Shown piece by piece: positions 1-64,000 of a DNA stretch of 64,000 bases. Both the position numbers and the translations under genes were made by a program. Positions within the stretch are counted from its first letter, which is position 1. Each line of letters opens with the position of its first letter. The notes beneath the pieces are model-generated. The model searched no databases and was not told the origin of the DNA. It saw only the letters and a program-made list of their open reading frames with translations. This DNA comes from Mesoterricola silvestris (lineage in GTDB: Bacteria; Acidobacteriota; Holophagae; Holophagales; Holophagaceae), in the NCBI RefSeq assembly GCF_030295405.1, contig NZ_AP027080.1, positions 186,001 to 250,000 on the forward strand, written 5' to 3'.

Positions 1-2
1 TG

Positions 3-1787
3 GGGGAGGGGGCCCGGGGCCCCCTCCCCGCGAAGGCCGGCTTCGCCCAGGTGCGCCAGGCCCTGGCCGAGGGCCCGGACCGGGCCTTCCCCCTGCGGGC
101 CACCGGGGCCCACGCCATCGCCTACTGGGAATCCCACACCCTCACCCGGGAGATCCTCCTGAGCCTGCTGCTGAGCTTCGTGCTCATCGGGCTGGTGTAT
201 TGGATCGGCTTCCGCACCCTGGCCGGGTACGGCTTCGTGGTGATCCCCCTCCTGCTGGGCATGCTCTGGGCCCTGGGGCTCACGGGGTGGGCCCTGGGCA
301 GGCTCAACCTCATGGCCGCGGCCTTCGGCGCGGTGCTCCTGGGCATCGGGGACGACGTGGGCATCCTGCTCTTCAGCCGCTACCGGGACGAACGCCAGGC
401 GGGGCGCACCAAGGCCCTGAGCCTGCGCGCCGCGCTCCTGGGCACCGGCCCCGGCGTCATCGCGGGGGGGCTGGCCACGGCCACCGCCTTCCTGGCCTGC
501 GTGGCGGCGCCCTTCCCGGGCTTCCGGGACCTGGGGCTCACGGCCGGCCTGGGCCTCCTGGCGTGCATGGCCGCGAGCTTCCTGGTGCTGCCGGCCCTGC
601 TCCTGGCCCTGGACCGGGGCCGGGGCACCTTCGCCCCCGTGGCCCGGGCCCAGGCCCGCCCCGCCCCCATGCGCCCCTGGAAGCCCGCGGCGGCCCTGGC
701 CCTGGTGGCGCTGGGCGCCTGGGGCATCGGCTCCATGAAGTGGGAGGAGGATCTCCGCCGCTTCCGGCAGCAGGGCAACCCCGCCCTGGTCCTCCAGGAG
801 GCCCTGGCCCACGCCCTGGGCGCCGGGCTCCAGCCCCTGGCGGTGCAGCTGCCCCTGGACGATCCGGCGCGGCTGCCCCAGCTGTGGAACGCCGTGGTGG
901 CGCCCCTGCGCCGGGAGGGCCTGCCCATGCCCGAATGGAAGGTGCCCTCCCCCGAGCTCAAGCGGATCCTGGGTTCGGACACCTGGTACCGCCGGGCCCT
1001 GGACGAGGCCGCCGCCGCCGGGCTGGACCCGGTGGCCCTGGAGCGCAGCCTCACCGCCCTGCGCGCCAGCGTGGAGAACCCGGTGAACGTGCCCCGGAGC
1101 CTCCAGGCCCTCATGCCCCCGGTGACGGCCCCCGTGAAGCGGGCCCCCATGCGGCTCTTCGGATGGCACGCCGGGCCTCCGCCCCGGGAGGCCGCGCCGG
1201 CGGAGACCTTCACCCTCCCCCTGCGCCTTTCCGAAGGGGCCCAGGAGCGCATCGAAGGGGAGGTGGAGGCCGCCGGCGGACGCATGGTGGGCACCCGGCC
1301 CCTCTTCCGGGCCATCAAGGCGGTGGCCCGGGACGCCCTGCGCCAGGTGATCCTGCTGGCCCTGGGCGCCGTGCTGGCCGTGGTGGCCTTCTTCGGGCGG
1401 CGCCCGCGCTTCCTGGTCCTGGCCCTGGTGCCCCTGGCCGCGAGCCAGGTGGGGGCCCTGGGCATCCTGGGCTGGACGGGCGAACCGCTCACCTTCCTGT
1501 CCCTGGTGGCCATTCCCATCGCCCTGGGCGTCAGCGTGGACACCGCCATGAACCTCCTCCACCGGGCCCGCCTGGAGCCCCAGGCCGCCGCCCGCGTGGC
1601 CCGGGTCAACGCCGTGTGCGCCGGCACCACCCTGGCCGGCTTCGGGGGCCTGGCCTTCAGCGGCTACCGGGGCCTGCGCGGCCTGGGCCTGGCCTCCCTG
1701 GGGGGCGTGGCCCTGGCCCTCCTCGCCACCCAGTGGATCCTCCCCTGGATCCTGGAGCGGTGGCCCCTGCACCGGAGCGAACCGTGA
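3..1787 (+). CDS. RND/MMPL-family membrane exporter, 5' truncated
   Basis: The frame is open from the left edge, so the N-terminus and true start lie outside the window; about 594 residues are visible. The visible part has the duplicated layout of RND/MMPL exporters: a block of about five membrane helices (nt ~150-620), a soluble loop of ~230 residues, and a second helix block (nt ~1340-1780). Each block carries the family's polar motif, GIGDDVGILLFSRYRDE in the first and GVSVDTAMNLLHR in the second. Proteins of this family use the proton gradient to move lipids or other hydrophobic molecules through the inner membrane. A lipid or hopanoid exporter (HpnN-like) is possible, but the substrate cannot be read from the sequence. 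The stop overlaps the next start (GTGA), so the two genes are probably co-translated. Confidence 0.85.
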   Translation, partial: GEGARGPLPAKAGFAQVRQALAEGPDRAFPLRATGAHAIAYWESHTLTREILLSLLLSFVLIGLVYWIGFRTLAGYGFVVIPLLLGMLWALGLTGWALGRLNLMAAAFGAVLLGIGDDVGILLFSRYRDERQAGRTKALSLRAALLGTGPGVIAGGLATATAFLACVAAPFPGFRDLGLTAGLGLLACMAASFLVLPALLLALDRGRGTFAPVARAQARPAPMRPWKPAAALALVALGAWGIGSMKWEEDLRRFRQQGNPALVLQEALAHALGAGLQPLAVQLPLDDPARLPQLWNAVVAPLRREGLPMPEWKVPSPELKRILGSDTWYRRALDEAAAAGLDPVALERSLTALRASVENPVNVPRSLQALMPPVTAPVKRAPMRLFGWHAGPPPREAAPAETFTLPLRLSEGAQERIEGEVEAAGGRMVGTRPLFRAIKAVARDALRQVILLALGAVLAVVAFFGRRPRFLVLALVPLAASQVGALGILGWTGEPLTFLSLVAIPIALGVSVDTAMNLLHRARLEPQAAARVARVNAVCAGTTLAGFGGLAFSGYRGLRGLGLASLGGVALALLATQWILPWILERWPLHRSEP

Positions 1788-2848
1788 CCGATCTCAAGGC
1801 CCTCGTGGAGGCCCGCCTGGCCCAGGGACCCCTGCCCGCCGCGGAGGCCATGGCCCTGGCGCTGTACCATCCGGAATTCGGGTACTACCGGCGCGCCCAG
1901 GGCCCCTGGGGCTTCGAGGGCGCCGACTACTACACGGCCCTGGATCTGGGCCCCCTGCTGGGGGAGGCCCTGGCCGTGCGGCTGGAGCGGGCCTGGGAGC
2001 GCCTCGGCCGGCCCGATCCCTTCGTGGTGCTGGAGCCGGGGGCCGGGCGCGGCTGGCTGGGCCGGGACCTGCTCCAGGCCGCCGGAGGCGCCTTCGGCGC
2101 GGCCCTGCGCTACCTCCACCGGGACGACAACCCCGCCGCGGCGGCCGCGGCCCGCCTGGCCCTGGCCCCGCACCTGGCCTCGGGCCGGGCCCGCATCGTG
2201 GCCCAGGCGGAACCCCTGGAGCCCTTCCGGGGCGCCATCCTCTCCAACGAGCTCTTCGACGCCCTGCCCGCCCAACCCTACCGCTGGGACGGCGAGGGTT
2301 GGAGCTACGAGGCCCTCACCGTGGACGGCCCGGCGTGGTTGAGGGCGGAGCCCTGCGACGCCATCGACTGGTTCACCTCCCAGGCCGAGGGCGGCCTGGA
2401 GGCGGGCGACGGGGCCCCCTGGTGCGCGGATCTGCCCGGGCTCGTGGGGGACCTGGCCCGCGTCCTGAAAGGCGGGCTCTTCCTGGCCATCGATTACGGC
2501 CACACCGCCAGCCGCGTCCTGGACAAGGGCTCCGATCTGCGCCGGTACAAGGGCCACACCGTGGACGGCGCCTGGTGGGAGGAGATGGGCCGGGCCGACC
2601 TCACCGCCGACGTGGATTTCACGCGCCTGGCCCTCCACCTGGAGCGCGCGGGCCTGGGGGAGGCGGGCCACGTGAGCCTGAGCGCCTGGATCCGGGACCA
2701 CGCCCCCTTGGCCACCTGGGAAGCCGCCTGGCAGACCCTGGACGCCGCCTCCCGGGTCAAGCGCATGGAAAACCTGCTGCAGCTCACGCTCCCCACGGCC
2801 ATGGGCGAACGTTTCCGGGTGCTGGAGGCCTGGCGCAGTTGTGATTGA
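1784..2848 (+). CDS. MidA/NDUFAF7-type class I SAM-dependent methyltransferase
   Basis: This 354-residue protein starts at a GTG that overlaps the preceding stop by four bases. Residues 82-90 (LEPGAGRGW) form the SAM-binding motif I, and SNELFDALPAQ near residue 155 is the signature of the MidA/NDUFAF7 (DUF185) family. In mitochondria the family member methylates an arginine of a Complex I subunit during assembly; in bacteria the substrate is mostly unknown. The protein is cytosolic, with no signal peptide or membrane segment. A Complex I link would be attractive because nuoE and nuoF lie elsewhere in this window, but they are about 56 kb away and the connection is only a guess. Family assignment is secure; function is not. 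Confidence 0.85.
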   Translation: MTDLKALVEARLAQGPLPAAEAMALALYHPEFGYYRRAQGPWGFEGADYYTALDLGPLLGEALAVRLERAWERLGRPDPFVVLEPGAGRGWLGRDLLQAAGGAFGAALRYLHRDDNPAAAAAARLALAPHLASGRARIVAQAEPLEPFRGAILSNELFDALPAQPYRWDGEGWSYEALTVDGPAWLRAEPCDAIDWFTSQAEGGLEAGDGAPWCADLPGLVGDLARVLKGGLFLAIDYGHTASRVLDKGSDLRRYKGHTVDGAWWEEMGRADLTADVDFTRLALHLERAGLGEAGHVSLSAWIRDHAPLATWEAAWQTLDAASRVKRMENLLQLTLPTAMGERFRVLEAWRSCD

Positions 2849-2911
2849 GGACCGGACGCCGGGGGCGCGCGGGGGGATAGAATGGGGTCCCCCCCTGTTC
2901 CAAGGAGTCCC

Positions 2912-5041
2912 ATGTCCATCCGCAATCGCCTCTCCCTGGGCCTCGTGCCGATCCTGGCCGTGGCCGCCATGCCCCTTCGGCCGGAGCAGCCCATGAAGCC
3001 CACCCTCCAAGCCCTCCTCGCCCCCTGGAAGGGTCCCTTCGGCGGGGTGCCGCCCTGGGACCAGGTGAAGTCCGGGGACTTCGTCCAGGCCTTCGACCTG
3101 GCCATGGCCGACCAGCGCAAGGCCATCAAGGCCATCGTGGACAACCCCGCGGCCCCCACCTTCGAGAACACCATCGCGGCCCTGGAGCGCTCCAGCCGCA
3201 TGCTGGACCGGGTCAACATCCTCACCGGGGTCCACTTCAGCACCCTGAAGACCGGCGACGTGCCCCGCATCGAGGCCGAGGTCAACCCGAAGCTGGCGGC
3301 CTTCGCCGACGAGATCACCCAGAACGCGGGGCTCTTCAAGCGCATCGACGCCGTGTACGCGGGCCTGGGCAAGGCCTCCCTCACCCCCGAGCAGAAGCGC
3401 CTCACCTGGCTGTACCGCACCAATTTCGTGCGGGCCGGGGCCCTGCTCGACCCCGCGCAGAAGAAGCGCATCCAGGAGATCAACCAGGAACTGGCCACCG
3501 TGAACACGCGGTTCGCCCAGAACGTGGTGGCCGAGGAGAGCGAGCTGTTCACGGTCATCGATTCGGAAGCCGGCCTCGCCGGGCTCTCCGCCGACTACAA
3601 GGCCGGCGCGGCCCGCGCCGCGGAGGCCCGGGGCCTCAAGGGCAAGTGGGTGATCAACAACACCCGCTCGGCCATGGAGCCCTTCCTTTCCTACGCCGAG
3701 AACCGGGCCCTGCGCGAGAAGGTCTGGCGCGCCTACGTGAACCGGGGCGACAACGGCGATGCCCGGGACAACAAGGCCAACATCACCCGGATCCTGCAGC
3801 TTCGCTACGAGCGGGCCCGGCTCCTGGGCTACAAGAGCCACGCCCACTGGTCCGTGGAGCTGTCCATGGCCAAGACCCCCGAGCGGGCCGTGGCCCTCAT
3901 GGAGGCCGTGTGGAAGCCCGGCGTGGCCCAGGTGAAGGCCGACGTGGCCGAGATGCAGGCCATCGTGGACAAGGAGGGCGGCGCCTTCAAGCTGGCCGCG
4001 TGGGACTACCGCTTCTACGCGGAGAAGCTGCGCAAGGCCAAGTACGACCTGGACCTCAACGAGGTGCAGCCCTACATGCAGCTCGACAAGCTGCGCGAGG
4101 GGATGTTCTGGGCGGCGGGCAAGTGCTACGGCCTGCGCTTTACCCCCGTCCAGGGCCTTCCCGTGCAGCACCCCGACGTGAAGGTGTGGGAGGTCAAGGA
4201 CGCCAAGGGCGCCCATGTGGCCCTGTGGTACTTCGATCCCTTCGCCCGGGCCGGCAAGAGCTCCGGGGCCTGGATGAACGAGTACCGCACCCAGCAGCGC
4301 TTTGACGGCGAGACCAGCCCCATCGTCAGCAACAACTCCAACTTCACCAAGGGCGCCCCGGGCGAACCCGTCCTCATCTCCTTCGACGACGCCCAGACCA
4401 TGTTCCACGAGTTCGGTCACGCCCTCCACGGCATGCTGAGCAACTGCACCTACCCCGGCGTGTCCGGGACCAACACGGCCCGGGACTTCGTGGAGTTCCC
4501 CTCCCAGATCAACGAGCACTTCTTCCTGACGCCGGAGGTCCTCAACACCTACGCCGTGCACTACAAGACCGGCAAGCCCATCCCCCAGGAGCTGGTGGCG
4601 CGCATCAAGAAGGCCGCCAAGTTCAACGAGGGCTTCGTGACCATGGAGTACCTGGCCTCGGCCGTCATCGACATGAAGTTCCACCTGGCCGGGGGCGGCC
4701 CCATCGATCCCGCGAAGTTCGAGAAGGAGGAGCTGGCCCGGCTGGGCATGCCGGAGGAGATCGTCATGCGCCACCGGCCCACCCAGTTCAACCACATCTT
4801 CTCCTCGGACGGGTACTCCGCCGGGTACTACGCCTACCTCTGGGCCGACGCCCTCACCGCCGACGCCTGGGAGGCCTTCCTGGAGGGCAAGGGCCCCTGG
4901 GACGCGGCCGTGGCGGCGCGCCTGAAGGCCACCGTATTGTCCGTGGGCAACACCGTGGACCCCGCGGACGCCTTCCGGGCCTTCCGGGGCCGGGACGTCA
5001 ATACCGACGCCCTCATGCGCAAGCGGGGCTTCCTGAAGTGA
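2912..5041 (+). CDS. M3-family zinc oligopeptidase / peptidyl-dipeptidase (Dcp-like)
   Basis: The zinc motif HEFGH falls at residues 499-503 and the third ligand is probably E528 in the EFPSQ motif, which is the M3 (thimet/Dcp) arrangement. The length of 709 residues is normal for the family. The start chosen is ATG 2912, preceded by AAGGAG at 2902-2907; an upstream in-frame ATG at 2882 has no ribosome site. The first ~22 residues (three basic residues, then a hydrophobic stretch) could be a signal peptide, which would place the enzyme in the periplasm like E. coli Dcp, although some relatives are cytosolic. It degrades short peptides. It is followed by a hairpin, and it is not obviously in an operon with the ribosomal genes downstream. 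Confidence 0.9.
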   Translation: MSIRNRLSLGLVPILAVAAMPLRPEQPMKPTLQALLAPWKGPFGGVPPWDQVKSGDFVQAFDLAMADQRKAIKAIVDNPAAPTFENTIAALERSSRMLDRVNILTGVHFSTLKTGDVPRIEAEVNPKLAAFADEITQNAGLFKRIDAVYAGLGKASLTPEQKRLTWLYRTNFVRAGALLDPAQKKRIQEINQELATVNTRFAQNVVAEESELFTVIDSEAGLAGLSADYKAGAARAAEARGLKGKWVINNTRSAMEPFLSYAENRALREKVWRAYVNRGDNGDARDNKANITRILQLRYERARLLGYKSHAHWSVELSMAKTPERAVALMEAVWKPGVAQVKADVAEMQAIVDKEGGAFKLAAWDYRFYAEKLRKAKYDLDLNEVQPYMQLDKLREGMFWAAGKCYGLRFTPVQGLPVQHPDVKVWEVKDAKGAHVALWYFDPFARAGKSSGAWMNEYRTQQRFDGETSPIVSNNSNFTKGAPGEPVLISFDDAQTMFHEFGHALHGMLSNCTYPGVSGTNTARDFVEFPSQINEHFFLTPEVLNTYAVHYKTGKPIPQELVARIKKAAKFNEGFVTMEYLASAVIDMKFHLAGGGPIDPAKFEKEELARLGMPEEIVMRHRPTQFNHIFSSDGYSAGYYAYLWADALTADAWEAFLEGKGPWDAAVAARLKATVLSVGNTVDPADAFRAFRGRDVNTDALMRKRGFLK

Positions 5042-5043
5042 AT

Positions 5044-5066
5044 TTTCCCTTGCGGTTCAAGGGAAA
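5044..5066 (+). terminator. Perfect hairpin after the M3 peptidase gene
   Basis: TTTCCCTTG (5044-5052) and CAAGGGAAA (5058-5066) pair perfectly over nine bases around the loop CGGTT, starting two bases after the peptidase stop. No T-tract follows on the plus strand, so it is at best a weak terminator; it could instead protect the 3' end of the transcript. A possible -10 element, CATTCT at 5073-5078, begins seven bases beyond it and could belong to the rplU promoter. Confidence 0.4.
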
Positions 5067-5153
5067 GGATGACATTCTAGTGGACCTTGTCTTGGGCTCC
5101 CCAAGCGCGCCGGTCGTTCCAGGCGCCGCCCAAGCCTCCCTTGCGAGGACGTC

Positions 5154-5465
5154 ATGTACGCAGTGATCCAGACCGGTGGCAAGCAGTATCGGGTTTCCGA
5201 GGGGGACATCCTCCGCGTGGAACTGCTCGAAAAGGACCTCAAGGAAGCCGTGGTCTTCGACCGCGTCCTCCTGGTGGACAACAACGGCGAGCTGAAGGTG
5301 GGCAAGCCCACCGTCGAGGGCGCCACCGTCTCGGCCGAGGTCATCTGCCACGACCGCGCCAAGAAGGTTCTCATCTTCAAGAAGAAGCGCACCACGACCT
5401 ACCAGCGCACCAAGGGCCACCGCCAGGGGTACACGGAAGTTCGCATCAAGGGCATCCAGGCTTAG
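5154..5465 (+). CDS. rplU: 50S ribosomal protein L21
   Basis: The 103-residue protein begins MYAVIQTGGKQYRV, the standard opening of bacterial L21, and ends with the basic HRQGYTEVRIKGI tail that contacts 23S rRNA. Length matches the family. It is the first gene of the conserved rplU-rpmA-obgE order, with rpmA starting 27 bases after its stop. A 112-base gap upstream holds a hairpin and the likely promoter, so transcription probably begins here. Confidence 0.98.
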   Translation: MYAVIQTGGKQYRVSEGDILRVELLEKDLKEAVVFDRVLLVDNNGELKVGKPTVEGATVSAEVICHDRAKKVLIFKKKRTTTYQRTKGHRQGYTEVRIKGIQA

Positions 5466-5491
5466 GCCCGGGTTAGGAGAGAGGTTACGTC

Positions 5492-5752
5492 ATGGCACAT
5501 AAAAAAGGTGTAGGTTCCAGCCGCAACGGCCGCGATTCCAATGCTCAGCGTCTCGGCGTGAAGGCCTTCGGGGGCCAGCTGGTCACCGCCGGCTCGATCA
5601 TCGTCCGCCAGCGCGGCACCAAGTTCAAGATGGGCGTCAACGTGGGCATGGGCACCGACCACACCCTCTTCGCCAAGGTCGAGGGCAAGGTCCGCTTCCA
5701 GGACAAGGGCCAGCACGGCCGCTTCATCCACATCGACCCCGTCGAGGCCTGA
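5492..5752 (+). CDS. rpmA: 50S ribosomal protein L27
   Basis: The 86-residue protein starts [16 protein letters not shown], the classical mature L27 N-terminus that reaches the peptidyl-transferase centre. There is no Firmicutes-type cleavable N-terminal extension. GERMTDH-type core residues are represented here by [14 protein letters not shown]. It lies 26 bases after rplU behind a purine-rich ribosome site (TTAGGAGAGAGG) and is followed by a hairpin and obgE, the usual arrangement. Confidence 0.98.
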
Positions 5753-5769
5753 TCCCAGGCTAATCCCGG

Positions 5770-5806
5770 TGAGCGCGCGGCCTTGAGAATCGGGGCTGTG
5801 CGCTCA
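5770..5806 (+). terminator. GC-rich hairpin between rpmA and obgE
   Basis: TGAGCGCGCGGCC (5770-5782) pairs with GGCTGTGCGCTCA (5794-5806) over 13 positions, two of them G-U, with an 11-base loop. It is followed by TCGTCTTTC rather than a true T-run. It may act as a partial terminator that lowers obgE expression relative to the two ribosomal protein genes, or as a processing site. Confidence 0.4.
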
Positions 5807-5825
5807 TCGTCTTTCAGGCATCCCC

Positions 5826-6830
5826 ATGTTCCTTGACCATCTGACCCTGCACCTGGAAGCCGGCCACGGCGGCGCCGGGGCGTCCTCCTTCCGCAGGGAG
5901 AAGTTCGCCGAACTGGGCGGCCCCGACGGCGGCAACGGCGGCCTGGGGGGCTCCATCAGCATCCGGGCCAACAAGGCCCTCAACACCCTGAACCCCTACC
6001 GCAACCAGCGCACCTTCCTGGCCGGGCGCGGCGGCAACGGCGCCGGCGGGCTCTGCTCGGGCACCGACGGGGCCAACATCGTCCTGGACGTGCCCCTGGG
6101 CACGGTCATCAAGGACGCCCAGAGCGGCGAGGTGCTGGCCGAGCTGCTCGGCCACGACCAGGTCGTCACCGTGGCCCGGGGCGGCCGCGGGGGCCTGGGC
6201 AACAACAATTTCAAGAGCTCCACCAACCGCACCCCCCGGCACGCCCAGCCCGGCGAGGAGGGCGAGGTGCGCGACGTGGACCTGGAGCTCAAGCTCATCG
6301 CCGACGTGGGCCTGGCGGGCCTGCCCAACGCCGGGAAATCCACCCTGGTGAGCCGCGTGTCCGCGGCCCGGCCCAAGATCGCCAACTACCCCTTCACGAC
6401 CCTGGAGCCGCAGCTGGGCGTGGTGGGCGTGGACGAGATCAACAGCTTCGTCATCGCCGACATCCCGGGCCTCATCGAGGGCGCCGCGGGGGGCGCGGGC
6501 CTGGGCGTGCAGTTCCTGCGCCACGTGGAGCGCACCCGCATGCTGCTGCACCTGGTGGACCTCTCGGACCCCGTGCTGGAGCCCGAGGAGGCCATCCGCA
6601 TCATCGAGGGCGAGCTCAGGGCCTTCTCCCCGGTGCTGGCGGCCAAGCCCTGCTGGCTGGTGGGCACCAAGCTGGACGCCCTCCAGGACGAGGACCGCCG
6701 GAGCCGCTTCGAGGCCCTGTGCCGGGCCCGGGGCCAGGAGCCCATCCTGATCTCCGGCGTCACCGGCGAAGGCATCCGCCCCCTGGTGTTCAGGGTGGGC
6801 AAGGCCCTGCTGGAGGCCCCGGGCGCATGA
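5826..6830 (+). CDS. obgE: Obg/CgtA-family GTPase
   Basis: The glycine-rich Obg fold fills residues 1-~158 (for example GGNGGLGG and [12 protein letters not shown]). The G domain follows, with the P-loop GLPNAGKST at about 165-173, the G3 motif DIPGLIEGA, and GTKLDA as the nucleotide-specificity motif near 278. At 334 residues it ends shortly after the G domain, so the C-terminal extension seen in longer homologues is absent. ObgE binds the large ribosomal subunit and links ribosome assembly to growth and ppGpp state. It shares an ATGA overlap with nadD, so the two are translationally coupled. Confidence 0.97.
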
Positions 6831-7825
6831 GGCGGGTCGGGCTCCTGGGAGGCACCTTCAACCCTCCCCACGCCGGACACCTGAAGCTCGCGGACCTCGC
6901 CATCCTTGCCCTGGACCTGGACGAGCTGCGCCTGGTGCCCACGGCCGTCCCCCCCCACAAACCCCGCCCGGCCCTGGACGGCGCCATGCGCCTGCGCCTC
7001 CTGCGGGACCTGCCCTACCCGGTGGAGACCCTGGAGGTGGACCGGGGGGGCGAAAGCTACACCGTGGACACCCTGGAGGCCCTGGCGGCGCGGGAACCGG
7101 ATTCGGCCTGGATCCTCGTCATGGGCAGCGACCAGATGGCGGCCTTCGACACCTGGAGGCGGCCCGGGCGGATCCTGGAACTGGCCTCCCTGGCCGTATC
7201 GCCCCGGCCCGGCTTCGGGGACGCCCCCGTGCCCGGCCTCCTCCAGGGGCGGTTTCGGGCCCGGTGGTCCGGATCTGCCGGGGAGGTGGTGGAGCTGCCC
7301 GGAACGGAGCTGGAGCTGGCCTCCACGGGGCTCCGGGAGGACCTGGCCCGGGGGGGGGCGCCGGAGCAAATTCCGTCTCAAGTTCTGGCTGTCATTTGCC
7401 GGGAAAACCAGTACCGTAATGTCTGTTTGGGAGAACGAATGACCCTAGAGCCTCGGCTCGCGAGCGTGGTGGAAGCTGCCCGCTCCAAGAAAGCCTTCCG
7501 GATCCGCCTTTTCGACGTCACCGGGATCGCCAGCTTCACCGATACCTTCGCGTTCATGTCCGGTTCCAGCGACCGCCAGAACCGCGCCATCGCCGACGCG
7601 GTGGAAGAGCAGCTGAAGGCCATCGGCACGCGTCCCCTCTCCCGCGAGGGCGAACAGAACGGCAACTGGATCCTCCTGGACTACGGCGACATCATCGTCC
7701 ACGTCATGGATGAGGAGACGCGCGGATTCTACAATCTGGAAGGCCTCTGGAAGGACGCGAAGGAGCTGGAGCTCCCGCCTGACGTGCATCCCTCCATTCC
7801 GAATTCCGAAAACCGGGAGGGGTGA
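6827..7825 (+). CDS. nadD: NadD nicotinate-nucleotide adenylyltransferase, in frame with RsfS
   Basis: Residues 1-~198 are NadD: the nucleotidyltransferase motif GGTFNPPHAGHL is at the N-terminus and STGLREDL (the ISSTxIR-type motif) near the C-terminus. It makes deamido-NAD from nicotinate mononucleotide and ATP. The frame then carries on without a stop through a short linker into a complete RsfS (ribosome silencing factor) from residue 205, giving a possible 332-residue fusion. NadD's own C-terminal segment is complete (it ends near YRN), so this is not simply a truncated gene. An internal ATG at 7439 with a good ribosome site could produce RsfS separately. A run of nine G near 7351 is in the right frame on both sides. 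The start overlaps obgE's stop (ATGA). Confidence 0.88.
   Translation: MRRVGLLGGTFNPPHAGHLKLADLAILALDLDELRLVPTAVPPHKPRPALDGAMRLRLLRDLPYPVETLEVDRGGESYTVDTLEALAAREPDSAWILVMGSDQMAAFDTWRRPGRILELASLAVSPRPGFGDAPVPGLLQGRFRARWSGSAGEVVELPGTELELASTGLREDLARGGAPEQIPSQVLAVICRENQYRNVCLGERMTLEPRLASVVEAARSKKAFRIRLFDVTGIASFTDTFAFMSGSSDRQNRAIADAVEEQLKAIGTRPLSREGEQNGNWILLDYGDIIVHVMDEETRGFYNLEGLWKDAKELELPPDVHPSIPNSENREG
7439..7825 (+). CDS. rsfS: Ribosome silencing factor RsfS (internal start within the nadD frame)
   Basis: From ATG 7439 the frame encodes 128 residues matching RsfS/Iojap. The core FRIRLFDVTGIASFTDTFAF corresponds to the family's strand-helix region, and GNWILLDYGDIIVHVM with FYNLEGLW-type ending is the hallmark C-terminal part. 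RsfS binds ribosomal protein L14 and blocks subunit joining during starvation. GGGAG at 7429-7433 lies five bases before this ATG, a normal ribosome-binding arrangement, so independent initiation is likely even though no stop separates it from nadD. Neighbouring nadD and rsfS are common; sharing one open frame is not. Confidence 0.9.
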   Translation: MTLEPRLASVVEAARSKKAFRIRLFDVTGIASFTDTFAFMSGSSDRQNRAIADAVEEQLKAIGTRPLSREGEQNGNWILLDYGDIIVHVMDEETRGFYNLEGLWKDAKELELPPDVHPSIPNSENREG

Positions 7826-7828
7826 GCC

Positions 7829-9079
7829 ATGCTCAATCAACACAGCGCATTCGACGCCATGCAGTCGCGTCTGCGCGTCGCGGCCGAACTGTACGGCCTC
7901 GAGGAGACGCTCTTCAAGGTCTTCATCGCCCCCATCCGCTCCATCATCGTCAGCTGCCCCGTGCACATGGACGACGGGGGCTGGGAGGTGTTCACGGGCT
8001 ACCGCGTGCAGCACAACGTGGCCCGGGGCCCCGCCAAGGGCGGCATCCGCTACGACCCCCGCATCACCCTCGACGAGATCAAGGCCGGCGCGGCCTGGAA
8101 CACCTGGAAGACCGCCGTGGTGGACGTGCCCTTCGGCGGCGGCAAGGGCGGCGTCATCTGCGATCCCACCAAGATGAGCGACGGCGAGCTGGAGCGGCTC
8201 ACCCGGCGCTACATCGCCGAGATCATGGACCTGCTGGGCCCCGACCGGGACGTGCCCGGCATCGACATGGGCACCAACAGCCAGGTCATGGCGTGGGTGC
8301 TGGACACCTACACCATGCACACCCGCAAGACCGAGAACGCCGTGGTGACCGGCAAGCCCATCTCCCTGGGCGGAAGCCTCGGGCGCACCGAGGCCACGGG
8401 CCGCGGCATCCTCATCTCCGCCCGGGAGGCCATGCAGCGCCTGGGCAAGCCCCTGGCCGGGGCCACCCTGGCCGTGCAGGGCTTCGGCAACGTGGGATCC
8501 CAGGCCGCGCGACTCCTGCACGAGGCCGGCGCGCGCATGGTGGCCGTCTCCGACCTCAAGGGCGCCATCCGCAACGACCGGGGCATCGACACCCACGCCC
8601 TGCTCAAGTACCACGCCGAGCACAAGACGGTGGTGGGCTTCAAGGGCGCCGAGCCCATGGACGCCAAGGACCTCCTGGCCATGGCCGTGGATATCCTGGT
8701 GCCCGCGGCCACCGAGAACCAGATCACCGAGGACAACGCCGCCAAGGTGCGCGCCAAGGTGGTGGTGGAGGGCGCCAACGGCCCCACCTCCCCCGAGGCC
8801 GACCCCATCCTCCTGGACAACGGCGTCCTGGTGGTGCCCGATATCCTGGCCAACGTGGGCGGCGTCACCGTGAGCTACTTCGAGTGGGTGCAGAACCGCC
8901 TGGGCTTCTACTGGCGGGAGCGGGAAGTGAACGAGCGCCTGGTGGAGTACATGACCCACGCCTTCCAGGCCGTGTTCGCCACCACGGACAAGTTCAAGAC
9001 GAACCCCCGCATCGGCGCCTACATCCTGGCCCTGGACCGGGTGAGCCAGGCCATGCACGCCCGGGGCTTCTACGCCTGA
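7829..9079 (+). CDS. gdhA: Glu/Leu/Phe/Val dehydrogenase family, glutamate dehydrogenase
   Basis: The 416-residue length and motifs are those of hexameric glutamate dehydrogenase. ARGPAKGGIRY carries the substrate-binding lysine, PFGGGKGG the catalytic-lysine region, and VQGFGNVGSQAA is the dinucleotide-binding glycine motif near residue 215. It interconverts glutamate with 2-oxoglutarate and ammonium in the cytosol. Cofactor preference cannot be decided by eye. It starts three bases after rsfS behind GGGAGGGG, so it may be the last gene of the rplU operon. An AT-rich stretch follows. Confidence 0.94.
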   Translation: MLNQHSAFDAMQSRLRVAAELYGLEETLFKVFIAPIRSIIVSCPVHMDDGGWEVFTGYRVQHNVARGPAKGGIRYDPRITLDEIKAGAAWNTWKTAVVDVPFGGGKGGVICDPTKMSDGELERLTRRYIAEIMDLLGPDRDVPGIDMGTNSQVMAWVLDTYTMHTRKTENAVVTGKPISLGGSLGRTEATGRGILISAREAMQRLGKPLAGATLAVQGFGNVGSQAARLLHEAGARMVAVSDLKGAIRNDRGIDTHALLKYHAEHKTVVGFKGAEPMDAKDLLAMAVDILVPAATENQITEDNAAKVRAKVVVEGANGPTSPEADPILLDNGVLVVPDILANVGGVTVSYFEWVQNRLGFYWREREVNERLVEYMTHAFQAVFATTDKFKTNPRIGAYILALDRVSQAMHARGFYA

Positions 9080-9121
9080 GGGCCTCCTGGCGCCGGATAA
9101 ATAAATAATTAATATAGGAGG

Positions 9122-10819
9122 ATGACGCCTCCTCCCCGCCCGGGCCTTCGGTACCCGCTGGCCTTCCTGTCGGAAAAGATCGGTGTTTACAACACCATGG
9201 CCCTGGCCTGCGGGGTGGCCGCGGCCCTGTTCCTGGTGGGCCTCGATAACCATGCCCTCTGGGACTACCATGAGCCCTATGTGGGGGGGATCATCCAGGA
9301 GATGGCCGCCGGGGGGCGGTGGATCGTCCCGACCCTCAACGGCCAGCCCTACCTGGAGAAGCCGCCCCTCCACTACCTGTTGGGGGTGGCCTCCACGGCC
9401 CTGGCGGGGACCTACGACCCCTGGGCCCTGCGGCTTCCCAGCGCGCTCATGGCCATCGGCACCGTGGCCTGGATCACCTGGCTGGGGTGCCGGCTGCAGT
9501 CCGCCCGGGCCGGGCTGTGGGGAGGGCTCCTGGCCGCCACCCACGTGCTGTTCTTCCGCATGGGGCACCAGGCGGTGGTGGACATCACCCTCACGGCCGC
9601 CCTTTCCGGGACCCTGGGACTGGCCCTGCTGGCCCTGGCCGAACCGGAGCGCGGGCTCTGGGTGCAGCTCTTCTGGGCCAGCCTGGGCCCGCTCTTCCTG
9701 GCCAAGGGCGTCATCGGCCCGGCGATGGCGCTGTGGGCCGTGGCCTTCCTGCTGGCCGTGGACCGCGGCGCCATCCGCCGCTTCCTGCGTCCCGGGTGGG
9801 GCCAGGGCGCGGGCCTCGCCCTCATCCTGGCCTGGGTCCTGCCCCTGGCCCTCCAGGGGGGCCGGGCCCACCTGTCGGAGGTCTTCCTGCGCAACACCCT
9901 GGGGCGCTTCCTGGAGCGGGCGGATCTGGTGCCGCGCACGGGCCGCCTGGACGAACACCGGGAACCGGTCCTCTTCTACCTGGGGCGGACCCCGGGCAAC
10001 CTCCTGCCCTGGGTGGGGATCTGGTGCGCGAGCCTGGTTCCGGGCGGATGGCGGGGAGTGCGGTCCTGGGGCATTCCCGTGGTGCTCGCGGCCACCCTGG
10101 CGCTCCTCACGGCCTCTTCGGAAAAGCGGATGGTGTACCTGCTGCCCGTCCTGCCCCTGTCCTTCCTCCACACCGGGCTCTGGCTGGACCGGGTCCTGGA
10201 CCGGGGTCCCGGGGTCCTGGCGCGGGGGGCCATCCGGGCCACCCTCGTCCTCGCCCTGGTCCTGGGCGCGGGCATGCCCTGGTTCGTGGTGGCCCGGGTG
10301 GGCATGCCCTGGCCCGAGGCCCTGGCCATGGCCCTTCCGGCCCTGGGCCTGGGCGCGGCCTCCCTGGCCATGGCGGCCCGGGGCAGGCTGGAGGGGGCGC
10401 TCCGGTGGACCCTGGCCCAGTGGGTGGTGACCCTTCTCCTCTTCATGGTGGTGGCCGTGCCCCACCTGGACCGGGAGTGGAACCCCATCCTGGAGCCGTA
10501 CCTGGAGGCGAAAAAGCTGGAGGAGCAGGGGGCGATGGTGATTCAGGGCCGCCTGGAGGAGACCCAGGTGGGATTCGCCAACCTCACCTTCGGCCGGACC
10601 CTCCCCAGGGTGGAGGACGCCCAGGCGGTGCGCGAGGCCCTCGCCCAACCCGGGCCCGTGGCCCTGCTCCTGGAACCCCGGCATTTCTGGCGCGGCGAGC
10701 TGCGGGCCCAGGCGGAGGGGGCCGTGGAAATCCCCACGGAAGCCTCGCGCTCCAAGCGCCTCCGGGACCGGACCCCGGTGCTCCTGCTCAACCGCAGGGC
10801 CGTGGACCTGCTGGACTAG
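9122..10819 (+). CDS. GT39/ArnT-like polyprenyl-phosphate-sugar glycosyltransferase
   Basis: The 565-residue protein has a run of hydrophobic segments through residue ~450 and a soluble C-terminal part. The first periplasmic loop contains WDYHEPYVGGII followed by PYLEKPPLHY, the pattern of ArnT and other PMT-type enzymes, where the acidic residue is catalytic. Such enzymes transfer a sugar from a lipid carrier to lipid A, protein or other envelope targets on the periplasmic side. The start is uncertain: AGGAGG at 9116-9121 touches ATG 9122 with no spacer, and the next in-frame ATG (9197) has no ribosome site and would trim the N-terminus before the first helix. The 22 bases before the ribosome site are nearly pure A/T and may hold its promoter. 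Confidence 0.8.
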   Translation: MTPPPRPGLRYPLAFLSEKIGVYNTMALACGVAAALFLVGLDNHALWDYHEPYVGGIIQEMAAGGRWIVPTLNGQPYLEKPPLHYLLGVASTALAGTYDPWALRLPSALMAIGTVAWITWLGCRLQSARAGLWGGLLAATHVLFFRMGHQAVVDITLTAALSGTLGLALLALAEPERGLWVQLFWASLGPLFLAKGVIGPAMALWAVAFLLAVDRGAIRRFLRPGWGQGAGLALILAWVLPLALQGGRAHLSEVFLRNTLGRFLERADLVPRTGRLDEHREPVLFYLGRTPGNLLPWVGIWCASLVPGGWRGVRSWGIPVVLAATLALLTASSEKRMVYLLPVLPLSFLHTGLWLDRVLDRGPGVLARGAIRATLVLALVLGAGMPWFVVARVGMPWPEALAMALPALGLGAASLAMAARGRLEGALRWTLAQWVVTLLLFMVVAVPHLDREWNPILEPYLEAKKLEEQGAMVIQGRLEETQVGFANLTFGRTLPRVEDAQAVREALAQPGPVALLLEPRHFWRGELRAQAEGAVEIPTEASRSKRLRDRTPVLLLNRRAVDLLD

Positions 10820-11010
10820 CCCGACGTTCCGAGCCACCCCGTCTTATCAACGCGTACGTCCAATCTGGTGGTTTCTGATCGGGGCAACTCGTCGCGAATC
10901 ACCTGTCGAAAACGAAAACGCCATTTGTAGTGACGCAACCGGAATGACAATTCCCTGGAATGAACCTGTTGTTCATAACCACGTGCCGCCTACCTTGGAG
11001 GCATTCTCAT

Positions 11011-11157
11011 CCCCTTTATCCCTTTCATCCAATTCATCCCTGTTCCCGCAGGGCCAGGGCTGGGATGGGTCGGCGCATCCAGATCAATTGCGCGCCGCCC
11101 CAACTCATCGCTGGCCCTGCGGGAACAGGGATGAATCAGATGAACAGGATGAAGGGG
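11011..11157. repeat. Imperfect long inverted repeat (47-bp arms) in a gene-free stretch
   Basis: The left arm (11011-11057) and right arm (11111-11157) are inverted copies matching at about 42 of 47 positions, separated by 53 bases. The arms contain repeated ATTCATCCCTG/TTTCATCC-like words, resembling the dispersed palindromic elements built on CATCCTGTTCATCCTG words that occur in many bacterial genomes. The surrounding region 10820-11282 lies between convergent genes and holds no other feature I can support; small open frames in it look like chance. Confidence 0.75.
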
Positions 11158-11282
11158 ATCAGCCTTCGAACGCAGGCCGTTCCCGGCCGAGGGGCCAGAC
11201 CGTAGGTTGGATGGAAGAACTATCTCCTGGCATCGTCGGTGTTACCTGGGGTGGGTCGAAAACCTGGCCTAGGATCCTGGTC

Positions 11283-13751
11283 TCAGAAAATCCGGAAAAA
11301 GCCCACGAACCCGTTGCAGGAGCGCACTCCGGGCAGGGTGCTGAGCAGGCCCACGCCCAGGTCCACCCGCACGGCGGTGAACCACCAGAAGCCCGGGAGA
11401 TCCCCGGCCAGGGAAAGCCCCGTGACCTGGTAGGTTTTCCGGTCATCCAGGCCGCGCAGCCAGGCCTGGTCCAGGCCCAGGGTGAGGCGGAGGCTGGGGC
11501 CCGTGGGGAGCACCAGGGCCGCCTTGCCGTAGGCGAGGCGATCGGCGGTGATCGCGTTGTTCCGGATGCCGGCGATGCGGACGCTGCCCCCGGTGCCGCC
11601 CACGTCCAGCGCCTGGAAGCGGTCGAAGCCCCTGCCGCTGGCCACCCCCGCCTCCCCGTGAAGCCAGGAGCCCCGGCCCAGTTCCAGGTCGTACCCCGCC
11701 GAGCCGCCCCACCGGGCGTAGGGGCCCTGGAGGTCCTGGAGGGCGCCCGGCATCCCGTAGACGCCGTCGGGGCGCCGGCCTTCGCCGTAGTAGCCCTTGA
11801 GCTGGAAGCCCCGGGAAAGCCAGCTCAGCTCCCCGGTGGTCTCCCGGGTCCAGCCCGACGGGGGCAGGACGAAGCCCTCGGTCCAGTGCTGGCCCTTCCA
11901 GGGCCGGGAGTAGGTGTCGTGCCGCAGGTTCATGCGGGCCTGGAGGCGGAACCCCCAGCCCAGGTCGTGGCCCAGGGCCGTGAGGAGGTTGCCCGATCTC
12001 CGGCCCACGCCCTCGCCGTCGGTCAGGTGGCCGTTGCGCACGGGGCGCTCGGTGCCGGAAAGCAGGCTGAAGGCCGTGCTGGCCGCGAAATCGAACCCGG
12101 CTCCCACGTTGGGCACGGAGATCTGGCCGGTGTTGAAGACCCCGGCGGTGAGCCCCGACAGCTGGATGCCCTTGCCGAAGGCGTCGAAATCGAAATAGGC
12201 CAGCCCCGCCAGGGGGATCACCGGCAGGGGGAGGGTGGGATCGAAGAGGAGGATGCCCCCGATGAGCCGTCCGGAGGTCCTGGGCCGGTCCTCGACCTTC
12301 CGGGATCCATCCTTCTGCCGGGCGAGGTACCTGAGGCCGTCGGGCGTGGCCCTCAGCATGGTTCCGTCCGAGGCGCGGGCCTCCTCCCGCCGGGCGGCGA
12401 AGCCCGGGCCGTTGATCCGGAAGCCGGAGTAGACCATGGTGCGCCGGGCCTGGGTGACGCCCCCGCCACTCACCCAGCGCTCGAACACCACCGCCTTCAC
12501 CAGGCGCCAGACGCCCGGTTCGGCCTCGCCGTAGGTGAGGGTCCGGGTTTCGGACTTCACCATGCCCGGCAGGCCCGACCGGGAGGAGCGCTCCTCCAGG
12601 ATGCGCCCGGTGGCCTCCTCCACCCGGAGGGTGCCGGTGTGGAGGGTGGAATCCCCGTCGGCGGGCTTGAACAGGATGTACCGGAGGCCCGGGCCGGCCT
12701 CCCCGCCGTCCTGGTACCGGTACCGTTCCGTGAGGGTGAGGGCCGCGGGCGGGGCCAGGCTCGTGCGGCTCTCCACGATGGGGAGCTGGAGCCCGCCCTT
12801 GAGCTTGGCCCTCACGCCATTGAGGAGCACCTCCTCCTGGAGCGTCTCCTCGGGTTCGCCCGCGGCCTGGAAGGAGCGGAACCGGAAGCCCAGGTCCCCG
12901 CCGGGGCCCTGGTCCGCCTGGATGTGCACGTCCACGGCGAGGTCGGCCTCCTGGGTGCGCACGGCCAGGGCCTCCCGCAGGCGCTCCGCCCGCACCCGGG
13001 CCAGGAGCGCGCCCACGTCGTAGGCGTCCCGGGCCGTGACCTGCACCTCGTGGCGGTCCCGGGGCGCTTCCACGGGGGACCAGGCCCCCTGGACGAACCG
13101 CCAGCGGCGCTCGGATCCCGTGCGCGGGTCCCGCAGGAGCAGGGTGCCCGCCCCGCCCTCCACGTCGGTGAAGCCGGGCGGGACCACCAGGCCCGCCCCG
13201 GGGCCCCCCGGAGGGATCACGAGCCGGCCCCCGTCCCCCAGGAGCTGGCCCAGGCGGGCCCCGGGATCCGAGGGGAGCCAGAGGGTCCAGGGGCGCCCGG
13301 GCATGAACTCCTGGGCCCGGGCCAGGATGCCGGGCCAGGCGGCGGGATCGGGACCCAGGTCCTCGGCCAGGAGCGCGCCGCCCTGCACCGCCCCCCAGGC
13401 GGTCTCGTCCCACAGGGGTTCGCCCTGGGGGTCGAAGCCCAGGTAGAGGACCACCCCCGGGTCCTGGGCCCGGAGGGCCTGGCTCGCGGCCAGGAGCAGG
13501 GGCACCCGCCCGGCGCCCCGGGGCAGGAGGATCCGCACGGCGTCCCGCCCCCGCAGGGGGGCCACCCGCAGGGACCAGGCCTCGATTTTCGCCTGCACCT
13601 GGGCGGGATCCCGCGAATCGCCAGGAACCCAGTCGGCCGCCGCGGCACTCCTGAGGTCGAGCATTCCCGGAACCGATCCACCCACCCGGAGGGGGGCCTG
13701 CCCTTGAAGCGCGGCGCAGACGACGGCGAACACGACGGTCCTGGGGATCAC
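11283..13751 (-). CDS. Hypothetical outer-membrane beta-barrel protein
   Basis: I do not recognise the family. The 822-residue protein begins at GTG 13751, preceded by AGGAG at a five-base spacing, and opens with a signal-like hydrophobic stretch ending near AALQG. The C-terminal ~330 residues consist of alternating short polar/hydrophobic strands rich in G, Y and W, and the last residue is phenylalanine (FFRIF), the typical signal for barrel insertion by BAM. The N-terminal ~500 residues are soluble-looking and lack motifs I know. A role as a surface or transport protein is plausible but unproved. It is transcribed divergently from the PilC-like gene; a 17-bp palindrome lies just upstream of its start. 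Confidence 0.65.
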   Translation of the reverse strand: MIPRTVVFAVVCAALQGQAPLRVGGSVPGMLDLRSAAAADWVPGDSRDPAQVQAKIEAWSLRVAPLRGRDAVRILLPRGAGRVPLLLAASQALRAQDPGVVLYLGFDPQGEPLWDETAWGAVQGGALLAEDLGPDPAAWPGILARAQEFMPGRPWTLWLPSDPGARLGQLLGDGGRLVIPPGGPGAGLVVPPGFTDVEGGAGTLLLRDPRTGSERRWRFVQGAWSPVEAPRDRHEVQVTARDAYDVGALLARVRAERLREALAVRTQEADLAVDVHIQADQGPGGDLGFRFRSFQAAGEPEETLQEEVLLNGVRAKLKGGLQLPIVESRTSLAPPAALTLTERYRYQDGGEAGPGLRYILFKPADGDSTLHTGTLRVEEATGRILEERSSRSGLPGMVKSETRTLTYGEAEPGVWRLVKAVVFERWVSGGGVTQARRTMVYSGFRINGPGFAARREEARASDGTMLRATPDGLRYLARQKDGSRKVEDRPRTSGRLIGGILLFDPTLPLPVIPLAGLAYFDFDAFGKGIQLSGLTAGVFNTGQISVPNVGAGFDFAASTAFSLLSGTERPVRNGHLTDGEGVGRRSGNLLTALGHDLGWGFRLQARMNLRHDTYSRPWKGQHWTEGFVLPPSGWTRETTGELSWLSRGFQLKGYYGEGRRPDGVYGMPGALQDLQGPYARWGGSAGYDLELGRGSWLHGEAGVASGRGFDRFQALDVGGTGGSVRIAGIRNNAITADRLAYGKAALVLPTGPSLRLTLGLDQAWLRGLDDRKTYQVTGLSLAGDLPGFWWFTAVRVDLGVGLLSTLPGVRSCNGFVGFFRIF

Positions 13752-13762
13752 GGGAACTCCTG

Positions 13763-13779
13763 TGGCGGCACTGCCGCCA
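13763..13779. promoter_or_regulatory. 17-bp palindrome in the divergent promoter region
   Basis: TGGCGGCA-C-TGCCGCCA is a perfect palindrome around one central base, inside the 82-bp gap between two divergent genes. It starts about twelve bases upstream of the barrel gene's start codon. It could be an operator for one or both genes, or a hairpin in the short leader of the minus-strand transcript. Confidence 0.45.
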
Positions 13780-13833
13780 GTGTAGCGGTTCCGGCCCCGC
13801 CCCATTAGCGGCTATCCTTTCCCAGGGCTACCC

Positions 13834-15021
13834 ATGCGATTCACCGTGAAGTTCACAACATCCGCCGGCGAGATCCTCGTGAGGGATTACGAGGGGGGCG
13901 ACGCCGAGGAGGTGAAGGCCCGGATCATGGCCGAGGGGAATTTCCCCATGGACGTGCGCCGCACCCTGGGCGCCTTCCGGAGCCAGAAGGCCCTCAAGGC
14001 CGAGACCCTGATCCTCTTCAACCAGGAGCTGCTGGCCCTGCTCAAGGCGGGCATCCCGCTGCTGCAGTCCCTGGAGCTGCTGGTGGGCCACGGCAAGGAT
14101 CCCCTCCTGCGCAGCTCCCTGGAGCGGGTGGTGGAACTGCTCAAGGAGGGCATGTCCTTCTCGGAGGCCATGGAACAGGTGGGCACCTTCCCGGCGGTGT
14201 ACCGCGCCAACGTGGTGGCCGGCGAGCGCAGCGGCACCCTGCACGAAGTCATCGCCCGGTGGCTGGCCTTCCAGTCCTTCGCCCAGAACAGCCGCCGCCG
14301 CATCATGGAGGCCCTCTTCTACCCATCCTTCCTGGTGGGGGTGCTCATCATCGCCCTGGCGGTGATCTTCAACGTGGTGCTCCCCAAGTTCGCGGAGATC
14401 TACCAGGGCAGCGGCATCGAGATGCCCCAGGCCACCCAGGTGCTGCTGGACCTGGGCGAATTCGTGCGCCGTACCATCTACCTCCAGGCCGGCCTGCTGG
14501 TGGTGCTGGTCTTCTTCCTGCGCTGGATGTTCACCACGGACGCCGGCAAGCAGGTGTGGGAGCGGATCCTCCTGTCGCTGCCCAAGCTGGGCGTGCTGTA
14601 CCGCATGTACCATTCCTCCGTCTTCACCCGCACCCTGGGCGTCCTCCTTTCCGGGGGCATGCCCGCCCTGCAGGCCCTGGAGGTGATCCAGCGCACCACC
14701 CCCAGCGAGCGCATGAAGAAGCGCCTGCGCAACGTCACCGAACTGGTGCGGGCCGGATCCTCCCTGCACACCGCCCTGGAACAGTCCCAGCTCCTGGACC
14801 CCCTGGCCGTGGAGATGACCCGGGTGGGCGAACAGTCCTCCGCCCTCCCGGAAATGCTGAACCACGTGTCGGACTTCTTCGACCAGGAAGTGGAGAAGGC
14901 CACCACCGCCGTCACCGCCCTCATCGGGCCGGTGCTCATCCTCTTCATGGGCGTGACGGTGCTGGGGCTCCTGCTGGCGGTGTACATCCCCCTCTTCAAC
15001 GCCGGGAGCACGGTCCGGTAG
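13834..15021 (+). CDS. Type II secretion / type IV pilus inner-membrane platform protein (GspF/PilC family)
   Basis: The 395-residue protein has the duplicated T2SSF architecture: two helical cytoplasmic domains (roughly residues 60-180 and 265-385), each ending in membrane helices, for example near residues 167-190, 212-232 and 365-390. Motifs such as LLKAGIPLLQSLELL and LLSGGMPALQALEVI are the paired family repeats. The family forms the inner-membrane base that the assembly ATPase works on. No ATPase, pilin or secretin gene lies next to it, so it appears as an orphan here. Its last 26 bases overlap the 3' end of the convergent LtaS-like gene. Confidence 0.9.
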   Translation: MRFTVKFTTSAGEILVRDYEGGDAEEVKARIMAEGNFPMDVRRTLGAFRSQKALKAETLILFNQELLALLKAGIPLLQSLELLVGHGKDPLLRSSLERVVELLKEGMSFSEAMEQVGTFPAVYRANVVAGERSGTLHEVIARWLAFQSFAQNSRRRIMEALFYPSFLVGVLIIALAVIFNVVLPKFAEIYQGSGIEMPQATQVLLDLGEFVRRTIYLQAGLLVVLVFFLRWMFTTDAGKQVWERILLSLPKLGVLYRMYHSSVFTRTLGVLLSGGMPALQALEVIQRTTPSERMKKRLRNVTELVRAGSSLHTALEQSQLLDPLAVEMTRVGEQSSALPEMLNHVSDFFDQEVEKATTAVTALIGPVLILFMGVTVLGLLLAVYIPLFNAGSTVR

Positions 15022-16879
15022 GAGGGCCCCCGGATCGCGCCCGGTCGCCGAGGGCGGCCCCGGCGTCCCGGAAGTAGTCGCCGCGGATGATCAGGTCCGC
15101 CACCTCGAGGCCCTCCCGGCAATGGAAGGCCCCCCCGGCCCCGGCGGAACCCACCAGGGTGCCGTCGGCGAGCACGGCGAGGTTCCGGCCCGTGTTCAGC
15201 AGGTCCCGGCCCATCATGCGGGTCCGCTCCTCCCCGGGGTCGATGCCCAGGAGGCCCAGGAGCGTGGGCATGAGGTCCACCTGGCCGCCATGGATGTCCA
15301 GTTCCCGGGGGGCGAGCCCGTGGGCGGCGATGAGGAGCGGGATCCGGTGGTCCCGGGACCCCCACCAGGGCTGGGCCAGGGGCGATGCGAGGAGCTCCTT
15401 TTCGTAGTATTTGTGCACCCCCTGGTGATCCCCGGTGACCACCACCACGGTGCGGCGCAGGAGGCCTTCCCTCTCCAGGCCCCGGAGAAAGAGGCCCAGG
15501 TGCTTGTCCGTGTAGTGGACGCTCTGGAGGTAGTCCCCCATGGGGCTCCGGTCCAGGGCCGGATCCAGGGGGAGTTCCCGGAGGTAGTCCGGAAGGTGGA
15601 AGGGTTCGTGGCTGGAGAGGGTGACCATGAACGCGTAGAAGGGTTCCCGGAGGGCGGTGACGAGGGGCAGGGCCTGGGCCAGGAAGGAGGCGTCCGACAG
15701 GCCCATGCCGAAGGAATCCCCGCAGTCGAACCTCCCCGCGTCCACGCTGCGCTGGAAGCCCAGATGGGAAAGGCCCTGGCCCACGTTCCAGAAGGAGCCC
15801 GGGTCGGGGTGGAGGGAGAGGGTGGCGTAGCCCCGCTCCCCCAGGATGCGCGGCAGGGACGGCAGGGTGGCGGTGGGGTAGGAGGCGAAGGTGGCCTCCC
15901 GGCGCACGGGGTACACGGACGTGTTGGTCATGAGGTCCGCGTCCGAGCTCATGCCGAGGTTCACCTGCTCGTGGAACCGGGAGAAGCTGAGCCCCCGGCG
16001 GCGCAGGGCGTCCAGGTTGGGCGTCACCGGGACGCCGCCCGCGGTCTGGCCCAGGACGAAGGCCTCCAGGGACTCCACCTGGATGACCAGGAGGTTCCGG
16101 CCCTTCAGGAGCCCCGCCGCCGGACCCGGGGGCAGGCCCTCGTCGTTCTCCCGCAGCCAGCCCCGGATGCGCTCCCGCTCGCCCGGATCCAGCGGGACGA
16201 ACCGCCGCCCCTTCTGGAGGAAGGACGCGAAATCCAGGGCGTGGAAGCCGAAGGGCGTGACGAGGACCGCCAGGTCCACGGGTTTCGCGAGGGTCAGGGG
16301 TTCCCGGGCGCCCGGGGAACCCAGGACGCCGCCCCCGAAAAGGGGCACCAGGAGGAAAAGGCCGGCACAGCCGCACGCCTGGAGGGCCAGGCGCCGGAAG
16401 CCCCCCGGAGCCGGGGCCGGGAACCACCGGCCCAGGGCGGCCACAAGGGGCAGATCCAGGAACAGGAGCAGATCCCAGGGACGGAGGAGGGGGGTGAGGT
16501 GATCCAGGGGCAGGGAGAGGCCCCCCACCGCCGAAAGGATTCCCAGGGAGGGGAGGGCCCGGAAGGCGCGGTAGTACCCCAGGTCCACCAGCAGGAGGCA
16601 GGAGACCAGGGCGCTCAGCACCCCGAAGGCCGCGTTGCGCCGCCGCTCCGGGAAGGCGTTGAGCAGGGCGAGGATCCCCATGAGGACCAGGGAGTGGTAG
16701 GCGGGGCGGAGCAGGGACCGGAAGATCTCGCGGTTCAGGATGCCCAGGTGGAAATGGAGGTGGTCCACGCTGAACAGCCCCGCGTAGAACACCAGCAGCT
16801 TGAACCACCACAAACCGAACAGCGTCCACTGATGCCTGGAGGGGCGCACCGCCTCCAGGGCCGATCGCAGCGCGTGCAT
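14996..16879 (-). CDS. LtaS-like sulfatase-fold phosphoglycerol transferase / phosphoethanolamine transferase family
   Basis: The 627-residue protein has about five N-terminal membrane helices (residues ~20-190) and a C-terminal alkaline-phosphatase/sulfatase-fold domain (~260-600). Metal-site motifs are visible: the acidic residue in IQVESLEAF and GDHQG near residue 510. The position equivalent to the LtaS nucleophile threonine (GKTSD in S. aureus LtaS) reads GMSSD, a serine. The domain would face the periplasm. In a diderm, relatives decorate periplasmic glucans or lipids with phosphoglycerol, or act on unknown substrates; lipoteichoic acid synthesis itself is unlikely. It overlaps the PilC-like gene tail to tail. 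Confidence 0.82.
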   Translation of the reverse strand: MHALRSALEAVRPSRHQWTLFGLWWFKLLVFYAGLFSVDHLHFHLGILNREIFRSLLRPAYHSLVLMGILALLNAFPERRRNAAFGVLSALVSCLLLVDLGYYRAFRALPSLGILSAVGGLSLPLDHLTPLLRPWDLLLFLDLPLVAALGRWFPAPAPGGFRRLALQACGCAGLFLLVPLFGGGVLGSPGAREPLTLAKPVDLAVLVTPFGFHALDFASFLQKGRRFVPLDPGERERIRGWLRENDEGLPPGPAAGLLKGRNLLVIQVESLEAFVLGQTAGGVPVTPNLDALRRRGLSFSRFHEQVNLGMSSDADLMTNTSVYPVRREATFASYPTATLPSLPRILGERGYATLSLHPDPGSFWNVGQGLSHLGFQRSVDAGRFDCGDSFGMGLSDASFLAQALPLVTALREPFYAFMVTLSSHEPFHLPDYLRELPLDPALDRSPMGDYLQSVHYTDKHLGLFLRGLEREGLLRRTVVVVTGDHQGVHKYYEKELLASPLAQPWWGSRDHRIPLLIAAHGLAPRELDIHGGQVDLMPTLLGLLGIDPGEERTRMMGRDLLNTGRNLAVLADGTLVGSAGAGGAFHCREGLEVADLIIRGDYFRDAGAALGDRARSGGPPTGPCSRR

Positions 16880-17005
16880 GGCTCCTCCGGCCCCGGGGCA
16901 GGGCGATGCCCGGGGAGGCCTCGGCCGCCCGTGGCGCGGGATTTGAATTAATTATTTAACGAAGCCGCATCCATTCAGGGGCGTTCCCCGATGTTCGCTT
17001 CGATA

Positions 17006-17033
17006 ATAATAATCAGTTCATAAATTCCCGCAA
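17006..17033 (-). promoter_or_regulatory. Candidate sigma-70-type promoter for the LtaS-like gene
   Basis: On the minus strand TTGCGG (17033-17028) and TATTAT (17011-17006) are separated by 16 bases in an unusually AT-rich patch. It lies about 127 bases upstream of the LtaS-like start. A second AT-rich patch at 16940-16960 could be a further promoter. No other gene is seen in 16880-17049. Confidence 0.4.
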
Positions 17034-17049
17034 GGGGGGAGGGGGCCCC

Positions 17050-18201
17050 CTACCGGTAATGTTGCCGGAGCCACTTGTTGGGATCCTGGGGCTGGGTGAG
17101 GTGCCGGATCTCGAAGCCCAGCCGCGGGCCGTCCACGGTGACCCCCACCGTGCCCAGGGTCTCCCCCTGCTTGAGGATCTGTCCCTTCCCGGCGGAGATC
17201 CCCCGCAGGTGGGTGTAGAGGCTGAAATAGCCGCCGCCGTGGTCCAGGATCACCATGGGGCCGAAGCTCTGGTAGATGTCCGCGAAGACCACCTTCCCGT
17301 CGGCCACGGCGTTCACCTGGGCGCCGGCCGAGGCCGAGATGAGCAGGCCGCTCTGCATGGTGCGGGTGTGGAACTTGGGGTGCAGGTGTTCGCCGAAGCC
17401 CTGGGCCAGGGTGCCTGGCGTGGGCTGGGGCAGCTCCCCCCGCAGGCCCGCGAAGGCCACCGGGGTCTCGAAGGCGTCGGCCCGGGGCTTGCCCAGGAGC
17501 TGGGTGAGCATGCGCTCCAGCTGCAGGGCCTCCTCGGCCAGCTCGGCCTGCACGGCCTTCTGGCGGGTTTCGTCCGTGCGCAGGCCCTCCAGGAAGGAGC
17601 CCAGGTGCTCCTCGTTGAGGGTGAGGCTGGCCTGGAAGCGCACCGCCTCCTCCTCCTCCCGGGTGAGCCGCTTCATGGCCTCCTGGATCTCGCCCTCCCG
17701 CCGGGCCAGGTCGGTCTGGAGCTGCTGGATGCGGTCCAGGCGGATGCGCTCCTGGTTGCGAAGGTAGGCGAGGTAGCGGCCCTGGACGATGTACTGCTGG
17801 AAGGTGGCGAAGCTGGCGAAGAGGCCCAGGTCGCCCAGGGGACCCAGGGCCTGCATCCACCGGATCTCCTTGCGCAGTTCGTTGCGCCGCTGGCGGATCT
17901 CCAGGCTGATCTCCTCCTTCTTGCGGCTGATGGACTGGACCTCCATCTGGGCCTGGTCGCGCTTGAGGCGGGCCTGCTCGGCCTGGGCCCGCACCCGGTC
18001 GGCCTGGAGGGAGATGGCCTGCAGCTCCACCAGGACGCCCTTGCGGCGCTTCTTGAGGGCCGCGATCTGCTGGTCCACGGCCGTGAGCGCGGCCTTGATC
18101 TCCCCGAGCCGTCCCTTGACCTGGCTGAGGTCCTGGGGCGGGGGCAGGGGCTCCTGGGCCGCCAGCGCGGCGCCCAGGACGAGGGCCAGGGCTCGTCTCA
18201 A
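17050..18201 (-). CDS. EnvC-like murein hydrolase activator: coiled coil plus degenerate LytM domain
   Basis: The start is a TTG at 18201 that overlaps the upstream stop (TTGA); it is followed at once by a signal peptide (RRALALVLGAALAAQ), so longer upstream frames are rejected. Of 383 residues, ~25-250 form a long coiled coil and ~270-380 a LytM/M23 fold. The zinc ligands look lost: the usual HxGxD site reads MQSGLLI, and the HLH site reads RLG in PRLGFEI. This matches EnvC-type proteins, which do not cut peptidoglycan but activate amidases at the division site. The gene is coupled to a small membrane protein gene rather than to ftsEX. Confidence 0.82.
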   Translation of the reverse strand: MRRALALVLGAALAAQEPLPPPQDLSQVKGRLGEIKAALTAVDQQIAALKKRRKGVLVELQAISLQADRVRAQAEQARLKRDQAQMEVQSISRKKEEISLEIRQRRNELRKEIRWMQALGPLGDLGLFASFATFQQYIVQGRYLAYLRNQERIRLDRIQQLQTDLARREGEIQEAMKRLTREEEEAVRFQASLTLNEEHLGSFLEGLRTDETRQKAVQAELAEEALQLERMLTQLLGKPRADAFETPVAFAGLRGELPQPTPGTLAQGFGEHLHPKFHTRTMQSGLLISASAGAQVNAVADGKVVFADIYQSFGPMVILDHGGGYFSLYTHLRGISAGKGQILKQGETLGTVGVTVDGPRLGFEIRHLTQPQDPNKWLRQHYR

Positions 18202-18947
18202 GCCTTGCTCCGCTTGGGGGCCTTGCCCGGCAGGAGGAGCAGGAGGGTCGCGAGGAGGATGGGCAGGCCCAGGGTCAGGGGCAGGGCCTTCCAGGCGAAG
18301 GGGTCCGAGGGCAGCTGGGAGCTGGGCAGGGCCCGGCCCAGGAAGGCCATGGTCCGCACGGCGGCCTTGGGCACCTCCAGGTCCCCCAGGAATTCCCCGC
18401 CCCAGGCCATGACCCGGCCCACCTCCTGGAGCCCGAAGGCCAGGATCACGGCGAGGCCCCGGTTGGATTTCAGCAGGCAGCCCAGGGCCGCGGACCAGAG
18501 CAGGAGTTCCAGGCCCAGGAGCACGGCGTTGGTGTCGGCCAGGAGGATGCGGGGGGCCAGGGGGTTCCCCAGGAGGCGGAAGCTGGCGGCCAGGATCGGC
18601 AGGATGGCGATCTGGCTGAGCACCAGCCCGTGGGCGAAGGCCAGGGGCGCGCCCAGGGTGAGCCCCTTGAAGCGCTCCGCGCGGGAGCCCGAGGCCAGCC
18701 ATTCGCCCAGGGGGAAGATCCCGCCCAGGAGGATCACGGCGGGCACCACCGCGAACAGGAACCGCCCCAGGATGTCGGCCGCCCAGGCCTTGGGGTCGTC
18801 AATGAAGCCCAGGGGGATGCCGGAACCGAAGACCATCAGCTGGCCGTCGCCGTTGATGCCCTGGATGCCCCCCAGCACGAGGCCCGCCAGGAGAAGGCAG
18901 ATGCTCGTCCACACGATGCGCAGTCTTGAACTTCCGAAGCGATCCAT
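18198..18947 (-). CDS. Hypothetical multi-pass membrane protein (ABC-2 permease-like)
   Basis: The 249-residue protein has about six hydrophobic segments (for example residues 10-28, 62-82, 98-125, 138-160, 165-180 and 225-242) and no soluble domain. The spacing and the large loop after the first helix resemble ABC-2-type permease subunits, but no ATPase gene is adjacent and I see no diagnostic motif. It is translationally coupled to the EnvC-like gene, so a role in envelope or division is possible. GGAGAAGGA precedes the ATG. The family remains unassigned. Confidence 0.6.
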   Translation of the reverse strand: MDRFGSSRLRIVWTSICLLLAGLVLGGIQGINGDGQLMVFGSGIPLGFIDDPKAWAADILGRFLFAVVPAVILLGGIFPLGEWLASGSRAERFKGLTLGAPLAFAHGLVLSQIAILPILAASFRLLGNPLAPRILLADTNAVLLGLELLLWSAALGCLLKSNRGLAVILAFGLQEVGRVMAWGGEFLGDLEVPKAAVRTMAFLGRALPSSQLPSDPFAWKALPLTLGLPILLATLLLLLPGKAPKRSKA

Positions 18948-19058
18948 TCCTTCTCCTGGTTCTCCCCGAGATTGTACTGCGCCCCGGCGCCGGGTGAGGA
19001 TTCCGCTTTCCGGGTCCCCGCCCTGGGGCTATGGTAGAGGCCCTCCCGAGGAGACGCC

Positions 19059-20429
19059 ATGAACGCCGATGCCCTCACCCGTGAAGCCCTGGCAGCCTTC
19101 GCGCAAGCCAAGCGCCAGGCCTTCGAGGCCGAGCTCCGCACCCTCGTGGAGATCCCCTCCGTCTCCAGCGACCCGGACCGGGCCGCGGACATCCGCCGCT
19201 GCGCCGAGGCGGCGGTGGACCTGTTCCGCCGCCACGGCGGGGAGGCCACGCTCCTGGAAACCGAGGGCAACCCCCTGGTCCTGGGCCGCTTCGACCTGGA
19301 CCCCGCCCTGCCCACCCTCACGGTGTACAACCATATGGATGTCCAGCCCGCCAACGAGCCCGAGTGGACCACCGAACCCTTCCGCATGGAGATCGCCGGC
19401 GACACCTACCGGGGCCGCGGCACCACCGACGACAAGGGTCCGGCCCTCTCGGCCTTCTTCGGGGCCCTGGCCGCCCGGGAGGCCGGCGTTCCCCTGAACG
19501 TCCACTTCCTGTGGGAACTGGAGGAGGAGATCGGGTCCCCCAGCTTCCGGGGCGGGCTCGAAAGGCACAAGGACCTCCTGGGCACCCAGGCCATCGTGGT
19601 GAGCGACACGGTGTGGCTCACCCGGGGCAAGCCCAGCACCCCCGCGGGCCTCCGGGGCCTGAAGGGGTTCCGCCTCACCCTGGAGACCGCCAGCCACGAC
19701 CTGCATTCCGGCGTGGTGGGCGGCGCGGCCCGCAACCCCCTGGCCGAGCTCATGGGGGTCGTGGCCGCCATGGTCGACGGCCACACCGGGAAGGTGAAGA
19801 TCCCCCACTTCTACCGGAAGGTGGTCAAGCCCTCCCGGAAGGAGCTCAAGGAATGGGCCCATTCCGGCTTCAGCGTGGAGACCTTCATGGCCGACCACGA
19901 GATCCACAGCCTGCGCACCGGGAACCCCCTGAAGGTCATGAAGCGCATCTGGGGCCGGCCCACCATGGAGGTCCACGGGGTGGTGGGGGGCTACACCGGC
20001 CCGGGCATCAAGTCCGCCGTGCCCCCCCGGGCCGAGGTGAAGATGAGCTGCCGGCTGGTGCCCGACATGGACGAGGCCTCCACTTTCGACCTGATCCGCA
20101 CCTTCCTGGCCACCCACTACCCCGATGTGCAGCTGCACGAGGAGCACGGCCTGGCCCCCTTCAAGGGCCACGTGTCGGGTCCCTACGCCGAGGCCGTGAA
20201 GGACGCCTACGCCTTCGCCTTCGGCGCCCCCTGCCGCTTCACCCGGGAAGGCGGCTCCATCGGGGCCGTGAAGACCATGGAGGACGTGCTGGGCTGCGAA
20301 GTCTACTTCCTGGGCCTGAGCCTGCCCTCCCACGGGTACCACGCCCCCAACGAGAACTACGACTGGGAGCAGGCCTCGGGGGGGATCGCCGCCTTCGCGC
20401 GGTACTTCCAGGTCGTCAGCGGATTCTAG
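19059..20429 (+). CDS. M20-family zinc dipeptidase/carboxypeptidase
   Basis: The 456-residue protein shows all five M20 metal-ligand motifs: NHMDVQP (His) near residue 90, GTTDDKGP (bridging Asp) near 127, ELEEEIGS (catalytic Glu pair) near 155, VSDT (Asp) near 182 and SHGYHAPNE (His) near 437. A dimerisation-type insert separates the two halves. It most resembles cytosolic dipeptidases of the CNDP/DapE-like branch that hydrolyse short peptides or amino acyl amides. No signal peptide is present. The short gap upstream separates it from the divergent membrane protein gene. Confidence 0.9.
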   Translation: MNADALTREALAAFAQAKRQAFEAELRTLVEIPSVSSDPDRAADIRRCAEAAVDLFRRHGGEATLLETEGNPLVLGRFDLDPALPTLTVYNHMDVQPANEPEWTTEPFRMEIAGDTYRGRGTTDDKGPALSAFFGALAAREAGVPLNVHFLWELEEEIGSPSFRGGLERHKDLLGTQAIVVSDTVWLTRGKPSTPAGLRGLKGFRLTLETASHDLHSGVVGGAARNPLAELMGVVAAMVDGHTGKVKIPHFYRKVVKPSRKELKEWAHSGFSVETFMADHEIHSLRTGNPLKVMKRIWGRPTMEVHGVVGGYTGPGIKSAVPPRAEVKMSCRLVPDMDEASTFDLIRTFLATHYPDVQLHEEHGLAPFKGHVSGPYAEAVKDAYAFAFGAPCRFTREGGSIGAVKTMEDVLGCEVYFLGLSLPSHGYHAPNENYDWEQASGGIAAFARYFQVVSGF

Positions 20430-20478
20430 GCCACCCCGGGCGCCGCCCCATGGGAGACTTTCCCCTGGAGGTCGTTGC

Positions 20479-21132
20479 GTGAAGCTGGTCATTTGGGATT
20501 TCGACGGGACCCTGGCCGATACCCGGCCCATCATCGAGGCCGGCATGGACCACGCGCTCCGGTTGATGGGGCTGCCGGGGACCGTGCGGGAGGAATGGCT
20601 CAAGTGCGTGGGCCTGCCCCTGGAGGAGGGGATCACCCGCACCTTCGGGCCCATGGGCCGCTCCGTGGAGGAGGTGCTGCCCATCTACCGGTCCTACGAC
20701 TACACCGCCAACGAGCACCTGATCCGGGGGTTCGAGGGGATGGGGGCCATCCTTGAGGAACTCCATGGCCGGGGCGTCCGGCAGGCCATCGCCTCCAGCA
20801 AGCGCACCCTGCCCCTGGTGCGCCAGGTGGCGGCCCTGGGGTGGACCCGGTTCTTCGAGGCCGTGGTGACCCCCGACGACGTGGCCCGGGCCAAGCCGGA
20901 CCCGGAAAGCATCCTCCTGATCCTGGACCGCCTGGGGGTCCCCCCGGGGGATGCCGTGATGGTGGGGGACACCCCCTTCGACCTGGACATGGCCACGGGC
21001 GCCGGGGTGCGCAGCGTGGCCGTGGGCCACGGGTTCTACGGGGAGGCGGACCTGGCGGCGTCGGGCCCCATGGCCTACGCCTCCGACGCCGCGGCGCTCC
21101 GCGATATCCTTCTGGCCTGGAGCGAAGCATGA
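20479..21132 (+). CDS. HAD-superfamily phosphatase (phosphoglycolate-phosphatase-like)
   Basis: The start is a GTG after GGAGGT at a six-base spacing. The 217-residue protein opens with DFDGTLADT (motif I, nucleophile and acid Asp), has SSKRT as motif II and carries AKPDP and MVGDTPFDLDMA as motifs III and IV. A helical cap lies at residues ~15-85. This is the Gph/PpaX branch; natural substrates include phosphoglycolate, pyrophosphate or sugar phosphates and cannot be chosen here. It overlaps moaC (ATGA), so the pair forms an operon. Confidence 0.88.
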   Translation: MKLVIWDFDGTLADTRPIIEAGMDHALRLMGLPGTVREEWLKCVGLPLEEGITRTFGPMGRSVEEVLPIYRSYDYTANEHLIRGFEGMGAILEELHGRGVRQAIASSKRTLPLVRQVAALGWTRFFEAVVTPDDVARAKPDPESILLILDRLGVPPGDAVMVGDTPFDLDMATGAGVRSVAVGHGFYGEADLAASGPMAYASDAAALRDILLAWSEA

Positions 21133-21626
21133 GCCTCACCCATCTGGATCCCGAAGGCCGCCCGGTGATGGTGGACGTGTCGGCCAAGACCGCCACGAAG
21201 CGGCGGGCCGTGGCCGCGGGCTACCTGGCCCTGAGCCCGGAATGCGCCGAGGCGCTCGCCTCGGGGGGCGGACCCAAGGGGGACCCCTGGACCGTGGCCC
21301 GCATCGGGGCCATCGGCGGGGCCAAGCGCACCGGGGACCTCATCCCCCTGGCGCACCCCCTGGCCCTGGACGCCGTGACCGTGGCCCAGCACTGGGATCC
21401 GGAGCTCCGCCGGGCCTGGCTGCGGGTGGAGGTGGTCCTGGAGGGGCGCACCGGGGTGGAGATGGAGGCCCTCACGGGCGTCAGCCTGGGCCTCCTGGTG
21501 CTCTACGACATGCTCAAGGCCGTGAACCACCGCATGGAACTGGGTCCGGTGCGCCTCCTCCTGAAGGAGGGGGGACGGCGGGGACGCATCCAGGAACCCT
21601 GGCCGGATTGTCCCTGGCAAGAATAA
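21129..21626 (+). CDS. moaC: Cyclic pyranopterin monophosphate synthase MoaC
   Basis: The 165-residue protein shows the MoaC core: MVDVSAKTATKR at the N-terminus, KGDPWTVARIGAIGGAKRT, DLIPLAHPL (the usual Cys before His is Ala here), GRTGVEMEAL and YDMLKAV with the catalytic lysine. MoaC turns the MoaA product into cyclic pyranopterin monophosphate in molybdenum cofactor synthesis. No other moa gene is in the window. The start ATG overlaps the phosphatase stop by four bases. Confidence 0.94.
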   Translation: MSLTHLDPEGRPVMVDVSAKTATKRRAVAAGYLALSPECAEALASGGGPKGDPWTVARIGAIGGAKRTGDLIPLAHPLALDAVTVAQHWDPELRRAWLRVEVVLEGRTGVEMEALTGVSLGLLVLYDMLKAVNHRMELGPVRLLLKEGGRRGRIQEPWPDCPWQE

Positions 21627-21712
21627 TGCCGCCATTTTCCTGCCCCGGGCGAGCGGGCAGTGATCCCCTTGAGAACAAAGGGTGATGGCCTATTTCCTTG
21701 ATTCCATTCGGC

Positions 21713-21737
21713 GCAAACGAAATGCATTTTCGTTTGC
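21713..21737. promoter_or_regulatory. Perfect 10-bp dyad overlapping a -35 element (putative operator)
   Basis: GCAAACGAAA (21713-21722) and TTTCGTTTGC (21728-21737) are exact inverted copies around TGCAT. The right half covers the first four bases of a good -35 box (TTGCCA, 21734-21739), the classical position for a repressor site. As RNA it would be upstream of the predicted transcription start, so a DNA-binding site is more likely than a terminator, although a weak terminator for moaC cannot be excluded. Confidence 0.5.
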
Positions 21738-21762
21738 CAGGGGGGAAGGCGGTGGCTAGGAT
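21734..21762 (+). promoter_or_regulatory. Sigma-70-type promoter for the LysM/M23 peptidase gene
   Basis: TTGCCA (21734-21739) and TAGGAT (21757-21762) are 17 bases apart; five of six and four of six positions match the consensus. Transcription would start near 21769, giving a leader of about 80 bases before the ATG at 21851. The -35 box is overlapped by the 21713-21737 dyad. Confidence 0.5.
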
Positions 21763-21850
21763 CAGAGTTCCGATTGTCCACCATGGGGTGATCCCCAGGA
21801 GGGTTCCTAGCGTCCCACAACCTGATTTTGTTCCCGCATGAGGAGAACCC

Positions 21851-22816
21851 ATGCGCACTGCCCTAATCGCACTCGCACTCGCCATCTCCGGAATGACCGG
21901 GAGCCTTCAGGCTTCCAGGACCGTCGCCTCCAGCCTCCACCGGGTCCGGAGGGGGGAGACCGCCGCCCGCATCGCCCGGGACAACCGCCTTTCGCTGGCC
22001 CAGCTTGAAGCCATCAACCCCGGCCTGGACATGGGCCACCTGCTGGTGGGCTCCATGGTGCGGGTGAAGGGCAAGGCCGTCCTGGCCTCCCACCGCAAGC
22101 CGGGCGTCCCCATGGCCCCCCTGCCGTCCACCCCCGCCCCCGGGCCCACCACCTTCACCCACCTGGAGCGCATCCTTCCCACCACCGCCCGGGACCTTTC
22201 GGCCCTGGCGCCCGCGGAGGAGACCCGCCCGGCCCTGGCCGGCATCCGCTCCGTCCTGCCCCCGGCGGACCCCGCCGACGCGGTGGTGGCCCCCGCACCG
22301 GCCTTCACCCCGGCCGATCCCGGGCGCCTGGACCTGCTCTGGCCCGTCGAGACCCGCACGGTGAGTTCCGCCTGGGGTCCCCGCATGCGTTCCCGGACCA
22401 TCAAGGTCAAGGCCTCCAAGCGCCGGGTGAAGTACCGGGGCAGCCACAAGGGCATCGACCTCACGGCCCCCACCGGCACCGACGTCTTCGCCGCCCTGGA
22501 CGGCCAGGTGGTCTCCGTGGGTTCCATGAAGCGGGGCTACGGCAATTTCGTCATCATCGACCACGGCAACGGCGTGGTGACCGTGTACGGGCACCACCGC
22601 AAGAACTTCGTCCGGGAAGGCGAGATCGTCCACCGGGGCCAGAAGATCGCCGAGGTGGGCCGCACCGGCAACGCCACCGGCCCGCACCTGCACTTCGAAC
22701 TGCGGGTGGACGGCACCGTGAAGAACCCCCTGCCGTTCCTCAACGACGTGGAGGAGATCCCCGCCGACCAGATCGCCGAGAACCAGGCCGCGGTGGCCCC
22801 CAAGACCCGGCATTAG
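21851..22816 (+). CDS. LysM-domain M23 peptidoglycan endopeptidase (NlpD/MepM-like)
   Basis: The 321-residue protein begins with a signal peptide (residues 1-~22), then a LysM repeat (~30-75: HRVRRGETAARIARDN with INPGLDMGHLLVG), a proline-rich linker, and a C-terminal M23 domain (~160-310). The zinc-site residues are intact: SHKGIDL carries His and Asp, and GPHLHFELRV the HxH pair, so it should be an active endopeptidase, unlike the EnvC-like protein at 17050-18201. It acts on periplasmic peptidoglycan. A strong ribosome site (GAGGAGAA) precedes the ATG, and a promoter with a probable operator lies about 90 bases upstream. Confidence 0.9.
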   Translation: MRTALIALALAISGMTGSLQASRTVASSLHRVRRGETAARIARDNRLSLAQLEAINPGLDMGHLLVGSMVRVKGKAVLASHRKPGVPMAPLPSTPAPGPTTFTHLERILPTTARDLSALAPAEETRPALAGIRSVLPPADPADAVVAPAPAFTPADPGRLDLLWPVETRTVSSAWGPRMRSRTIKVKASKRRVKYRGSHKGIDLTAPTGTDVFAALDGQVVSVGSMKRGYGNFVIIDHGNGVVTVYGHHRKNFVREGEIVHRGQKIAEVGRTGNATGPHLHFELRVDGTVKNPLPFLNDVEEIPADQIAENQAAVAPKTRH

Positions 22817-22920
22817 ATTTCTCAAGAACCTTGCCGCCGTTCGCCGCATCCCTGCCTGGAACGAGCATGTTTGGGTGTGCCATGTTAGGCTTGGCCTTTG
22901 CGCGGTTGTAAGAGGTGATC

Positions 22921-24888
22921 ATGGTTGTACGTCATTTCGGGTTGCGCGCGTGCGCGGCCATGCTGCTCGCTGCGGTCATGCTTGGCGCCGGTCTTGGCTG
23001 CGCCAGGAAATCCCTGGCGGAGAAGGCCGCGGAATCCCCGGAGTACAAGATCTCGGGCACGGTGACCTACACGCGGGTGCCCCTGCACTACGACGCCAAC
23101 GGGGTTCCCACCGGCCTGGAGACGGATCCCTCCCTGTTCACCAGCCTTCCGGCCCGGGGCCTGAAGATCCGGATCTTCCAGGCCCGCCCCCAGACCCTGG
23201 ACGACTTCACGGTGAAGGACGTGTGGACCCTCGTCGCCCAGGCCACCACCGGCAGCACGGGTGAATACGCCGCCTCCCTCGGGGTGAAGAAGAACTACCT
23301 CACCTTCGTGGAGGTGGAGGGCATGATGACCCAGCCCTCCACCCCCGCCTCCACGGTGACCCTCATGGCCGATCCGGAGGGGGTCTACAGCACCCGCCAG
23401 ATCATGGACCGCCCCGTCTACGTCATGCGGAAGTCCCTCGACGGCAGCACTTCCGCCACAAATGCCACCCAGTCCGCCGTGGGCACCGCCGATACGGTGG
23501 TGAATTTCAGCATCGGATTGAACGATCCGTGGATGGTCGTGCTTCCCACCTGGTACTCGCCCTACCAGACTTCCTTCCCCTACCCCGAGACCGTCGCCGC
23601 GGGCAGCCGCATCCCGGCCATCCTGGACAGCTTCTACGAGTTCAACAACAACATCGGCAACGCGGTGCCCAGCGCCACCGCGACGGATCTGGCCATGCAC
23701 TACCGCCCGGGCCTTTCCACCCGGCGCGGCACCTTCGTGGAATGGCGGCCCAATGTCCTGCCCAAGTCCTTTGACGGGTCCACCTTCCGGTACATGGGAT
23801 CCATCTGCGCCGGGGGCACCCTGGACGGCGTGGCCCAGCCGGACGACGCCTTCGACACGGGCACCCTCTACGCCCTCATGGGACGCAACGCCATTTTCGG
23901 CCAAGGCAAGACGAACATCGTTCCCACGGGCGTGCCCGCCACCAGCCTCGCCCCGGACCTGGCCCTGGTGGAAGGCTTCGGCGACGCCATGGCGGTGACC
24001 CTCCTGGAACACCCCTACCTGCCCGCGGGCTCCGGGACCAACCGCTACGCGACGGTGCGGGACATCCGTGATCTCAGCGCGCTCTCCCCTTCGCAGATCG
24101 GGCCCTTTTCCGCCCCGGCGATCACGGCCCTCACCTGGGAGCTGGCCCTCATCAACGGGGGCATCACCTCCCCGGGGACCCCGGCCACCTGGGCGAACAT
24201 GACCGCCCTCAACTTCACGCGCATGTATTCCGGCCTCAACCCCACCATGACCTCGGGGACGGCGACCATCTCCACGGACATCACCAGCCTCTACACGCAG
24301 CTGGCGAGGCTTCAGGAGAGCAAGGGGACCGCGGACAACTCGGACCTGAAGAACTATTTCCAGGATTCCGTGCTCACGCCCCTCTGTGCCAGGTTCAACA
24401 TCCCCTGGACGACCGCCGCCGACGCCATCCTGCCCAAGTACACCGTCAACTGGGGCGCGGATCCGGATTCCCTGGCCACGCCGCTGCCCAGCTTCACCCT
24501 GTCCATGGGCGCCGCCGCCAAGGTCAAGCGGTACTCCCTGGACGCGGCCAACGTGGAGCAGGTCACGGAAATCTACCCCAACAACTCCAAGGGCGAAGTC
24601 CTCTATGCCATGGCGGCCTGGAGCCTGGATCGCACCTACACCTTCCGGGTCACGACGGTGCCCGCCCTTCCGGCAGGCGCCTCCATCGAGGTGGTGCTCG
24701 ATGGCGACATCAACAACCCCTACCTCTTCCCCTCCGGCGCGGACACGGTCTACCCCCTGGCCATGAAGGGCAACCCTTCCGACCTTACGACGCCCAACTG
24801 GCGCCGCTTCCGGATCCGCCTCCTCAGCCCGGCGACCCTGGTGTCCGACACCCAGGTCACCGTCCATCTCGACAAGGTAAACGGATGA
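22921..24888 (+). CDS. Large hypothetical lipoprotein
   Basis: I do not recognise the family. The start chosen is ATG 22921, five bases after AGAGGT; a GTG six bases earlier is an alternative. The first 26 residues form a signal sequence ending AGLG-C, a plausible though imperfect lipobox with Cys27 as the lipidated residue. The remaining ~630 residues are secreted-type sequence, rich in T, S, P and aromatic residues, with beta-like segments and no metal or catalytic motif I can name. An early stretch (YKISGTVTYTRVPL) looks like the start of a carboxypeptidase-regulatory or Ig-like fold. Its stop overlaps punA (ATGA), an odd partner for a surface protein. Confidence 0.7.
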   Translation: MVVRHFGLRACAAMLLAAVMLGAGLGCARKSLAEKAAESPEYKISGTVTYTRVPLHYDANGVPTGLETDPSLFTSLPARGLKIRIFQARPQTLDDFTVKDVWTLVAQATTGSTGEYAASLGVKKNYLTFVEVEGMMTQPSTPASTVTLMADPEGVYSTRQIMDRPVYVMRKSLDGSTSATNATQSAVGTADTVVNFSIGLNDPWMVVLPTWYSPYQTSFPYPETVAAGSRIPAILDSFYEFNNNIGNAVPSATATDLAMHYRPGLSTRRGTFVEWRPNVLPKSFDGSTFRYMGSICAGGTLDGVAQPDDAFDTGTLYALMGRNAIFGQGKTNIVPTGVPATSLAPDLALVEGFGDAMAVTLLEHPYLPAGSGTNRYATVRDIRDLSALSPSQIGPFSAPAITALTWELALINGGITSPGTPATWANMTALNFTRMYSGLNPTMTSGTATISTDITSLYTQLARLQESKGTADNSDLKNYFQDSVLTPLCARFNIPWTTAADAILPKYTVNWGADPDSLATPLPSFTLSMGAAAKVKRYSLDAANVEQVTEIYPNNSKGEVLYAMAAWSLDRTYTFRVTTVPALPAGASIEVVLDGDINNPYLFPSGADTVYPLAMKGNPSDLTTPNWRRFRIRLLSPATLVSDTQVTVHLDKVNG

Positions 24889-25697
24889 ACATCCAGCCAG
24901 CTCTCGAAATCCTCCGGGCCCGCGCCCCCTTCGTGCCGGACCTGGCCCTGGTCCTGGGTTCGGGCCTCGGCGCCCTGGCCGGCTGCGCCGAAGCCAAGGC
25001 GGGCGTTTCCATTCCCTTCACCGACCTGGGCTTTCCCGTGCAGACCGTGCAGGGGCACCAGGGGAAACTCATCTTCTGCGAACTGGAAGGCCGGAAGGTG
25101 GTGCTGCAGGCGGGCCGCTTCCACTTCTACGAGGGCAACCCCATGTCCCTGGTCACGGCCCCCATGCGCATGCACGCCCGGTTGGGCGTGAAGGCCGTGG
25201 TGCACACCAACGCCGCCGGGGCCGTGAACGCCGCCTTCAAGGTGGGCCAGCTCATGGTCATCAACGACCATATCAACCTCATGGGCACCAACCCCCTCAT
25301 CGGCCCCAACCAGGAGCCGGGCCCCCGCTTCCAGGACATGACCAGCGCCTACGACCCCGCCCTCTCCGCGCAGATCCTGGCTTCGGCCAAGGCCCTGGGC
25401 CAGGAGGTGCAGCAGGGCGTCTACCTGGCCGTCACCGGCCCGAGCTTCGAGACCCCGGCCGAGATCCGTGCCTTCCGCACCCTGGGGGCGGACGCCGTGG
25501 GCATGAGCACCGTCCCGGAAGTGATCGTCGCCCGGCACGAGGGCATGCGGGCCGCGGGCATCTCCTGCCTGTGCAACATGGCCGCGGGCATGCTCCCCCA
25601 GCCCCTCACCCACGCCGAAGTGCTGGAAGCCGGGGCCGCGGCGGCCGCCAGCTTCGAACAGCTGGTGCGCACCTTCCTGCGGGATCTCGCCCTTTAG
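24885..25697 (+). CDS. punA: Purine nucleoside phosphorylase (class II trimeric type)
   Basis: The 270-residue protein has the trimeric PNP motifs: LVLGSGLGALAG near residue 22 (phosphate site), VQGHQGKL, GRFHFYEGN near 83, HTNAAGAVN near 115, GPSFETPAEIRAF near 185 and DAVGMSTVPEVIVARHEG near 205. It splits purine nucleosides with phosphate to the base and ribose 1-phosphate in the cytosol (salvage). The base-pocket motif reads CNMAAGM where many homologues have TNMAAG. The ATG overlaps the lipoprotein stop. A CNT nucleoside importer is also encoded in this window, at 56815-58221. Confidence 0.93.
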   Translation: MNIQPALEILRARAPFVPDLALVLGSGLGALAGCAEAKAGVSIPFTDLGFPVQTVQGHQGKLIFCELEGRKVVLQAGRFHFYEGNPMSLVTAPMRMHARLGVKAVVHTNAAGAVNAAFKVGQLMVINDHINLMGTNPLIGPNQEPGPRFQDMTSAYDPALSAQILASAKALGQEVQQGVYLAVTGPSFETPAEIRAFRTLGADAVGMSTVPEVIVARHEGMRAAGISCLCNMAAGMLPQPLTHAEVLEAGAAAAASFEQLVRTFLRDLAL

Positions 25698-25712
25698 GCT
25701 TATCCTGACGGG

Positions 25713-26990
25713 ATGAAGCTTTCCCTTTCCATGATCGTGAAGGACGAGGAGGCCCACCTGGGCCATTGCCTGGACTCCGTCCGGGGCCTCGTGGACGAGA
25801 TCATCGTCGTGGACACCGGTTCCACGGACGCCACGGCCGCCCTGGCCGCCGGCCGGGGCGCCCAGGTGCACACCTTCCCCTGGACCGGGGACTTCTCCGC
25901 CGCCCGCAACGCCAGCCTGGCCCACGCCACCGGCGACTGGGTCCTGGTGCTGGATGCGGACGAGGCCGTGGACGGGCGGGACCACGCCGCCCTGCGCGCC
26001 GCCTGCCAGGGCGCCGACGCCTACCGGGTGCTGGTGCGCAGCTATCTGCCGGACGGGGCCTACACCCTGATGGATGCCCAGGCCCGGCCCAACCCGGGGG
26101 GGTACGCCGAAGGGGCGGAATGGCCCGCCTGCGGGGACACCCGGGCGGTGAGGCTCTTCCGGCGCCTCCCCGGGGTGGCCTTCCGGGGCCGCATCCACGA
26201 AAGCGTGGAGGCCTCCTTCCCGGGGCCCCTCCCCGACCTGGACACGGTGATCCACCACTTCGGCTTCACCCTCGCCCACCGGGTGGAAGCCAAGAAGCCC
26301 GTCTACCTGAACCTGGCCCGGGAGGACGCCCGGGAGCGCCCGGAGGATCTGCTGAGCCTGTTCAACCTGGTGATCCAGGCCGCCACCGCCGAGGACTGGG
26401 ATCTGGCCGCCCTCACCGCCGAGAGGTACCGCGCCCTGGCCCGGGAGGCGCCACCGACGCTCCTCCTCACCCAGGCCACGGCCCTCCAGCGCAGCGGCCG
26501 CCACGAGGAGGCCCTGCGGGTCTTCGCCGAACTCCCCGGCAGCCTACCCGCTCGGGTGGGGCGCGGCGTTTCCCTGGAGCGCCTGGGGCGCCGGGAGGAG
26601 GCCCGGGTCCTGCTGGAGGCCTGCCTCCGGGAAGCCCCCGGGTATGCCACCGCCCGCCTGGACCTGGCCGACCTCCACGCGCGGGCCGGCGAACCCGCCG
26701 CCGCCCGGGCCCTGCTCCTGGCCGGGGTGGAAGCCGCGCCCTCGGACGCGTCCCTGTGGGGCCGGCTGGTCCGCCTGGGGGTGGAGGACGGCCAGCTGGA
26801 ACTGGCCGTGAAGGACGCCTGGGGGGCCATCCAGCACTGCCCCCAGGGGGGCGGCGGCGACTGGCACAAGCTGGTGGGCCTCTTCCTCCTGCGCCTGGGG
26901 GCCATGGCCGAGGGGCGCCAGGTCCTCGCCCTGGGCCTGGCGGCCTTCCCTGGCCACCCCGATCTCACCCGCCTCCTGGAGCTCTGCTGA
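25713..26990 (+). CDS. GT2 glycosyltransferase with C-terminal TPR-like repeats
   Basis: Residues 1-~230 are a family 2 glycosyltransferase of the SunS/WaaE-like type: SLSMIVKDEEAHLGHCL at the N-terminus, VDTGSTDATAALA, then the DxD-type LDADEAVD near residue 87. Residues ~240-425 form helical TPR-like repeats rich in A, L and E. Proteins of this build often modify proteins or peptides, or act in surface polysaccharide synthesis; the acceptor is unknown. It starts 15 bases after punA and ends one base before the mutL start, so the three genes are likely co-transcribed. Confidence 0.85.
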   Translation: MKLSLSMIVKDEEAHLGHCLDSVRGLVDEIIVVDTGSTDATAALAAGRGAQVHTFPWTGDFSAARNASLAHATGDWVLVLDADEAVDGRDHAALRAACQGADAYRVLVRSYLPDGAYTLMDAQARPNPGGYAEGAEWPACGDTRAVRLFRRLPGVAFRGRIHESVEASFPGPLPDLDTVIHHFGFTLAHRVEAKKPVYLNLAREDARERPEDLLSLFNLVIQAATAEDWDLAALTAERYRALAREAPPTLLLTQATALQRSGRHEEALRVFAELPGSLPARVGRGVSLERLGRREEARVLLEACLREAPGYATARLDLADLHARAGEPAAARALLLAGVEAAPSDASLWGRLVRLGVEDGQLELAVKDAWGAIQHCPQGGGGDWHKLVGLFLLRLGAMAEGRQVLALGLAAFPGHPDLTRLLELC

Positions 26991-26991
26991 C

Positions 26992-28752
26992 ATGCCCCGC
27001 ATCCGCGTCCTTTCCGACCAGGTGGCCAACCAGATCGCCGCGGGCGAAGTGGTGGAGCGCCCCGCCTCCGTGCTCAAGGAACTGGTGGAGAACGCCCTGG
27101 ACGCCGGGGCCACCCGCATCGAGGTGCGCTGGGAGGAGGGCGGCAAGCGCCTGCTGGAGGTGGCCGACGACGGCTGCGGCATGGCCCGGGACGACCTCTA
27201 CATGGCCCTGGAGCGCCACGCCACCAGCAAGGTGCGCACCGCCGACGACCTGGGCCACCTGGCCTCCTTCGGGTTCCGGGGGGAGGCGCTGCCCTCCATC
27301 GCCTCCGTGAGCCGGTTCGACATGGCCTCCGCCGAGCAGGAGGGGGCGGGCCACCGCCTGCGCTGCGAATTCGGCGTCATCAAGGAGGTGCAGCCCTTCA
27401 GCCGGAGCCGCGGCACCACCATCACCGTGCGGGACCTCTTCGCCCAGCTTCCGGCCCGCAAGCGCTTCCTCAAGGCCACGGAAACCGAGCACGCCCACCT
27501 GTGGGGCGTGGTGACCCGCATGGCCCTGGCCACCCCGGCCATCCACTGGGTCCTGGAATCCGACCGCAGCGGGCGCCTGACCCTGCCCGCGGTTCCCGTG
27601 GCCGGCGCCCGCCTGGGTCCCCTCCTGGGCGACAAACTCACGGCCCTGGTGCCCTTCCGGGACGGCGCCGCCCCCTGGACCCTCCACGGCTACGTCTCCC
27701 CCCCCGAACTGAGCTTCCGGGACCGCAACCACCTGTACCTCTTCGTCAACGGCCGCGCCGTGCGGGACCGCCTCCTGCTGGCGGCCCTGGCCTCGGCCTG
27801 GGAGGGCTTCTTCCCCAAGGGCTCGTACCCCGCCGCCGTGGTGTTCCTGGACGTGCCCGCCGACGCGGTGGACGTGAACGTCCACCCCACCAAGGCCGAG
27901 GTGCGGTTCCGGGAACCCCAGCGCATCTTCCCCTGGGTGGGCCGGGCCCTGCGGGAGGCCTGGAGCGGGCTGCGGGGAGGCCTGGCCTCGGTGCTGGACC
28001 TGCCCCCCCGCCCCCTGGAACCGGAACTGGAGCGGCCCCTGGCCCCCGTGGCCGCCGAACACCCCCACCTGTGGGCGGCCACCCCCCCGGCCACCGGCGG
28101 CCACCGGGCCCTGGAGGCCGCCTTCCCCCGCCGGGAGGAGACCTCCCGCGCCGCCGAGCCGGTCCCGGAGACCACGGTGCGGTACCTGGGGTCCTTCGAC
28201 GCCACCTACCTGCTGGCCGAGGCCACCGGCGGTCCCGAGCCCGAGCTGTGGCTGGTGGACCAGCACGTGGCCCACGAGCGGATCCTGTACGAACGCCATT
28301 TCCTCCGGAAACACCAGCCCGCCGTGCAACCCCTCATGCCCCCCCGGGTGGTGCGGGTGGGTCCCGAGGCCCTGGCACGCCTGGCGCCCTTCCTGGACGC
28401 CTGCGCCGAGGCCGGCGTGGAGGCCGAACCCTTCGCGGAGGACGCCGTGGTGGTCCGCGGCCTGCCCGATTTCCTCATGGACCGGGACCCCGAAGCCCTC
28501 CTCGCCGACCTCCTCCAGCGCCTGGAGGAGATCGGCCACGTGGACCTGGACCACTTCCGCCGGGAGCTCAACGCCGAGCTCAGCTGCCGCAGCGCCATCA
28601 AGAAGCACCACCACCTCCCGGCCGACCTTGCCCAGCGTCTCATCGAGGACCTCCTGGCCTGCGAGGTGCCCCACACCTGCCCCCATGGCCGGCCGGTGAT
28701 CAAGAAGCTCACGCGGACGGAGCTGGAGCGGAGCTTCGGGCGGCGGGCCTGA
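26992..28752 (+). CDS. mutL: DNA mismatch repair protein MutL with endonuclease motif
   Basis: The 586-residue protein opens with the GHKL ATPase region: NQIAAGEVVERPASVLKELV, then DDGCGM, ATSK and GFRGEALPSI. The C-terminal domain carries DQHVAHERILYE, the nicking-endonuclease motif DQHA(x2)E(x4)E with valine replacing alanine, and the partner zinc motif CPHGRP near the end. This is the MutL type found in bacteria without MutH, in which MutL itself nicks the strand to be repaired. The linker at residues ~335-395 is P/A-rich as usual. Confidence 0.96.
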   Translation: MPRIRVLSDQVANQIAAGEVVERPASVLKELVENALDAGATRIEVRWEEGGKRLLEVADDGCGMARDDLYMALERHATSKVRTADDLGHLASFGFRGEALPSIASVSRFDMASAEQEGAGHRLRCEFGVIKEVQPFSRSRGTTITVRDLFAQLPARKRFLKATETEHAHLWGVVTRMALATPAIHWVLESDRSGRLTLPAVPVAGARLGPLLGDKLTALVPFRDGAAPWTLHGYVSPPELSFRDRNHLYLFVNGRAVRDRLLLAALASAWEGFFPKGSYPAAVVFLDVPADAVDVNVHPTKAEVRFREPQRIFPWVGRALREAWSGLRGGLASVLDLPPRPLEPELERPLAPVAAEHPHLWAATPPATGGHRALEAAFPRREETSRAAEPVPETTVRYLGSFDATYLLAEATGGPEPELWLVDQHVAHERILYERHFLRKHQPAVQPLMPPRVVRVGPEALARLAPFLDACAEAGVEAEPFAEDAVVVRGLPDFLMDRDPEALLADLLQRLEEIGHVDLDHFRRELNAELSCRSAIKKHHHLPADLAQRLIEDLLACEVPHTCPHGRPVIKKLTRTELERSFGRRA

Positions 28753-28764
28753 ATCCCCGCGGAC

Positions 28765-28780
28765 AGGCCCGAATCCTGCT
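28765..28780 (+). promoter_or_regulatory. Candidate sigma-54 (-24/-12) promoter of the rfbF operon
   Basis: AGGCCCGAATCCTGCT has GG and GC exactly ten bases apart and matches TGGCACG-N4-TTGCW except at three positions (first base, A5 and the first T of TTGC). It lies in the 85-bp gap between mutL and rfbF, with a predicted start near 28791 and a ~47-base leader. It is weaker than the pair at 44966-45027 and could be chance. Confidence 0.4.
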
Positions 28781-28837
28781 TGGAGGACATCGAGGTGCCG
28801 GTCCATGCCGGCCGAACGTGCGTCCCCGGAGGGCAGG

Positions 28838-29623
28838 ATGACCCACCCCATCAAGACCGTAATCCTTGCCGGCGGGCTGGGCACGAGGCTTGCCGAGGAA
28901 ACGACCGTCAAGCCCAAGCCCATGGTGGAGATTGGCGGCCAGCCAATTCTTTGGCACATCATGAACATCTATGCCAGCCATGGCTTCTCGGAATTCCTCG
29001 TGGCCCTGGGCTACAAGGGGGATCTCATCAAGCAGTACTTCCTGGAATTCCATGCCATGAACTCCAATATCTCCCTGGACCTGGCCAAGGGGGAGACCCA
29101 CTTCCACGCGCCGACGGCCCCGCCCTGGAAGGTGCACCTGATCGATACGGGCGGCCAGACCATGACCGGCGGACGGATCCGCCGCATGAAGGCCCACCTG
29201 GGGGACGATCCCCTCTTCCTGGTCACCTACGGCGATGGCGTGGCCGATCTGGACCTGGGCCGCCTCCTGGCCTTCCACCGGAGCCACGGCCGGCTGGCCA
29301 CCGTCACGGCGGTGAGGCCTCCGGCCCGGTTCGGGGAGATCCGGCTCAAGGATGGGCAGGTCATGGGTTTCGCGGAAAAGCCCCAGGTGGGGGAGGGCTG
29401 GATCAACGGCGGCTTCTTCGTGCTGGACCGCCGGGTCCTGGACTACATCGACGGCGACGACACCATCTGGGAGCGCGAACCCATGGAGCGGCTGGTGGCC
29501 GAAGGGCAGCTCATGGCCTTCTGCCACGAGGGGTTCTGGCACCCCATGGACACCTTGAGGGAGCGCAACGTGCTGGAGTCCCTGTGGAACTCCGGGAAGG
29601 CCCCCTGGAAGATCTGGGACTGA
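28838..29623 (+). CDS. rfbF: Glucose-1-phosphate cytidylyltransferase
   Basis: The 261-residue protein begins TVILAGGLGTRLAEET followed by KPKPMVEIGGQPILWHIM, the sugar nucleotidyltransferase signature, and contains the RfbF-type TGGRIRRM, TYGDGVADLD and GWINGGFFV motifs. It makes CDP-glucose from glucose 1-phosphate and CTP, the entry point to CDP-deoxysugars. ATG 28838 is chosen because GGAGGG lies four bases before it; an upstream in-frame ATG at 28805 has no ribosome site. It is the first gene of the plus-strand sugar operon and its later partner rfbH is at 32064. Confidence 0.92.
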   Translation: MTHPIKTVILAGGLGTRLAEETTVKPKPMVEIGGQPILWHIMNIYASHGFSEFLVALGYKGDLIKQYFLEFHAMNSNISLDLAKGETHFHAPTAPPWKVHLIDTGGQTMTGGRIRRMKAHLGDDPLFLVTYGDGVADLDLGRLLAFHRSHGRLATVTAVRPPARFGEIRLKDGQVMGFAEKPQVGEGWINGGFFVLDRRVLDYIDGDDTIWEREPMERLVAEGQLMAFCHEGFWHPMDTLRERNVLESLWNSGKAPWKIWD

Positions 29624-29633
29624 AGGAGCAGCC

Positions 29634-30698
29634 ATGGCACGCATCACATCCGTCATCCGGGAGGACGCCCGGTGGATCCTGGAACGTTCGGGCCTGCCCC
29701 TGGACCGGCTCCGGGGCCGCACCCTCCTCCTCACCGGGGCCTGCGGGTTCCTGGGCGCCTACGTCCTGGATGTCCTGGCCTGCTGGAACCAGGACCAGGA
29801 CACCCCCTGCCGGATCCTGGCCATGGACAACTTCCTGGTCGGCCTGCCGGAGCGCATCGAGCACCTGCGGGGCCGGGGGGACATCCGCTTCCTTTCCCAC
29901 GACCTGACCCGGGCCTACGTTCCGGACGAACCCATCCACGCCATCTTCCACGCCGCCGGCGTCGCCAGCCCCACCTTCTACCGGCGCTTCCCCCTGGAAA
30001 CCATCGACGTGAACGTCGGGGGCACCCGCCAGCTGCTGGAACTTTGCCGAACCCAGCCGGTGGAGTGGATGCTCCATCTGAGCACCAGCGAGATCTACGG
30101 GGACCCCACCCCGGACGCCATCCCGACCCGGGAGGACTACCGCGGCCTGGTGTCCTGCACGGGGCCCCGCGCCTGCTACGACGAGTCCAAGCGGCTCAGC
30201 GAGACCCTCTGCGCCCTCTACCGGGACCAGTACGGCGTTCCCATCAAGGTGGGCCGCCCCTTCAACGTCTATGGCCCCGGCCAGCGCATCGACGACCGGC
30301 GCATCGTGCCCGACCTCATGCAGGCGGCGGTGAAGGGCGAGCCCCTGGTGCTCCTCAGCGACGGCCGGGCGACGCGCTCCTTCTGCTACCTGCGGGACGC
30401 CACCTGGGCGATGCTCCTCATCGGCCTGGAAGGCGCCGCCGGCGAAGCGTACAACATGGGCAACGACCGGGACGAGGTCTCGATGCTGCAGGTGGCGGAG
30501 ACCCTGAGGGAGGTGGCCGGCCTGGCGCCCCCGGTGCAGTACCGGGTGAGCGAGGACGCGCACTACCTGACGGACAATCCCCAGCGGCGCTGCCCCGACC
30601 TGGCCAAGCTCCGGGCCCTGGGGCCCTACGATCCCCAGGTTCAGTTGCGGGAGGGCCTGGACCGGACCTTCCGGTCCTACCGGGAGGACCAGCGATGA
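29634..30698 (+). CDS. SDR-family UDP-glucuronate decarboxylase-like (UXS) enzyme
   Basis: The 354-residue extended SDR protein has the NAD motif TGACGFLGAY at about residues 34-43, STSEIYGDP and the catalytic YDESK within GPRACYDESKRLSETL, which is the UXS signature region. It probably converts UDP-glucuronate to UDP-xylose or its 4-keto intermediate; the next gene, ugd, makes UDP-glucuronate and overlaps it by four bases, supporting this. The ~30-residue helical lead-in before the Rossmann fold is shared with the epimerase at 43836-44885. A role in place of the missing CDP-glucose 4,6-dehydratase is a weaker alternative. Confidence 0.8.
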   Translation: MARITSVIREDARWILERSGLPLDRLRGRTLLLTGACGFLGAYVLDVLACWNQDQDTPCRILAMDNFLVGLPERIEHLRGRGDIRFLSHDLTRAYVPDEPIHAIFHAAGVASPTFYRRFPLETIDVNVGGTRQLLELCRTQPVEWMLHLSTSEIYGDPTPDAIPTREDYRGLVSCTGPRACYDESKRLSETLCALYRDQYGVPIKVGRPFNVYGPGQRIDDRRIVPDLMQAAVKGEPLVLLSDGRATRSFCYLRDATWAMLLIGLEGAAGEAYNMGNDRDEVSMLQVAETLREVAGLAPPVQYRVSEDAHYLTDNPQRRCPDLAKLRALGPYDPQVQLREGLDRTFRSYREDQR

Positions 30699-32077
30699 AG
30701 GTCACCGTCTTCGGATGCGGTTATGTGGGCCTGGTCACGGGCGTCTGCCTCGCCTCCCTGGGCCACGAGGTGGCCTGCGTGGACGTGGATGCCTCCCGGG
30801 TGGACCTCATCAATGCCGGGCAAACGCCCATCTACGAACCGGGCCTGGAGGCCCTGCTGCGGGAGAACCTCGCCCAGGGCCGGTTCCGGGCCACCCTGGA
30901 CGCCCGGGCCGCCCTGCGGGGCAGCCGGATCTCCATGATCGCGGTGGGCACCCCGGACCGGGACGGGCGCATCGACCTTTCCTTCGTGGAGACCGTGGCC
31001 CGCACCATCGGCGCCCACCTGAAGGGGGATCCCGCCTACCACACCATCGTGGTCAAGAGCACCGTCGTGCCCGGCACGACCCTGGGCCTGGTGCGCGCCA
31101 CCCTGGAGTCCGCCTCGGGCCGGGTGGCGGGGGAGGGTTTCGGGGTGGCCATGAACCCGGAGTTCCTGCGGGAGGGCTTCGCGGTCCAGGACTTCATGGA
31201 GCCGGACCGGGTGGTGCTGGGCCACTTGGGCGCCCAGGCGGGCGAGGACCTGGAGGCCCTCTACGCGGCCTTCCATTGCCCCAGGATCCACGTGACCCCC
31301 ACCGAAGCCGAATTCGTGAAGTACGCGTCCAACGCCCTCCTCGCCACCTGCATATCCTTCGCCAACGAGATCTACACCCTGTGCGAGGGCACGCCCGGCG
31401 TGGACGGACGGCAGGTCCTGGAGATCCTCCACATGGACCGGCGGCTCACCCCCCAGCACGGCGGTGAGTCCGTGCGGCCGGGGATCCTGTCCTACCTCTT
31501 CGGGGGCGTGGGCTATGGGGGCAGCTGCCTGCCCAAGGATCTGAACGCCATCACGGCCATGGCCAGGGAGCGGGGTCTGCCGGCGCCCCTCCTGGAGCAG
31601 GTGGTGCGGGTCAACCGGGATCGGCCCGCCGCCATCGTCCAGCGCCTGGCGACGGAGCTGGGCGGCCTCCAGGGGCGGCTCGTCACGGTCCTGGGCCTCG
31701 CCTTCAAACCGGGGACGGACGACTGGCGCAACTCCCCCTCCCAGCCCCTGGTGGAGGCCCTGCTCGCCGGGGGTGCCCGGGTGCGCGCCTGGGACCCCCT
31801 GGCCGAGGCCGCGGCCGTGGCGGCCTGGGGAGGCCGGGTGGCGCTCCACCGGGACCCCCGCTCCGCCCTGGAGGGCGCCCACGCCGCCGTGCTGGCCACG
31901 GCCTGGCCGGAAATCCAGGAATGGCCCTGGGAGGAACTGGCCGCGGCCATGGCCTCCCCCGTGATCCTGGACGGGCGCAACGCCCTGAAGGATCGCGGGT
32001 GGCCCTCCCCCGTCCGATACGTACCGGTGGGCCGCGGTCCGGCCCTTCCTTCCCGGGAGTCCCATGTCCAACCCTGA
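30695..32077 (+). CDS. ugd: UDP-glucose 6-dehydrogenase
   Basis: The 460-residue protein starts with the Rossmann motif FGCGYVGLVTG, has NPEFLREGFAVQDF in the substrate region near residue 154, and carries the catalytic cysteine C278 within GGSCLPKDL. The NAD-binding C-terminal domain shows FKPGTDDWRNSPS. It oxidises UDP-glucose twice to UDP-glucuronate. The ATG overlaps the upstream decarboxylase-like gene and its 3' end overlaps rfbH by 14 bases, so it sits within a tightly packed operon. Confidence 0.93.
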   Translation: MKVTVFGCGYVGLVTGVCLASLGHEVACVDVDASRVDLINAGQTPIYEPGLEALLRENLAQGRFRATLDARAALRGSRISMIAVGTPDRDGRIDLSFVETVARTIGAHLKGDPAYHTIVVKSTVVPGTTLGLVRATLESASGRVAGEGFGVAMNPEFLREGFAVQDFMEPDRVVLGHLGAQAGEDLEALYAAFHCPRIHVTPTEAEFVKYASNALLATCISFANEIYTLCEGTPGVDGRQVLEILHMDRRLTPQHGGESVRPGILSYLFGGVGYGGSCLPKDLNAITAMARERGLPAPLLEQVVRVNRDRPAAIVQRLATELGGLQGRLVTVLGLAFKPGTDDWRNSPSQPLVEALLAGGARVRAWDPLAEAAAVAAWGGRVALHRDPRSALEGAHAAVLATAWPEIQEWPWEELAAAMASPVILDGRNALKDRGWPSPVRYVPVGRGPALPSRESHVQP

Positions 32078-33389
32078 ATCCCTCCGGGCCCAGATCCTTG
32101 AACTGACGCGGCAATACGCAGAAATTGCCCACGCGCCGAAGCCCTTCGTGCCCGGCGAGAGCCGGGTCCATTACTCCGGCCGGGTCTTCGACCAGGCCGA
32201 GCTCCTCAACCTGGTGGGGTCCTCCCTGGATTTCTGGCTCACCGCGGGGCCATATGCCACCCGTTTCGAGGAGGCCATGCGCGGCTTCTTCGGAAGCCGG
32301 GGCTTCCTCCTGGTCAATTCCGGATCCAGCGCCAATCTCCTCATGGTTTCCGCCCTCTGCGCGGAGGCCGCGGACAAGGCCCGGGAATCGGGGCCCGGCC
32401 GCCTCCTGCCCGGGGACGAGATCATCACCCCCGCCGTCACCTTCCCCACCACCCTGACCCCCATCCTCCAGAACCGCCTGGTGCCGGTCTTCGTGGACTG
32501 CGAGGTGGACACCTGCAACATCGACCCCGGGCTCGTGGAGGACGCCATCGGCCCGCGCACCCGGGCCATCCTCGCGCCGCATACGGTGGGCAACCCCTGC
32601 GACCTGGCCGCCCTCACGGACATCGCCCGGCGCCGCAACCTCTGGCTCCTGGAGGACGGCTGCGACGCCCTGGGGGCCACCTTCGAGGGACGCCTGGTGG
32701 GCACCTTCGGCGCCATGAGCAGCCTCAGCTTCTACCCCGCCCACCACATCACCATGGGCGAGGGCGGGGGCGTCTGCGTGAACGCCCCCGAACTCAAGCG
32801 GACCCTCCTCTCCCTCCGGGACTGGGGACGGGACTGCTGGTGCGACCCCGGCGCCAACAACACCTGCGGCCGCCGCTTCGACTGGCACATGGGCGAACTG
32901 CCCTATGGCTACGACCACAAGTACATCTATTCCAACCTGGGCTACAACCTCAAGGCCACGGACCTCCAGGCCGCCATCGGCCTGGCCCAGTTCGACAAGA
33001 TCCCCCGGTTCGTCGCCGCCCGGCGCCGCAACTTCCGGCTCCTCCTCCAGGGCCTGAAGCCCCTGGAGGACCGCCTCCTCCTGCCCCGGATCGACCCCCG
33101 CGCCGATCCGTCCCCCTTCGGCTTCCCCATCACCGTGCGCGAAGGCGTGGACCGGCGGGCCCTGGTGGGCCACCTGGAGGCGGCGAAGATCGAGACCCGC
33201 CTGGTCTTCGGGGGGAACATCCTGCGCCAACCGGGATTCCTGAACATCGACAAGCGGGTCGCGGGGAGCCTGGAGGGCTCCGACCGGATCATGCGGGACA
33301 CCTTCTTCGTGGGGGTGTACCCGGGCCTGGGGGAGGCGCAGATCGAGTACATCCTCGGGGTCATCCATGGTTTCTTCGCCCGGAACTAG
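32064..33389 (+). CDS. rfbH: CDP-6-deoxy-4-keto-glucose 3-dehydrase (E1), RfbH/AscC type
   Basis: The 441-residue PLP-fold protein has the diagnostic SFYPAHHITMGEGGG (residues ~222-236), where histidine replaces the PLP-binding lysine of DegT aminotransferases, so PLP-type chemistry serves C-3 deoxygenation via PMP. Cysteines in DCWC and NTCGRRF (around 253-266) match the [2Fe-2S] site of E1. LNIDKRV-type C-terminal motifs also fit. It removes the C-3 hydroxyl from CDP-4-keto-6-deoxyglucose together with a reductase (E3). No E3 and no recognisable CDP-glucose 4,6-dehydratase gene is in the window. AUG follows GGGAGTCCC and overlaps the ugd 3' end. Confidence 0.93.
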   Translation: MSNPESLRAQILELTRQYAEIAHAPKPFVPGESRVHYSGRVFDQAELLNLVGSSLDFWLTAGPYATRFEEAMRGFFGSRGFLLVNSGSSANLLMVSALCAEAADKARESGPGRLLPGDEIITPAVTFPTTLTPILQNRLVPVFVDCEVDTCNIDPGLVEDAIGPRTRAILAPHTVGNPCDLAALTDIARRRNLWLLEDGCDALGATFEGRLVGTFGAMSSLSFYPAHHITMGEGGGVCVNAPELKRTLLSLRDWGRDCWCDPGANNTCGRRFDWHMGELPYGYDHKYIYSNLGYNLKATDLQAAIGLAQFDKIPRFVAARRRNFRLLLQGLKPLEDRLLLPRIDPRADPSPFGFPITVREGVDRRALVGHLEAAKIETRLVFGGNILRQPGFLNIDKRVAGSLEGSDRIMRDTFFVGVYPGLGEAQIEYILGVIHGFFARN

Positions 33390-33404
33390 GCAAGGGAGGA
33401 CGGC

Positions 33405-34436
33405 GTGAACGTCATGAAGATCGGCGGCAGGGAAATCGGTCCGGGCCATCCCCCGCTCGTGATCGCGGAGATCGGCATCAACCACGAGGGAGACCTGGCC
33501 AAGGCCATGCGGATGGTGGACGATGCCCAGGCCGCGGGCTGCGAGTGCGCGAAGTTCCAGTGCCACGTCGTGGAAGACGAGATGGTGCCCAACAAGGTGA
33601 TCCCGGCCAACGCCAGGGAGAGCATCTGGGACATCATGGTCCGGTGCTCCCTTTCGGAGGAGGAGGAGTGGGCCCTGAAGGAGCACGTGGAAAAGCGCGG
33701 CCTCCTCTACCTCTCCACGCCCTTCTCGCGGGCCGCCGCCGTCCGCCTCGAACGCTTCGGCGTCCAGGCCTACAAGATCGGTTCGGGGGAATGCAACAAC
33801 TACCCCCTGGTGCGCCACATCGCCGCCTACGGGAAACCGGTGATCCTCAGCACGGGCATGAACGACCTGGATTCCATCCAGGGATCCGTGGATCTCCTGA
33901 GGGCCGCGGGCGTGCCCTTCTGCCTGATGCATTGCACGTCCATGTACCCGACGCCCTACGCCAAGGTCCGCCTCGGCGCCCTCGGGGACCTGGCGCGGCG
34001 GTTCCCGGACGCGGTCCTGGGGCTCAGCGACCACTCCATGGGCATCTACACCTGCCTGGCCTCCGTGGCCCTGGGCGCCTCGGTCCTGGAGAAGCACTTC
34101 ACCTCGGACAAGGCCTGGCCGGGACCGGACGTGCCCCTGTCCATCGATCCCGCGGAACTGGCCGAACTGGTCAAGGGTTCCCGGGCGGTCTTCGAGGCCC
34201 TGGGGGGGAGCAAGACGATCCTCCCGGAAGAGCAGCCCACCATCGATTTCGCGTACGCCTGCGTCGTCTCCCTGAGGGAGCTGGCCCCCGGCACCCGCCT
34301 GGGGCCGGAGGACATCTGGGTGAAGCGCCCGGGGACGGGCGAGATCCTGGCCGCGGAGTTCGAGGGGCTCCTGGGGCGGGAACTCAAGCGGGCCGTGCCC
34401 GCGGGCACGCAGCTGCGCTGGGAGGATCTCGCCTAG
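33405..34436 (+). CDS. neuB: NeuB-family nonulosonic acid synthase
   Basis: The 343-residue protein has a TIM-barrel NeuB domain (residues ~15-260) with VIAEIGINHEGD, STPFSRAA, YKIGSGECNN, STGMNDLDS and LGLSDHSMG, followed by a C-terminal SAF (antifreeze-like) domain (~285-343). It condenses phosphoenolpyruvate with an N-acetylmannosamine-type six-carbon sugar to a nine-carbon acid (Neu5Ac, or legionaminic/pseudaminic-type). The start is GTG 33405, five bases after GGGAGG. It is followed ten bases later by the NeuC-like gene. Which nonulosonic acid is made cannot be told here. Confidence 0.92.
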   Translation: MNVMKIGGREIGPGHPPLVIAEIGINHEGDLAKAMRMVDDAQAAGCECAKFQCHVVEDEMVPNKVIPANARESIWDIMVRCSLSEEEEWALKEHVEKRGLLYLSTPFSRAAAVRLERFGVQAYKIGSGECNNYPLVRHIAAYGKPVILSTGMNDLDSIQGSVDLLRAAGVPFCLMHCTSMYPTPYAKVRLGALGDLARRFPDAVLGLSDHSMGIYTCLASVALGASVLEKHFTSDKAWPGPDVPLSIDPAELAELVKGSRAVFEALGGSKTILPEEQPTIDFAYACVVSLRELAPGTRLGPEDIWVKRPGTGEILAAEFEGLLGRELKRAVPAGTQLRWEDLA

Positions 34437-34445
34437 GCGGCGGGG

Positions 34446-35633
34446 ATGCTTATGGAGCGCAGGAGGATCGCCGTCTTCACGGGCACGCGGGCCGAATATG
34501 GCCTGCTCTATCCCGTCCTGCGGGCCATCGACCGGGACCCGCGCCTGGACTACCGGCTCCTGGTGGGGGGCGCCCACCTTCAGGAAGCCTTCGGCGGCAC
34601 GGTTTCGGAGATCCTGGCCGACGGCCTCCAGGTGCACGGGACCGTCGATCTGCCGCCGGTGCAGGACACCCTGGCCGGCTCCACCCGGGCCCTGGGCCTG
34701 ACCATCGTGGGCCTGGGCGACCTGCTGGCCCGGGAGCGCCCGGACTTCGTCCTCGTGTACGGGGACCGCACGGAGAGCATGGCCGCCGTCCTGGCCGGAA
34801 CCCAGATGAACCTTCCCACCGCCCACATCGAAGGCGGCGATTACACCGAGGGCGGGGCCCTGGACGATTCCCTGCGCCATGCCATGACCAAGCTGGCCCA
34901 CGTCCACTTCGCCACCAACGCCCAGGCCCGGGACCGCATCCTGAAGCTCGGGGAGGAGCCCTGGCGGGTCTTCGACGTGGGACTGCCGGCCCTGGATCTC
35001 ATCCGGGAGGGGCGCTTCGCCGCCCCCGAGGCGGTCCTGGCCGATCTGGGGCTCGATGCGGAACGGCCGGTGGCGCTCTTCTGCCAGCACTCCGTCGCCA
35101 CGGAATTCGAGGCCGCCGTCCTCCAGGTGGAGCCGAGCCTGCGGGCCCTGGAGCGGCTCGCGGCCGAAGGGTGGCAGGTGATCATCACCTATCCGAACAA
35201 CGACGCCGGCGGGAGGGCCATCATCGAGCGCCTGGCGGCGCTCCAGGACCTGCCCGGGATCACCCTCACCCGGAGCCTGGGCCGCCACCGTTTCCACGGC
35301 CTCCTCAACGTCATCGGCCGGCTGGGCCGCGGCTGCCTCGCGGGGAATTCCTCTGCGGGCCTCAAGGAGACGCCCATCTTCGGTTGTCCGGCCGTCAACA
35401 TCGGATCCCGGCAGCAGGGGCGCATGCGGGCCGCGAACGTCCTGGACGTCCCCTACGAGGAGGAAGCCATCCTCCAGGCCATGCGCCGGTGCGTGGACGA
35501 TGCGGAGTTCCGGGCCCTGTGCCGGACCTGCTTCAACCCCTACGGGGAAGGCCAGGCCGGTCCCCGGATCGCGGACGTCCTCGCCACCCTCCCCATGGGC
35601 CAGGCCCTGGTGAGAAAGAAAATGACCTTCTGA
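34446..35633 (+). CDS. neuC: Hydrolysing UDP-N-acetylglucosamine 2-epimerase (NeuC/LegG-like)
   Basis: The 395-residue GT-B-fold protein begins with FTGTRAEYGLLYPVL, contains VYGDRTESMAAVLAG, the catalytic-region HIEGGDYTEGG and DDSLRHAMTKLAHVHF, and later AGNSSAGLKETP. This is the hydrolysing branch that releases ManNAc (or the diacetamido analogue) and UDP. Its product feeds the adjacent NeuB-like synthase. Two in-frame ATGs (34446 and 34452) are possible starts. The CMP-transferase (NeuA/LegF) needed next is not in the window. Confidence 0.92.
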   Translation: MLMERRRIAVFTGTRAEYGLLYPVLRAIDRDPRLDYRLLVGGAHLQEAFGGTVSEILADGLQVHGTVDLPPVQDTLAGSTRALGLTIVGLGDLLARERPDFVLVYGDRTESMAAVLAGTQMNLPTAHIEGGDYTEGGALDDSLRHAMTKLAHVHFATNAQARDRILKLGEEPWRVFDVGLPALDLIREGRFAAPEAVLADLGLDAERPVALFCQHSVATEFEAAVLQVEPSLRALERLAAEGWQVIITYPNNDAGGRAIIERLAALQDLPGITLTRSLGRHRFHGLLNVIGRLGRGCLAGNSSAGLKETPIFGCPAVNIGSRQQGRMRAANVLDVPYEEEAILQAMRRCVDDAEFRALCRTCFNPYGEGQAGPRIADVLATLPMGQALVRKKMTF

Positions 35634-35684
35634 CCCCCCGGCCGGGCTTCCCCCCGACGCCCGCACCCAGACGGAGAACGACCC

Positions 35685-36947
35685 ATGACCCAAGAGAAAG
35701 TTCCCATCCCCGCCGTGGTCCGGAAGAGCCTGGAGCTCTTCCCTCCCGTCCGGGCCGGGAGGAAGGTGCGGGCCGTGGCCTACCCCGCGGGGAAGCTCAC
35801 CCGCGCCATGGTGGACGAAGGGCTTTTCGGCGCCCTGGACCTGGTGGGCGTGGCCGACCGGGCACCCCAGGAATTCGGCGGCACCTACGGTGCCCTGCCC
35901 GTGGTCCCGGCGGAAGGAATCCCGGCCCTTGGGCCGGACGCGGTGTTGATCTGCTCCACCCGGTTTCATCTGAGCATCCATGCGGAACTCACCGCCCTGC
36001 TCGCCGGTTCGGGGATCGACGTGGTGGACCTCTGCCGGGACTTCCAGGTTCCCAGGTACCGGGATCTCGCCGGCCGGGCCGAACGCAAGGGGTTCGCCCT
36101 GGTGGACGAGGGCCCGGGCCTCCTCCGTCTGAGGGAACCCGGGAGCCCCGGCCGGTCCGTCCTGGCCCGGACCGAGCACTGGACCATCCTGGAGTGGACG
36201 TTCCGGCGCTTCGATGACTTCTTCCACGACATCCTGCCGGTCACCCTGCCTTCGGGGGAGCAGGTCCTGGACTTCTCCCGGCCCGGGTACCACACCTACC
36301 GCGCCTCGGGGGCCCGGCTCTTCACGCCTTCCGTCGTCCAGCCCGAGGGCCTTCTCTACCAATACCTGGACCTCGTCCACCCGGCGCCGGGGGAGGTGGT
36401 GCTGGACCTGGGCGCCTTCAACGGGGACTCGGCCTACCATTTCTCGAAGGCCGTGGGCGCAAACGGGCTCGTGGTGGCCGTGGAGGCGGATCCCGTCAAT
36501 TTCCAGGCCCTGGAACGGAATGTCCGGGAACTGGGCCTCGCGAACGTCCGCATGATCCAGGCAGCCGTCTGGTCCACGGACGGCATGGCCAGCTTCCAGT
36601 GCGATGGCGCGATGAGCTCCGGCCTCACCGACGGCTTCGATTTCGACCTGGAGGGGGGGAGCACCGCCCCCGGGCAGTCCGCCTCCGTAAGGACGATCCG
36701 CCTGGAGACCCTCCTCCGGGAACACCAGCTCGACCGGGTGGATGTCGTGAAGATCGACACCGAGGGGGCCGAGCTCGCGATCCTGGTATCCAGCATGCCG
36801 ACGCTTCGCCGGCTCCACCCGAGGATCATCCTCGAACCCCACGCCAATGATCATCCGGGATTGATCGGGGACATGCTCGGCGTCCTGGCCGAAGGCGGGT
36901 TCAAGGCGGAGTACCTCGAAACCGACAACCTGATCGTCGCCCGGTAG
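35685..36947 (+). CDS. FkbM-family methyltransferase with N-terminal Rossmann-like module
   Basis: Residues ~205-415 of 420 form an FkbM-type SAM methyltransferase: VVLDLGAFNGDSAYHFSKA near 240 is motif I, VVAVEADPVNF follows, and VDVVKIDTEGAELAIL is the family's hallmark. FkbM enzymes usually O-methylate sugars. Residues ~28-115 form a separate small alpha/beta module (KVRAVAYPAGKLTRAMV ... LVGVADRAP ... PDAVLICS) that resembles modules on the next three enzymes. The gene sits 51 bases after neuC behind GGAGAACGA and before a glycosyltransferase. Confidence 0.87.
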   Translation: MTQEKVPIPAVVRKSLELFPPVRAGRKVRAVAYPAGKLTRAMVDEGLFGALDLVGVADRAPQEFGGTYGALPVVPAEGIPALGPDAVLICSTRFHLSIHAELTALLAGSGIDVVDLCRDFQVPRYRDLAGRAERKGFALVDEGPGLLRLREPGSPGRSVLARTEHWTILEWTFRRFDDFFHDILPVTLPSGEQVLDFSRPGYHTYRASGARLFTPSVVQPEGLLYQYLDLVHPAPGEVVLDLGAFNGDSAYHFSKAVGANGLVVAVEADPVNFQALERNVRELGLANVRMIQAAVWSTDGMASFQCDGAMSSGLTDGFDFDLEGGSTAPGQSASVRTIRLETLLREHQLDRVDVVKIDTEGAELAILVSSMPTLRRLHPRIILEPHANDHPGLIGDMLGVLAEGGFKAEYLETDNLIVAR

Positions 36948-36952
36948 CCGCC

Positions 36953-38383
36953 ATGACCCTTCCCCTCACCATCGCGCTGACGACGTACAACCGGGCCCCG
37001 TGGCTGGGCAAGGCCATCCAGGGGATCCTGGACCAGACCTTCGAGGATTTCGAACTGCTGATCCTGGACCGGGGCAGCACCGACGCCACGCCGGAGGTGA
37101 TCCTGGGCTTCAAGGATCCCCGCATCCGCTACGTGCGGAACCCGCCCGGCACCTCCCGCGAGTTCAACGGGATGGCGACCAACGTCATCGGCCGGGGCGA
37201 GTACATCCTGATCGCCCACGACGACGATATCTTCCTTCCGGACCTGGCCCGGCGGCAGTTCGGGATGCTGGCCGCCCATCCGGGCATGACGGCGGTGGGC
37301 GCGAACATGCACCTCATGAACGAATCCGGGGAGGACGTGGGCACCACCCTGTACCCGGGGACGGAGGACCGCGTCTACGGCCCCGGGGAATACGTGCGGA
37401 ACGTCCTGGAGGACCGGATCTGGATCCTGGTGAGCGGGCTCATGTACCGGCGGCGCCTGATCCCCGCCGCGGCCGTCCAGGAGCTCTACTACGGCGTGGT
37501 CCGGAAGCGCAAGAGCAAGGAGACCCGGGACGCCACCTCCGAGATGAACCTCCTCACGTACATGAACCGCAAGGCGCCCATCGGTTTCCTGGGGGAGCCC
37601 CTGATCCGGTACCGGCAGCACTCCGGACAGGATTCCCGCACCTATGACGTCTTCCGGCCGATCATCGACACCGTCATCGGCCTCAAGGGCGCGGCCCGGC
37701 ACAACCGGTTGGGGCCGGAGACCCTGGGGATCCTGGAGGCCTTCCTCCAGCGCTACCGGCTCCAGGCCACCCTGGGCCAATGGCGGGACCGGAAACCCTC
37801 CCCGTCCACCCTGCGGAAGATCCGGAACGGGAAACCGAAGCTCGAGCAGCTCGCCGCGGATCTCCCCGCCCGCAATGCGCTCCTGCCGGCGGGGATCCTC
37901 ATGTCCCAGCTGGGGCTCTCCCCGGATCCCGCCCTCTGGAGCCGCGGCGCGGAGGAAGCCGGCGCGTTGGGGAACGTCGCGACCCGGGCCCTGATGGCCT
38001 GGATGGTTTCGCGGCAGGCGGGGCGCAACCTCTTCGGACCGTACCCGGGCCTCCGGAGGATCGCCATCTTCGGAAGCGTGTTCGTCGCGTCCCTCCTCAT
38101 CCTGGAGGCGAGGGAGCGGGGCCTCGACGTGGTGTGCTGCCTGGATTCGAACCCGTCCCGCCAGGGGAGCAGCCTCCTGGGGGTGCCGATCTTCCCGCTG
38201 GGATGGCTGGCGGAGAAGGGCCGGGGCGTTGATGGAATCGTCATCAGTTCCGAGAAGGATCACCTGAACCTCTTCCGGTCGATCCTCGCGGAGGCGGGCG
38301 GGGATGCCTCGAAGGTCGTGTCGTGGCTCGAAATGGTCCCCCGGATCGCCGGCGAAGCCCGGGCGGTGGGGAGCCCGGGATGA
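36953..38383 (+). CDS. GT2 glycosyltransferase with C-terminal Rossmann-like module
   Basis: Residues 1-~225 are a family 2 glycosyltransferase: IALTTYNRAPWLGKAIQ, LDRGSTDATPEVIL and HDDDIFLPD near residue 89 as the metal/nucleotide motif. A helical middle follows, and residues ~360-465 form a small alpha/beta module (RRIAIFGSVFVASLLILEA ... VVCCLDSNP ... LLGVPIFPL ... DGIVISS). This C-terminal module resembles those on the FkbM protein, the next methyltransferase and the radical SAM protein. It probably adds a residue to the glycan built by this locus. The stop overlaps the next start (ATGA). Confidence 0.85.
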   Translation: MTLPLTIALTTYNRAPWLGKAIQGILDQTFEDFELLILDRGSTDATPEVILGFKDPRIRYVRNPPGTSREFNGMATNVIGRGEYILIAHDDDIFLPDLARRQFGMLAAHPGMTAVGANMHLMNESGEDVGTTLYPGTEDRVYGPGEYVRNVLEDRIWILVSGLMYRRRLIPAAAVQELYYGVVRKRKSKETRDATSEMNLLTYMNRKAPIGFLGEPLIRYRQHSGQDSRTYDVFRPIIDTVIGLKGAARHNRLGPETLGILEAFLQRYRLQATLGQWRDRKPSPSTLRKIRNGKPKLEQLAADLPARNALLPAGILMSQLGLSPDPALWSRGAEEAGALGNVATRALMAWMVSRQAGRNLFGPYPGLRRIAIFGSVFVASLLILEARERGLDVVCCLDSNPSRQGSSLLGVPIFPLGWLAEKGRGVDGIVISSEKDHLNLFRSILAEAGGDASKVVSWLEMVPRIAGEARAVGSPG

Positions 38384-39579
38384 TCCCCGTCCGGGCCTGC
38401 CTCATCTGCGGAACGCCTCACCTGGATCTCGCCGCGGCGAGAATCGCCCCGTTCATCGCGGAACGCTGCGGCCTGGGAGCTCCGTTGCCCCCGGTGCGGG
38501 CGGCCAGGTGCCCTTCCTGCGATTTCGTGTTCTTCGACCACCGTTTCGACGAGGAGGAGGCCCGGAAGCTCTATGCCGGGTACCGGGACGCGTCCTACAA
38601 CCGCCAGCGGTTGCGCCACGAGCCGTACTATCACGTGCTGCGGGAACTGTTCGAGGAGGGACGCGAGGCGACCCGCAAGGCCCGGATCCAGGACCTGGCG
38701 AATCTCTTCGAGGGCATCTCCCGCCCCTTCCCGAAGGTCCTCGACTACGGGGGGGAACGGGACGGGTGGCTGGCCAAGGGCGTGTTTCCCCGGTCCAGCG
38801 TCACGTCCTACGATCTGTCCTTCGACGCCGCCCCCCCCGCACCCCGCAGCCAGGACCTGGTCCTCTGCAGCAACGTCCTGGAACACGTCTCCTTTCCCCT
38901 CGACCTGCTGGGGGCGCTGAAGGCCTGCGTCAAGCCCTCAGGCCTGATCTGCCTGGAGGTTCCCCTGGAGCACTGGCCCGGCCTGCGGGACTTCCATGCC
39001 CGCGGGGAGGCGCTCCTCCATGAACATGTGTCGTTCTACTCCCCGCGGTCCGTGTTCCGGCTCCTGGCGCGGGCCGGCCTGCGGCCCCTGGGACGGGGGA
39101 TCCTCCGCGGGGGTACGCTGGGGATCCTGGCGCGGCCTTCGCGCCTCGGCAGGTGGCCCCGGCTCCTGGACCTGTTCGCGCCCCGGGTGCCCGAGCCCCT
39201 GCCCAGCCTTTCCGCCCCCGGGGTGGACCCGATGATCAACGGCACGGTGGTCAGGCGCGTCAATGCCCTGGTGGACCAGTGGAACGCGGAAGGGCGCACC
39301 CTGGTGGTGGCGCCGGCGGGACGGTTCTCCCGGGGCCTGCTGGAGCACACGCGCCTGGGGGAGGCGAATATCCTGGGGTTCTGCGACCGCGATCCCCGGG
39401 CCGCGGGAACCGCGCTGGGCGGCATCCCGGTGCGCCCCTACGGGGAACTCGAGGCCCTGGGGCCCGATTTCATCCTCGTCGCCTCCCCCGAGCACGAGCC
39501 TGCCCTGTGCCAGGCGCTGTCGGGGCAGGCGGACCAAGGCCGGCCGGTGCTGCCCCTCTCCAAGCTCATCTGGCCCTGA
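38380..39579 (+). CDS. Nucleotide-sugar C-methyltransferase-like protein
   Basis: The 399-residue protein has an N-terminal zinc-type cysteine pair (CLICG near residue 6 and CPSC near 45), a central class I methyltransferase domain (VLDYGGERDGWL as a degenerate motif I near 122, LVLCSNVLEHV near 163) and a C-terminal alpha/beta module (~305-395: TLVVAPAGRFSRGLLE ... ILGFCDRDP ... PDFILVAS). That three-part order is the layout of sugar C-methyltransferases such as TylC3/NovU. A branched methyl sugar is thus a reasonable product. It starts at ATG 38380, overlapping the upstream stop, and its last 14 bases overlap the convergent radical SAM gene. Confidence 0.82.
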   Translation: MIPVRACLICGTPHLDLAAARIAPFIAERCGLGAPLPPVRAARCPSCDFVFFDHRFDEEEARKLYAGYRDASYNRQRLRHEPYYHVLRELFEEGREATRKARIQDLANLFEGISRPFPKVLDYGGERDGWLAKGVFPRSSVTSYDLSFDAAPPAPRSQDLVLCSNVLEHVSFPLDLLGALKACVKPSGLICLEVPLEHWPGLRDFHARGEALLHEHVSFYSPRSVFRLLARAGLRPLGRGILRGGTLGILARPSRLGRWPRLLDLFAPRVPEPLPSLSAPGVDPMINGTVVRRVNALVDQWNAEGRTLVVAPAGRFSRGLLEHTRLGEANILGFCDRDPRAAGTALGGIPVRPYGELEALGPDFILVASPEHEPALCQALSGQADQGRPVLPLSKLIWP

Positions 39580-40879
39580 CCCTGGGGGGCAGCAGGTCCA
39601 CGAACCCCTGTTCGCCGGCCTTCGAGGTCCCGGACAGTTCCCCCTGGGCGCCGCAGTGGCCACAGGTCCGGTAGTAGGGCGCCCCCATCCAGGACCGGAT
39701 GCTCCGCCGGAGCTCCGCCCGGGTTTCCGGGACGGCGAGGGTGACGTAGTCGGCGGGGTAATCGGCCACTTTGAGATTGTGGAAGGAATTGGCATAGTCG
39801 CAGGGATGGAGCTTGCCGTTCTTGATCTGGAGGTACCGCGGCGTGCAGGCCTGGGTGATTTCCGAAATGCGTTCCACGCTGAGGCCCTTGTCCTCCATCG
39901 TGGCCGGGATCATCCACTGGGGGATGGCGACCCCCACGGAGCAGAAGACGCCCGCGGACCGGACCCGCTCGACGTTCCGGTGGAACAGTTCCTTCTGCCT
40001 CGGTGTGATGGATTCCAGGTAGTTCGAGAAGGTGACGATGACCCGGGGATCCCGGAGCGAGCGCAATTGCTCGTCCCGGATCCTGCAGGTCCCGGAGGTC
40101 GGGATGGCGATCAGCCCGCAGTTCTCCTTGGCGAGGAGGGCCTCCACGATGGTGTTGATGTGGGGATGGAGGAAGGGCTCGCCCCCCATGACCGTGACGG
40201 AGCCGACGCTGTCCACCGCCCCGAAGAACAGGTCGATGTCCCGGAGGATCCCCTCCAGGGGAAAGTTGACGCGATCCTCCCGGGGATAGGCGTTCATGTA
40301 TGAACTGCAATACTTGCACCCGAGGCTGCAGACCTGGTTGATGACCAGGGTGATGCTCTGCATGGAAAGCGGTCCATCCTCCGGTACGGTCCCCCCCAGG
40401 GCGCGGTGATTGAGGACATTGCTGATGCGCGGGCAGTAGATGAACCTGCAGGTCAGGCTGCGGATGCAGGCCGTGCCGTCAACGCCGCTCTTCAGGCTGA
40501 CGGGGCATCCGGTGGCCATGTAGACCACATCCCCCAGCAGGTGGTCGTACCCGGCGGCCTCGATCCGACTGGCCAAGCCGCTCTGGATGATGAGGTTCCC
40601 GATGGCCAAAATGACCAGGGTCTCCCCGGGGACCTGGCCGCCCGTGAAGGGCTTGGAAACCTCGAAGTCCGGGAGATCGCAGATGTCGTCCGCGCGTTCG
40701 TCCCAGAACCGGGCCACGGCGATCCCGTGGCGCCGGAGCTGCCTTTCGATGGCCTTGCCCAGGAAACTCGCCCCCCAGATGATCACGTTCCCATAGGACC
40801 GGAGGTGCTGGATCAGGGGGCCCGGATCCACGGGGTCGCCCGAACGGGCCTTGGCATAGAAGTTCTGGATATCCATCAT
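39566..40879 (-). CDS. Radical SAM protein with N-terminal Rossmann-like module
   Basis: Residues ~30-125 of 437 form a small alpha/beta module (NVIIWGASFLGKAIERQL ... PGETLVILAIGN). The radical SAM core follows with the cluster motif CSLGCKYC (C184, C188, C191) and MGGEPFLHPH at ~231. Four further cysteines (125, 138, 144, 149) precede the core, and a C-terminal set (CTPRYL, HPCDY, TCGHCG) could bind an auxiliary SPASM-like cluster. Radical SAM enzymes in glycan loci perform dehydration, epimerisation or C-C chemistry on sugars; the reaction here is unknown. It is the last gene of the minus operon, 23 bases after the nucleotidyltransferase. Confidence 0.82.
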   Translation of the reverse strand: MMDIQNFYAKARSGDPVDPGPLIQHLRSYGNVIIWGASFLGKAIERQLRRHGIAVARFWDERADDICDLPDFEVSKPFTGGQVPGETLVILAIGNLIIQSGLASRIEAAGYDHLLGDVVYMATGCPVSLKSGVDGTACIRSLTCRFIYCPRISNVLNHRALGGTVPEDGPLSMQSITLVINQVCSLGCKYCSSYMNAYPREDRVNFPLEGILRDIDLFFGAVDSVGSVTVMGGEPFLHPHINTIVEALLAKENCGLIAIPTSGTCRIRDEQLRSLRDPRVIVTFSNYLESITPRQKELFHRNVERVRSAGVFCSVGVAIPQWMIPATMEDKGLSVERISEITQACTPRYLQIKNGKLHPCDYANSFHNLKVADYPADYVTLAVPETRAELRRSIRSWMGAPYYRTCGHCGAQGELSGTSKAGEQGFVDLLPPRVRAR

Positions 40880-40902
40880 GGGTCATCGCCTTCCGGGGTG
40901 GA

Positions 40903-41976
40903 TCATGCGTCCAACAGGTGGTCCTGGGCCGTTTCGAGGTTCTTGTGCTCGCCGATGTCCATCCAGTATTCCCGGATGGGGAAGCCCACCACGGGGCGCC
41001 CGGCGTCCAGGAGCCACTGGATGAGGTCGGTCATGTTGAAGCGTTCGCCCTTCTGGGGGATGAACGAATAGACCCGGGGTTCCAGGAGGTAGATGCCCGC
41101 GTTGACCATCAGGTTGATCTTCGGCTTCTCCCGGAGCCGGGTCAGGGCGGCGCCTTCGCAGTCCACGATGCCGAAGGGGACCTCGAATTCCTGCCGGGTG
41201 ATGGCCACCGTCATGTCGGCCCCGTGCTCCTGGTGGAAATCCTGCATCTTCAATACATCGAGATGGGTGATGACGTCGGCGTTGATGACGATGAAGGGGT
41301 GTTCCGGCGGTTCCAGGAGGCCCAGGGCCCCGCCGGTGCCCAGGGGGAGCTCCTCGTTGACGTAGTTGATCTCCACGCCGAAGGCCCGCCCGTCGCCGAA
41401 GTGGTCCATGATCTTTTCGGGTTTGTAGTGGGTGGCCACGTTCATGCGGGAGATCCCGGCCCGCTTGAGCTGCTCGACGATCCACTCCATGGCCGGCCGG
41501 CCCGCCACGGAAAGCATGGGCTTGGGGGTATCGTCCGTGAGGGGGCGCAGCCGGGTGCCGAGGCCCCCCGCCATGATCACCGCCCGCAACTCCTGTTGCT
41601 TGGTGGGCAGCAGATCGTTCATGGTGACGATATCGGCCACCCGGCCCTGGGGATCCAGGAGCGGGATCTGCCGGATGTGCCTTTCCTGCATGATTTCCAG
41701 GAGATGCGCCGAATCGGTGCCCACGGGGGCCGTGACGGCCTTGGGATTGGGCATGCGGTTCTTGATGGGCAGCAGGTCCAGGGCGAGGGATTCCAGGCTG
41801 AGCCCCGCCAGCAGGCCCCGGCGCACATCCCCGTCGGTGATCACCGCGAGGAGGCACCCGTTTTCCTGGGTGAGCAGAGCAACGCCCAGCCGGCCGCTCC
41901 GGTCGATGCATTCGACCAGGGACCGGATGGTGCAATCGGCTGGCACTTCAAGGGTGGAGATGACGCTGAGGTTCAT
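40903..41976 (-). CDS. Sugar-phosphate nucleotidyltransferase with paired CBS domains (PtmE-like)
   Basis: Residues 1-~125 form two CBS motifs (ending LAVITDGDVRRGLL near 43-56 and ADIVTMNDLL near 114-123). Residues ~130-357 are a nucleotidyltransferase: MAGGLGTRLRPLTDDTPKPML at 135-155, VINADVITHLD, VNAGIYLLEP and DIGEHKN. This CBS-transferase fusion is the architecture of PtmE, the glucosamine-1-phosphate guanylyltransferase of legionaminic acid synthesis, and of some mannose/heptose-1-P transferases. With NeuB- and NeuC-like genes nearby, a nonulosonic acid role is attractive, but the sugar and nucleotide are not fixed by the sequence. It is 78 bases downstream of the ThDP gene. Confidence 0.86.
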   Translation of the reverse strand: MNLSVISTLEVPADCTIRSLVECIDRSGRLGVALLTQENGCLLAVITDGDVRRGLLAGLSLESLALDLLPIKNRMPNPKAVTAPVGTDSAHLLEIMQERHIRQIPLLDPQGRVADIVTMNDLLPTKQQELRAVIMAGGLGTRLRPLTDDTPKPMLSVAGRPAMEWIVEQLKRAGISRMNVATHYKPEKIMDHFGDGRAFGVEINYVNEELPLGTGGALGLLEPPEHPFIVINADVITHLDVLKMQDFHQEHGADMTVAITRQEFEVPFGIVDCEGAALTRLREKPKINLMVNAGIYLLEPRVYSFIPQKGERFNMTDLIQWLLDAGRPVVGFPIREYWMDIGEHKNLETAQDHLLDA

Positions 41977-42054
41977 GGGCGCGCTCGTCTGGCGACATCG
42001 GACAGGTTGACAGGAAGCTTGAGGGGTATTTCCAGGGGTCGGGGGGCCCGGGCC

Positions 42055-43839
42055 TCAGGCGCCGCCCCGGAGCCCGATCATATTGGCCTGGATCTCCTCC
42101 CGGGGCAGGAAGGGGAACATGTCCTCCAGGGGGCGGCTCTCCATGGTGCCATCCGCCCGGCGGGCGGAACTGGCCTTGGGACTGATGGGCTGGTCCGGGG
42201 CCACGGGGACTTCGCAGAGGCGGGGCATGGGGCCCGCGAGGACGCGCTCGAGCTCGGCATCCAGGTCCGCGGCGGGATCGATCCGGTCGTAGGCGAGGCC
42301 ATAGGCTCCCGCCAGAAGCCGGAAATCCGGGTTGGCCACCCCGCTGCCCGCTTCGGCGCCCACGAAATGGCCCCCGAAGTAGGTGTTCTGGGTGGCGCGG
42401 ATGCTCGAATAGCCCTGGTTGTTCAGGACGAAGATGCACACGGGGAGCCGGTGGCTCCCCAGGGTGAGAAGCTCCTGGATGTTCCACTGGAAACTGCCAT
42501 CCCCCGTCACCAGGACCACCCGGTGGCCGGGCCGGGCCACGGCGGCCCCCACGGCCAGGGGCAGGTCCCACCCCATGGCGCCCCAGTTCCCGTTCTGCAG
42601 GGCCCGCTGCCCGCGGGTGATGCGGAAGGACTGGATGTAGCTCACCACATCCATCCCGTTCCCGGTGACGACGGTGTCCTTCCCGTCCATATGGTCCGAC
42701 AGGCGGTCCAGGAGCCGGTAGGTGTTCACGTGATCCGAGGGCGCCAGGTGCTCGGCTTCCAGGGTGGGGTAGCGGGCCTTCCATTGGGCGCAGGCCTCCA
42801 GCCACGGACGGGGAGGCTCATAGGCGTCCAGGGCCCGGCCCAGGGCCCGGAGGAAGTCCCCGGCATCGGCCTGGACGGCGAGGTCCGCGGCGATGGGCTG
42901 GTGGTGCAACTGGCCCGGATCGATGTCCACCAGGATCTTGCGGGAGCCCGGGCTGAAGCCCGCCACGTTGAAGCCGCTCTTGGCCACGCAGAGGCCGGAG
43001 CCGACGCTCAGGAGGAGATCGGCGTTCTGGAGGGTAAAATTGGCCCGCCTCTGGCCCAGTGGGCCAAAACAGCCCAGGTTCTGGGGATGGTCCTCCCAGA
43101 GGAGGTCCTTGGCCGTGTGGGTGGTGATGGCGGGAATGCGGGTGGCCGCGAGCAGGTCCAGCAGGGCGTCCCCGGCCCGGGCCCACCCCACGCCGTTGCC
43201 GGCCATGAGGACGGGGCGCCGGGAGGCCCGGATCCACGCGGCCGCGGTCCGCACGGCCTCCTCCAGGGCCGGGGCCGCTTCCGGGGCGGGGGCGAAGGGG
43301 GCCAGGGCGTCCTCGTCCACGAGGGCCCCCTGGACATCCAGGGGCAGATCGATGAGGACGGGCCCGGGCCGGCCCGAGGTGGCCAGGTACCAGGCCTTCT
43401 CCAGTTCGTACCGGATCCGGTCCGGTTCCCGCACCGTCACGGCGTACTTGGTGAGGTGTCCCGCCAGGCCCACCAGGTCCCCCTCCTGGGGGCCCTTCTG
43501 GCGCTGCAGCCCGTAGTCCGCCATGAGATCGCGCCTCACCTGCCCCGTGAAGACCAGCATGGGGACCGAGTCGACCCAGGCTCCCGCCGCGCCGCTGAGG
43601 GCGTTGAGGCCCCCCGGGCCCACCGTCACGAGGACGGCGCAGGGCCGGCGGTGGAGCTTGGCCCAGGCCTCGGCGGCCGCCGCGCAGGCCTGTTCGTGGT
43701 AGTTGCACCAGTACCGGAGCCCTTCCTGGCGGCCCACGGATTCCAGCAGGTGCATGATCCCGCCGCCGGAGACCAGGAAGATGTCCTCGATTCCCCGGGC
43801 CACCAGGAAGGCGGAAACGTAGTCGGAAACCTTGATCAT
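42055..43839 (-). CDS. ThDP-dependent acetolactate-synthase-like enzyme of sugar modification
   Basis: The 594-residue protein has the three-domain layout of pyruvate-type ThDP enzymes. The catalytic glutamate is E49 in NYHEQACAAAAEAWA, the central domain spans ~190-340, and the ThDP motif GDGSFQWN-...-NNQGY is at ~442-470. The C-terminus diverges from metabolic acetolactate synthases, and no small regulatory subunit gene is present. Its place between an NAD epimerase (ATGA overlap) and a sugar nucleotidyltransferase points to sugar biosynthesis. YerE-type enzymes of this class transfer an acetyl unit from pyruvate onto a CDP-keto-deoxysugar; that role is an inference. The start is ATG 43839. 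Confidence 0.85.
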   Translation of the reverse strand: MIKVSDYVSAFLVARGIEDIFLVSGGGIMHLLESVGRQEGLRYWCNYHEQACAAAAEAWAKLHRRPCAVLVTVGPGGLNALSGAAGAWVDSVPMLVFTGQVRRDLMADYGLQRQKGPQEGDLVGLAGHLTKYAVTVREPDRIRYELEKAWYLATSGRPGPVLIDLPLDVQGALVDEDALAPFAPAPEAAPALEEAVRTAAAWIRASRRPVLMAGNGVGWARAGDALLDLLAATRIPAITTHTAKDLLWEDHPQNLGCFGPLGQRRANFTLQNADLLLSVGSGLCVAKSGFNVAGFSPGSRKILVDIDPGQLHHQPIAADLAVQADAGDFLRALGRALDAYEPPRPWLEACAQWKARYPTLEAEHLAPSDHVNTYRLLDRLSDHMDGKDTVVTGNGMDVVSYIQSFRITRGQRALQNGNWGAMGWDLPLAVGAAVARPGHRVVLVTGDGSFQWNIQELLTLGSHRLPVCIFVLNNQGYSSIRATQNTYFGGHFVGAEAGSGVANPDFRLLAGAYGLAYDRIDPAADLDAELERVLAGPMPRLCEVPVAPDQPISPKASSARRADGTMESRPLEDMFPFLPREEIQANMIGLRGGA

Positions 43840-44885
43840 GGGGTGCCCCTTCGGGAATGGGTATGCCAGGCGGCGGTTCGCAGGATGGCCTCGTCCAGGC
43901 CGGTCCACGGTTCCAGGCCCAGCTCCGTGCGGGCCCGGTCGATGGCGGGGACATAGCAGGAGGGGGCCCGGCCTTCCTCGGGGCGCCGGCCCACCGTGAC
44001 CCCGAGGCCGGGGTGGAGAAGGTCCGCCACCCGCCGGGCCAGGTCCGCAATGGAAATGGGCTGGTCGCTCCCCACGTGCACGGGGCGGCAGGAAGGCCCC
44101 CGGAAATAGAGCGTCCAGAGCCAGGTGGCCAGGTCGGCCGCGTACAGGTAGGACCGGAGGGGCGTGCCGTCCTGGAGGATGCGGATGGGTTCGCCCCGGA
44201 GGGCGTCCCGGATGAAATTGCCGATGGCGAAATTGGCGTCCAGCTTCAGGCCGGGCCCCACGAACGCGAAACACCGGGCCAGGATGGCCTGGACGCCCTG
44301 TTCCCGGGCGAAGGCGGAGAACAGGAATTCCGTGGCGCGCTTGGCCTGGCCGTAGGCGGTCCCGGGATCCCCGGTGGCCGGGGCGAAGGGGCAGTCCTCG
44401 GGAAGGGGGCCGGAACCCTCGGGGGGCGGGCCGTACACCGCGCCCGAGCTCGTGAACAGGAGGCGCGCCGCGCCGCTGGCGGCCGCGAAATCCAGGACGC
44501 GGTTGGCCCCGTCGACCATGTGGCGGTACTGGACCAGGGGCGCCTCGGTGGCCACGGCCAGGTGGATCAGGCCGTGGAAGGCCCCCTCCGGCGGCCGGAA
44601 GGCTTCGAGGCTGCCGCCGTGCACCTGGATGGACGGCGAAGCCGCCAGGTGGGGATGGCGCTCGGCCCAGCCCCGGGGATCCCGGCAGAGAAGGACCAGC
44701 GTGCCCTTGAACCCGAGCCGCCGCTGGGCGTGGTGGAAGCTTTCCACCAGCCAGCTCCCGAAGAACCCGGTGGGTCCGGTGACAAAAATCCGTCCCCCCT
44801 GGAGGGAGGGCCACAGATCCTCGGTGCGGGCGAGGATGGGATCGAGGTCGGCTCCTGGCAAGGAATCGAAGGGGTTGACGCCCAT
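43836..44885 (-). CDS. NAD-dependent sugar epimerase/reductase (extended SDR)
   Basis: The 349-residue protein has a ~30-residue helical lead-in, the NAD motif VTGPTGFFGSWLVES at about 35-49, TSSGAVYG and the catalytic YGQAK, followed by AILARCFAFVGPG and a sugar-binding C-terminal part. The GFFG variant with the leading DLDPILARTEDLW helix marks a subgroup common in O-antigen loci. It may reduce or epimerise a keto sugar, possibly the product of the ThDP enzyme it overlaps. The start is ATG 44885; its ribosome site is weak. A near-consensus sigma-54 promoter lies about 80 bases upstream. Confidence 0.83.
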   Translation of the reverse strand: MGVNPFDSLPGADLDPILARTEDLWPSLQGGRIFVTGPTGFFGSWLVESFHHAQRRLGFKGTLVLLCRDPRGWAERHPHLAASPSIQVHGGSLEAFRPPEGAFHGLIHLAVATEAPLVQYRHMVDGANRVLDFAAASGAARLLFTSSGAVYGPPPEGSGPLPEDCPFAPATGDPGTAYGQAKRATEFLFSAFAREQGVQAILARCFAFVGPGLKLDANFAIGNFIRDALRGEPIRILQDGTPLRSYLYAADLATWLWTLYFRGPSCRPVHVGSDQPISIADLARRVADLLHPGLGVTVGRRPEEGRAPSCYVPAIDRARTELGLEPWTGLDEAILRTAAWHTHSRRGTP

Positions 44886-44965
44886 GGGGCAGAACCTGGG
44901 TGGGGGGATTGGGGGGGGGGACAGGGTTTCCGGGCCGGCACGGATCCAGGCGGAACCCCCACCGA

Positions 44966-44981
44966 AGCAAGATGCCTGCCA
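44966..44981 (-). promoter_or_regulatory. Sigma-54 (-24/-12) promoter of the minus-strand glycan operon
   Basis: The minus strand reads TGGCAGGCATCTTGCT, matching TGGCACG-N4-TTGCW at every conserved position but one (G for C6). GG and GC are exactly ten bases apart. The predicted start is near 44956, leaving a ~70-base leader before the epimerase ATG. It lies back to back with a second such promoter 30 bases away. Confidence 0.7.
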
Positions 44982-45011
44982 CATGCCCGGGGCCGGGTCA
45001 TAACTGCTAAC

Positions 45012-45027
45012 TGGACTGCTTCTTGCA
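45012..45027 (+). promoter_or_regulatory. Sigma-54 (-24/-12) promoter of the glycosyltransferase pair
   Basis: TGGACTGCTTCTTGCA keeps TGG, G7 and TTGCA with the exact ten-base GG-GC spacing of the sigma-54 consensus; three bases of the CAC part differ. The predicted start is near 45038, giving a 25-base leader that contains GGAAGGAAA before ATG 45063. A TATACT at 45032-45037 has no good -35 partner at 16-18 bases. The 30 bases between the two divergent promoters include an imperfect dyad (ATGCCCGG/CCGGGTCAT). Confidence 0.62.
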
Positions 45028-45062
45028 GACGTATACTTCCAGGACAGCTGCGGAAGGAAACC

Positions 45063-46292
45063 ATGACGCCCAGGCTCAGTGTGGTGATGCCGACCTTCAA
45101 CCGGACCCGGTGGCTCGGGGAGGCCATGGACCGGATCCTGGAGCCCGGCCTGGACCTGGAACTGGTGGTCCTGGACAACGGCTCCTCGGACGGGACCTGG
45201 GCGTGCCTCCAGCGCCGGGCCGCGGAGGACCCCCGGGTCCGCCCCGTGCGCTGGGAATCCAACAACCCCGCGGAGGCCTATCCCGCCCTGCTGGAAATGG
45301 CCCGGGGGGAGTACGTGAACCTCTTCGCCGATGACGACTGGCCGCTCCCGGGGGGCCTGGCCCGGAAGATGGCCCTCCTGGACGCCCACCCGGAGACCGC
45401 CATGGTCTTCAGCACCGCCCGGTGCATGAACGAACGGGGCGAGGACCTGGGGGAGGCCGATTGGACCCGCATCGCCGACGAGGATTTCACCGGCCGGTCC
45501 GACCTCTTCGACCTCCTGTTCGCCCGGAACTACGTGCCGATGCCGGCCGCCCTGTTCCGGCGCGCCCTGGCGCCCGCGGCCATCCTGCGCGACCCCTTCT
45601 TCGGGCCTTCGCACGACTGGCCCTTCTGGCTGGACCTGGCCCGGCGCGCCCCCATCGCCTTCCTGCGGGAACCCACCGTGAGCCTCCGGCTTCACGGGAG
45701 CCAGGTCAGTTCGGTCATCGGCTTCGGCCAGGGGTTCTTCCTCGAAGTGAATTTCAATGTCTGGCGGCGCTGGATGCTGGAGACCTCGCCGCCCTTCGTG
45801 CCCTCCTCCGGCGCCTGGAAGGGGATGTGCCTGAACCTCGCCGGCCTGCTGAGGGCCACCCACGGCCAGGACCTGGAGAAGGTCCAGGCCGGGCTCCGCC
45901 GCCTCTATGCCCTCCGGGACGAACAGGAGGCGATGCTCGCCGGACGCCGCGACGAGGAGGAGGCCGGGTTCCCCGAGGCCTTCCTGCTGGGAACCCGGCG
46001 CGAGGACTGGCGGGGGATCGTCACGGCCTACGGGAACGCCTTCACCCCGGAGGACCCGGTCCTGCTCGCCATCCTCCCGGAACCGCAGGAGGATCCGGAA
46101 GCCCTGGCAGGGGCGGTGCGGGCCGCGGACGGCGGGCCGGCGGTGCGCGTCCTGGGGGCGGACCAGGTCCTGGGCGCCCTCCGGGCCTTTCCCCACATCC
46201 AGTGGGTGGACGCGGATTCCGGTTCCACCCTCCAGGGGGCCAAGGGCCGCCGTTTGGCCGAGGCCATGCGTCAGCTGGGAGGCCAGGCATGA
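45063..46292 (+). CDS. GT2 glycosyltransferase with C-terminal accessory domain
   Basis: Residues 1-~230 of 409 are a family 2 glycosyltransferase: SVVMPTFNRTRWLGEAMD, LDNGSSDGTW and FADDDWPLPGG near residue 90, with the acceptor-side PSHDWPFWLDLARR later. From ~315 a separate domain begins (EDWRGIVTAYGNAFTPEDPVLLAIL ... VLGALRAFPHIQWVDADSG) that resembles the tail of the next protein. Start ATG 45063 follows GGAAGGAAA. It shares an ATGA overlap with the next gene and is probably expressed from the sigma-54-type promoter 36 bases upstream. Confidence 0.85.
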   Translation: MTPRLSVVMPTFNRTRWLGEAMDRILEPGLDLELVVLDNGSSDGTWACLQRRAAEDPRVRPVRWESNNPAEAYPALLEMARGEYVNLFADDDWPLPGGLARKMALLDAHPETAMVFSTARCMNERGEDLGEADWTRIADEDFTGRSDLFDLLFARNYVPMPAALFRRALAPAAILRDPFFGPSHDWPFWLDLARRAPIAFLREPTVSLRLHGSQVSSVIGFGQGFFLEVNFNVWRRWMLETSPPFVPSSGAWKGMCLNLAGLLRATHGQDLEKVQAGLRRLYALRDEQEAMLAGRRDEEEAGFPEAFLLGTRREDWRGIVTAYGNAFTPEDPVLLAILPEPQEDPEALAGAVRAADGGPAVRVLGADQVLGALRAFPHIQWVDADSGSTLQGAKGRRLAEAMRQLGGQA

Positions 46293-47308
46293 TCCCCAAG
46301 CTCCTGCACCTCATCTGGGTCGGCGACGAGACGCGGCGACCGGCCCGCTGCATCCAGTCCTGGATCGATCACCACCCCGGCTGGACGGTGCGCGTCTGGG
46401 GCAACCGGGACCTGGCGGAACGGGCCTGGTACAACGGGGACCACATGAAGGCGATGGCCGCGCGGGAATGGAACGGCGTGGCCGACATGATGCGCTGGGA
46501 GATCCTCTACGACCAGGGGGGGGTGCTCGTGGATGCCGACAGCTTCTGTGTCGGCACCCTTCCCGACTGGATGCTGGACTGCGAGGCCTTCGCCTGCTGG
46601 GAGAACGAGCTGGTGAGGCCTGGGCTGGTGGCGGCCGGCTACTTCGGGACGGTCCCGGGGAATCCCTTCGTGGCCCAGCTCATCGAAGGCATCCACCGGA
46701 AGTCCACGGTGGTTGACCGGATGGCCTGGGAGACCGTGGGGCCCCAGCACCTGACGGACACCTGGAAACAGGCGGGCTACGGCAACCTGACGGTCCTGCC
46801 CAGCCATTTCTTCATTCCGAGGCACTTCACCGGCGCGGAGTATTCCGGGGGGGGCCCCGTCTACGCGCGGCAGGAGTGGGGCAGCACCCTGGGGCGCTAC
46901 GATCAGCTGGCCTCGGGGGCGCTGACCGAAGGCGTCAAGGCCCAGGCCTTCCTGTACGAACCGCGCTGGGAGGACCCCGAATGGGTGGAGGTGCTCCTGG
47001 GGTACCTGGAGGCCTTCGCGCCGGAGGACCCCGTCACCCTGGTGCTGGTCCTGGATCCCGCGGCGCCCGGCCAGGTGTCCCTGGCGGATGCCGAGGCCGC
47101 CGTGCTGGATCTCGTGGGGCGCACCGGCCGGACCCGGTTCCCGGACGTGGCCATCCTCGACCACCCGGAGGAGCTGGGGGACTTCCTCCGCCCCTTCCCC
47201 CTGGCATGCTGGGTGCCCCCCGGCCGGGGCGCGACCTCCGGCTTCCGCGGTCCCCTGGGGGTCCGTTTCGCGGAGGCCCGGACCCGTCTGGTCAGTCCGG
47301 ACGTTTGA
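46289..47308 (+). CDS. GT32-type glycosyltransferase (OCH1-like) with C-terminal accessory domain
   Basis: The 339-residue protein starts with IPKLLHLIWVGDE and contains ADMMRWEILYDQGGVLVDAD near residues 68-87, the GT32 nucleotide-sugar/DxD motif, then WENELVRPG and HFFIPRHF. GT32 enzymes transfer hexoses to capsule, lipid or glycan acceptors. The last ~110 residues (WVEVLLGYLEAFAPEDPV ... LGDFLRPFPLACWV) form a domain like that ending the previous protein, although the catalytic folds differ. The 3' end overlaps the convergent activator gene by 17 bases. Confidence 0.83.
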   Translation: MIPKLLHLIWVGDETRRPARCIQSWIDHHPGWTVRVWGNRDLAERAWYNGDHMKAMAAREWNGVADMMRWEILYDQGGVLVDADSFCVGTLPDWMLDCEAFACWENELVRPGLVAAGYFGTVPGNPFVAQLIEGIHRKSTVVDRMAWETVGPQHLTDTWKQAGYGNLTVLPSHFFIPRHFTGAEYSGGGPVYARQEWGSTLGRYDQLASGALTEGVKAQAFLYEPRWEDPEWVEVLLGYLEAFAPEDPVTLVLVLDPAAPGQVSLADAEAAVLDLVGRTGRTRFPDVAILDHPEELGDFLRPFPLACWVPPGRGATSGFRGPLGVRFAEARTRLVSPDV

Positions 47309-48242
47309 GGTTCACGCCCAGGCGGCGGGCGGTTGCGTACAGGGAGGGCCGGGCCATGCCCAGGACCTTGGCCGCCTGGGCAGCGCGGTAGCCGCAGGCG
47401 GCCAGGGTCTCCTCCAGGAGGGTCCGCTGGAAGGCCCGGGTGGCCTCGGTCCATCCACCGGAAGGGGGGGCGCCCGTTTCGGCGGGAACCAGGTGCCGGG
47501 GGCCCAGGGGTTCCCCTCCGGAATGGAGGAGGCCCTGTTCCAGGACGTGGAGGAACTGGCGCAGGTTGCCCGGCCAGCTTCGGCTGGCCAGGGCTTCGGT
47601 TAGGCCGCGCTCCAGGGCCGGTGCCGGCCGCCCCAGGTTCTGGGCCGCCCGGATGACCAGCCGCGGCACCAGGTAGGGGAATTCGTGGCGGCGCTGTTCC
47701 AGGGGAGGGACCCGGATGACGGTGCCCTGGAGCCGGAACAGCAGGTCCTCCCGGAAGGCTCCCGCGCGGGCCATGGGCTCCAGGGGGCGGTTGGTGGCGG
47801 CCGCGAACCGCACGTCGATGCGCGCGCCCCGGTCGCTGCCCACCCGCGGAACCTCGCGCTCCTGCAGGACGCGGAGCAGCATGCACTGGACCCGGGGCGT
47901 GAGGTCGCCCACCTCGTCCAGGAACAGGGTGCCGCCCTCCGCGGAGGCCACCGCGCCCCGGCGTTCCCGCACCGCGCCGGTGAAGGCCCCGCGGACGTGC
48001 CCGAACAGTTCCGATTCCAGGGTGCCCTCCGCGAGGGCGGCGCAGTTCACGGCCACCAGGGGCCCCGGGCGCCGGGAGCGGCGGTGCAGTTCCCGCACCA
48101 CCAGCTCCTTTCCGCACCCCGTGGGCCCCCGGACCAGGACCGTCAGGCCCGAGGGGGCCACCAGGTCCAGTTCGCGCAGGAGGGCCCCCATGGGCTCGGA
48201 CCCATCGGTCAGGAGCTCGGGTTCGGGGGGCGCGTTCCTCAC
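47292..48242 (-). CDS. Sigma-54-dependent transcriptional activator without sensor domain
   Basis: The 316-residue protein is almost only AAA+ plus DNA-binding domain: Walker A GPTGCGKE (39-46), GAFTGA (85-90) that contacts sigma-54, Walker B FLDE (107-110), arginine-finger-type REDLLFRL, and a Fis-type helix-turn-helix at ~270-316 (AQAAKVLGMARPSLYATARR). Only ~20 residues precede the ATPase, so there is no receiver, GAF or PAS domain; activity would be set by expression level or a partner, as in PspF. It likely serves the sigma-54-type promoters of the glycan locus next door. The start is a GTG, 18 bases downstream of the small membrane protein gene. Confidence 0.9.
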   Translation of the reverse strand: MRNAPPEPELLTDGSEPMGALLRELDLVAPSGLTVLVRGPTGCGKELVVRELHRRSRRPGPLVAVNCAALAEGTLESELFGHVRGAFTGAVRERRGAVASAEGGTLFLDEVGDLTPRVQCMLLRVLQEREVPRVGSDRGARIDVRFAAATNRPLEPMARAGAFREDLLFRLQGTVIRVPPLEQRRHEFPYLVPRLVIRAAQNLGRPAPALERGLTEALASRSWPGNLRQFLHVLEQGLLHSGGEPLGPRHLVPAETGAPPSGGWTEATRAFQRTLLEETLAACGYRAAQAAKVLGMARPSLYATARRLGVNLKRPD

Positions 48243-48260
48243 CCCCCCACCCTACGCCCC

Positions 48261-48656
48261 CTACCGTGCGTCCATGTACGGCCGGCTGATGGTCTTGTCC
48301 GTGGTGATGGGCAGGGTGTAGGCGCCGTAGAGATCCAGCTTCTGGGTGTACTTGAGCTTGATGACGCAGGTTCCGGCGCTGCGGTCCCCGAGGATGGTGA
48401 GGGTGATGCCGCCCTTGACCAGGGCCTCGGGGATCTCCAGTTCGGCGGCCTTGGCCCGCAGCTGCTGCTCGAGGGTGGCGGCGGGAATGACGCCCGCCCT
48501 GGATCCCAGGTCCTCCGCGGCGTTCACCAGGCTGTTGTTGGCGTAGAGCACCGGGACGACCTTGGCGGCGACGCCGCCCACGATGATCAGGACCAGGAGG
48601 CTGACGATGCAGCCGATCTTGCCCTCGCCGCGTTCATTCCTGCGCATTGCGCTCAT
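48261..48656 (-). CDS. Small hypothetical single-pass membrane protein
   Basis: The 131-residue protein has a polar N-terminus (RRNERGEGK), one membrane helix (residues ~13-37) and a soluble domain of ~95 residues outside. The layout resembles DUF4845-type small envelope proteins, but the match is not firm. AAAGGAA precedes the ATG. It sits between the PEGA/PDZ gene (17 bases) and the sigma-54 activator gene (18 bases), so all are probably one transcript, and it could relay an envelope signal to the activator. Confidence 0.65.
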   Translation of the reverse strand: MSAMRRNERGEGKIGCIVSLLVLIIVGGVAAKVVPVLYANNSLVNAAEDLGSRAGVIPAATLEQQLRAKAAELEIPEALVKGGITLTILGDRSAGTCVIKLKYTQKLDLYGAYTLPITTDKTISRPYMDAR

Positions 48657-48673
48657 GGGGTTCCTTTCGGGGG

Positions 48674-50707
48674 TCAGGGTTGGAGATCCTGGAGGGCCTG
48701 CCGGGCCAGGGGCGCCAGCAGGGGGCCGCCGGGGCCGAACAGGGTGGCCTGGGGGTATTTCAGGGCCTGGTTGAAGGACTGGGCGGCGTCGCGCAGGTAG
48801 ACGCTACCCATGTGGAGGAGGCAGAACCCGGTGTAGTAGTCGAGGGTGCCCTGGCTCACGCCCTGGACGGAGACCATGCGCGCGTCCCGCAGCACCTCCA
48901 GGGCCTTGTCGTACTCCCGGAAGTGCATGAGGGCCAGGGCCTGGTCCAGCCGCAGGAGGGAGGCCTCGTCGCCCTGGGCGCCCAGGTAGCGCAGGCGCAG
49001 GTCGGCGAGGACCAGGGGGTAGCAGAGGTACGGGGCGTTCACGGGGAGTTCCGCGGGCATGGGGACCACGGCCAGCTTCACGGGGGCCTCCCCCTGGGAG
49101 ACGGTGAGGGTGCCGCCGGTGGCCTCGGCCAGGGCCTTGCGGAAATCCGCGACGGTGGCCACGGGCCTTCCGCCGGCTTCGGTGAGGGTCCGGCCGGGCT
49201 TGACGCCGGCCTTCTGGGCGGCGGAATCGGCCTCCAGCACGTAGGCGCCCCCGGGCAGGTCCAGAAGGGTGAGGCCGGCCCAGGGCTCCCGGAGCGCGGG
49301 CTGGCGTTCCATGCGCGCCGCCAGGGACCCCAGGGGATCGTTCTCCAGGGGCATGACGGTCAGCCGTTCCTCCTGCCCCGTGAGGGTCGACAGGATGAGC
49401 TCCACCTGCTGCACGGATCTTCCGGGGGCGGGCCGCGCCCAGAGGATGAGTTCGGTCTCGCGGCCGGAGCGCAGGCGGGCCAGGCAGTCCTTGAGGGACT
49501 CGCCCTTGGCGGCGGTGAAGAAGGCCACTTCGTGGAGCCGCCCGCCCAGGGTCCCCAGCATGCCCAGGAGCCGCTCGCGGCCCGCGAAATCGTCGGAGCC
49601 CTCGAAGCCGGCATAGGTCAGGCGCGGCTTGGGGCGGGCCGTGAGGGTGAGGGCCTTGCCCTCCTGGATCTCGATGCGCTGGGTGAAGCTGCCGGCGGGG
49701 TACTTCACCTGGAGGTCGTAGGCCTGGGCGCAGACCTGCAGGTCCTGCACCGGCACCCGGCCCATGTCGAGGCCGGAAAGGATCAGCTGCCCGCCGGGGA
49801 CGGCGCTCTGGACGGTGAGGGTGCCGCGGCTGGGCTCGAGCTTGACGGGTTCCAGTTCCTGGTCCGCGAAGGGGGTGGTGAGGGCCGCCGGAATCTCCAG
49901 GCGGCGGGTGCGGTGGCAGGGCAGGCGCACTTCCAGGAGGTGCTTGCCGGGGGCGAGGTCGGCGATGGGGAAACCGTCCGAGAGCTGGTCGGGCTTCACC
50001 CCGGCGCGGTCGGCCAGGTAGCTGCGGTCCGTGGGGACCTGCCCCCGGGAGAGGCCCCGGGTCTTGCCGTCCACCAGGAGTTCGGCCCCCGCGGGCGAGG
50101 TGTAGACCGTGATCACGGACGAGGTGCGCGCGAGCTTGAAGTCCAGGGCCCGGGTGTCCTTGACGGCCACGTCGAACTTCACGTCCTGGGGCTGGAACCC
50201 GATCCGGGCGTAGGCGGCGGCGTGGGCCCCCGGGGCCATCCAGTGCATGCCGGGCTCGGCGCGCCGGGCCTTGCCGTCCACGGTGAGGACGCCCCCGGCG
50301 GGGTCCAGGGAGAGCTTCACCCGGCCGAAGCGCGCGGCGCGCAGCGCGTCGAAGGCGGCCTGGAGCCTGGGGTTGGTGATGGTGCGGTCGATGTCGTAGT
50401 CGGGGTCCAGTTCCAGGAGGCTCTCCAGGCGCTTGGGGGCCTGGGCCTTCTTGCCCGCGGTGCGGTCGTCCAGGACCGCCATCCAGTTGTAGGTTTCGCA
50501 AAGCACCCGGGTCCAGCCCTCGTCCAGGGCGCGGGCGGAGGGCTCCAGGGCCCCCAGGATGGATTCGAACTTGGCGGCGGCGCCGTCCCGGTCGCCCTGG
50601 GTGGCCCACAGGGCCTTGGCCGAGGCCAGGGTGTCCCGGAGGGCCGGGTCCTGGGCGCCGAGGGCCGCGCTGGCCGTGAGGAGGAGGCAGAGGAGACGTC
50701 GCATCAT
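48674..50707 (-). CDS. Secreted PEGA- and PDZ-domain protein
   Basis: The 677-residue protein begins with a signal peptide (MMRRLLCLLLTASAALGA). A helical N-terminal part is followed by PEGA repeats (TSPAGAELLVDGKTRG near 200 and two degenerate copies around it), a middle domain with no name, and a PDZ domain near ~500-570 (AGVKPGRTLTEAGGRPVATVADF). The C-terminal ~100 residues are TPR-like. Such proteins are periplasmic scaffolds. The ATGA overlap with the upstream TPR gene indicates coupled expression. A specific function cannot be assigned. Confidence 0.72.
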   Translation of the reverse strand: MMRRLLCLLLTASAALGAQDPALRDTLASAKALWATQGDRDGAAAKFESILGALEPSARALDEGWTRVLCETYNWMAVLDDRTAGKKAQAPKRLESLLELDPDYDIDRTITNPRLQAAFDALRAARFGRVKLSLDPAGGVLTVDGKARRAEPGMHWMAPGAHAAAYARIGFQPQDVKFDVAVKDTRALDFKLARTSSVITVYTSPAGAELLVDGKTRGLSRGQVPTDRSYLADRAGVKPDQLSDGFPIADLAPGKHLLEVRLPCHRTRRLEIPAALTTPFADQELEPVKLEPSRGTLTVQSAVPGGQLILSGLDMGRVPVQDLQVCAQAYDLQVKYPAGSFTQRIEIQEGKALTLTARPKPRLTYAGFEGSDDFAGRERLLGMLGTLGGRLHEVAFFTAAKGESLKDCLARLRSGRETELILWARPAPGRSVQQVELILSTLTGQEERLTVMPLENDPLGSLAARMERQPALREPWAGLTLLDLPGGAYVLEADSAAQKAGVKPGRTLTEAGGRPVATVADFRKALAEATGGTLTVSQGEAPVKLAVVPMPAELPVNAPYLCYPLVLADLRLRYLGAQGDEASLLRLDQALALMHFREYDKALEVLRDARMVSVQGVSQGTLDYYTGFCLLHMGSVYLRDAAQSFNQALKYPQATLFGPGGPLLAPLARQALQDLQP

Positions 50708-52161
50708 TGGAGCCTGATCAGCAGGTCATTGGAACGGTCGGCCAGGATCAGCCCCCCGGCGCGGTCCAGGGCCACGGCACGGAACTTCCCGGCGATGCCC
50801 AGGGCCTTGTAGGTGGCCGAGCGCAGCACGGACCCGTCCGGGCCCCACACCACCACCCCTTCGAAATCCCCGTCCACCAGGGCCGCCACGTGGCCCAGGG
50901 GGTCCGAGGCCAGGGACACCACGTACCGGAAGGGGGCGGGAAGGTCCTTGCCGTAGGGGACGGTGGTCCGGGTCCGCCCCGAGGCGTCCAGGAACAGCAG
51001 GGACCGGGAGGCGTCCGAGGCCGCCGCGGCGCCGCCGTCGGGAAGGGGGGCCAGGGCCTGGATCCCGGGCACGGGCAGGGGCCGGGGCGGGGCGTCCCCG
51101 GCCAGCACCTGGATGACCGGGGAACCCGGGTCGCAGATCCAGGCGTTGCCCCAGGCGTCCAGCATCCCGCCGGAGGGGGAGGGCACGGGGGGCGCCGCGG
51201 CCTGGGGCACCTCCTCCTTCACGAGGCCGAACTTGGCGCTCACCACCCAGGTGGTGCCCGCCTGGGGGACCAGGAGGGCCTTGCCGCCCTTGACCACGGG
51301 GCCCGAGGGGGCCAGGGCGCCGTCCTTGAGGTGGTAGGCCCGGTCGTCGTCGGACTGGTACACGTAGAGATCGCCCTCGGGGCCGGTGGCCAGGAGGATG
51401 GGGGTCTTGAGCCACTTGGTCCGCCCCTGGGGCCAGGGGCCCTGGGACTTCAGGGGGGGCTTCTGGAGGCGCTGGAGCACCCGCGCCTGGATGCGCCACA
51501 GGGCCTCCTGGGCCTCGGGAGCCTGGGGGTGGCGGTTCCGCAGGTCCTGGAGCATGCGCAGGCAGCCCGGGAGGTCCCCCATGATGTCCAGGGTTTCGGC
51601 GGCCTGGAGCTGGGCGGCGATGGCCGCGGGGGCGGCGGGGTCCAGGCGCATGGCCTCGGTGAAGGCCAGGAGGGCCCGGGCCCACTCCCCCTGGAGCTTG
51701 CGGGCCAGGCCCATGTGGAGCCGGGCCTCCTGCACCAGGGGATGGTCCGGGAACAGGTCCACCATGCGGTTGAAATCGGCCAGGGCCTCCTTGATGTCGG
51801 CGGGGGCGTGGCTGCGGGCCGCCCTGAGCTCGCCCAGCAGGAGGAGGGCGTCGCCGGCCTGGGGGGTCTTGAGGTACTCGTTCTTGAGCCGCTCCAGGAA
51901 GGGGGTGGCCGCCTCGGGCTTCTTCTGGACGTCCAGCTGGTACCGGGCCAGGTTGAGCAGGGCCCGCGCGGCCAGGGGGGACTGGGGCAGCTGGGCGATG
52001 AGCTGGTTCCAGGTCTCCAGGGCCTCGGCGTAGCTGTGGGCGGCGTAGGCGCGCTCGCCGGAACGGAAGAGCCGCTCGGCCATGTCGCCGTCCTGGGCCC
52101 CGAGGGACGCGCAGGCCAGGATCAGGGTCACGGGGCGGATCCAGGTTCCTAGGACATGCAT
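50704..52161 (-). CDS. Secreted TPR protein with C-terminal propeller-like region
   Basis: The 485-residue protein has a signal peptide (IRPVTLILACASLGA), then TPR-like helical repeats at ~25-245 of the tol-pal/BamD type (SYAEALETWNQLIAQLPQSPLAARALLNL is spread across the first pair), then ~255-485 with repeated short strands ending in LADRSNDLLIRLQ, typical of NHL/beta-propeller repeats. It is probably a periplasmic or lipid-side scaffold. Start ATG 52161 is preceded by GAGG at five bases. It heads the run of four genes that ends with the sigma-54 activator. Confidence 0.7.
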   Translation of the reverse strand: MHVLGTWIRPVTLILACASLGAQDGDMAERLFRSGERAYAAHSYAEALETWNQLIAQLPQSPLAARALLNLARYQLDVQKKPEAATPFLERLKNEYLKTPQAGDALLLLGELRAARSHAPADIKEALADFNRMVDLFPDHPLVQEARLHMGLARKLQGEWARALLAFTEAMRLDPAAPAAIAAQLQAAETLDIMGDLPGCLRMLQDLRNRHPQAPEAQEALWRIQARVLQRLQKPPLKSQGPWPQGRTKWLKTPILLATGPEGDLYVYQSDDDRAYHLKDGALAPSGPVVKGGKALLVPQAGTTWVVSAKFGLVKEEVPQAAAPPVPSPSGGMLDAWGNAWICDPGSPVIQVLAGDAPPRPLPVPGIQALAPLPDGGAAAASDASRSLLFLDASGRTRTTVPYGKDLPAPFRYVVSLASDPLGHVAALVDGDFEGVVVWGPDGSVLRSATYKALGIAGKFRAVALDRAGGLILADRSNDLLIRLQ

Positions 52162-52201
52162 GCGGGCCTCGAAATTGTTAATTGAAGATAGTTTACCCCC
52201 T

Positions 52202-54889
52202 TCAGGCCTCCAGGGCCTGGAGGACCTGCTCCGTGGGGTAGGGCTTGAACAGGGCGCCGATGATCCAGGCGTTCTGCCGCAGCGCCGCGATGTCGCGGTT
52301 GGCCGTGGAGAGCAGGGCGTAGCGGAAGCGTTCCCGGCCCTTGAGCTCCTCCAGCCAGGGGGCGAGGTCGCCCTGGGCGTCCTTGCTCTCGGTGATGACC
52401 AGGTCCACGGTGCGGGCCGCCAGGATGGCCTCGGCCTCCTCGCGGCTTCCGGCCTCCGCCACCTCGCGCTTCCCGTCGGCCAGGGCCTGGGCCAGGCGCT
52501 TGCGGAAGAAGGCGCTGGGTTCCAGGAGCAGGATGGAGCGCACCGGGGGCCTGCGGTTGAGGTCGGATTCCGTGAGGCCCAGGGCCAGGAGCGCCGTGCG
52601 CGCCGCGCTCTTGAGGCCCAGGCCCGAGGCCCCCAGGAAGATCTCCCGGATGGGTTCCACCATCGCGGGCTGGCGCGTAAGGCCGCCGATCTCGCACAGG
52701 TGGGCGATCTCCCGCCACTCGGAGCCCGGGGCCGCGAGCATCGCCAGCACCCGCTCCGAGAGGGTCTGGGCCAGTTCCGGCCGGATGATCAGCTCGGGAT
52801 CCGTCAGGGCCTCGCGCAGGGCCAGGAGGGCCTCGATCTTCTTCGGGCCCTTGTCGGGGATCTTCTGGATCTGGGCGTTGATGCCGGCTTCCTTCTGGGC
52901 CAGGAGCCCCAGGCCGTCGCCGCGCCGGGCCAGTTCCTTGACCACCGCGGCCACGCGGTCGTTGGACTCCCGGTCCCAGGTCTCCTTGGTGCGCATGTCG
53001 AAGAGGAAGTCCGAGACCCGGTCCTTGAGGAGGTTGTAGGCGGCCCGGTCGAAGACGAAGAGGTCCTGGGAGGCGAGGATGGCGCGCAGGCGCTGGCCCT
53101 CCCCCTCGCGCTCGTCGCAGCACCTCTCGAAGAGGTTCATGAATTCGGGCAGGGCGTCCAGGGGCAGGGGCCGGTCGAAGGCGGGGAAGGCCGTGAGCGA
53201 ACCCTCCAGGGCCAGGATGAGCACCTGGGGCTGCTTGAGCTTGGGGGCCTTCTGCAGGAGGCCCAGGGAGGCCTCCGGGGTGCCCAGTTCCTTGAGGGCC
53301 TCCGCCAGGGCGATCTGCAGGTTGAGGGGCTTGCCGTCGTGGAGCAGGTCCAGGAGCACCGGCGCGCTTCCGGGATAGCCGATGGCCGACAGCGCCTCCA
53401 CGGTCTCCACGATCAGGGCGTCCCGGTTGTCCTTCTGCAGGAAGGCCAGGAGGGGTTCCGCCGCCATGCGGGTGCGGTTCTCCCCGAAGACCCGGATGGC
53501 GCTGCGCACCTGGTCGTGCTGGCCGCTCTCGAACATGGCCATGAGGGCCGGGAAGCTGGAGGGGAGCTTGCCCAGGTGGTGGATGGCCCTCTGGCCCACC
53601 TCCACGATGGGGTCCTCCACCGCCGCCAGGAAGAAGGGGGTGAGCGCGTCGTCCTCCCGGGTGCCCAGGGCGTCCAGGTACTTCTCCCGGCGGGTGAGGT
53701 CCGGGTCCTTGAGAAGCTCGGCCAGCAGGGCCGTTTCGGAAACGGGCAGCAGGCGCAGGAAGGCGGTGACGAACCCGTCGCCCCCGGCGCGGCTCCGCAG
53801 GATCGGCGCGAAGATGGGCAGGATCTCCTCCCGGGCCACCTCCCCGCAGTCCACCTTGAAGGCCAGGGCCTCGGCCACCTGGTCCACCAGGCCCGTGAGG
53901 AAGCCCAGGCGGGTCTCCGCGTTCTGGGCCGCGTCGGAGACCATGGCGGAGTACCGGGCCACCTTGCCTTCGCCCATGAGCATGAGGGCCTCGACGAGGA
54001 AGGTCTCGTAGACGCCGCCCACCCAGGGGCGGAGGTCCTCGACGGCGCCCAGGATGTCGCCCTGCTCCTGGGACGCGGCCCGCTGGAGGCCTTCCAGCAG
54101 CTCCTTGGTCTCGGGGTGGCGGGTGCCGAAGTGGGCCAGGACCTGGCGCAGGAGCTCGGGCAGGACCGAGGCCCGCTGGAGGGTCTGGAGGCGGTTGAGC
54201 CCGGCCAGCAGCAGCTGGTGGTCCAGGAAGTCCTCCCGGGCCGATTCCGCCACCGCCTTCAGGAAGGCCGTGGCCCCGGCCTCGGGCAGGGAGCCCATGA
54301 CCCGGATGGCCAGGCGCTGGGCGAGGGGATCCCCGCTGTGGTAGGCCTCCGCGATGGCCCCGAGGTCCTGGGCGCCGGCCACCGCCCCCAGGAGCTTGGC
54401 GCCCTGGGCCGCCATGCGCAGGTTGCTCTGGCCTTCCAGGAGCCGGCTGATGTGGTAGGCCGCGCCCTGCTGGCTCTGGAAGAGGCCCAGTTCGCGGTTG
54501 AGGATCACCTGGAAATCCGGCTCGGGGCGGGAGGTCTTCAGGGCCGCGAGGGCCGTCATGGCCCCCCGGGTGCCCAGGGTCCCCAGGGCCGCGCACCCCT
54601 CGTCGAAGATGCCCAGGTCCTGCTCGTTCTTGAGGGCCATGGCAATCCAGGGGGTCCATTCCGGCCAGTCGAACTTCGCCACCGTGGCCAGGATGGCCTT
54701 GCGGAGGCCCCGGGGCGTGCCCTGGGAGCCCAGGCGGCTGCCCAGCTCGGGGAGGGCCTGCTTCCGGAGGGTCTGGAGCTGCGTCACCAGGCGGGCCGGG
54801 AACTGAGGGTCCCCCTCGGCGTACTCCTTCAGGAGGTCGCGGAGGGTGTCCAGGGGGGTGAGCGGGATCTTCCGGAGCTGGGTTGGCAT
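52202..54889 (-). CDS. HEAT-repeat protein with C-terminal pseudo-receiver domain
   Basis: The 895-residue protein is almost wholly helical HEAT-like repeats (residues ~20-775). The last ~115 residues have the receiver fold pattern (SILLLEPSAFFRKRLAQAL ... VDLVITESKD ... YALLSTANRD ... GALFKPYP), but the phosphorylated aspartate position reads glutamate (ITES) and the acidic pair at the first strand is reduced to a single Glu (LEPS); the lysine of FKPY is kept. It is therefore probably a non-phosphorylatable interaction module. Start ATG 54889 has AGGA four bases upstream; longer starts at 54931 and 54916 lack one. It is cytosolic, in the same direction as the TPR gene. Confidence 0.75.
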   Translation of the reverse strand: MPTQLRKIPLTPLDTLRDLLKEYAEGDPQFPARLVTQLQTLRKQALPELGSRLGSQGTPRGLRKAILATVAKFDWPEWTPWIAMALKNEQDLGIFDEGCAALGTLGTRGAMTALAALKTSRPEPDFQVILNRELGLFQSQQGAAYHISRLLEGQSNLRMAAQGAKLLGAVAGAQDLGAIAEAYHSGDPLAQRLAIRVMGSLPEAGATAFLKAVAESAREDFLDHQLLLAGLNRLQTLQRASVLPELLRQVLAHFGTRHPETKELLEGLQRAASQEQGDILGAVEDLRPWVGGVYETFLVEALMLMGEGKVARYSAMVSDAAQNAETRLGFLTGLVDQVAEALAFKVDCGEVAREEILPIFAPILRSRAGGDGFVTAFLRLLPVSETALLAELLKDPDLTRREKYLDALGTREDDALTPFFLAAVEDPIVEVGQRAIHHLGKLPSSFPALMAMFESGQHDQVRSAIRVFGENRTRMAAEPLLAFLQKDNRDALIVETVEALSAIGYPGSAPVLLDLLHDGKPLNLQIALAEALKELGTPEASLGLLQKAPKLKQPQVLILALEGSLTAFPAFDRPLPLDALPEFMNLFERCCDEREGEGQRLRAILASQDLFVFDRAAYNLLKDRVSDFLFDMRTKETWDRESNDRVAAVVKELARRGDGLGLLAQKEAGINAQIQKIPDKGPKKIEALLALREALTDPELIIRPELAQTLSERVLAMLAAPGSEWREIAHLCEIGGLTRQPAMVEPIREIFLGASGLGLKSAARTALLALGLTESDLNRRPPVRSILLLEPSAFFRKRLAQALADGKREVAEAGSREEAEAILAARTVDLVITESKDAQGDLAPWLEELKGRERFRYALLSTANRDIAALRQNAWIIGALFKPYPTEQVLQALEA

Positions 54890-54959
54890 TGAATCCTGCG
54901 AAAAAGGGGCTTCAAGCATTATTCTTTTCACAATCGCGGCGATTCGCTAGCGTTTCTCC

Positions 54960-55640
54960 ATGCGCCTTCCGTATTTTCTGTCCCTGGCCATCTCCAGCCT
55001 CCTCGGGGCCCAGATCCCCTTCGGGGAGCTGGCCCCCATGGATCGCGAGGAGGCCCAGCGGATCGTGGACAAGGCCGACTTCGCCTTCCAGACCCGCACC
55101 CGGCCCGTGCAGGTGCGCTCCGCCACCATGGAGAAGATCTTCGACCACCCCCGCATGAGCATGGCCCTGTGGCGGTACTGCGGGTTCGTGCCGGGCTTCT
55201 TCGGATTCGCCTGCCCCGACGGCTCCTGGACCCTGGACGACACCCGGGGGCTCACCGGGCGCCTGCGCTGCGTGCTGTGGAAACCCGGGTTCCGGGTCTA
55301 CCTGGTGGAGGGCCGGGCCGAGGCGGGCCGGCTCAAGACGCCCTTCGCCGTGGGGGCGCGCATGGCCGTGGCCTACCGCTACTGGGACTCCCCCCAGGGC
55401 TTCGAGACCCACCTCCAGACCTGGACGGCCCTGGATTCCGCGGTCCTGGGCATCGTCGCCCGGCCCTTCCAGGGGTACATCCGCCATCGCCAGGACGAAT
55501 TCATCGCCTACATCAACGGCAATATCGCCACCTTCGGCCAGTTCGCCGAGCGGGACCCCGGGGAATTCCGCGAACCCATCCGGCGGGAGGGGGATCCGGT
55601 GGCGATCCGCGATTTCGACCTCCTCTTCCCCCGGCGCTGA
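54960..55640 (+). CDS. Hypothetical secreted protein
   Basis: I do not recognise this 226-residue protein. It opens with a signal peptide (RLPYFLSLAISSLLGAQ) and has a compact, aromatic-rich body with cysteines in YCGFVPGFFGFACPDG and LRCVLW that could form disulfides. There is no membrane segment beyond the signal. It is divergent from the HEAT gene across 70 bases, and the next gene starts at the last base of its stop (TGATG), so the two are coupled. Confidence 0.6.
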   Translation: MRLPYFLSLAISSLLGAQIPFGELAPMDREEAQRIVDKADFAFQTRTRPVQVRSATMEKIFDHPRMSMALWRYCGFVPGFFGFACPDGSWTLDDTRGLTGRLRCVLWKPGFRVYLVEGRAEAGRLKTPFAVGARMAVAYRYWDSPQGFETHLQTWTALDSAVLGIVARPFQGYIRHRQDEFIAYINGNIATFGQFAERDPGEFREPIRREGDPVAIRDFDLLFPRR

Positions 55641-56341
55641 TGGAACCCGTCCGGAACCTCTGGGAGCGGGCCCTCCGGCCCGGGGAGGGGTTCCGCCAAC
55701 GGGCCCGGGAAGCCCCCGCCCTGGGGGCCTCCCTGAAGGAGCTGCTCCTGCTGCGGTCCCCCCTGGCCTTCCTGGGCATGGTCCTGGGCTACCTGTCCTT
55801 CTCGTCCCTGTACGCCCGCCTGATCTCCCCGGAAAGCGACCTGTGGACCCGGATCCTCCCGCAGCTCCCGGAGACGGTGGACCCGGCCGAACTCCGCGCG
55901 GCCCTGGCGAACCTCCCCGCCGCCCCCGGCCTCCACGCGCTCCTGCCCTGGATGGCGGCGCTGGCCCCCGTGGCGGTCCTGGGCCTCTGGCTCCACGACG
56001 CCACCTTCGACCACATGGCGTTGTGGCTCCTGGGGGGCCTGCGGGAGCGCCGCGGCTTCCGGGCCAGCCTGGTGGCCGACGCCGAGGCCCTCAAGGTGGG
56101 CGCCCTGGGAGCCGCCGCGGCCCTGCTGGCCGAGCTGCCCGGGGTGGGCTTCGTCCTCGGCCTGGCCCTCCTGCCCGTGGCGGCGTACTTCTGGATCCTG
56201 CGGGGCTACGCCCTGGCCGCGTGGCACGGATGCGCCCCCTGGAAGGGGGTCGTGGCCACCCTGGTCCACGTGGCGCTGGTGGGGGTCTGGCTGGGCCTGC
56301 TGATCCTGGCCTGCGTCGTGGGGGTCCTGATGCTCCTGTAG
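55640..56341 (+). CDS. Hypothetical YIP1-like membrane protein
   Basis: The 233-residue protein has about five hydrophobic segments (for example ~38-58, 100-118, 145-162, 168-188 and 205-230) after a cytosolic N-terminus that contains PVRNLWERALRPGEGF, a pattern seen in YIP1/DUF1282-type proteins. No catalytic motif is visible. The ATG shares one base with the upstream stop, and the pair may form a two-gene unit with the roadblock-like gene following. Confidence 0.6.
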   Translation: MEPVRNLWERALRPGEGFRQRAREAPALGASLKELLLLRSPLAFLGMVLGYLSFSSLYARLISPESDLWTRILPQLPETVDPAELRAALANLPAAPGLHALLPWMAALAPVAVLGLWLHDATFDHMALWLLGGLRERRGFRASLVADAEALKVGALGAAAALLAELPGVGFVLGLALLPVAAYFWILRGYALAAWHGCAPWKGVVATLVHVALVGVWLGLLILACVVGVLMLL

Positions 56342-56409
56342 ATATGGTTCATGGTGGCGTTCCCCCCGGAGACAGGTCATCATGTGACGTTCCCCGAGGG
56401 AGTTTCCCC

Positions 56410-56769
56410 ATGTCCTTCCAGGCCATTCTGGACAATCTGATCGAGCGGGTGCCCGAGGCCATCGCGGCGACCTTCAACGACAAGGACGGGGATCCCCTCT
56501 GCTCGCGCACCATCGAGGTGCCCAACGACGCCCTGCAGCTGCTCGGCGCCTACCGGAACGTCGTCAAGCGCCACCTCCAGCAGGCGGTCGAGGAATTCGA
56601 CCGGGGCGAGGTGGAGCAGGTGGCCTTCTGCACGGACCAGCACTGGATCCTCATGATGGGCGGGCAGGAGCACTGCTCCCTGGTGCTGGTGATGCGCCGG
56701 GACGGTATCCTTGGCCGCGCCCGTTTCCAGATGCAGCAGGCCCTGGACGCGCTCAACCAGGAGCTGTAA
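56410..56769 (+). CDS. Roadblock/LC7-like small protein
   Basis: The 119-residue protein has the size and alternating helix-strand order of the roadblock/LC7 fold: an N-terminal helix (FQAILDNLIERVPEA), strands with AATFNDKDGDPL, a long central helix (LGAYRNVVKRHLQQAVEEF) and terminal strands with LMMGGQEHCSLVLVM. Roadblock proteins in bacteria regulate small GTPases such as MglA in motility or polarity. No GTPase gene is adjacent. GAGGGAG precedes the ATG by six bases. Confidence 0.65.
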   Translation: MSFQAILDNLIERVPEAIAATFNDKDGDPLCSRTIEVPNDALQLLGAYRNVVKRHLQQAVEEFDRGEVEQVAFCTDQHWILMMGGQEHCSLVLVMRRDGILGRARFQMQQALDALNQEL

Positions 56770-56814
56770 TCCCCCCCTTCTGAAACACCGAAAAACCAGC
56801 GATATGGGAGAAAC

Positions 56815-58221
56815 ATGGTCCGATTTACGGGTCTTCTTGGTCTTGTCTGTTTCATGGCTCTGGCCTATGCCTGGTCCTCGGACCGCAAATCCATCCACTG
56901 GAAAACCGTCGGCTGGGGCATGGCCCTGCAGTGGATCCTGGCCCTGGTGGTGCTCAAGGGCGAAGCCCTCTCCCACGCCCTGGGCTTCCTTCCCTTCCCG
57001 CCCCACGCGGGCTGGGTGATCTTCGCCCTCCTCTTCGTGCCGATGATCTTCAAGCGCTACGGGATCCTGCAGGTGGCCTGGTTCAAGTGGGCCCTGGGCT
57101 CCGTGGTGACCTTGGCCCTGGTGCGCGGGAACCTCGTGGGCTCGGTCTTCGACAAGGCGCGGGTGGTGGTGGAGGGCCTCATGTCCTACGCCAAGGCCGG
57201 CGCCACCTTCGTCTTCGGACCCCTGGCCACCCCCGGCGGCGCCGTGATCACCAACGCCCAGGGCGTGACCGTGGGCAGCATGGGCATGATCTTCGCCTTC
57301 GTGGTGCTGCCCACCATCATCTTCGTGGCCAGCATCTTCGCGGTGCTCTACCACGTGGGCGCCATGCAGTGGGTGGTGGGGGCCTTCTCCCGCGCCATCA
57401 GCCGCTTCCTCAAGGTCAGCGGCGCCGAGAGCCTTTCGGTCTCCGCCAGCATCCTCATGGGCCAGACCGAGGCCCCGCTCACCATCCGCCCCTACCTGGC
57501 CGCCCTCACCCGCAGCGAGCTCATGGTGGTCATGACCGCCGGCATGGCCCACGTGTCGGGCTCCATCATGGTGGCCTACGTGCAGGTGGCCCACGTGGAC
57601 GTGGTGCACCTGCTCACCGCCGTCATCATGACCGCCCCCGGCGCCATCATGATCGCCAAGATCCTGGAGCCCGAGACCGGCACCCCCGCCACCGCCGGCG
57701 AGATCCAGGTGAACATCCCCTCCAACGACGCCAACGTCCTGGACGCCGCCGCCCGCGGCGCCTCCGAGGGCCTGCACCTGGCCATCAACGTGGCCGGCAT
57801 GCTCATCGCCTTCATCGCCCTCATCGCCCTCATGAACGGCGTCCTGAAGGCCATCTTCCCCGCCCTCTCCCTGGAGCTGGTGCTGGGCATCCTCTTCCGC
57901 CCCTTCGCGTGGCTCATGGGCATCCCCTGGAAGGAGGCCGGCGTCGTGGGCTCCCTCCTGGGCCAGCGCATGGTCATCAACGAATTCGTGGCCTTCATCC
58001 AGCTGGGCAACCTCCCCGACCTGAGCACCAAGGCCCGCCTCGTCACCACCTTCGCCCTCTGCGGCTTCGCCAACTTCAGCAGCATCGCCATCCAGGTCGG
58101 CGGCATCGGCGCCCTGGTCCCCGAACGCCGCGGCGACCTCGCCCGCCTTGGCCTCAAAGCCATGATCGCCGGCACCCTCGCCAACTTCATGTCCGCCTGC
58201 ATCGCCGGGATTCTCAGTTAG
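56815..58221 (+). CDS. Concentrative nucleoside transporter (CNT/NupC family)
   Basis: The 468-residue inner-membrane protein has about ten hydrophobic segments and the CNT motifs [13 protein letters not shown] near residue 220, [20 protein letters not shown] near 318, INEFVAF near 388 and [20 protein letters not shown] near 410. CNT proteins import nucleosides with H+ or Na+. With punA in the window the cell appears able to salvage purine nucleosides. GGGAGAAAC precedes the ATG. It converges on nuoF across a large inverted repeat. Confidence 0.93.
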
Positions 58222-58249
58222 GGGCGCCGGCGCTTTCGGCTGACGGGTT

Positions 58250-58659
58250 CCGGACTCCCGCCCCGGTTCGTTGACGCAGGCAAGCTGCGTCAACGGAGAG
58301 CTCACGTTCAGGGTCGGGGGAGGGGTGTTTGCACACGCCGGCTTCGATGGGCATGCTGGCGGCTGGGAAAGGCGAGGCCCCCCAGGTTGGCCTATGGCCC
58401 TTCGACCCGCTGCGAGTGTACCGAAGTGAAGCGGATCCGCGCCGACGCTGACTGGTCAACGTCGGCGCCCTCGCATTTGCGGGCCGGGCCACTCGAAGCG
58501 TGCCCACGGAGCCTAGGCCCCGCCGGAGGGCATGGACGTTCCCGCCGGGCAGAGCCCTCCATCGAAGCCGGCGTGTGCAAACACCCCTCCCTGGCCCCTG
58601 AACGTGAGCTCTCCGTTGACGCAGCTTGCCTGCGTCAACGAACCGGGGCGTGAGTCCGG
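58250..58659. repeat. Large inverted repeat (~99-bp arms) between convergent genes
   Basis: Arms 58250-58348 and 58561-58659 are inverted copies at about 95% identity, separated by 212 bases. Each arm holds its own perfect hairpin, GTTGACGCAG-GCAAG-CTGCGTCAAC, and the word GTGTTTGCACACG. The spacer has a further stem (GCGCCGACG/CGTCGGCGC). Weaker similarity runs on to both flanking stop codons. The whole gap 58222-58673 holds no credible gene. It could end transcription from both sides, or be a non-autonomous mobile element. Confidence 0.8.
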
Positions 58660-58673
58660 GACACGCAGGCCTA

Positions 58674-60053
58674 CTACGCCGGCGCCAGAACCCCAGGCAG
58701 TATGGACTTCGCCCCCGCCATGCAGGATTTGTGCTCGATGTGGTACTCGAATTCGGGGCGGAATTTTTGGAGGAAGGATTCCACGGGGCCGCAGGCGGCG
58801 TCGCCCAGGGGGCAGAGGGTGCGCATGTTGATCCGGGGGGGGAGGCTGGCCAGGAGGTCCAGGTCGGCGGGGCGGCCCTGGCCGTGCTCGATGCGGTGGA
58901 GGATCATCTCCATCCAGTTGCAGCCTTCCCGGCAGGGGGTGCACTGGCCGCAGCTCTCGTGGGCGTAGAAATGGGTGAGGCGCAGCAGGGCCTGGACCAT
59001 GCAGGTGCTTTCGTCCATGACGATCATGCCGCCGGAGCCGGCCATGGAGCCCCGGGCCTTGACGGTGTCGAAGTCCATGGGGCAGTCGAAGTCCTTGGCG
59101 TCGAAGACGGGGGCGCTGGAGCCTCCGGGGATGACGGCCTTGATCTTGCGGCCGGTGCTGGAGCCGCCGCCCAGGTCGTTGAGGATGAAGTCCATGGGCA
59201 GGCCCAGGGGGAGCTCGTAGAGGCCGGGGCGCTTCACGTGGCCGCTGAGGCCGTAGATGCGGGTGCCGGTGTTGCCGGGGGTGCCCAGCTCGGCGTAGGC
59301 GGCGCCGCCCATGCGGAGGATGGGGGCCACCGCCGCCAAGGTCTCCACGTTGTTGACGGTGGTGGGCTGGCCGAAGGCGCCCACGGAGGCCGGGAAGGGG
59401 GGCTTCACCCGGGGCTCGCCCCGGCGGCCTTCGAGGCTGTTGAGCAGGGCCGTCTCCTCCCCGCAGATGTAGGCGCCCGCGCCCCGGTAGGTGAGGATGT
59501 CGTAGTCCCAGCCGGTGCCCAGGATGTCCTTGCCCAGGTAGCCCGCGTCCCGGGCCTCCTGGAGGGCGGCCTCCAGCTTGTCGATGAGCCAGGAGAACTC
59601 GCCCCGCAGGTAGATGAACCCGGTGCGGCACTGCATGGCCCACCCGGCGATGATCATGCCCTCGATGAGCTGGTGGGGGTTGTATTCCAGGATCGCGCGG
59701 TCCTTGAAGGTGCCGGGCTCGCCCTCGTCGCCGTTGCACACCAGGTAGCGGGTCACCTTGCGCTCCGGGGTGTCCTTGGGCATGAAGCCCCACTTCATCC
59801 CGGTGCGGAAGCCGGCGCCGCCCCGGCCGCGCAGGTCGGAGGCCTTCACCTCGGCCGTGACGGCGGCGGGCTCCATCTTCAGGGCCTTGCGGCAGGCCTC
59901 GTAGCCCTCCCATTTCCGGGTGTAGACCTGGAGGCGCCAGTTGTCCAGTTCGCCGGCGCCCCGGAGCATGAGGTTGGGGTACCGGGAGGAGCCGAAGCCC
60001 TCGAAGGTGTAGATCTGGGGATCGGGCTTGGTGCGGATGGCGGCCATGGTCAT
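58674..60053 (-). CDS. nuoF: NADH-quinone oxidoreductase subunit F (NADH/FMN subunit)
   Basis: The 459-residue protein has the FMN/NADH region (RGRGGAGFRTGMKWGFMP and CNGDEGEPGTFKDR), the SLBB-type middle, and the [4Fe-4S] cysteines in CGQCTPCREG with a fourth in CPLGDAACG. It accepts electrons from NADH in Complex I or in a soluble diaphorase module. Start ATG 60053 overlaps the nuoE stop (ATGA). No nuoG follows: the next gene is a convergent transporter beyond an inverted repeat. Confidence 0.95.
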   Translation of the reverse strand: MTMAAIRTKPDPQIYTFEGFGSSRYPNLMLRGAGELDNWRLQVYTRKWEGYEACRKALKMEPAAVTAEVKASDLRGRGGAGFRTGMKWGFMPKDTPERKVTRYLVCNGDEGEPGTFKDRAILEYNPHQLIEGMIIAGWAMQCRTGFIYLRGEFSWLIDKLEAALQEARDAGYLGKDILGTGWDYDILTYRGAGAYICGEETALLNSLEGRRGEPRVKPPFPASVGAFGQPTTVNNVETLAAVAPILRMGGAAYAELGTPGNTGTRIYGLSGHVKRPGLYELPLGLPMDFILNDLGGGSSTGRKIKAVIPGGSSAPVFDAKDFDCPMDFDTVKARGSMAGSGGMIVMDESTCMVQALLRLTHFYAHESCGQCTPCREGCNWMEMILHRIEHGQGRPADLDLLASLPPRINMRTLCPLGDAACGPVESFLQKFRPEFEYHIEHKSCMAGAKSILPGVLAPA

Positions 60054-60625
60054 TCCCCCCACGCTGCGGTCTCGCCGCGCCGGCAGGCGTCCATGAGGGC
60101 CTCCAGCTTCGCCTCGTCCACGAACTCGTCGAAGACGCCGTGGTTGATCTGGATGCAGGGCCCGCTGCCGCAGGAGGCCAGGCACTCCACCTCGTCCACG
60201 CTCCAGAGCCCGTCCGGGGAGGGGCCTTCCCCGGGCCTGGCGCCGGTCTTCTCGATGACCTTGGCCAGCAGGTCCGCGGCCCCGTTCAGGGCGCAGCAGA
60301 GGTTGGTGCACACCTCGAAGTGGTACCGCCCCACGGGCTTCTTCCGGAACATGGTGTAGAACGTGGCAACCCCGAAGACGTGCCCCTCGGGCACGCCCAG
60401 GGCCGCGGCCACCTCCTTCATGGCCCCCAGGCTCAGGAAGCCGAATTCCTTCTGGGCGATGTACAGCGCCGGGAGGGTGCCGGCCATGCGGTCCGGGAAC
60501 TGGGCCGCGATGGACTGGATCTTCGCGATGGCCTCGGGGCTCAGCTTCTCCCGCTGGGTCCTGGGCAGCCGTTCGCCCGGCGCCAGGGGCACATCGCTGG
60601 TTTCAGGGGGGAGGGGATGGTTCAT
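60050..60625 (-). CDS. nuoE: NADH-quinone oxidoreductase subunit E ([2Fe-2S] subunit)
   Basis: The 191-residue protein has the thioredoxin-like NuoE fold with cluster ligands in CTNLCC (C-x4-C) and CLASCGSGP (C-x3-C), and a helical N-terminal part (FPDRMAGTLPALYIAQKEFG). It passes electrons between the NuoF flavin and the [2Fe-2S] cluster. Start ATG 60623-60625 is chosen as the first in-frame codon with a normal-length product; the ribosome site is weak. It is divergent from the MarR gene. Confidence 0.93.
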   Translation of the reverse strand: MNHPLPPETSDVPLAPGERLPRTQREKLSPEAIAKIQSIAAQFPDRMAGTLPALYIAQKEFGFLSLGAMKEVAAALGVPEGHVFGVATFYTMFRKKPVGRYHFEVCTNLCCALNGAADLLAKVIEKTGARPGEGPSPDGLWSVDEVECLASCGSGPCIQINHGVFDEFVDEAKLEALMDACRRGETAAWGE

Positions 60626-60813
60626 GGCTCGTCCGGGAAGGTCATCAAGGACACCCAGTCTATCCTGTATCCCCGGCGGCATCCCCATGGACCTTGACGC
60701 CAAAATTTCGCGCGGGTTCCTCCGGCCGCTTCCGGCCCGGGGCACCCCTGGACACCCCGCGGCCCCCCATTAGAATTGATCCACGCCCCAAGGCACTCGG
60801 AACGGTCGATCCC

Positions 60814-61299
60814 ATGCAGCTTCGCGAAGAGCTCCTCATCAACAAGCCCCTGGACCCCGGCCAGGAGCTCCTGCTTTCCATCCTGCTCTGCCGGGAGTAC
60901 GCCACGCGCCTCAGCGACGAGCGGCTCTTCAAGCCCGCCGGCATCACGGACCAGCAGTTCAACGTGCTGCGCATCCTCAAAGGCGGCCCCGAGGACGGCT
61001 ACCTCATCCGGGACCTGCGGCGCCGCATCATCTCCCGCAGCGCCGACGTGCCGCGGCTCGTGGACCGCATGGTGAAGGCGGGCCTGGTGCGCCGGAGGGA
61101 GGACCCCAACGACCGCCGGGGCTGCCTCGTGCAGCTCACCCCCGAGGGCCGGACCCTGGAGGCCAAGCTGGCCCCGGTGCACACCGCCCTCTGCCGGGAA
61201 GTGGACGGCCTGTTGACGCCGGAGGAGGGACGGACCCTCATCGCGCTGCAGCAGAAGCTGCGGGAAGGGGTCCGGGAGCGGCTGGAGATGGGCGACTAG
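60814..61299 (+). CDS. MarR-family transcriptional regulator
   Basis: The 161-residue protein has a winged-helix domain at ~40-125: ITDQQFNVLRILKG, the recognition helix region IISRSADVPRLVDRMVKAGLVRR and the wing EDPNDRRGCLVQLTPEG. Flanking helices form the dimer interface. It may control the divergent nuoEF genes or itself through the 188-base gap (60626-60813), but no dyad there is strong enough to call. Start ATG 60814 is not preceded by a clear ribosome site. Confidence 0.88.
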   Translation: MQLREELLINKPLDPGQELLLSILLCREYATRLSDERLFKPAGITDQQFNVLRILKGGPEDGYLIRDLRRRIISRSADVPRLVDRMVKAGLVRRREDPNDRRGCLVQLTPEGRTLEAKLAPVHTALCREVDGLLTPEEGRTLIALQQKLREGVRERLEMGD

Positions 61300-61428
61300 C
61301 CGGGGCGGTATTGAAATGGCCTGACTGTCCCGCCCGCCATTCTGCGCCGGTACAACCTGGAAGGTCTCTTGGATAGCGGGTCCGGTATGGCCTGACTCCA
61401 TGGGCCGTGGAAACCCAGGGAAAATGAA

Positions 61429-61557
61429 AAACGCTGGGGCGCTGAGGACTCGCTGGGGCGCTGGGAAAAGCAATACCTGGGGTTCTTATCGCCGCGCCCT
61501 GGCCAGGTTTTCCTGCTTTTCCCAGCGCCCCAGCGAGTCCTCAGCGCCCCAGCGTTT
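61429..61557. repeat. Perfect 44-bp inverted repeat (hairpin element)
   Basis: Arms 61429-61472 and 61514-61557 are perfect inverted copies around 41 bases; an inner ACCTGG/CCAGGT stem extends the pairing. Each arm repeats the word CGCTGGGGCGCTG twice, like the dispersed CGCTGGGG/CGCAGAGGCGCAGAG-type hairpin elements seen in other genomes. The rest of the 384-base gap 61300-61683 holds only a short direct repeat (ATGGCCTGACT at 61316 and 61387) and no gene. Confidence 0.8.
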
Positions 61558-61683
61558 GAATTTTTCCTTGGTTTCTCTGTACGCCGCGGACTGGCCGTTC
61601 AGAGCTCCAACCCTGGGCCACGAACCTTGTCCTTATGCGTACAACCCAGTCACTCTTTGAGCTTTCCACTTGCCGAACCCGGC

Positions 61684-62949
61684 CTAGCCCTTTTTCGGGC
61701 CGGGCTTGCGGAAAGCTCCCGCGGGCTTGGCGGTGGGCTTTCCCCCCGCTGGCCGCGCATCGGCGGCGCGCCGGGGACGGGGCGCTTCGTCGCGGGGGCC
61801 CGCGGCGCGCCGGGGTCGGGGCGCTTCGTCCCGGGGGCCCACAGAGCGCCTGGGTCGGGGCGCTTCGTCCCGGGGAGTCGAGGGGCGCCGGGGCTCGTCC
61901 TTGGTGTAGCGTTCCGCGCGGCGCACCCGGTCCAGTTTGCGCTCGGCGGTGATCTTGGGCTTGTAGATGTCGGCCTCGCCCTTGACGCCGGCCTCGGCCC
62001 GCTCCACCCGGCGCGCGGTGCGCAGGGCCTTGAGGGCCTTTTCCATGTCGGCGGGCATGGGGGCCGAAGCGGTTACGGATTCGCCGGTGACGGGGTGGCG
62101 GAAGCCCAGCAGCTCGGCGTGGAGGGCCTGGCGGTCGATGAGGGGGCTGGGGGTGCCGTACACCTGGTCGCCCAGGAGGGGGAAGCCCCGGTCGGCGAAC
62201 TGCACGCGGATCTGGTTGCGCCGGCCCGTCTCCAGCTTCACCTCCACCACGGTGTGGCCCGGGAGGCGCTCCAGCACCCGGTAGTGGGTGATGGCCACCT
62301 TGGCGCCCTTGATGTCCTGCTTGGCCTTGGAGTTCTCGGGCACCACCTGCATGCGCAGGGACTTCCGCTCCACCAGCTTGTCCGAGAGGGTCCCGGCGTT
62401 CTCGGGGAGCTCGCCCACCAGGATGGCCTTGTAGATGCGGTGGAGGTGGTGCTCGTCGAAGATGCGCTTGAGGCCGTTGAGGGCCTCGGGGGTCTTGGCG
62501 AAGACCAGCACGCCCGAGGTGTACCGGTCCAGGCGGTGGGCGATGAAGAGCTGGAAGCGCTTGAAGCCCCGGCGGCGGTACAGGTCCGTGAGGGCCTCGG
62601 CCAGGCAGGGGTCGGTGTTCTTTTCCGCGGGCACCGTCAGGAGTCCGGCGGGCTTGTCCACGAAGACCAGGTGCTTGTCCTCCAGGAGGACCGTGAAGGG
62701 GCAGTCCGCGCTCCGGCTGGGCTTGGGCAGGGCGCTGTAGACCATGTCCGGGTCGAAGACCACGTGGACGGTGTCCGTCGCGGCCAGGCGCAGGCCGTAG
62801 GTGCGGGCCTCGGCGCCGTTGACCTTGACGCAGCCCGCGTCGATGAGGCCCTTGGCCTGGCGGTGGCTGACCTCCAGCTTGCGGTGCAGCTCCGCGGCAA
62901 GGGCGGTACCTTCCGTCGCGCCGGTCCAGGTTTCATTCGATCGGGCCAT
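61684..62949 (-). CDS. RluA-family rRNA pseudouridine synthase with repetitive basic tail
   Basis: The 421-residue protein has an S4 RNA-binding domain at ~20-75, then the pseudouridine synthase domain (~85-310) with the catalytic HRLDRYTSG near residue 147, RRNQIRVQFADRGFPLLGD and the family C-terminal motif GFRHPVTG. The last ~80 residues are a disordered Arg/Pro/Lys-rich tail with three 13-residue repeats of PRDEAPRPRR type. The target is likely a uridine of 23S rRNA; the exact one (RluC/RluD class) is unclear. The start ATG 62949 lies 88 bases from the M16 gene's stop. Confidence 0.92.
   Translation of the reverse strand: MARSNETWTGATEGTALAAELHRKLEVSHRQAKGLIDAGCVKVNGAEARTYGLRLAATDTVHVVFDPDMVYSALPKPSRSADCPFTVLLEDKHLVFVDKPAGLLTVPAEKNTDPCLAEALTDLYRRRGFKRFQLFIAHRLDRYTSGVLVFAKTPEALNGLKRIFDEHHLHRIYKAILVGELPENAGTLSDKLVERKSLRMQVVPENSKAKQDIKGAKVAITHYRVLERLPGHTVVEVKLETGRRNQIRVQFADRGFPLLGDQVYGTPSPLIDRQALHAELLGFRHPVTGESVTASAPMPADMEKALKALRTARRVERAEAGVKGEADIYKPKITAERKLDRVRRAERYTKDEPRRPSTPRDEAPRPRRSVGPRDEAPRPRRAAGPRDEAPRPRRAADARPAGGKPTAKPAGAFRKPGPKKG
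61765..61881. repeat. Three 39-bp tandem repeats in the pseudouridine synthase gene
   Basis: Three units (61765-61803, 61804-61842, 61843-61881) encode PRDEAPRPRR followed by a three-residue spacer (read on the minus strand) in the disordered tail. The units differ by only a few bases, so copy number may vary between strains. Confidence 0.8.
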
Positions 62950-63037
62950 GGGCTCCTCCAGTGCCCGGCGTCCATTGAAACGCTGGGCTTGCTGGAAAGG
63001 AGACCATGAAAACCTTTATTTATCAAGCGAAAGGGTG

Positions 63038-64000
63038 CTACCGCTTGGCGGCCTTCTGGAAATCGCCGGCCTTCACCAGGGTGATGCGGGCGGGATCCAG
63101 GTGCTTTTTCAGGGCGGCGACGATCTGGTCGCTGGTGAGGGCGGCGACGCGCCTTTCCAGGTCGGCCTGGAAGGCCATGGTGCGCCCGGCCTCCAGATCG
63201 CGCTGGATCATGCCGGCCAGCTGCGGGTCCTGGGACCGGCCCTGCTCCTCGGCCTGGAGCCAGCCCGTCTTGGCCTCGGCGAGCTCCTTGGCGGTGAAGC
63301 CCGAGGCCAGGGCCAGGGCCAGCTCCTCGCGGATGGCGGCCTCGGCCTTGGCGGCGTTCTGGGGCGCGCAGATGGCGTAGAAGGTCCACTGGCCGAAGGC
63401 GTCCAGCGCCCCGGCCTGGAACTGGGAGCCCACGCCGTAGCTGAGGCCCTCCTTCACCCGCACCCGGGCCCCCAGCCTGGAATTGAAGGTGCTGCCGCCC
63501 ACCATGTAGTCACCCAGCACCAGGGCCGCGAAATCGGGATCGGATTCCTTCAGCGCGAGGTTCAGGCCCCCGAGGATCACCGCGTTGGCCTTGTCGGGCG
63601 TCTCGATCACCTCGGACCGGCCCGGCTCCGGGCGGTAGACGTTGGTGATGCGCTTGTAGGGCGCCGGGCTCTTCCAGGAGCCCAGGAGGCTCTCCACCAG
63701 GGCCCGGGCCTCCTTGGGGTCCACGTCGCCCACGATGGTCAGCTCCCCGTTGGAGGCGCCGTAGAAGGCGTCGTGGAGGGCCTTGACGTCCTCCACCTTC
63801 ACGGCCTTCATGTCGGCGATGGATTCGTCCAGGGTGGCGGCGTAGCGGGGATGGCCCTTGGGCCAGGCATTGAGGGCCCTGCGGTAGGTGATCCCGGCCA
63901 GGGCCTGGGGATCGCTCCGCTGGCTCTCCAAGCCGGCCAGGAACTGCTGGCGGAGCAGTTCGAATTCCTGGGCGGGGAAGCTGGCCTCCTTCAGGGCCTC
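63038..64000 (-). CDS. M16-family peptidase, C-terminal part (5' end outside the window)
   Basis: The frame is open to the right edge, so the N-terminus, including any zinc motif HxxEH, is outside. 320 residues are visible and end at the TGA at 63038. They match the second, non-catalytic M16 repeat: ELTIVGDVDPKEARALVESLL, LGDYMVGGSTFNSRLGARVRVKEGLSYGV and FTAKELAEAKTGWL are typical. A full M16 protein acts on peptides in the periplasm or cytosol; signal status cannot be judged. Confidence 0.85.
   Translation of the reverse strand, partial: EALKEASFPAQEFELLRQQFLAGLESQRSDPQALAGITYRRALNAWPKGHPRYAATLDESIADMKAVKVEDVKALHDAFYGASNGELTIVGDVDPKEARALVESLLGSWKSPAPYKRITNVYRPEPGRSEVIETPDKANAVILGGLNLALKESDPDFAALVLGDYMVGGSTFNSRLGARVRVKEGLSYGVGSQFQAGALDAFGQWTFYAICAPQNAAKAEAAIREELALALASGFTAKELAEAKTGWLQAEEQGRSQDPQLAGMIQRDLEAGRTMAFQADLERRVAALTSDQIVAALKKHLDPARITLVKAGDFQKAAKR

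Follow-up and report, generated by a model that had tools for sequence, protein, structure and literature searches.

Does the short gap between two divergent runs of glycan genes in Mesoterricola silvestris carry a sigma-54 promoter for each run, and is the sigma-54 activator gene next to the locus their partner? The window analyzed here, a stretch of 64,000 nucleotides, contains a 177-bp gap between the genes EpiX and GT2c (44886-45062), and this gap holds two divergent sigma-54-type elements. The features concerned, in window coordinates, are as follows.

39566-40879, minus strand: radical SAM protein (PF04055), end of the leftward run
40903-41976, minus strand: sugar-phosphate nucleotidyltransferase with a CBS domain (PF00483, PF00571)
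42055-43839, minus strand: thiamine-diphosphate enzyme, acetolactate synthase-like (PF02775/PF02776/PF00205), with a 4-base overlap with EpiX
43836-44885, minus strand: EpiX, NAD-dependent epimerase/dehydratase (PF01370), first leftward gene, start at 44885
44966-44981, minus strand: sigma-54 -24/-12 element TGGCAGGCATCTTGCT, predicted promoter of the leftward operon
44982-45011: spacer separating both -24 elements, 30 bases in the window's genome (G000) and 9 in a relative in the same genus (G001)
45012-45027, plus strand: sigma-54 -24/-12 element TGGACTGCTTCTTGCA, predicted promoter of the rightward operon
45063-46292, plus strand: GT2c, family 2 glycosyltransferase (PF00535), first rightward gene
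46289-47308, plus strand: GTsug, glycosyltransferase with a DXD region (PF04488), with a 4-base overlap with GT2c
47292-48242, minus strand: sigma-54 enhancer-binding protein without a sensory domain (PF00158, PF02954), GAFTGA in the translation

Both runs look like operons, since EpiX and the thiamine-diphosphate enzyme gene overlap by 4 bases, as do GT2c and GTsug. They lie in an island (28805-47308) of sugar-nucleotide enzymes (NeuB and NeuC types) and glycosyltransferases, where none of the genes examined was recognized as a flippase, polymerase or initiating transferase. A contig scan for EpiX returned distant relatives only, with acidobacterial MAGs among the nearest named. The original prediction held that back-to-back sigma-54 promoters drive both transcripts, and re-reading the coordinates showed its minus- and plus-strand sequences and their 30-base separation to be exact, with the GG-N10-GC spacing and TTGC at -12 present in both elements alike. 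From these elements, transcription would start near 44954 on the minus strand and near 45038 on the plus strand. No sigma-70-type promoter was found in the 177-bp gap. The genome contains one rpoN gene and 19 matches to enhancer-binding proteins.

Scoring with a weight matrix had been proposed as a check on this prediction, and with an approximate consensus matrix the two elements took ranks 1 and 2 of ~128,000 window positions. A second matrix, derived from 28 sigma-54 sites of Salmonella listed in PMC3844500, agreed for one element only: the minus site scored 16.35, which is rank 1 and inside the range of the known sites (14.3-20.9), whereas the plus site, at 9.07, fell below this range because it has TGGAC in place of TGGCA. 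The plus site of G001 scored 3.9 on the same matrix. The epimerase-side (minus) promoter is the stronger of the two predicted promoters.

Motif occurrences in the 5.0-Mb genome were counted by pattern searches together with scans of genome stretches. The general motif, TGGNNNGNNNNTTGCW, has 43 occurrences genome-wide, the majority within genes, versus 56 for a reversed control, and a single match is weak evidence. Two places in the genome match the strict pattern of the divergent pair, versus one for its control; the sequence at the second place is near-identical in most family genomes and is probably coding. In simulated gaps, a divergent GG-N8-TTGC pair arose in 0.3% of cases with G000-like composition and in 0.16% with G001-like composition. 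The divergent pair, unlike the single motif, exceeds chance. That the general motif is not enriched over its control would suit a reading in which neither element is more than a chance match and other promoters serve the operons, but the pairing, position, rank and conservation of the elements make this highly improbable.

Several other sigma-54-like sites were noted in the course of these scans. Two strong sites, TGGCAGGGGTCTTGCT (at L174:7362) and TGGAACGCCCTTTGCA (at L153:1145), lie shortly upstream of genes for proteins of ~164 and ~129 residues, respectively, both small, rich in Ala, Ser and Gly, and with no family assigned; TGGCAGGGGTCTTGCT shows 2 mismatches to the EpiX site over 16 positions. 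The top Salmonella-matrix score among the scanned stretches of the genome, 20.5, belongs to TGGCATGGTCTTTGCT (at L151:1231). Within the window, TGGCAAGAATAATGCC (21615-21631) can be read on either strand as a sigma-54-like site and precedes a gene for a LysM/M23 peptidase, at 21851.

Of 93 class genomes, only G000 and G001 have GT2c, and because G001 is the sole relative that has the gene pair, all conservation reported here rests on two sequences. The divergent arrangement of EpiX and GT2c is the same in G001, with protein identities to G000 of 51-61% (EpiX 61%, GT2c about 50%); in the upstream regions examined from other family members with EpiX homologs, a divergent GT2c was seen only in G001. 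The G001 gap, of 143 bases, does not align as a whole with that of G000. A MAFFT global alignment of the gap mis-paired the plus element and was rejected, and an ungapped 16-mer comparison was therefore used. In this comparison only 5 of 162 16-mers of the G000 gap reached 12/16 identity in G001, and all five were the two elements and their one-base shifts. The counterparts, GGGCAGGAATATTGCA for the minus element and TGGACCGAATCTTGCC for the plus element, match in place and strand, and shuffling the G001 gap 3000 times never gave an equally good divergent pair. The minus element lies 80 bases from the EpiX start in G000 and 65 in G001. Loss of GG/GC in close relatives, named beforehand as a sign against the promoters, was looked for, and both motifs are kept in the one relative available. 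Conservation in G001 is thus good evidence, from two sequences only, that the promoters are real.

The low Salmonella-matrix score of the plus site, and an inverted repeat (GCAAGATGC/GCTTCTTGC) that is contained in the two elements, could also be accommodated if the minus element alone were a sigma-54 promoter, and the plus element a chance match or a repeat arm for another regulator. We think this quite unlikely: the two elements are equally conserved (12/16), the distance of the plus element to the GT2c start is held (35 bases in G000, 37 in G001), and the GG-N10-GC spacing is exact for both elements in both genomes. Matrix rank and conservation in G001 support predicted back-to-back promoters for both transcripts, and both elements are very probably genuine sigma-54 promoters.

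The identity of the activator is a separate matter. As originally observed, an activator gene does border the locus, where it is convergent with GTsug, and its product looks competent, with an AAA+ domain, a Fis-type HTH and GAFTGA. A dedicated partnership of this protein with the promoters is not supported, as G001 keeps both promoters without the gene and 16 other family genomes have the gene without the EpiX/GT2c pair; the protein may nevertheless act here. In G001, GTsug runs straight into the gene u131, with no space for an activator gene, and the closest match in that genome has 42% identity and is not a close ortholog. Orthologs (53-68% identity) are present in the 16 other family genomes, none of which has GT2c, and on sufficiently long contigs they are flanked on one side by u131/PEGA/TPR/HEAT genes and, in many cases, on the other by mutL. 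The protein is ~316 residues long in the window and ~320 in the forms seen within the window's genus; orthologs elsewhere in the family are frequently the end of a ~1000-residue protein (e.g., L088:5917-8991) whose first 680 residues have no Pfam match. In one genome (G004), the activator ortholog borders a different glycan set with a sigma-54-like site before a glycosyltransferase gene (L085:11230), which is a weak hint in favor of the neighbor. Since the gene is conserved beside an unrelated HEAT/TPR/PEGA block and mutL without the gene pair, its adjacency to the locus would most simply be positional. The adjacent activator is therefore probably not a dedicated partner of the promoter pair, and that it is the dedicated activator of both promoters we consider unlikely. 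The synteny of the activator block and mutL is conserved family-wide, and so the glycan genes (28.8-47.3 kb) occupy a variable slot. Between the HEAT/TPR/PEGA/u131/activator block and mutL, relatives have different glycan genes, genes of other kinds or no genes at all.

A single activator site between the promoters, serving both, had been suggested from their close spacing; this was rejected because the 9 bases of G001 leave no room for it, and such sites are usually found ~70-150 bp upstream (PMC3844500). A listing of inverted repeats identified no activator site, and none of the listed repeats is common to G000 and G001. A shared activator site may lie elsewhere. The two spacers differ by 21 bases, or two helical turns; with one such case, this may be due to chance. 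Given the size of sigma-54 footprints, closed complexes at both promoters would almost be in contact in G000 and would overlap in G001. Because closed polymerases would touch across 30 bases or overlap across 9, the activator might open one promoter at a time, so that the pair would act as a switch, alternating or mutually exclusive, in which the helical phase is retained, an idea we regard as speculative and improbable.

We favor instead two divergent sigma-54 promoters that jointly switch sugar synthesis and transfer through an enhancer-binding protein, and on the sequence evidence we consider this likely. Sigma-54 RNA polymerase would wait in closed form at both promoters until an enhancer-binding protein, on receiving a signal, opens both of them. 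The minus promoter would then express EpiX, the thiamine-diphosphate enzyme, the nucleotidyltransferase and the radical SAM protein, by which the activated sugar would be made, and the plus promoter GT2c and GTsug, by which it would be transferred, so that synthesis and transfer would start together. Both promoters are presumably transcribed and fire together, and the activator may be another of the genome's enhancer-binding proteins, rather than (only) the neighbor. For an acidobacterial family that has received little study, the locus is a well-supported candidate target of sigma-54, one in which the making and transfer of one surface sugar would be tied to a single switch. It also illustrates that a sigma-54 promoter and an adjoining activator gene are not necessarily partners, and its unusually short inter-promoter gap offers a testable geometry for sigma-54 activation.

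Sigma-54 control of sugar loci had been called unusual, whereas published surveys point the other way. Regulation of exopolysaccharide, lipopolysaccharide and flagellar genes by sigma-54 is presented as a common theme (PMC3162934), seven exopolysaccharide/biofilm operons are under sigma-54 in Desulfovibrio vulgaris (PMC4641369), and glycosyltransferases and UDP-GlcNAc 2-epimerase are among the enriched sigma-54 groups elsewhere (PMC12316311). In such systems, as here, sigma-54 promoters precede surface-sugar genes, although the gene set differs, and the portions of PMC3162934 and PMC4641369 covered contained no acidobacterial case of this control. Helicobacter pylori and Campylobacter jejuni have RpoN-dependent flagellin glycosylation enzymes (PMC3930126), and likewise the sugar enzymes here are under predicted sigma-54 control, with flagellin genes in the genome and NeuB-/NeuC-type genes in the window. 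No flagellar genes were recognized among the window genes examined, and none of the three flagellin genes had a match to a loose sigma-54 pattern in its upstream region.

Divergent arrangements are also known. The orp1/orp2 operons of D. vulgaris are likewise divergent, each with its own sigma-54 promoter, and are expressed simultaneously through an enhancer-binding protein (PMC3897727). In that system the activator, DVU2106, has been demonstrated; its palindromic sites are at -131 and -88, with IHF sites lying between (PMC3897727), whereas here 30 (or, in G001, 9) bases separate the -24 elements, no comparable palindromic sites were found, and the activator gene is not conserved with the promoter pair as in orp-type linkage. 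The Salmonella hycA/hypA region has two opposite-strand sigma-54 sites facing away from each other, as here, judging from the positions in PMC3844500, but these serve formate hydrogenlyase genes and are ~113 bases apart. In D. vulgaris, type III secretion genes also form divergent sigma-54 operons (PMC4641369). Because sigma-54 control of surface glycans and divergent sigma-54 operons are both already documented, the control exerted by the divergent sigma-54 glycan promoters of this locus, although very probably real, is of an ordinary kind.
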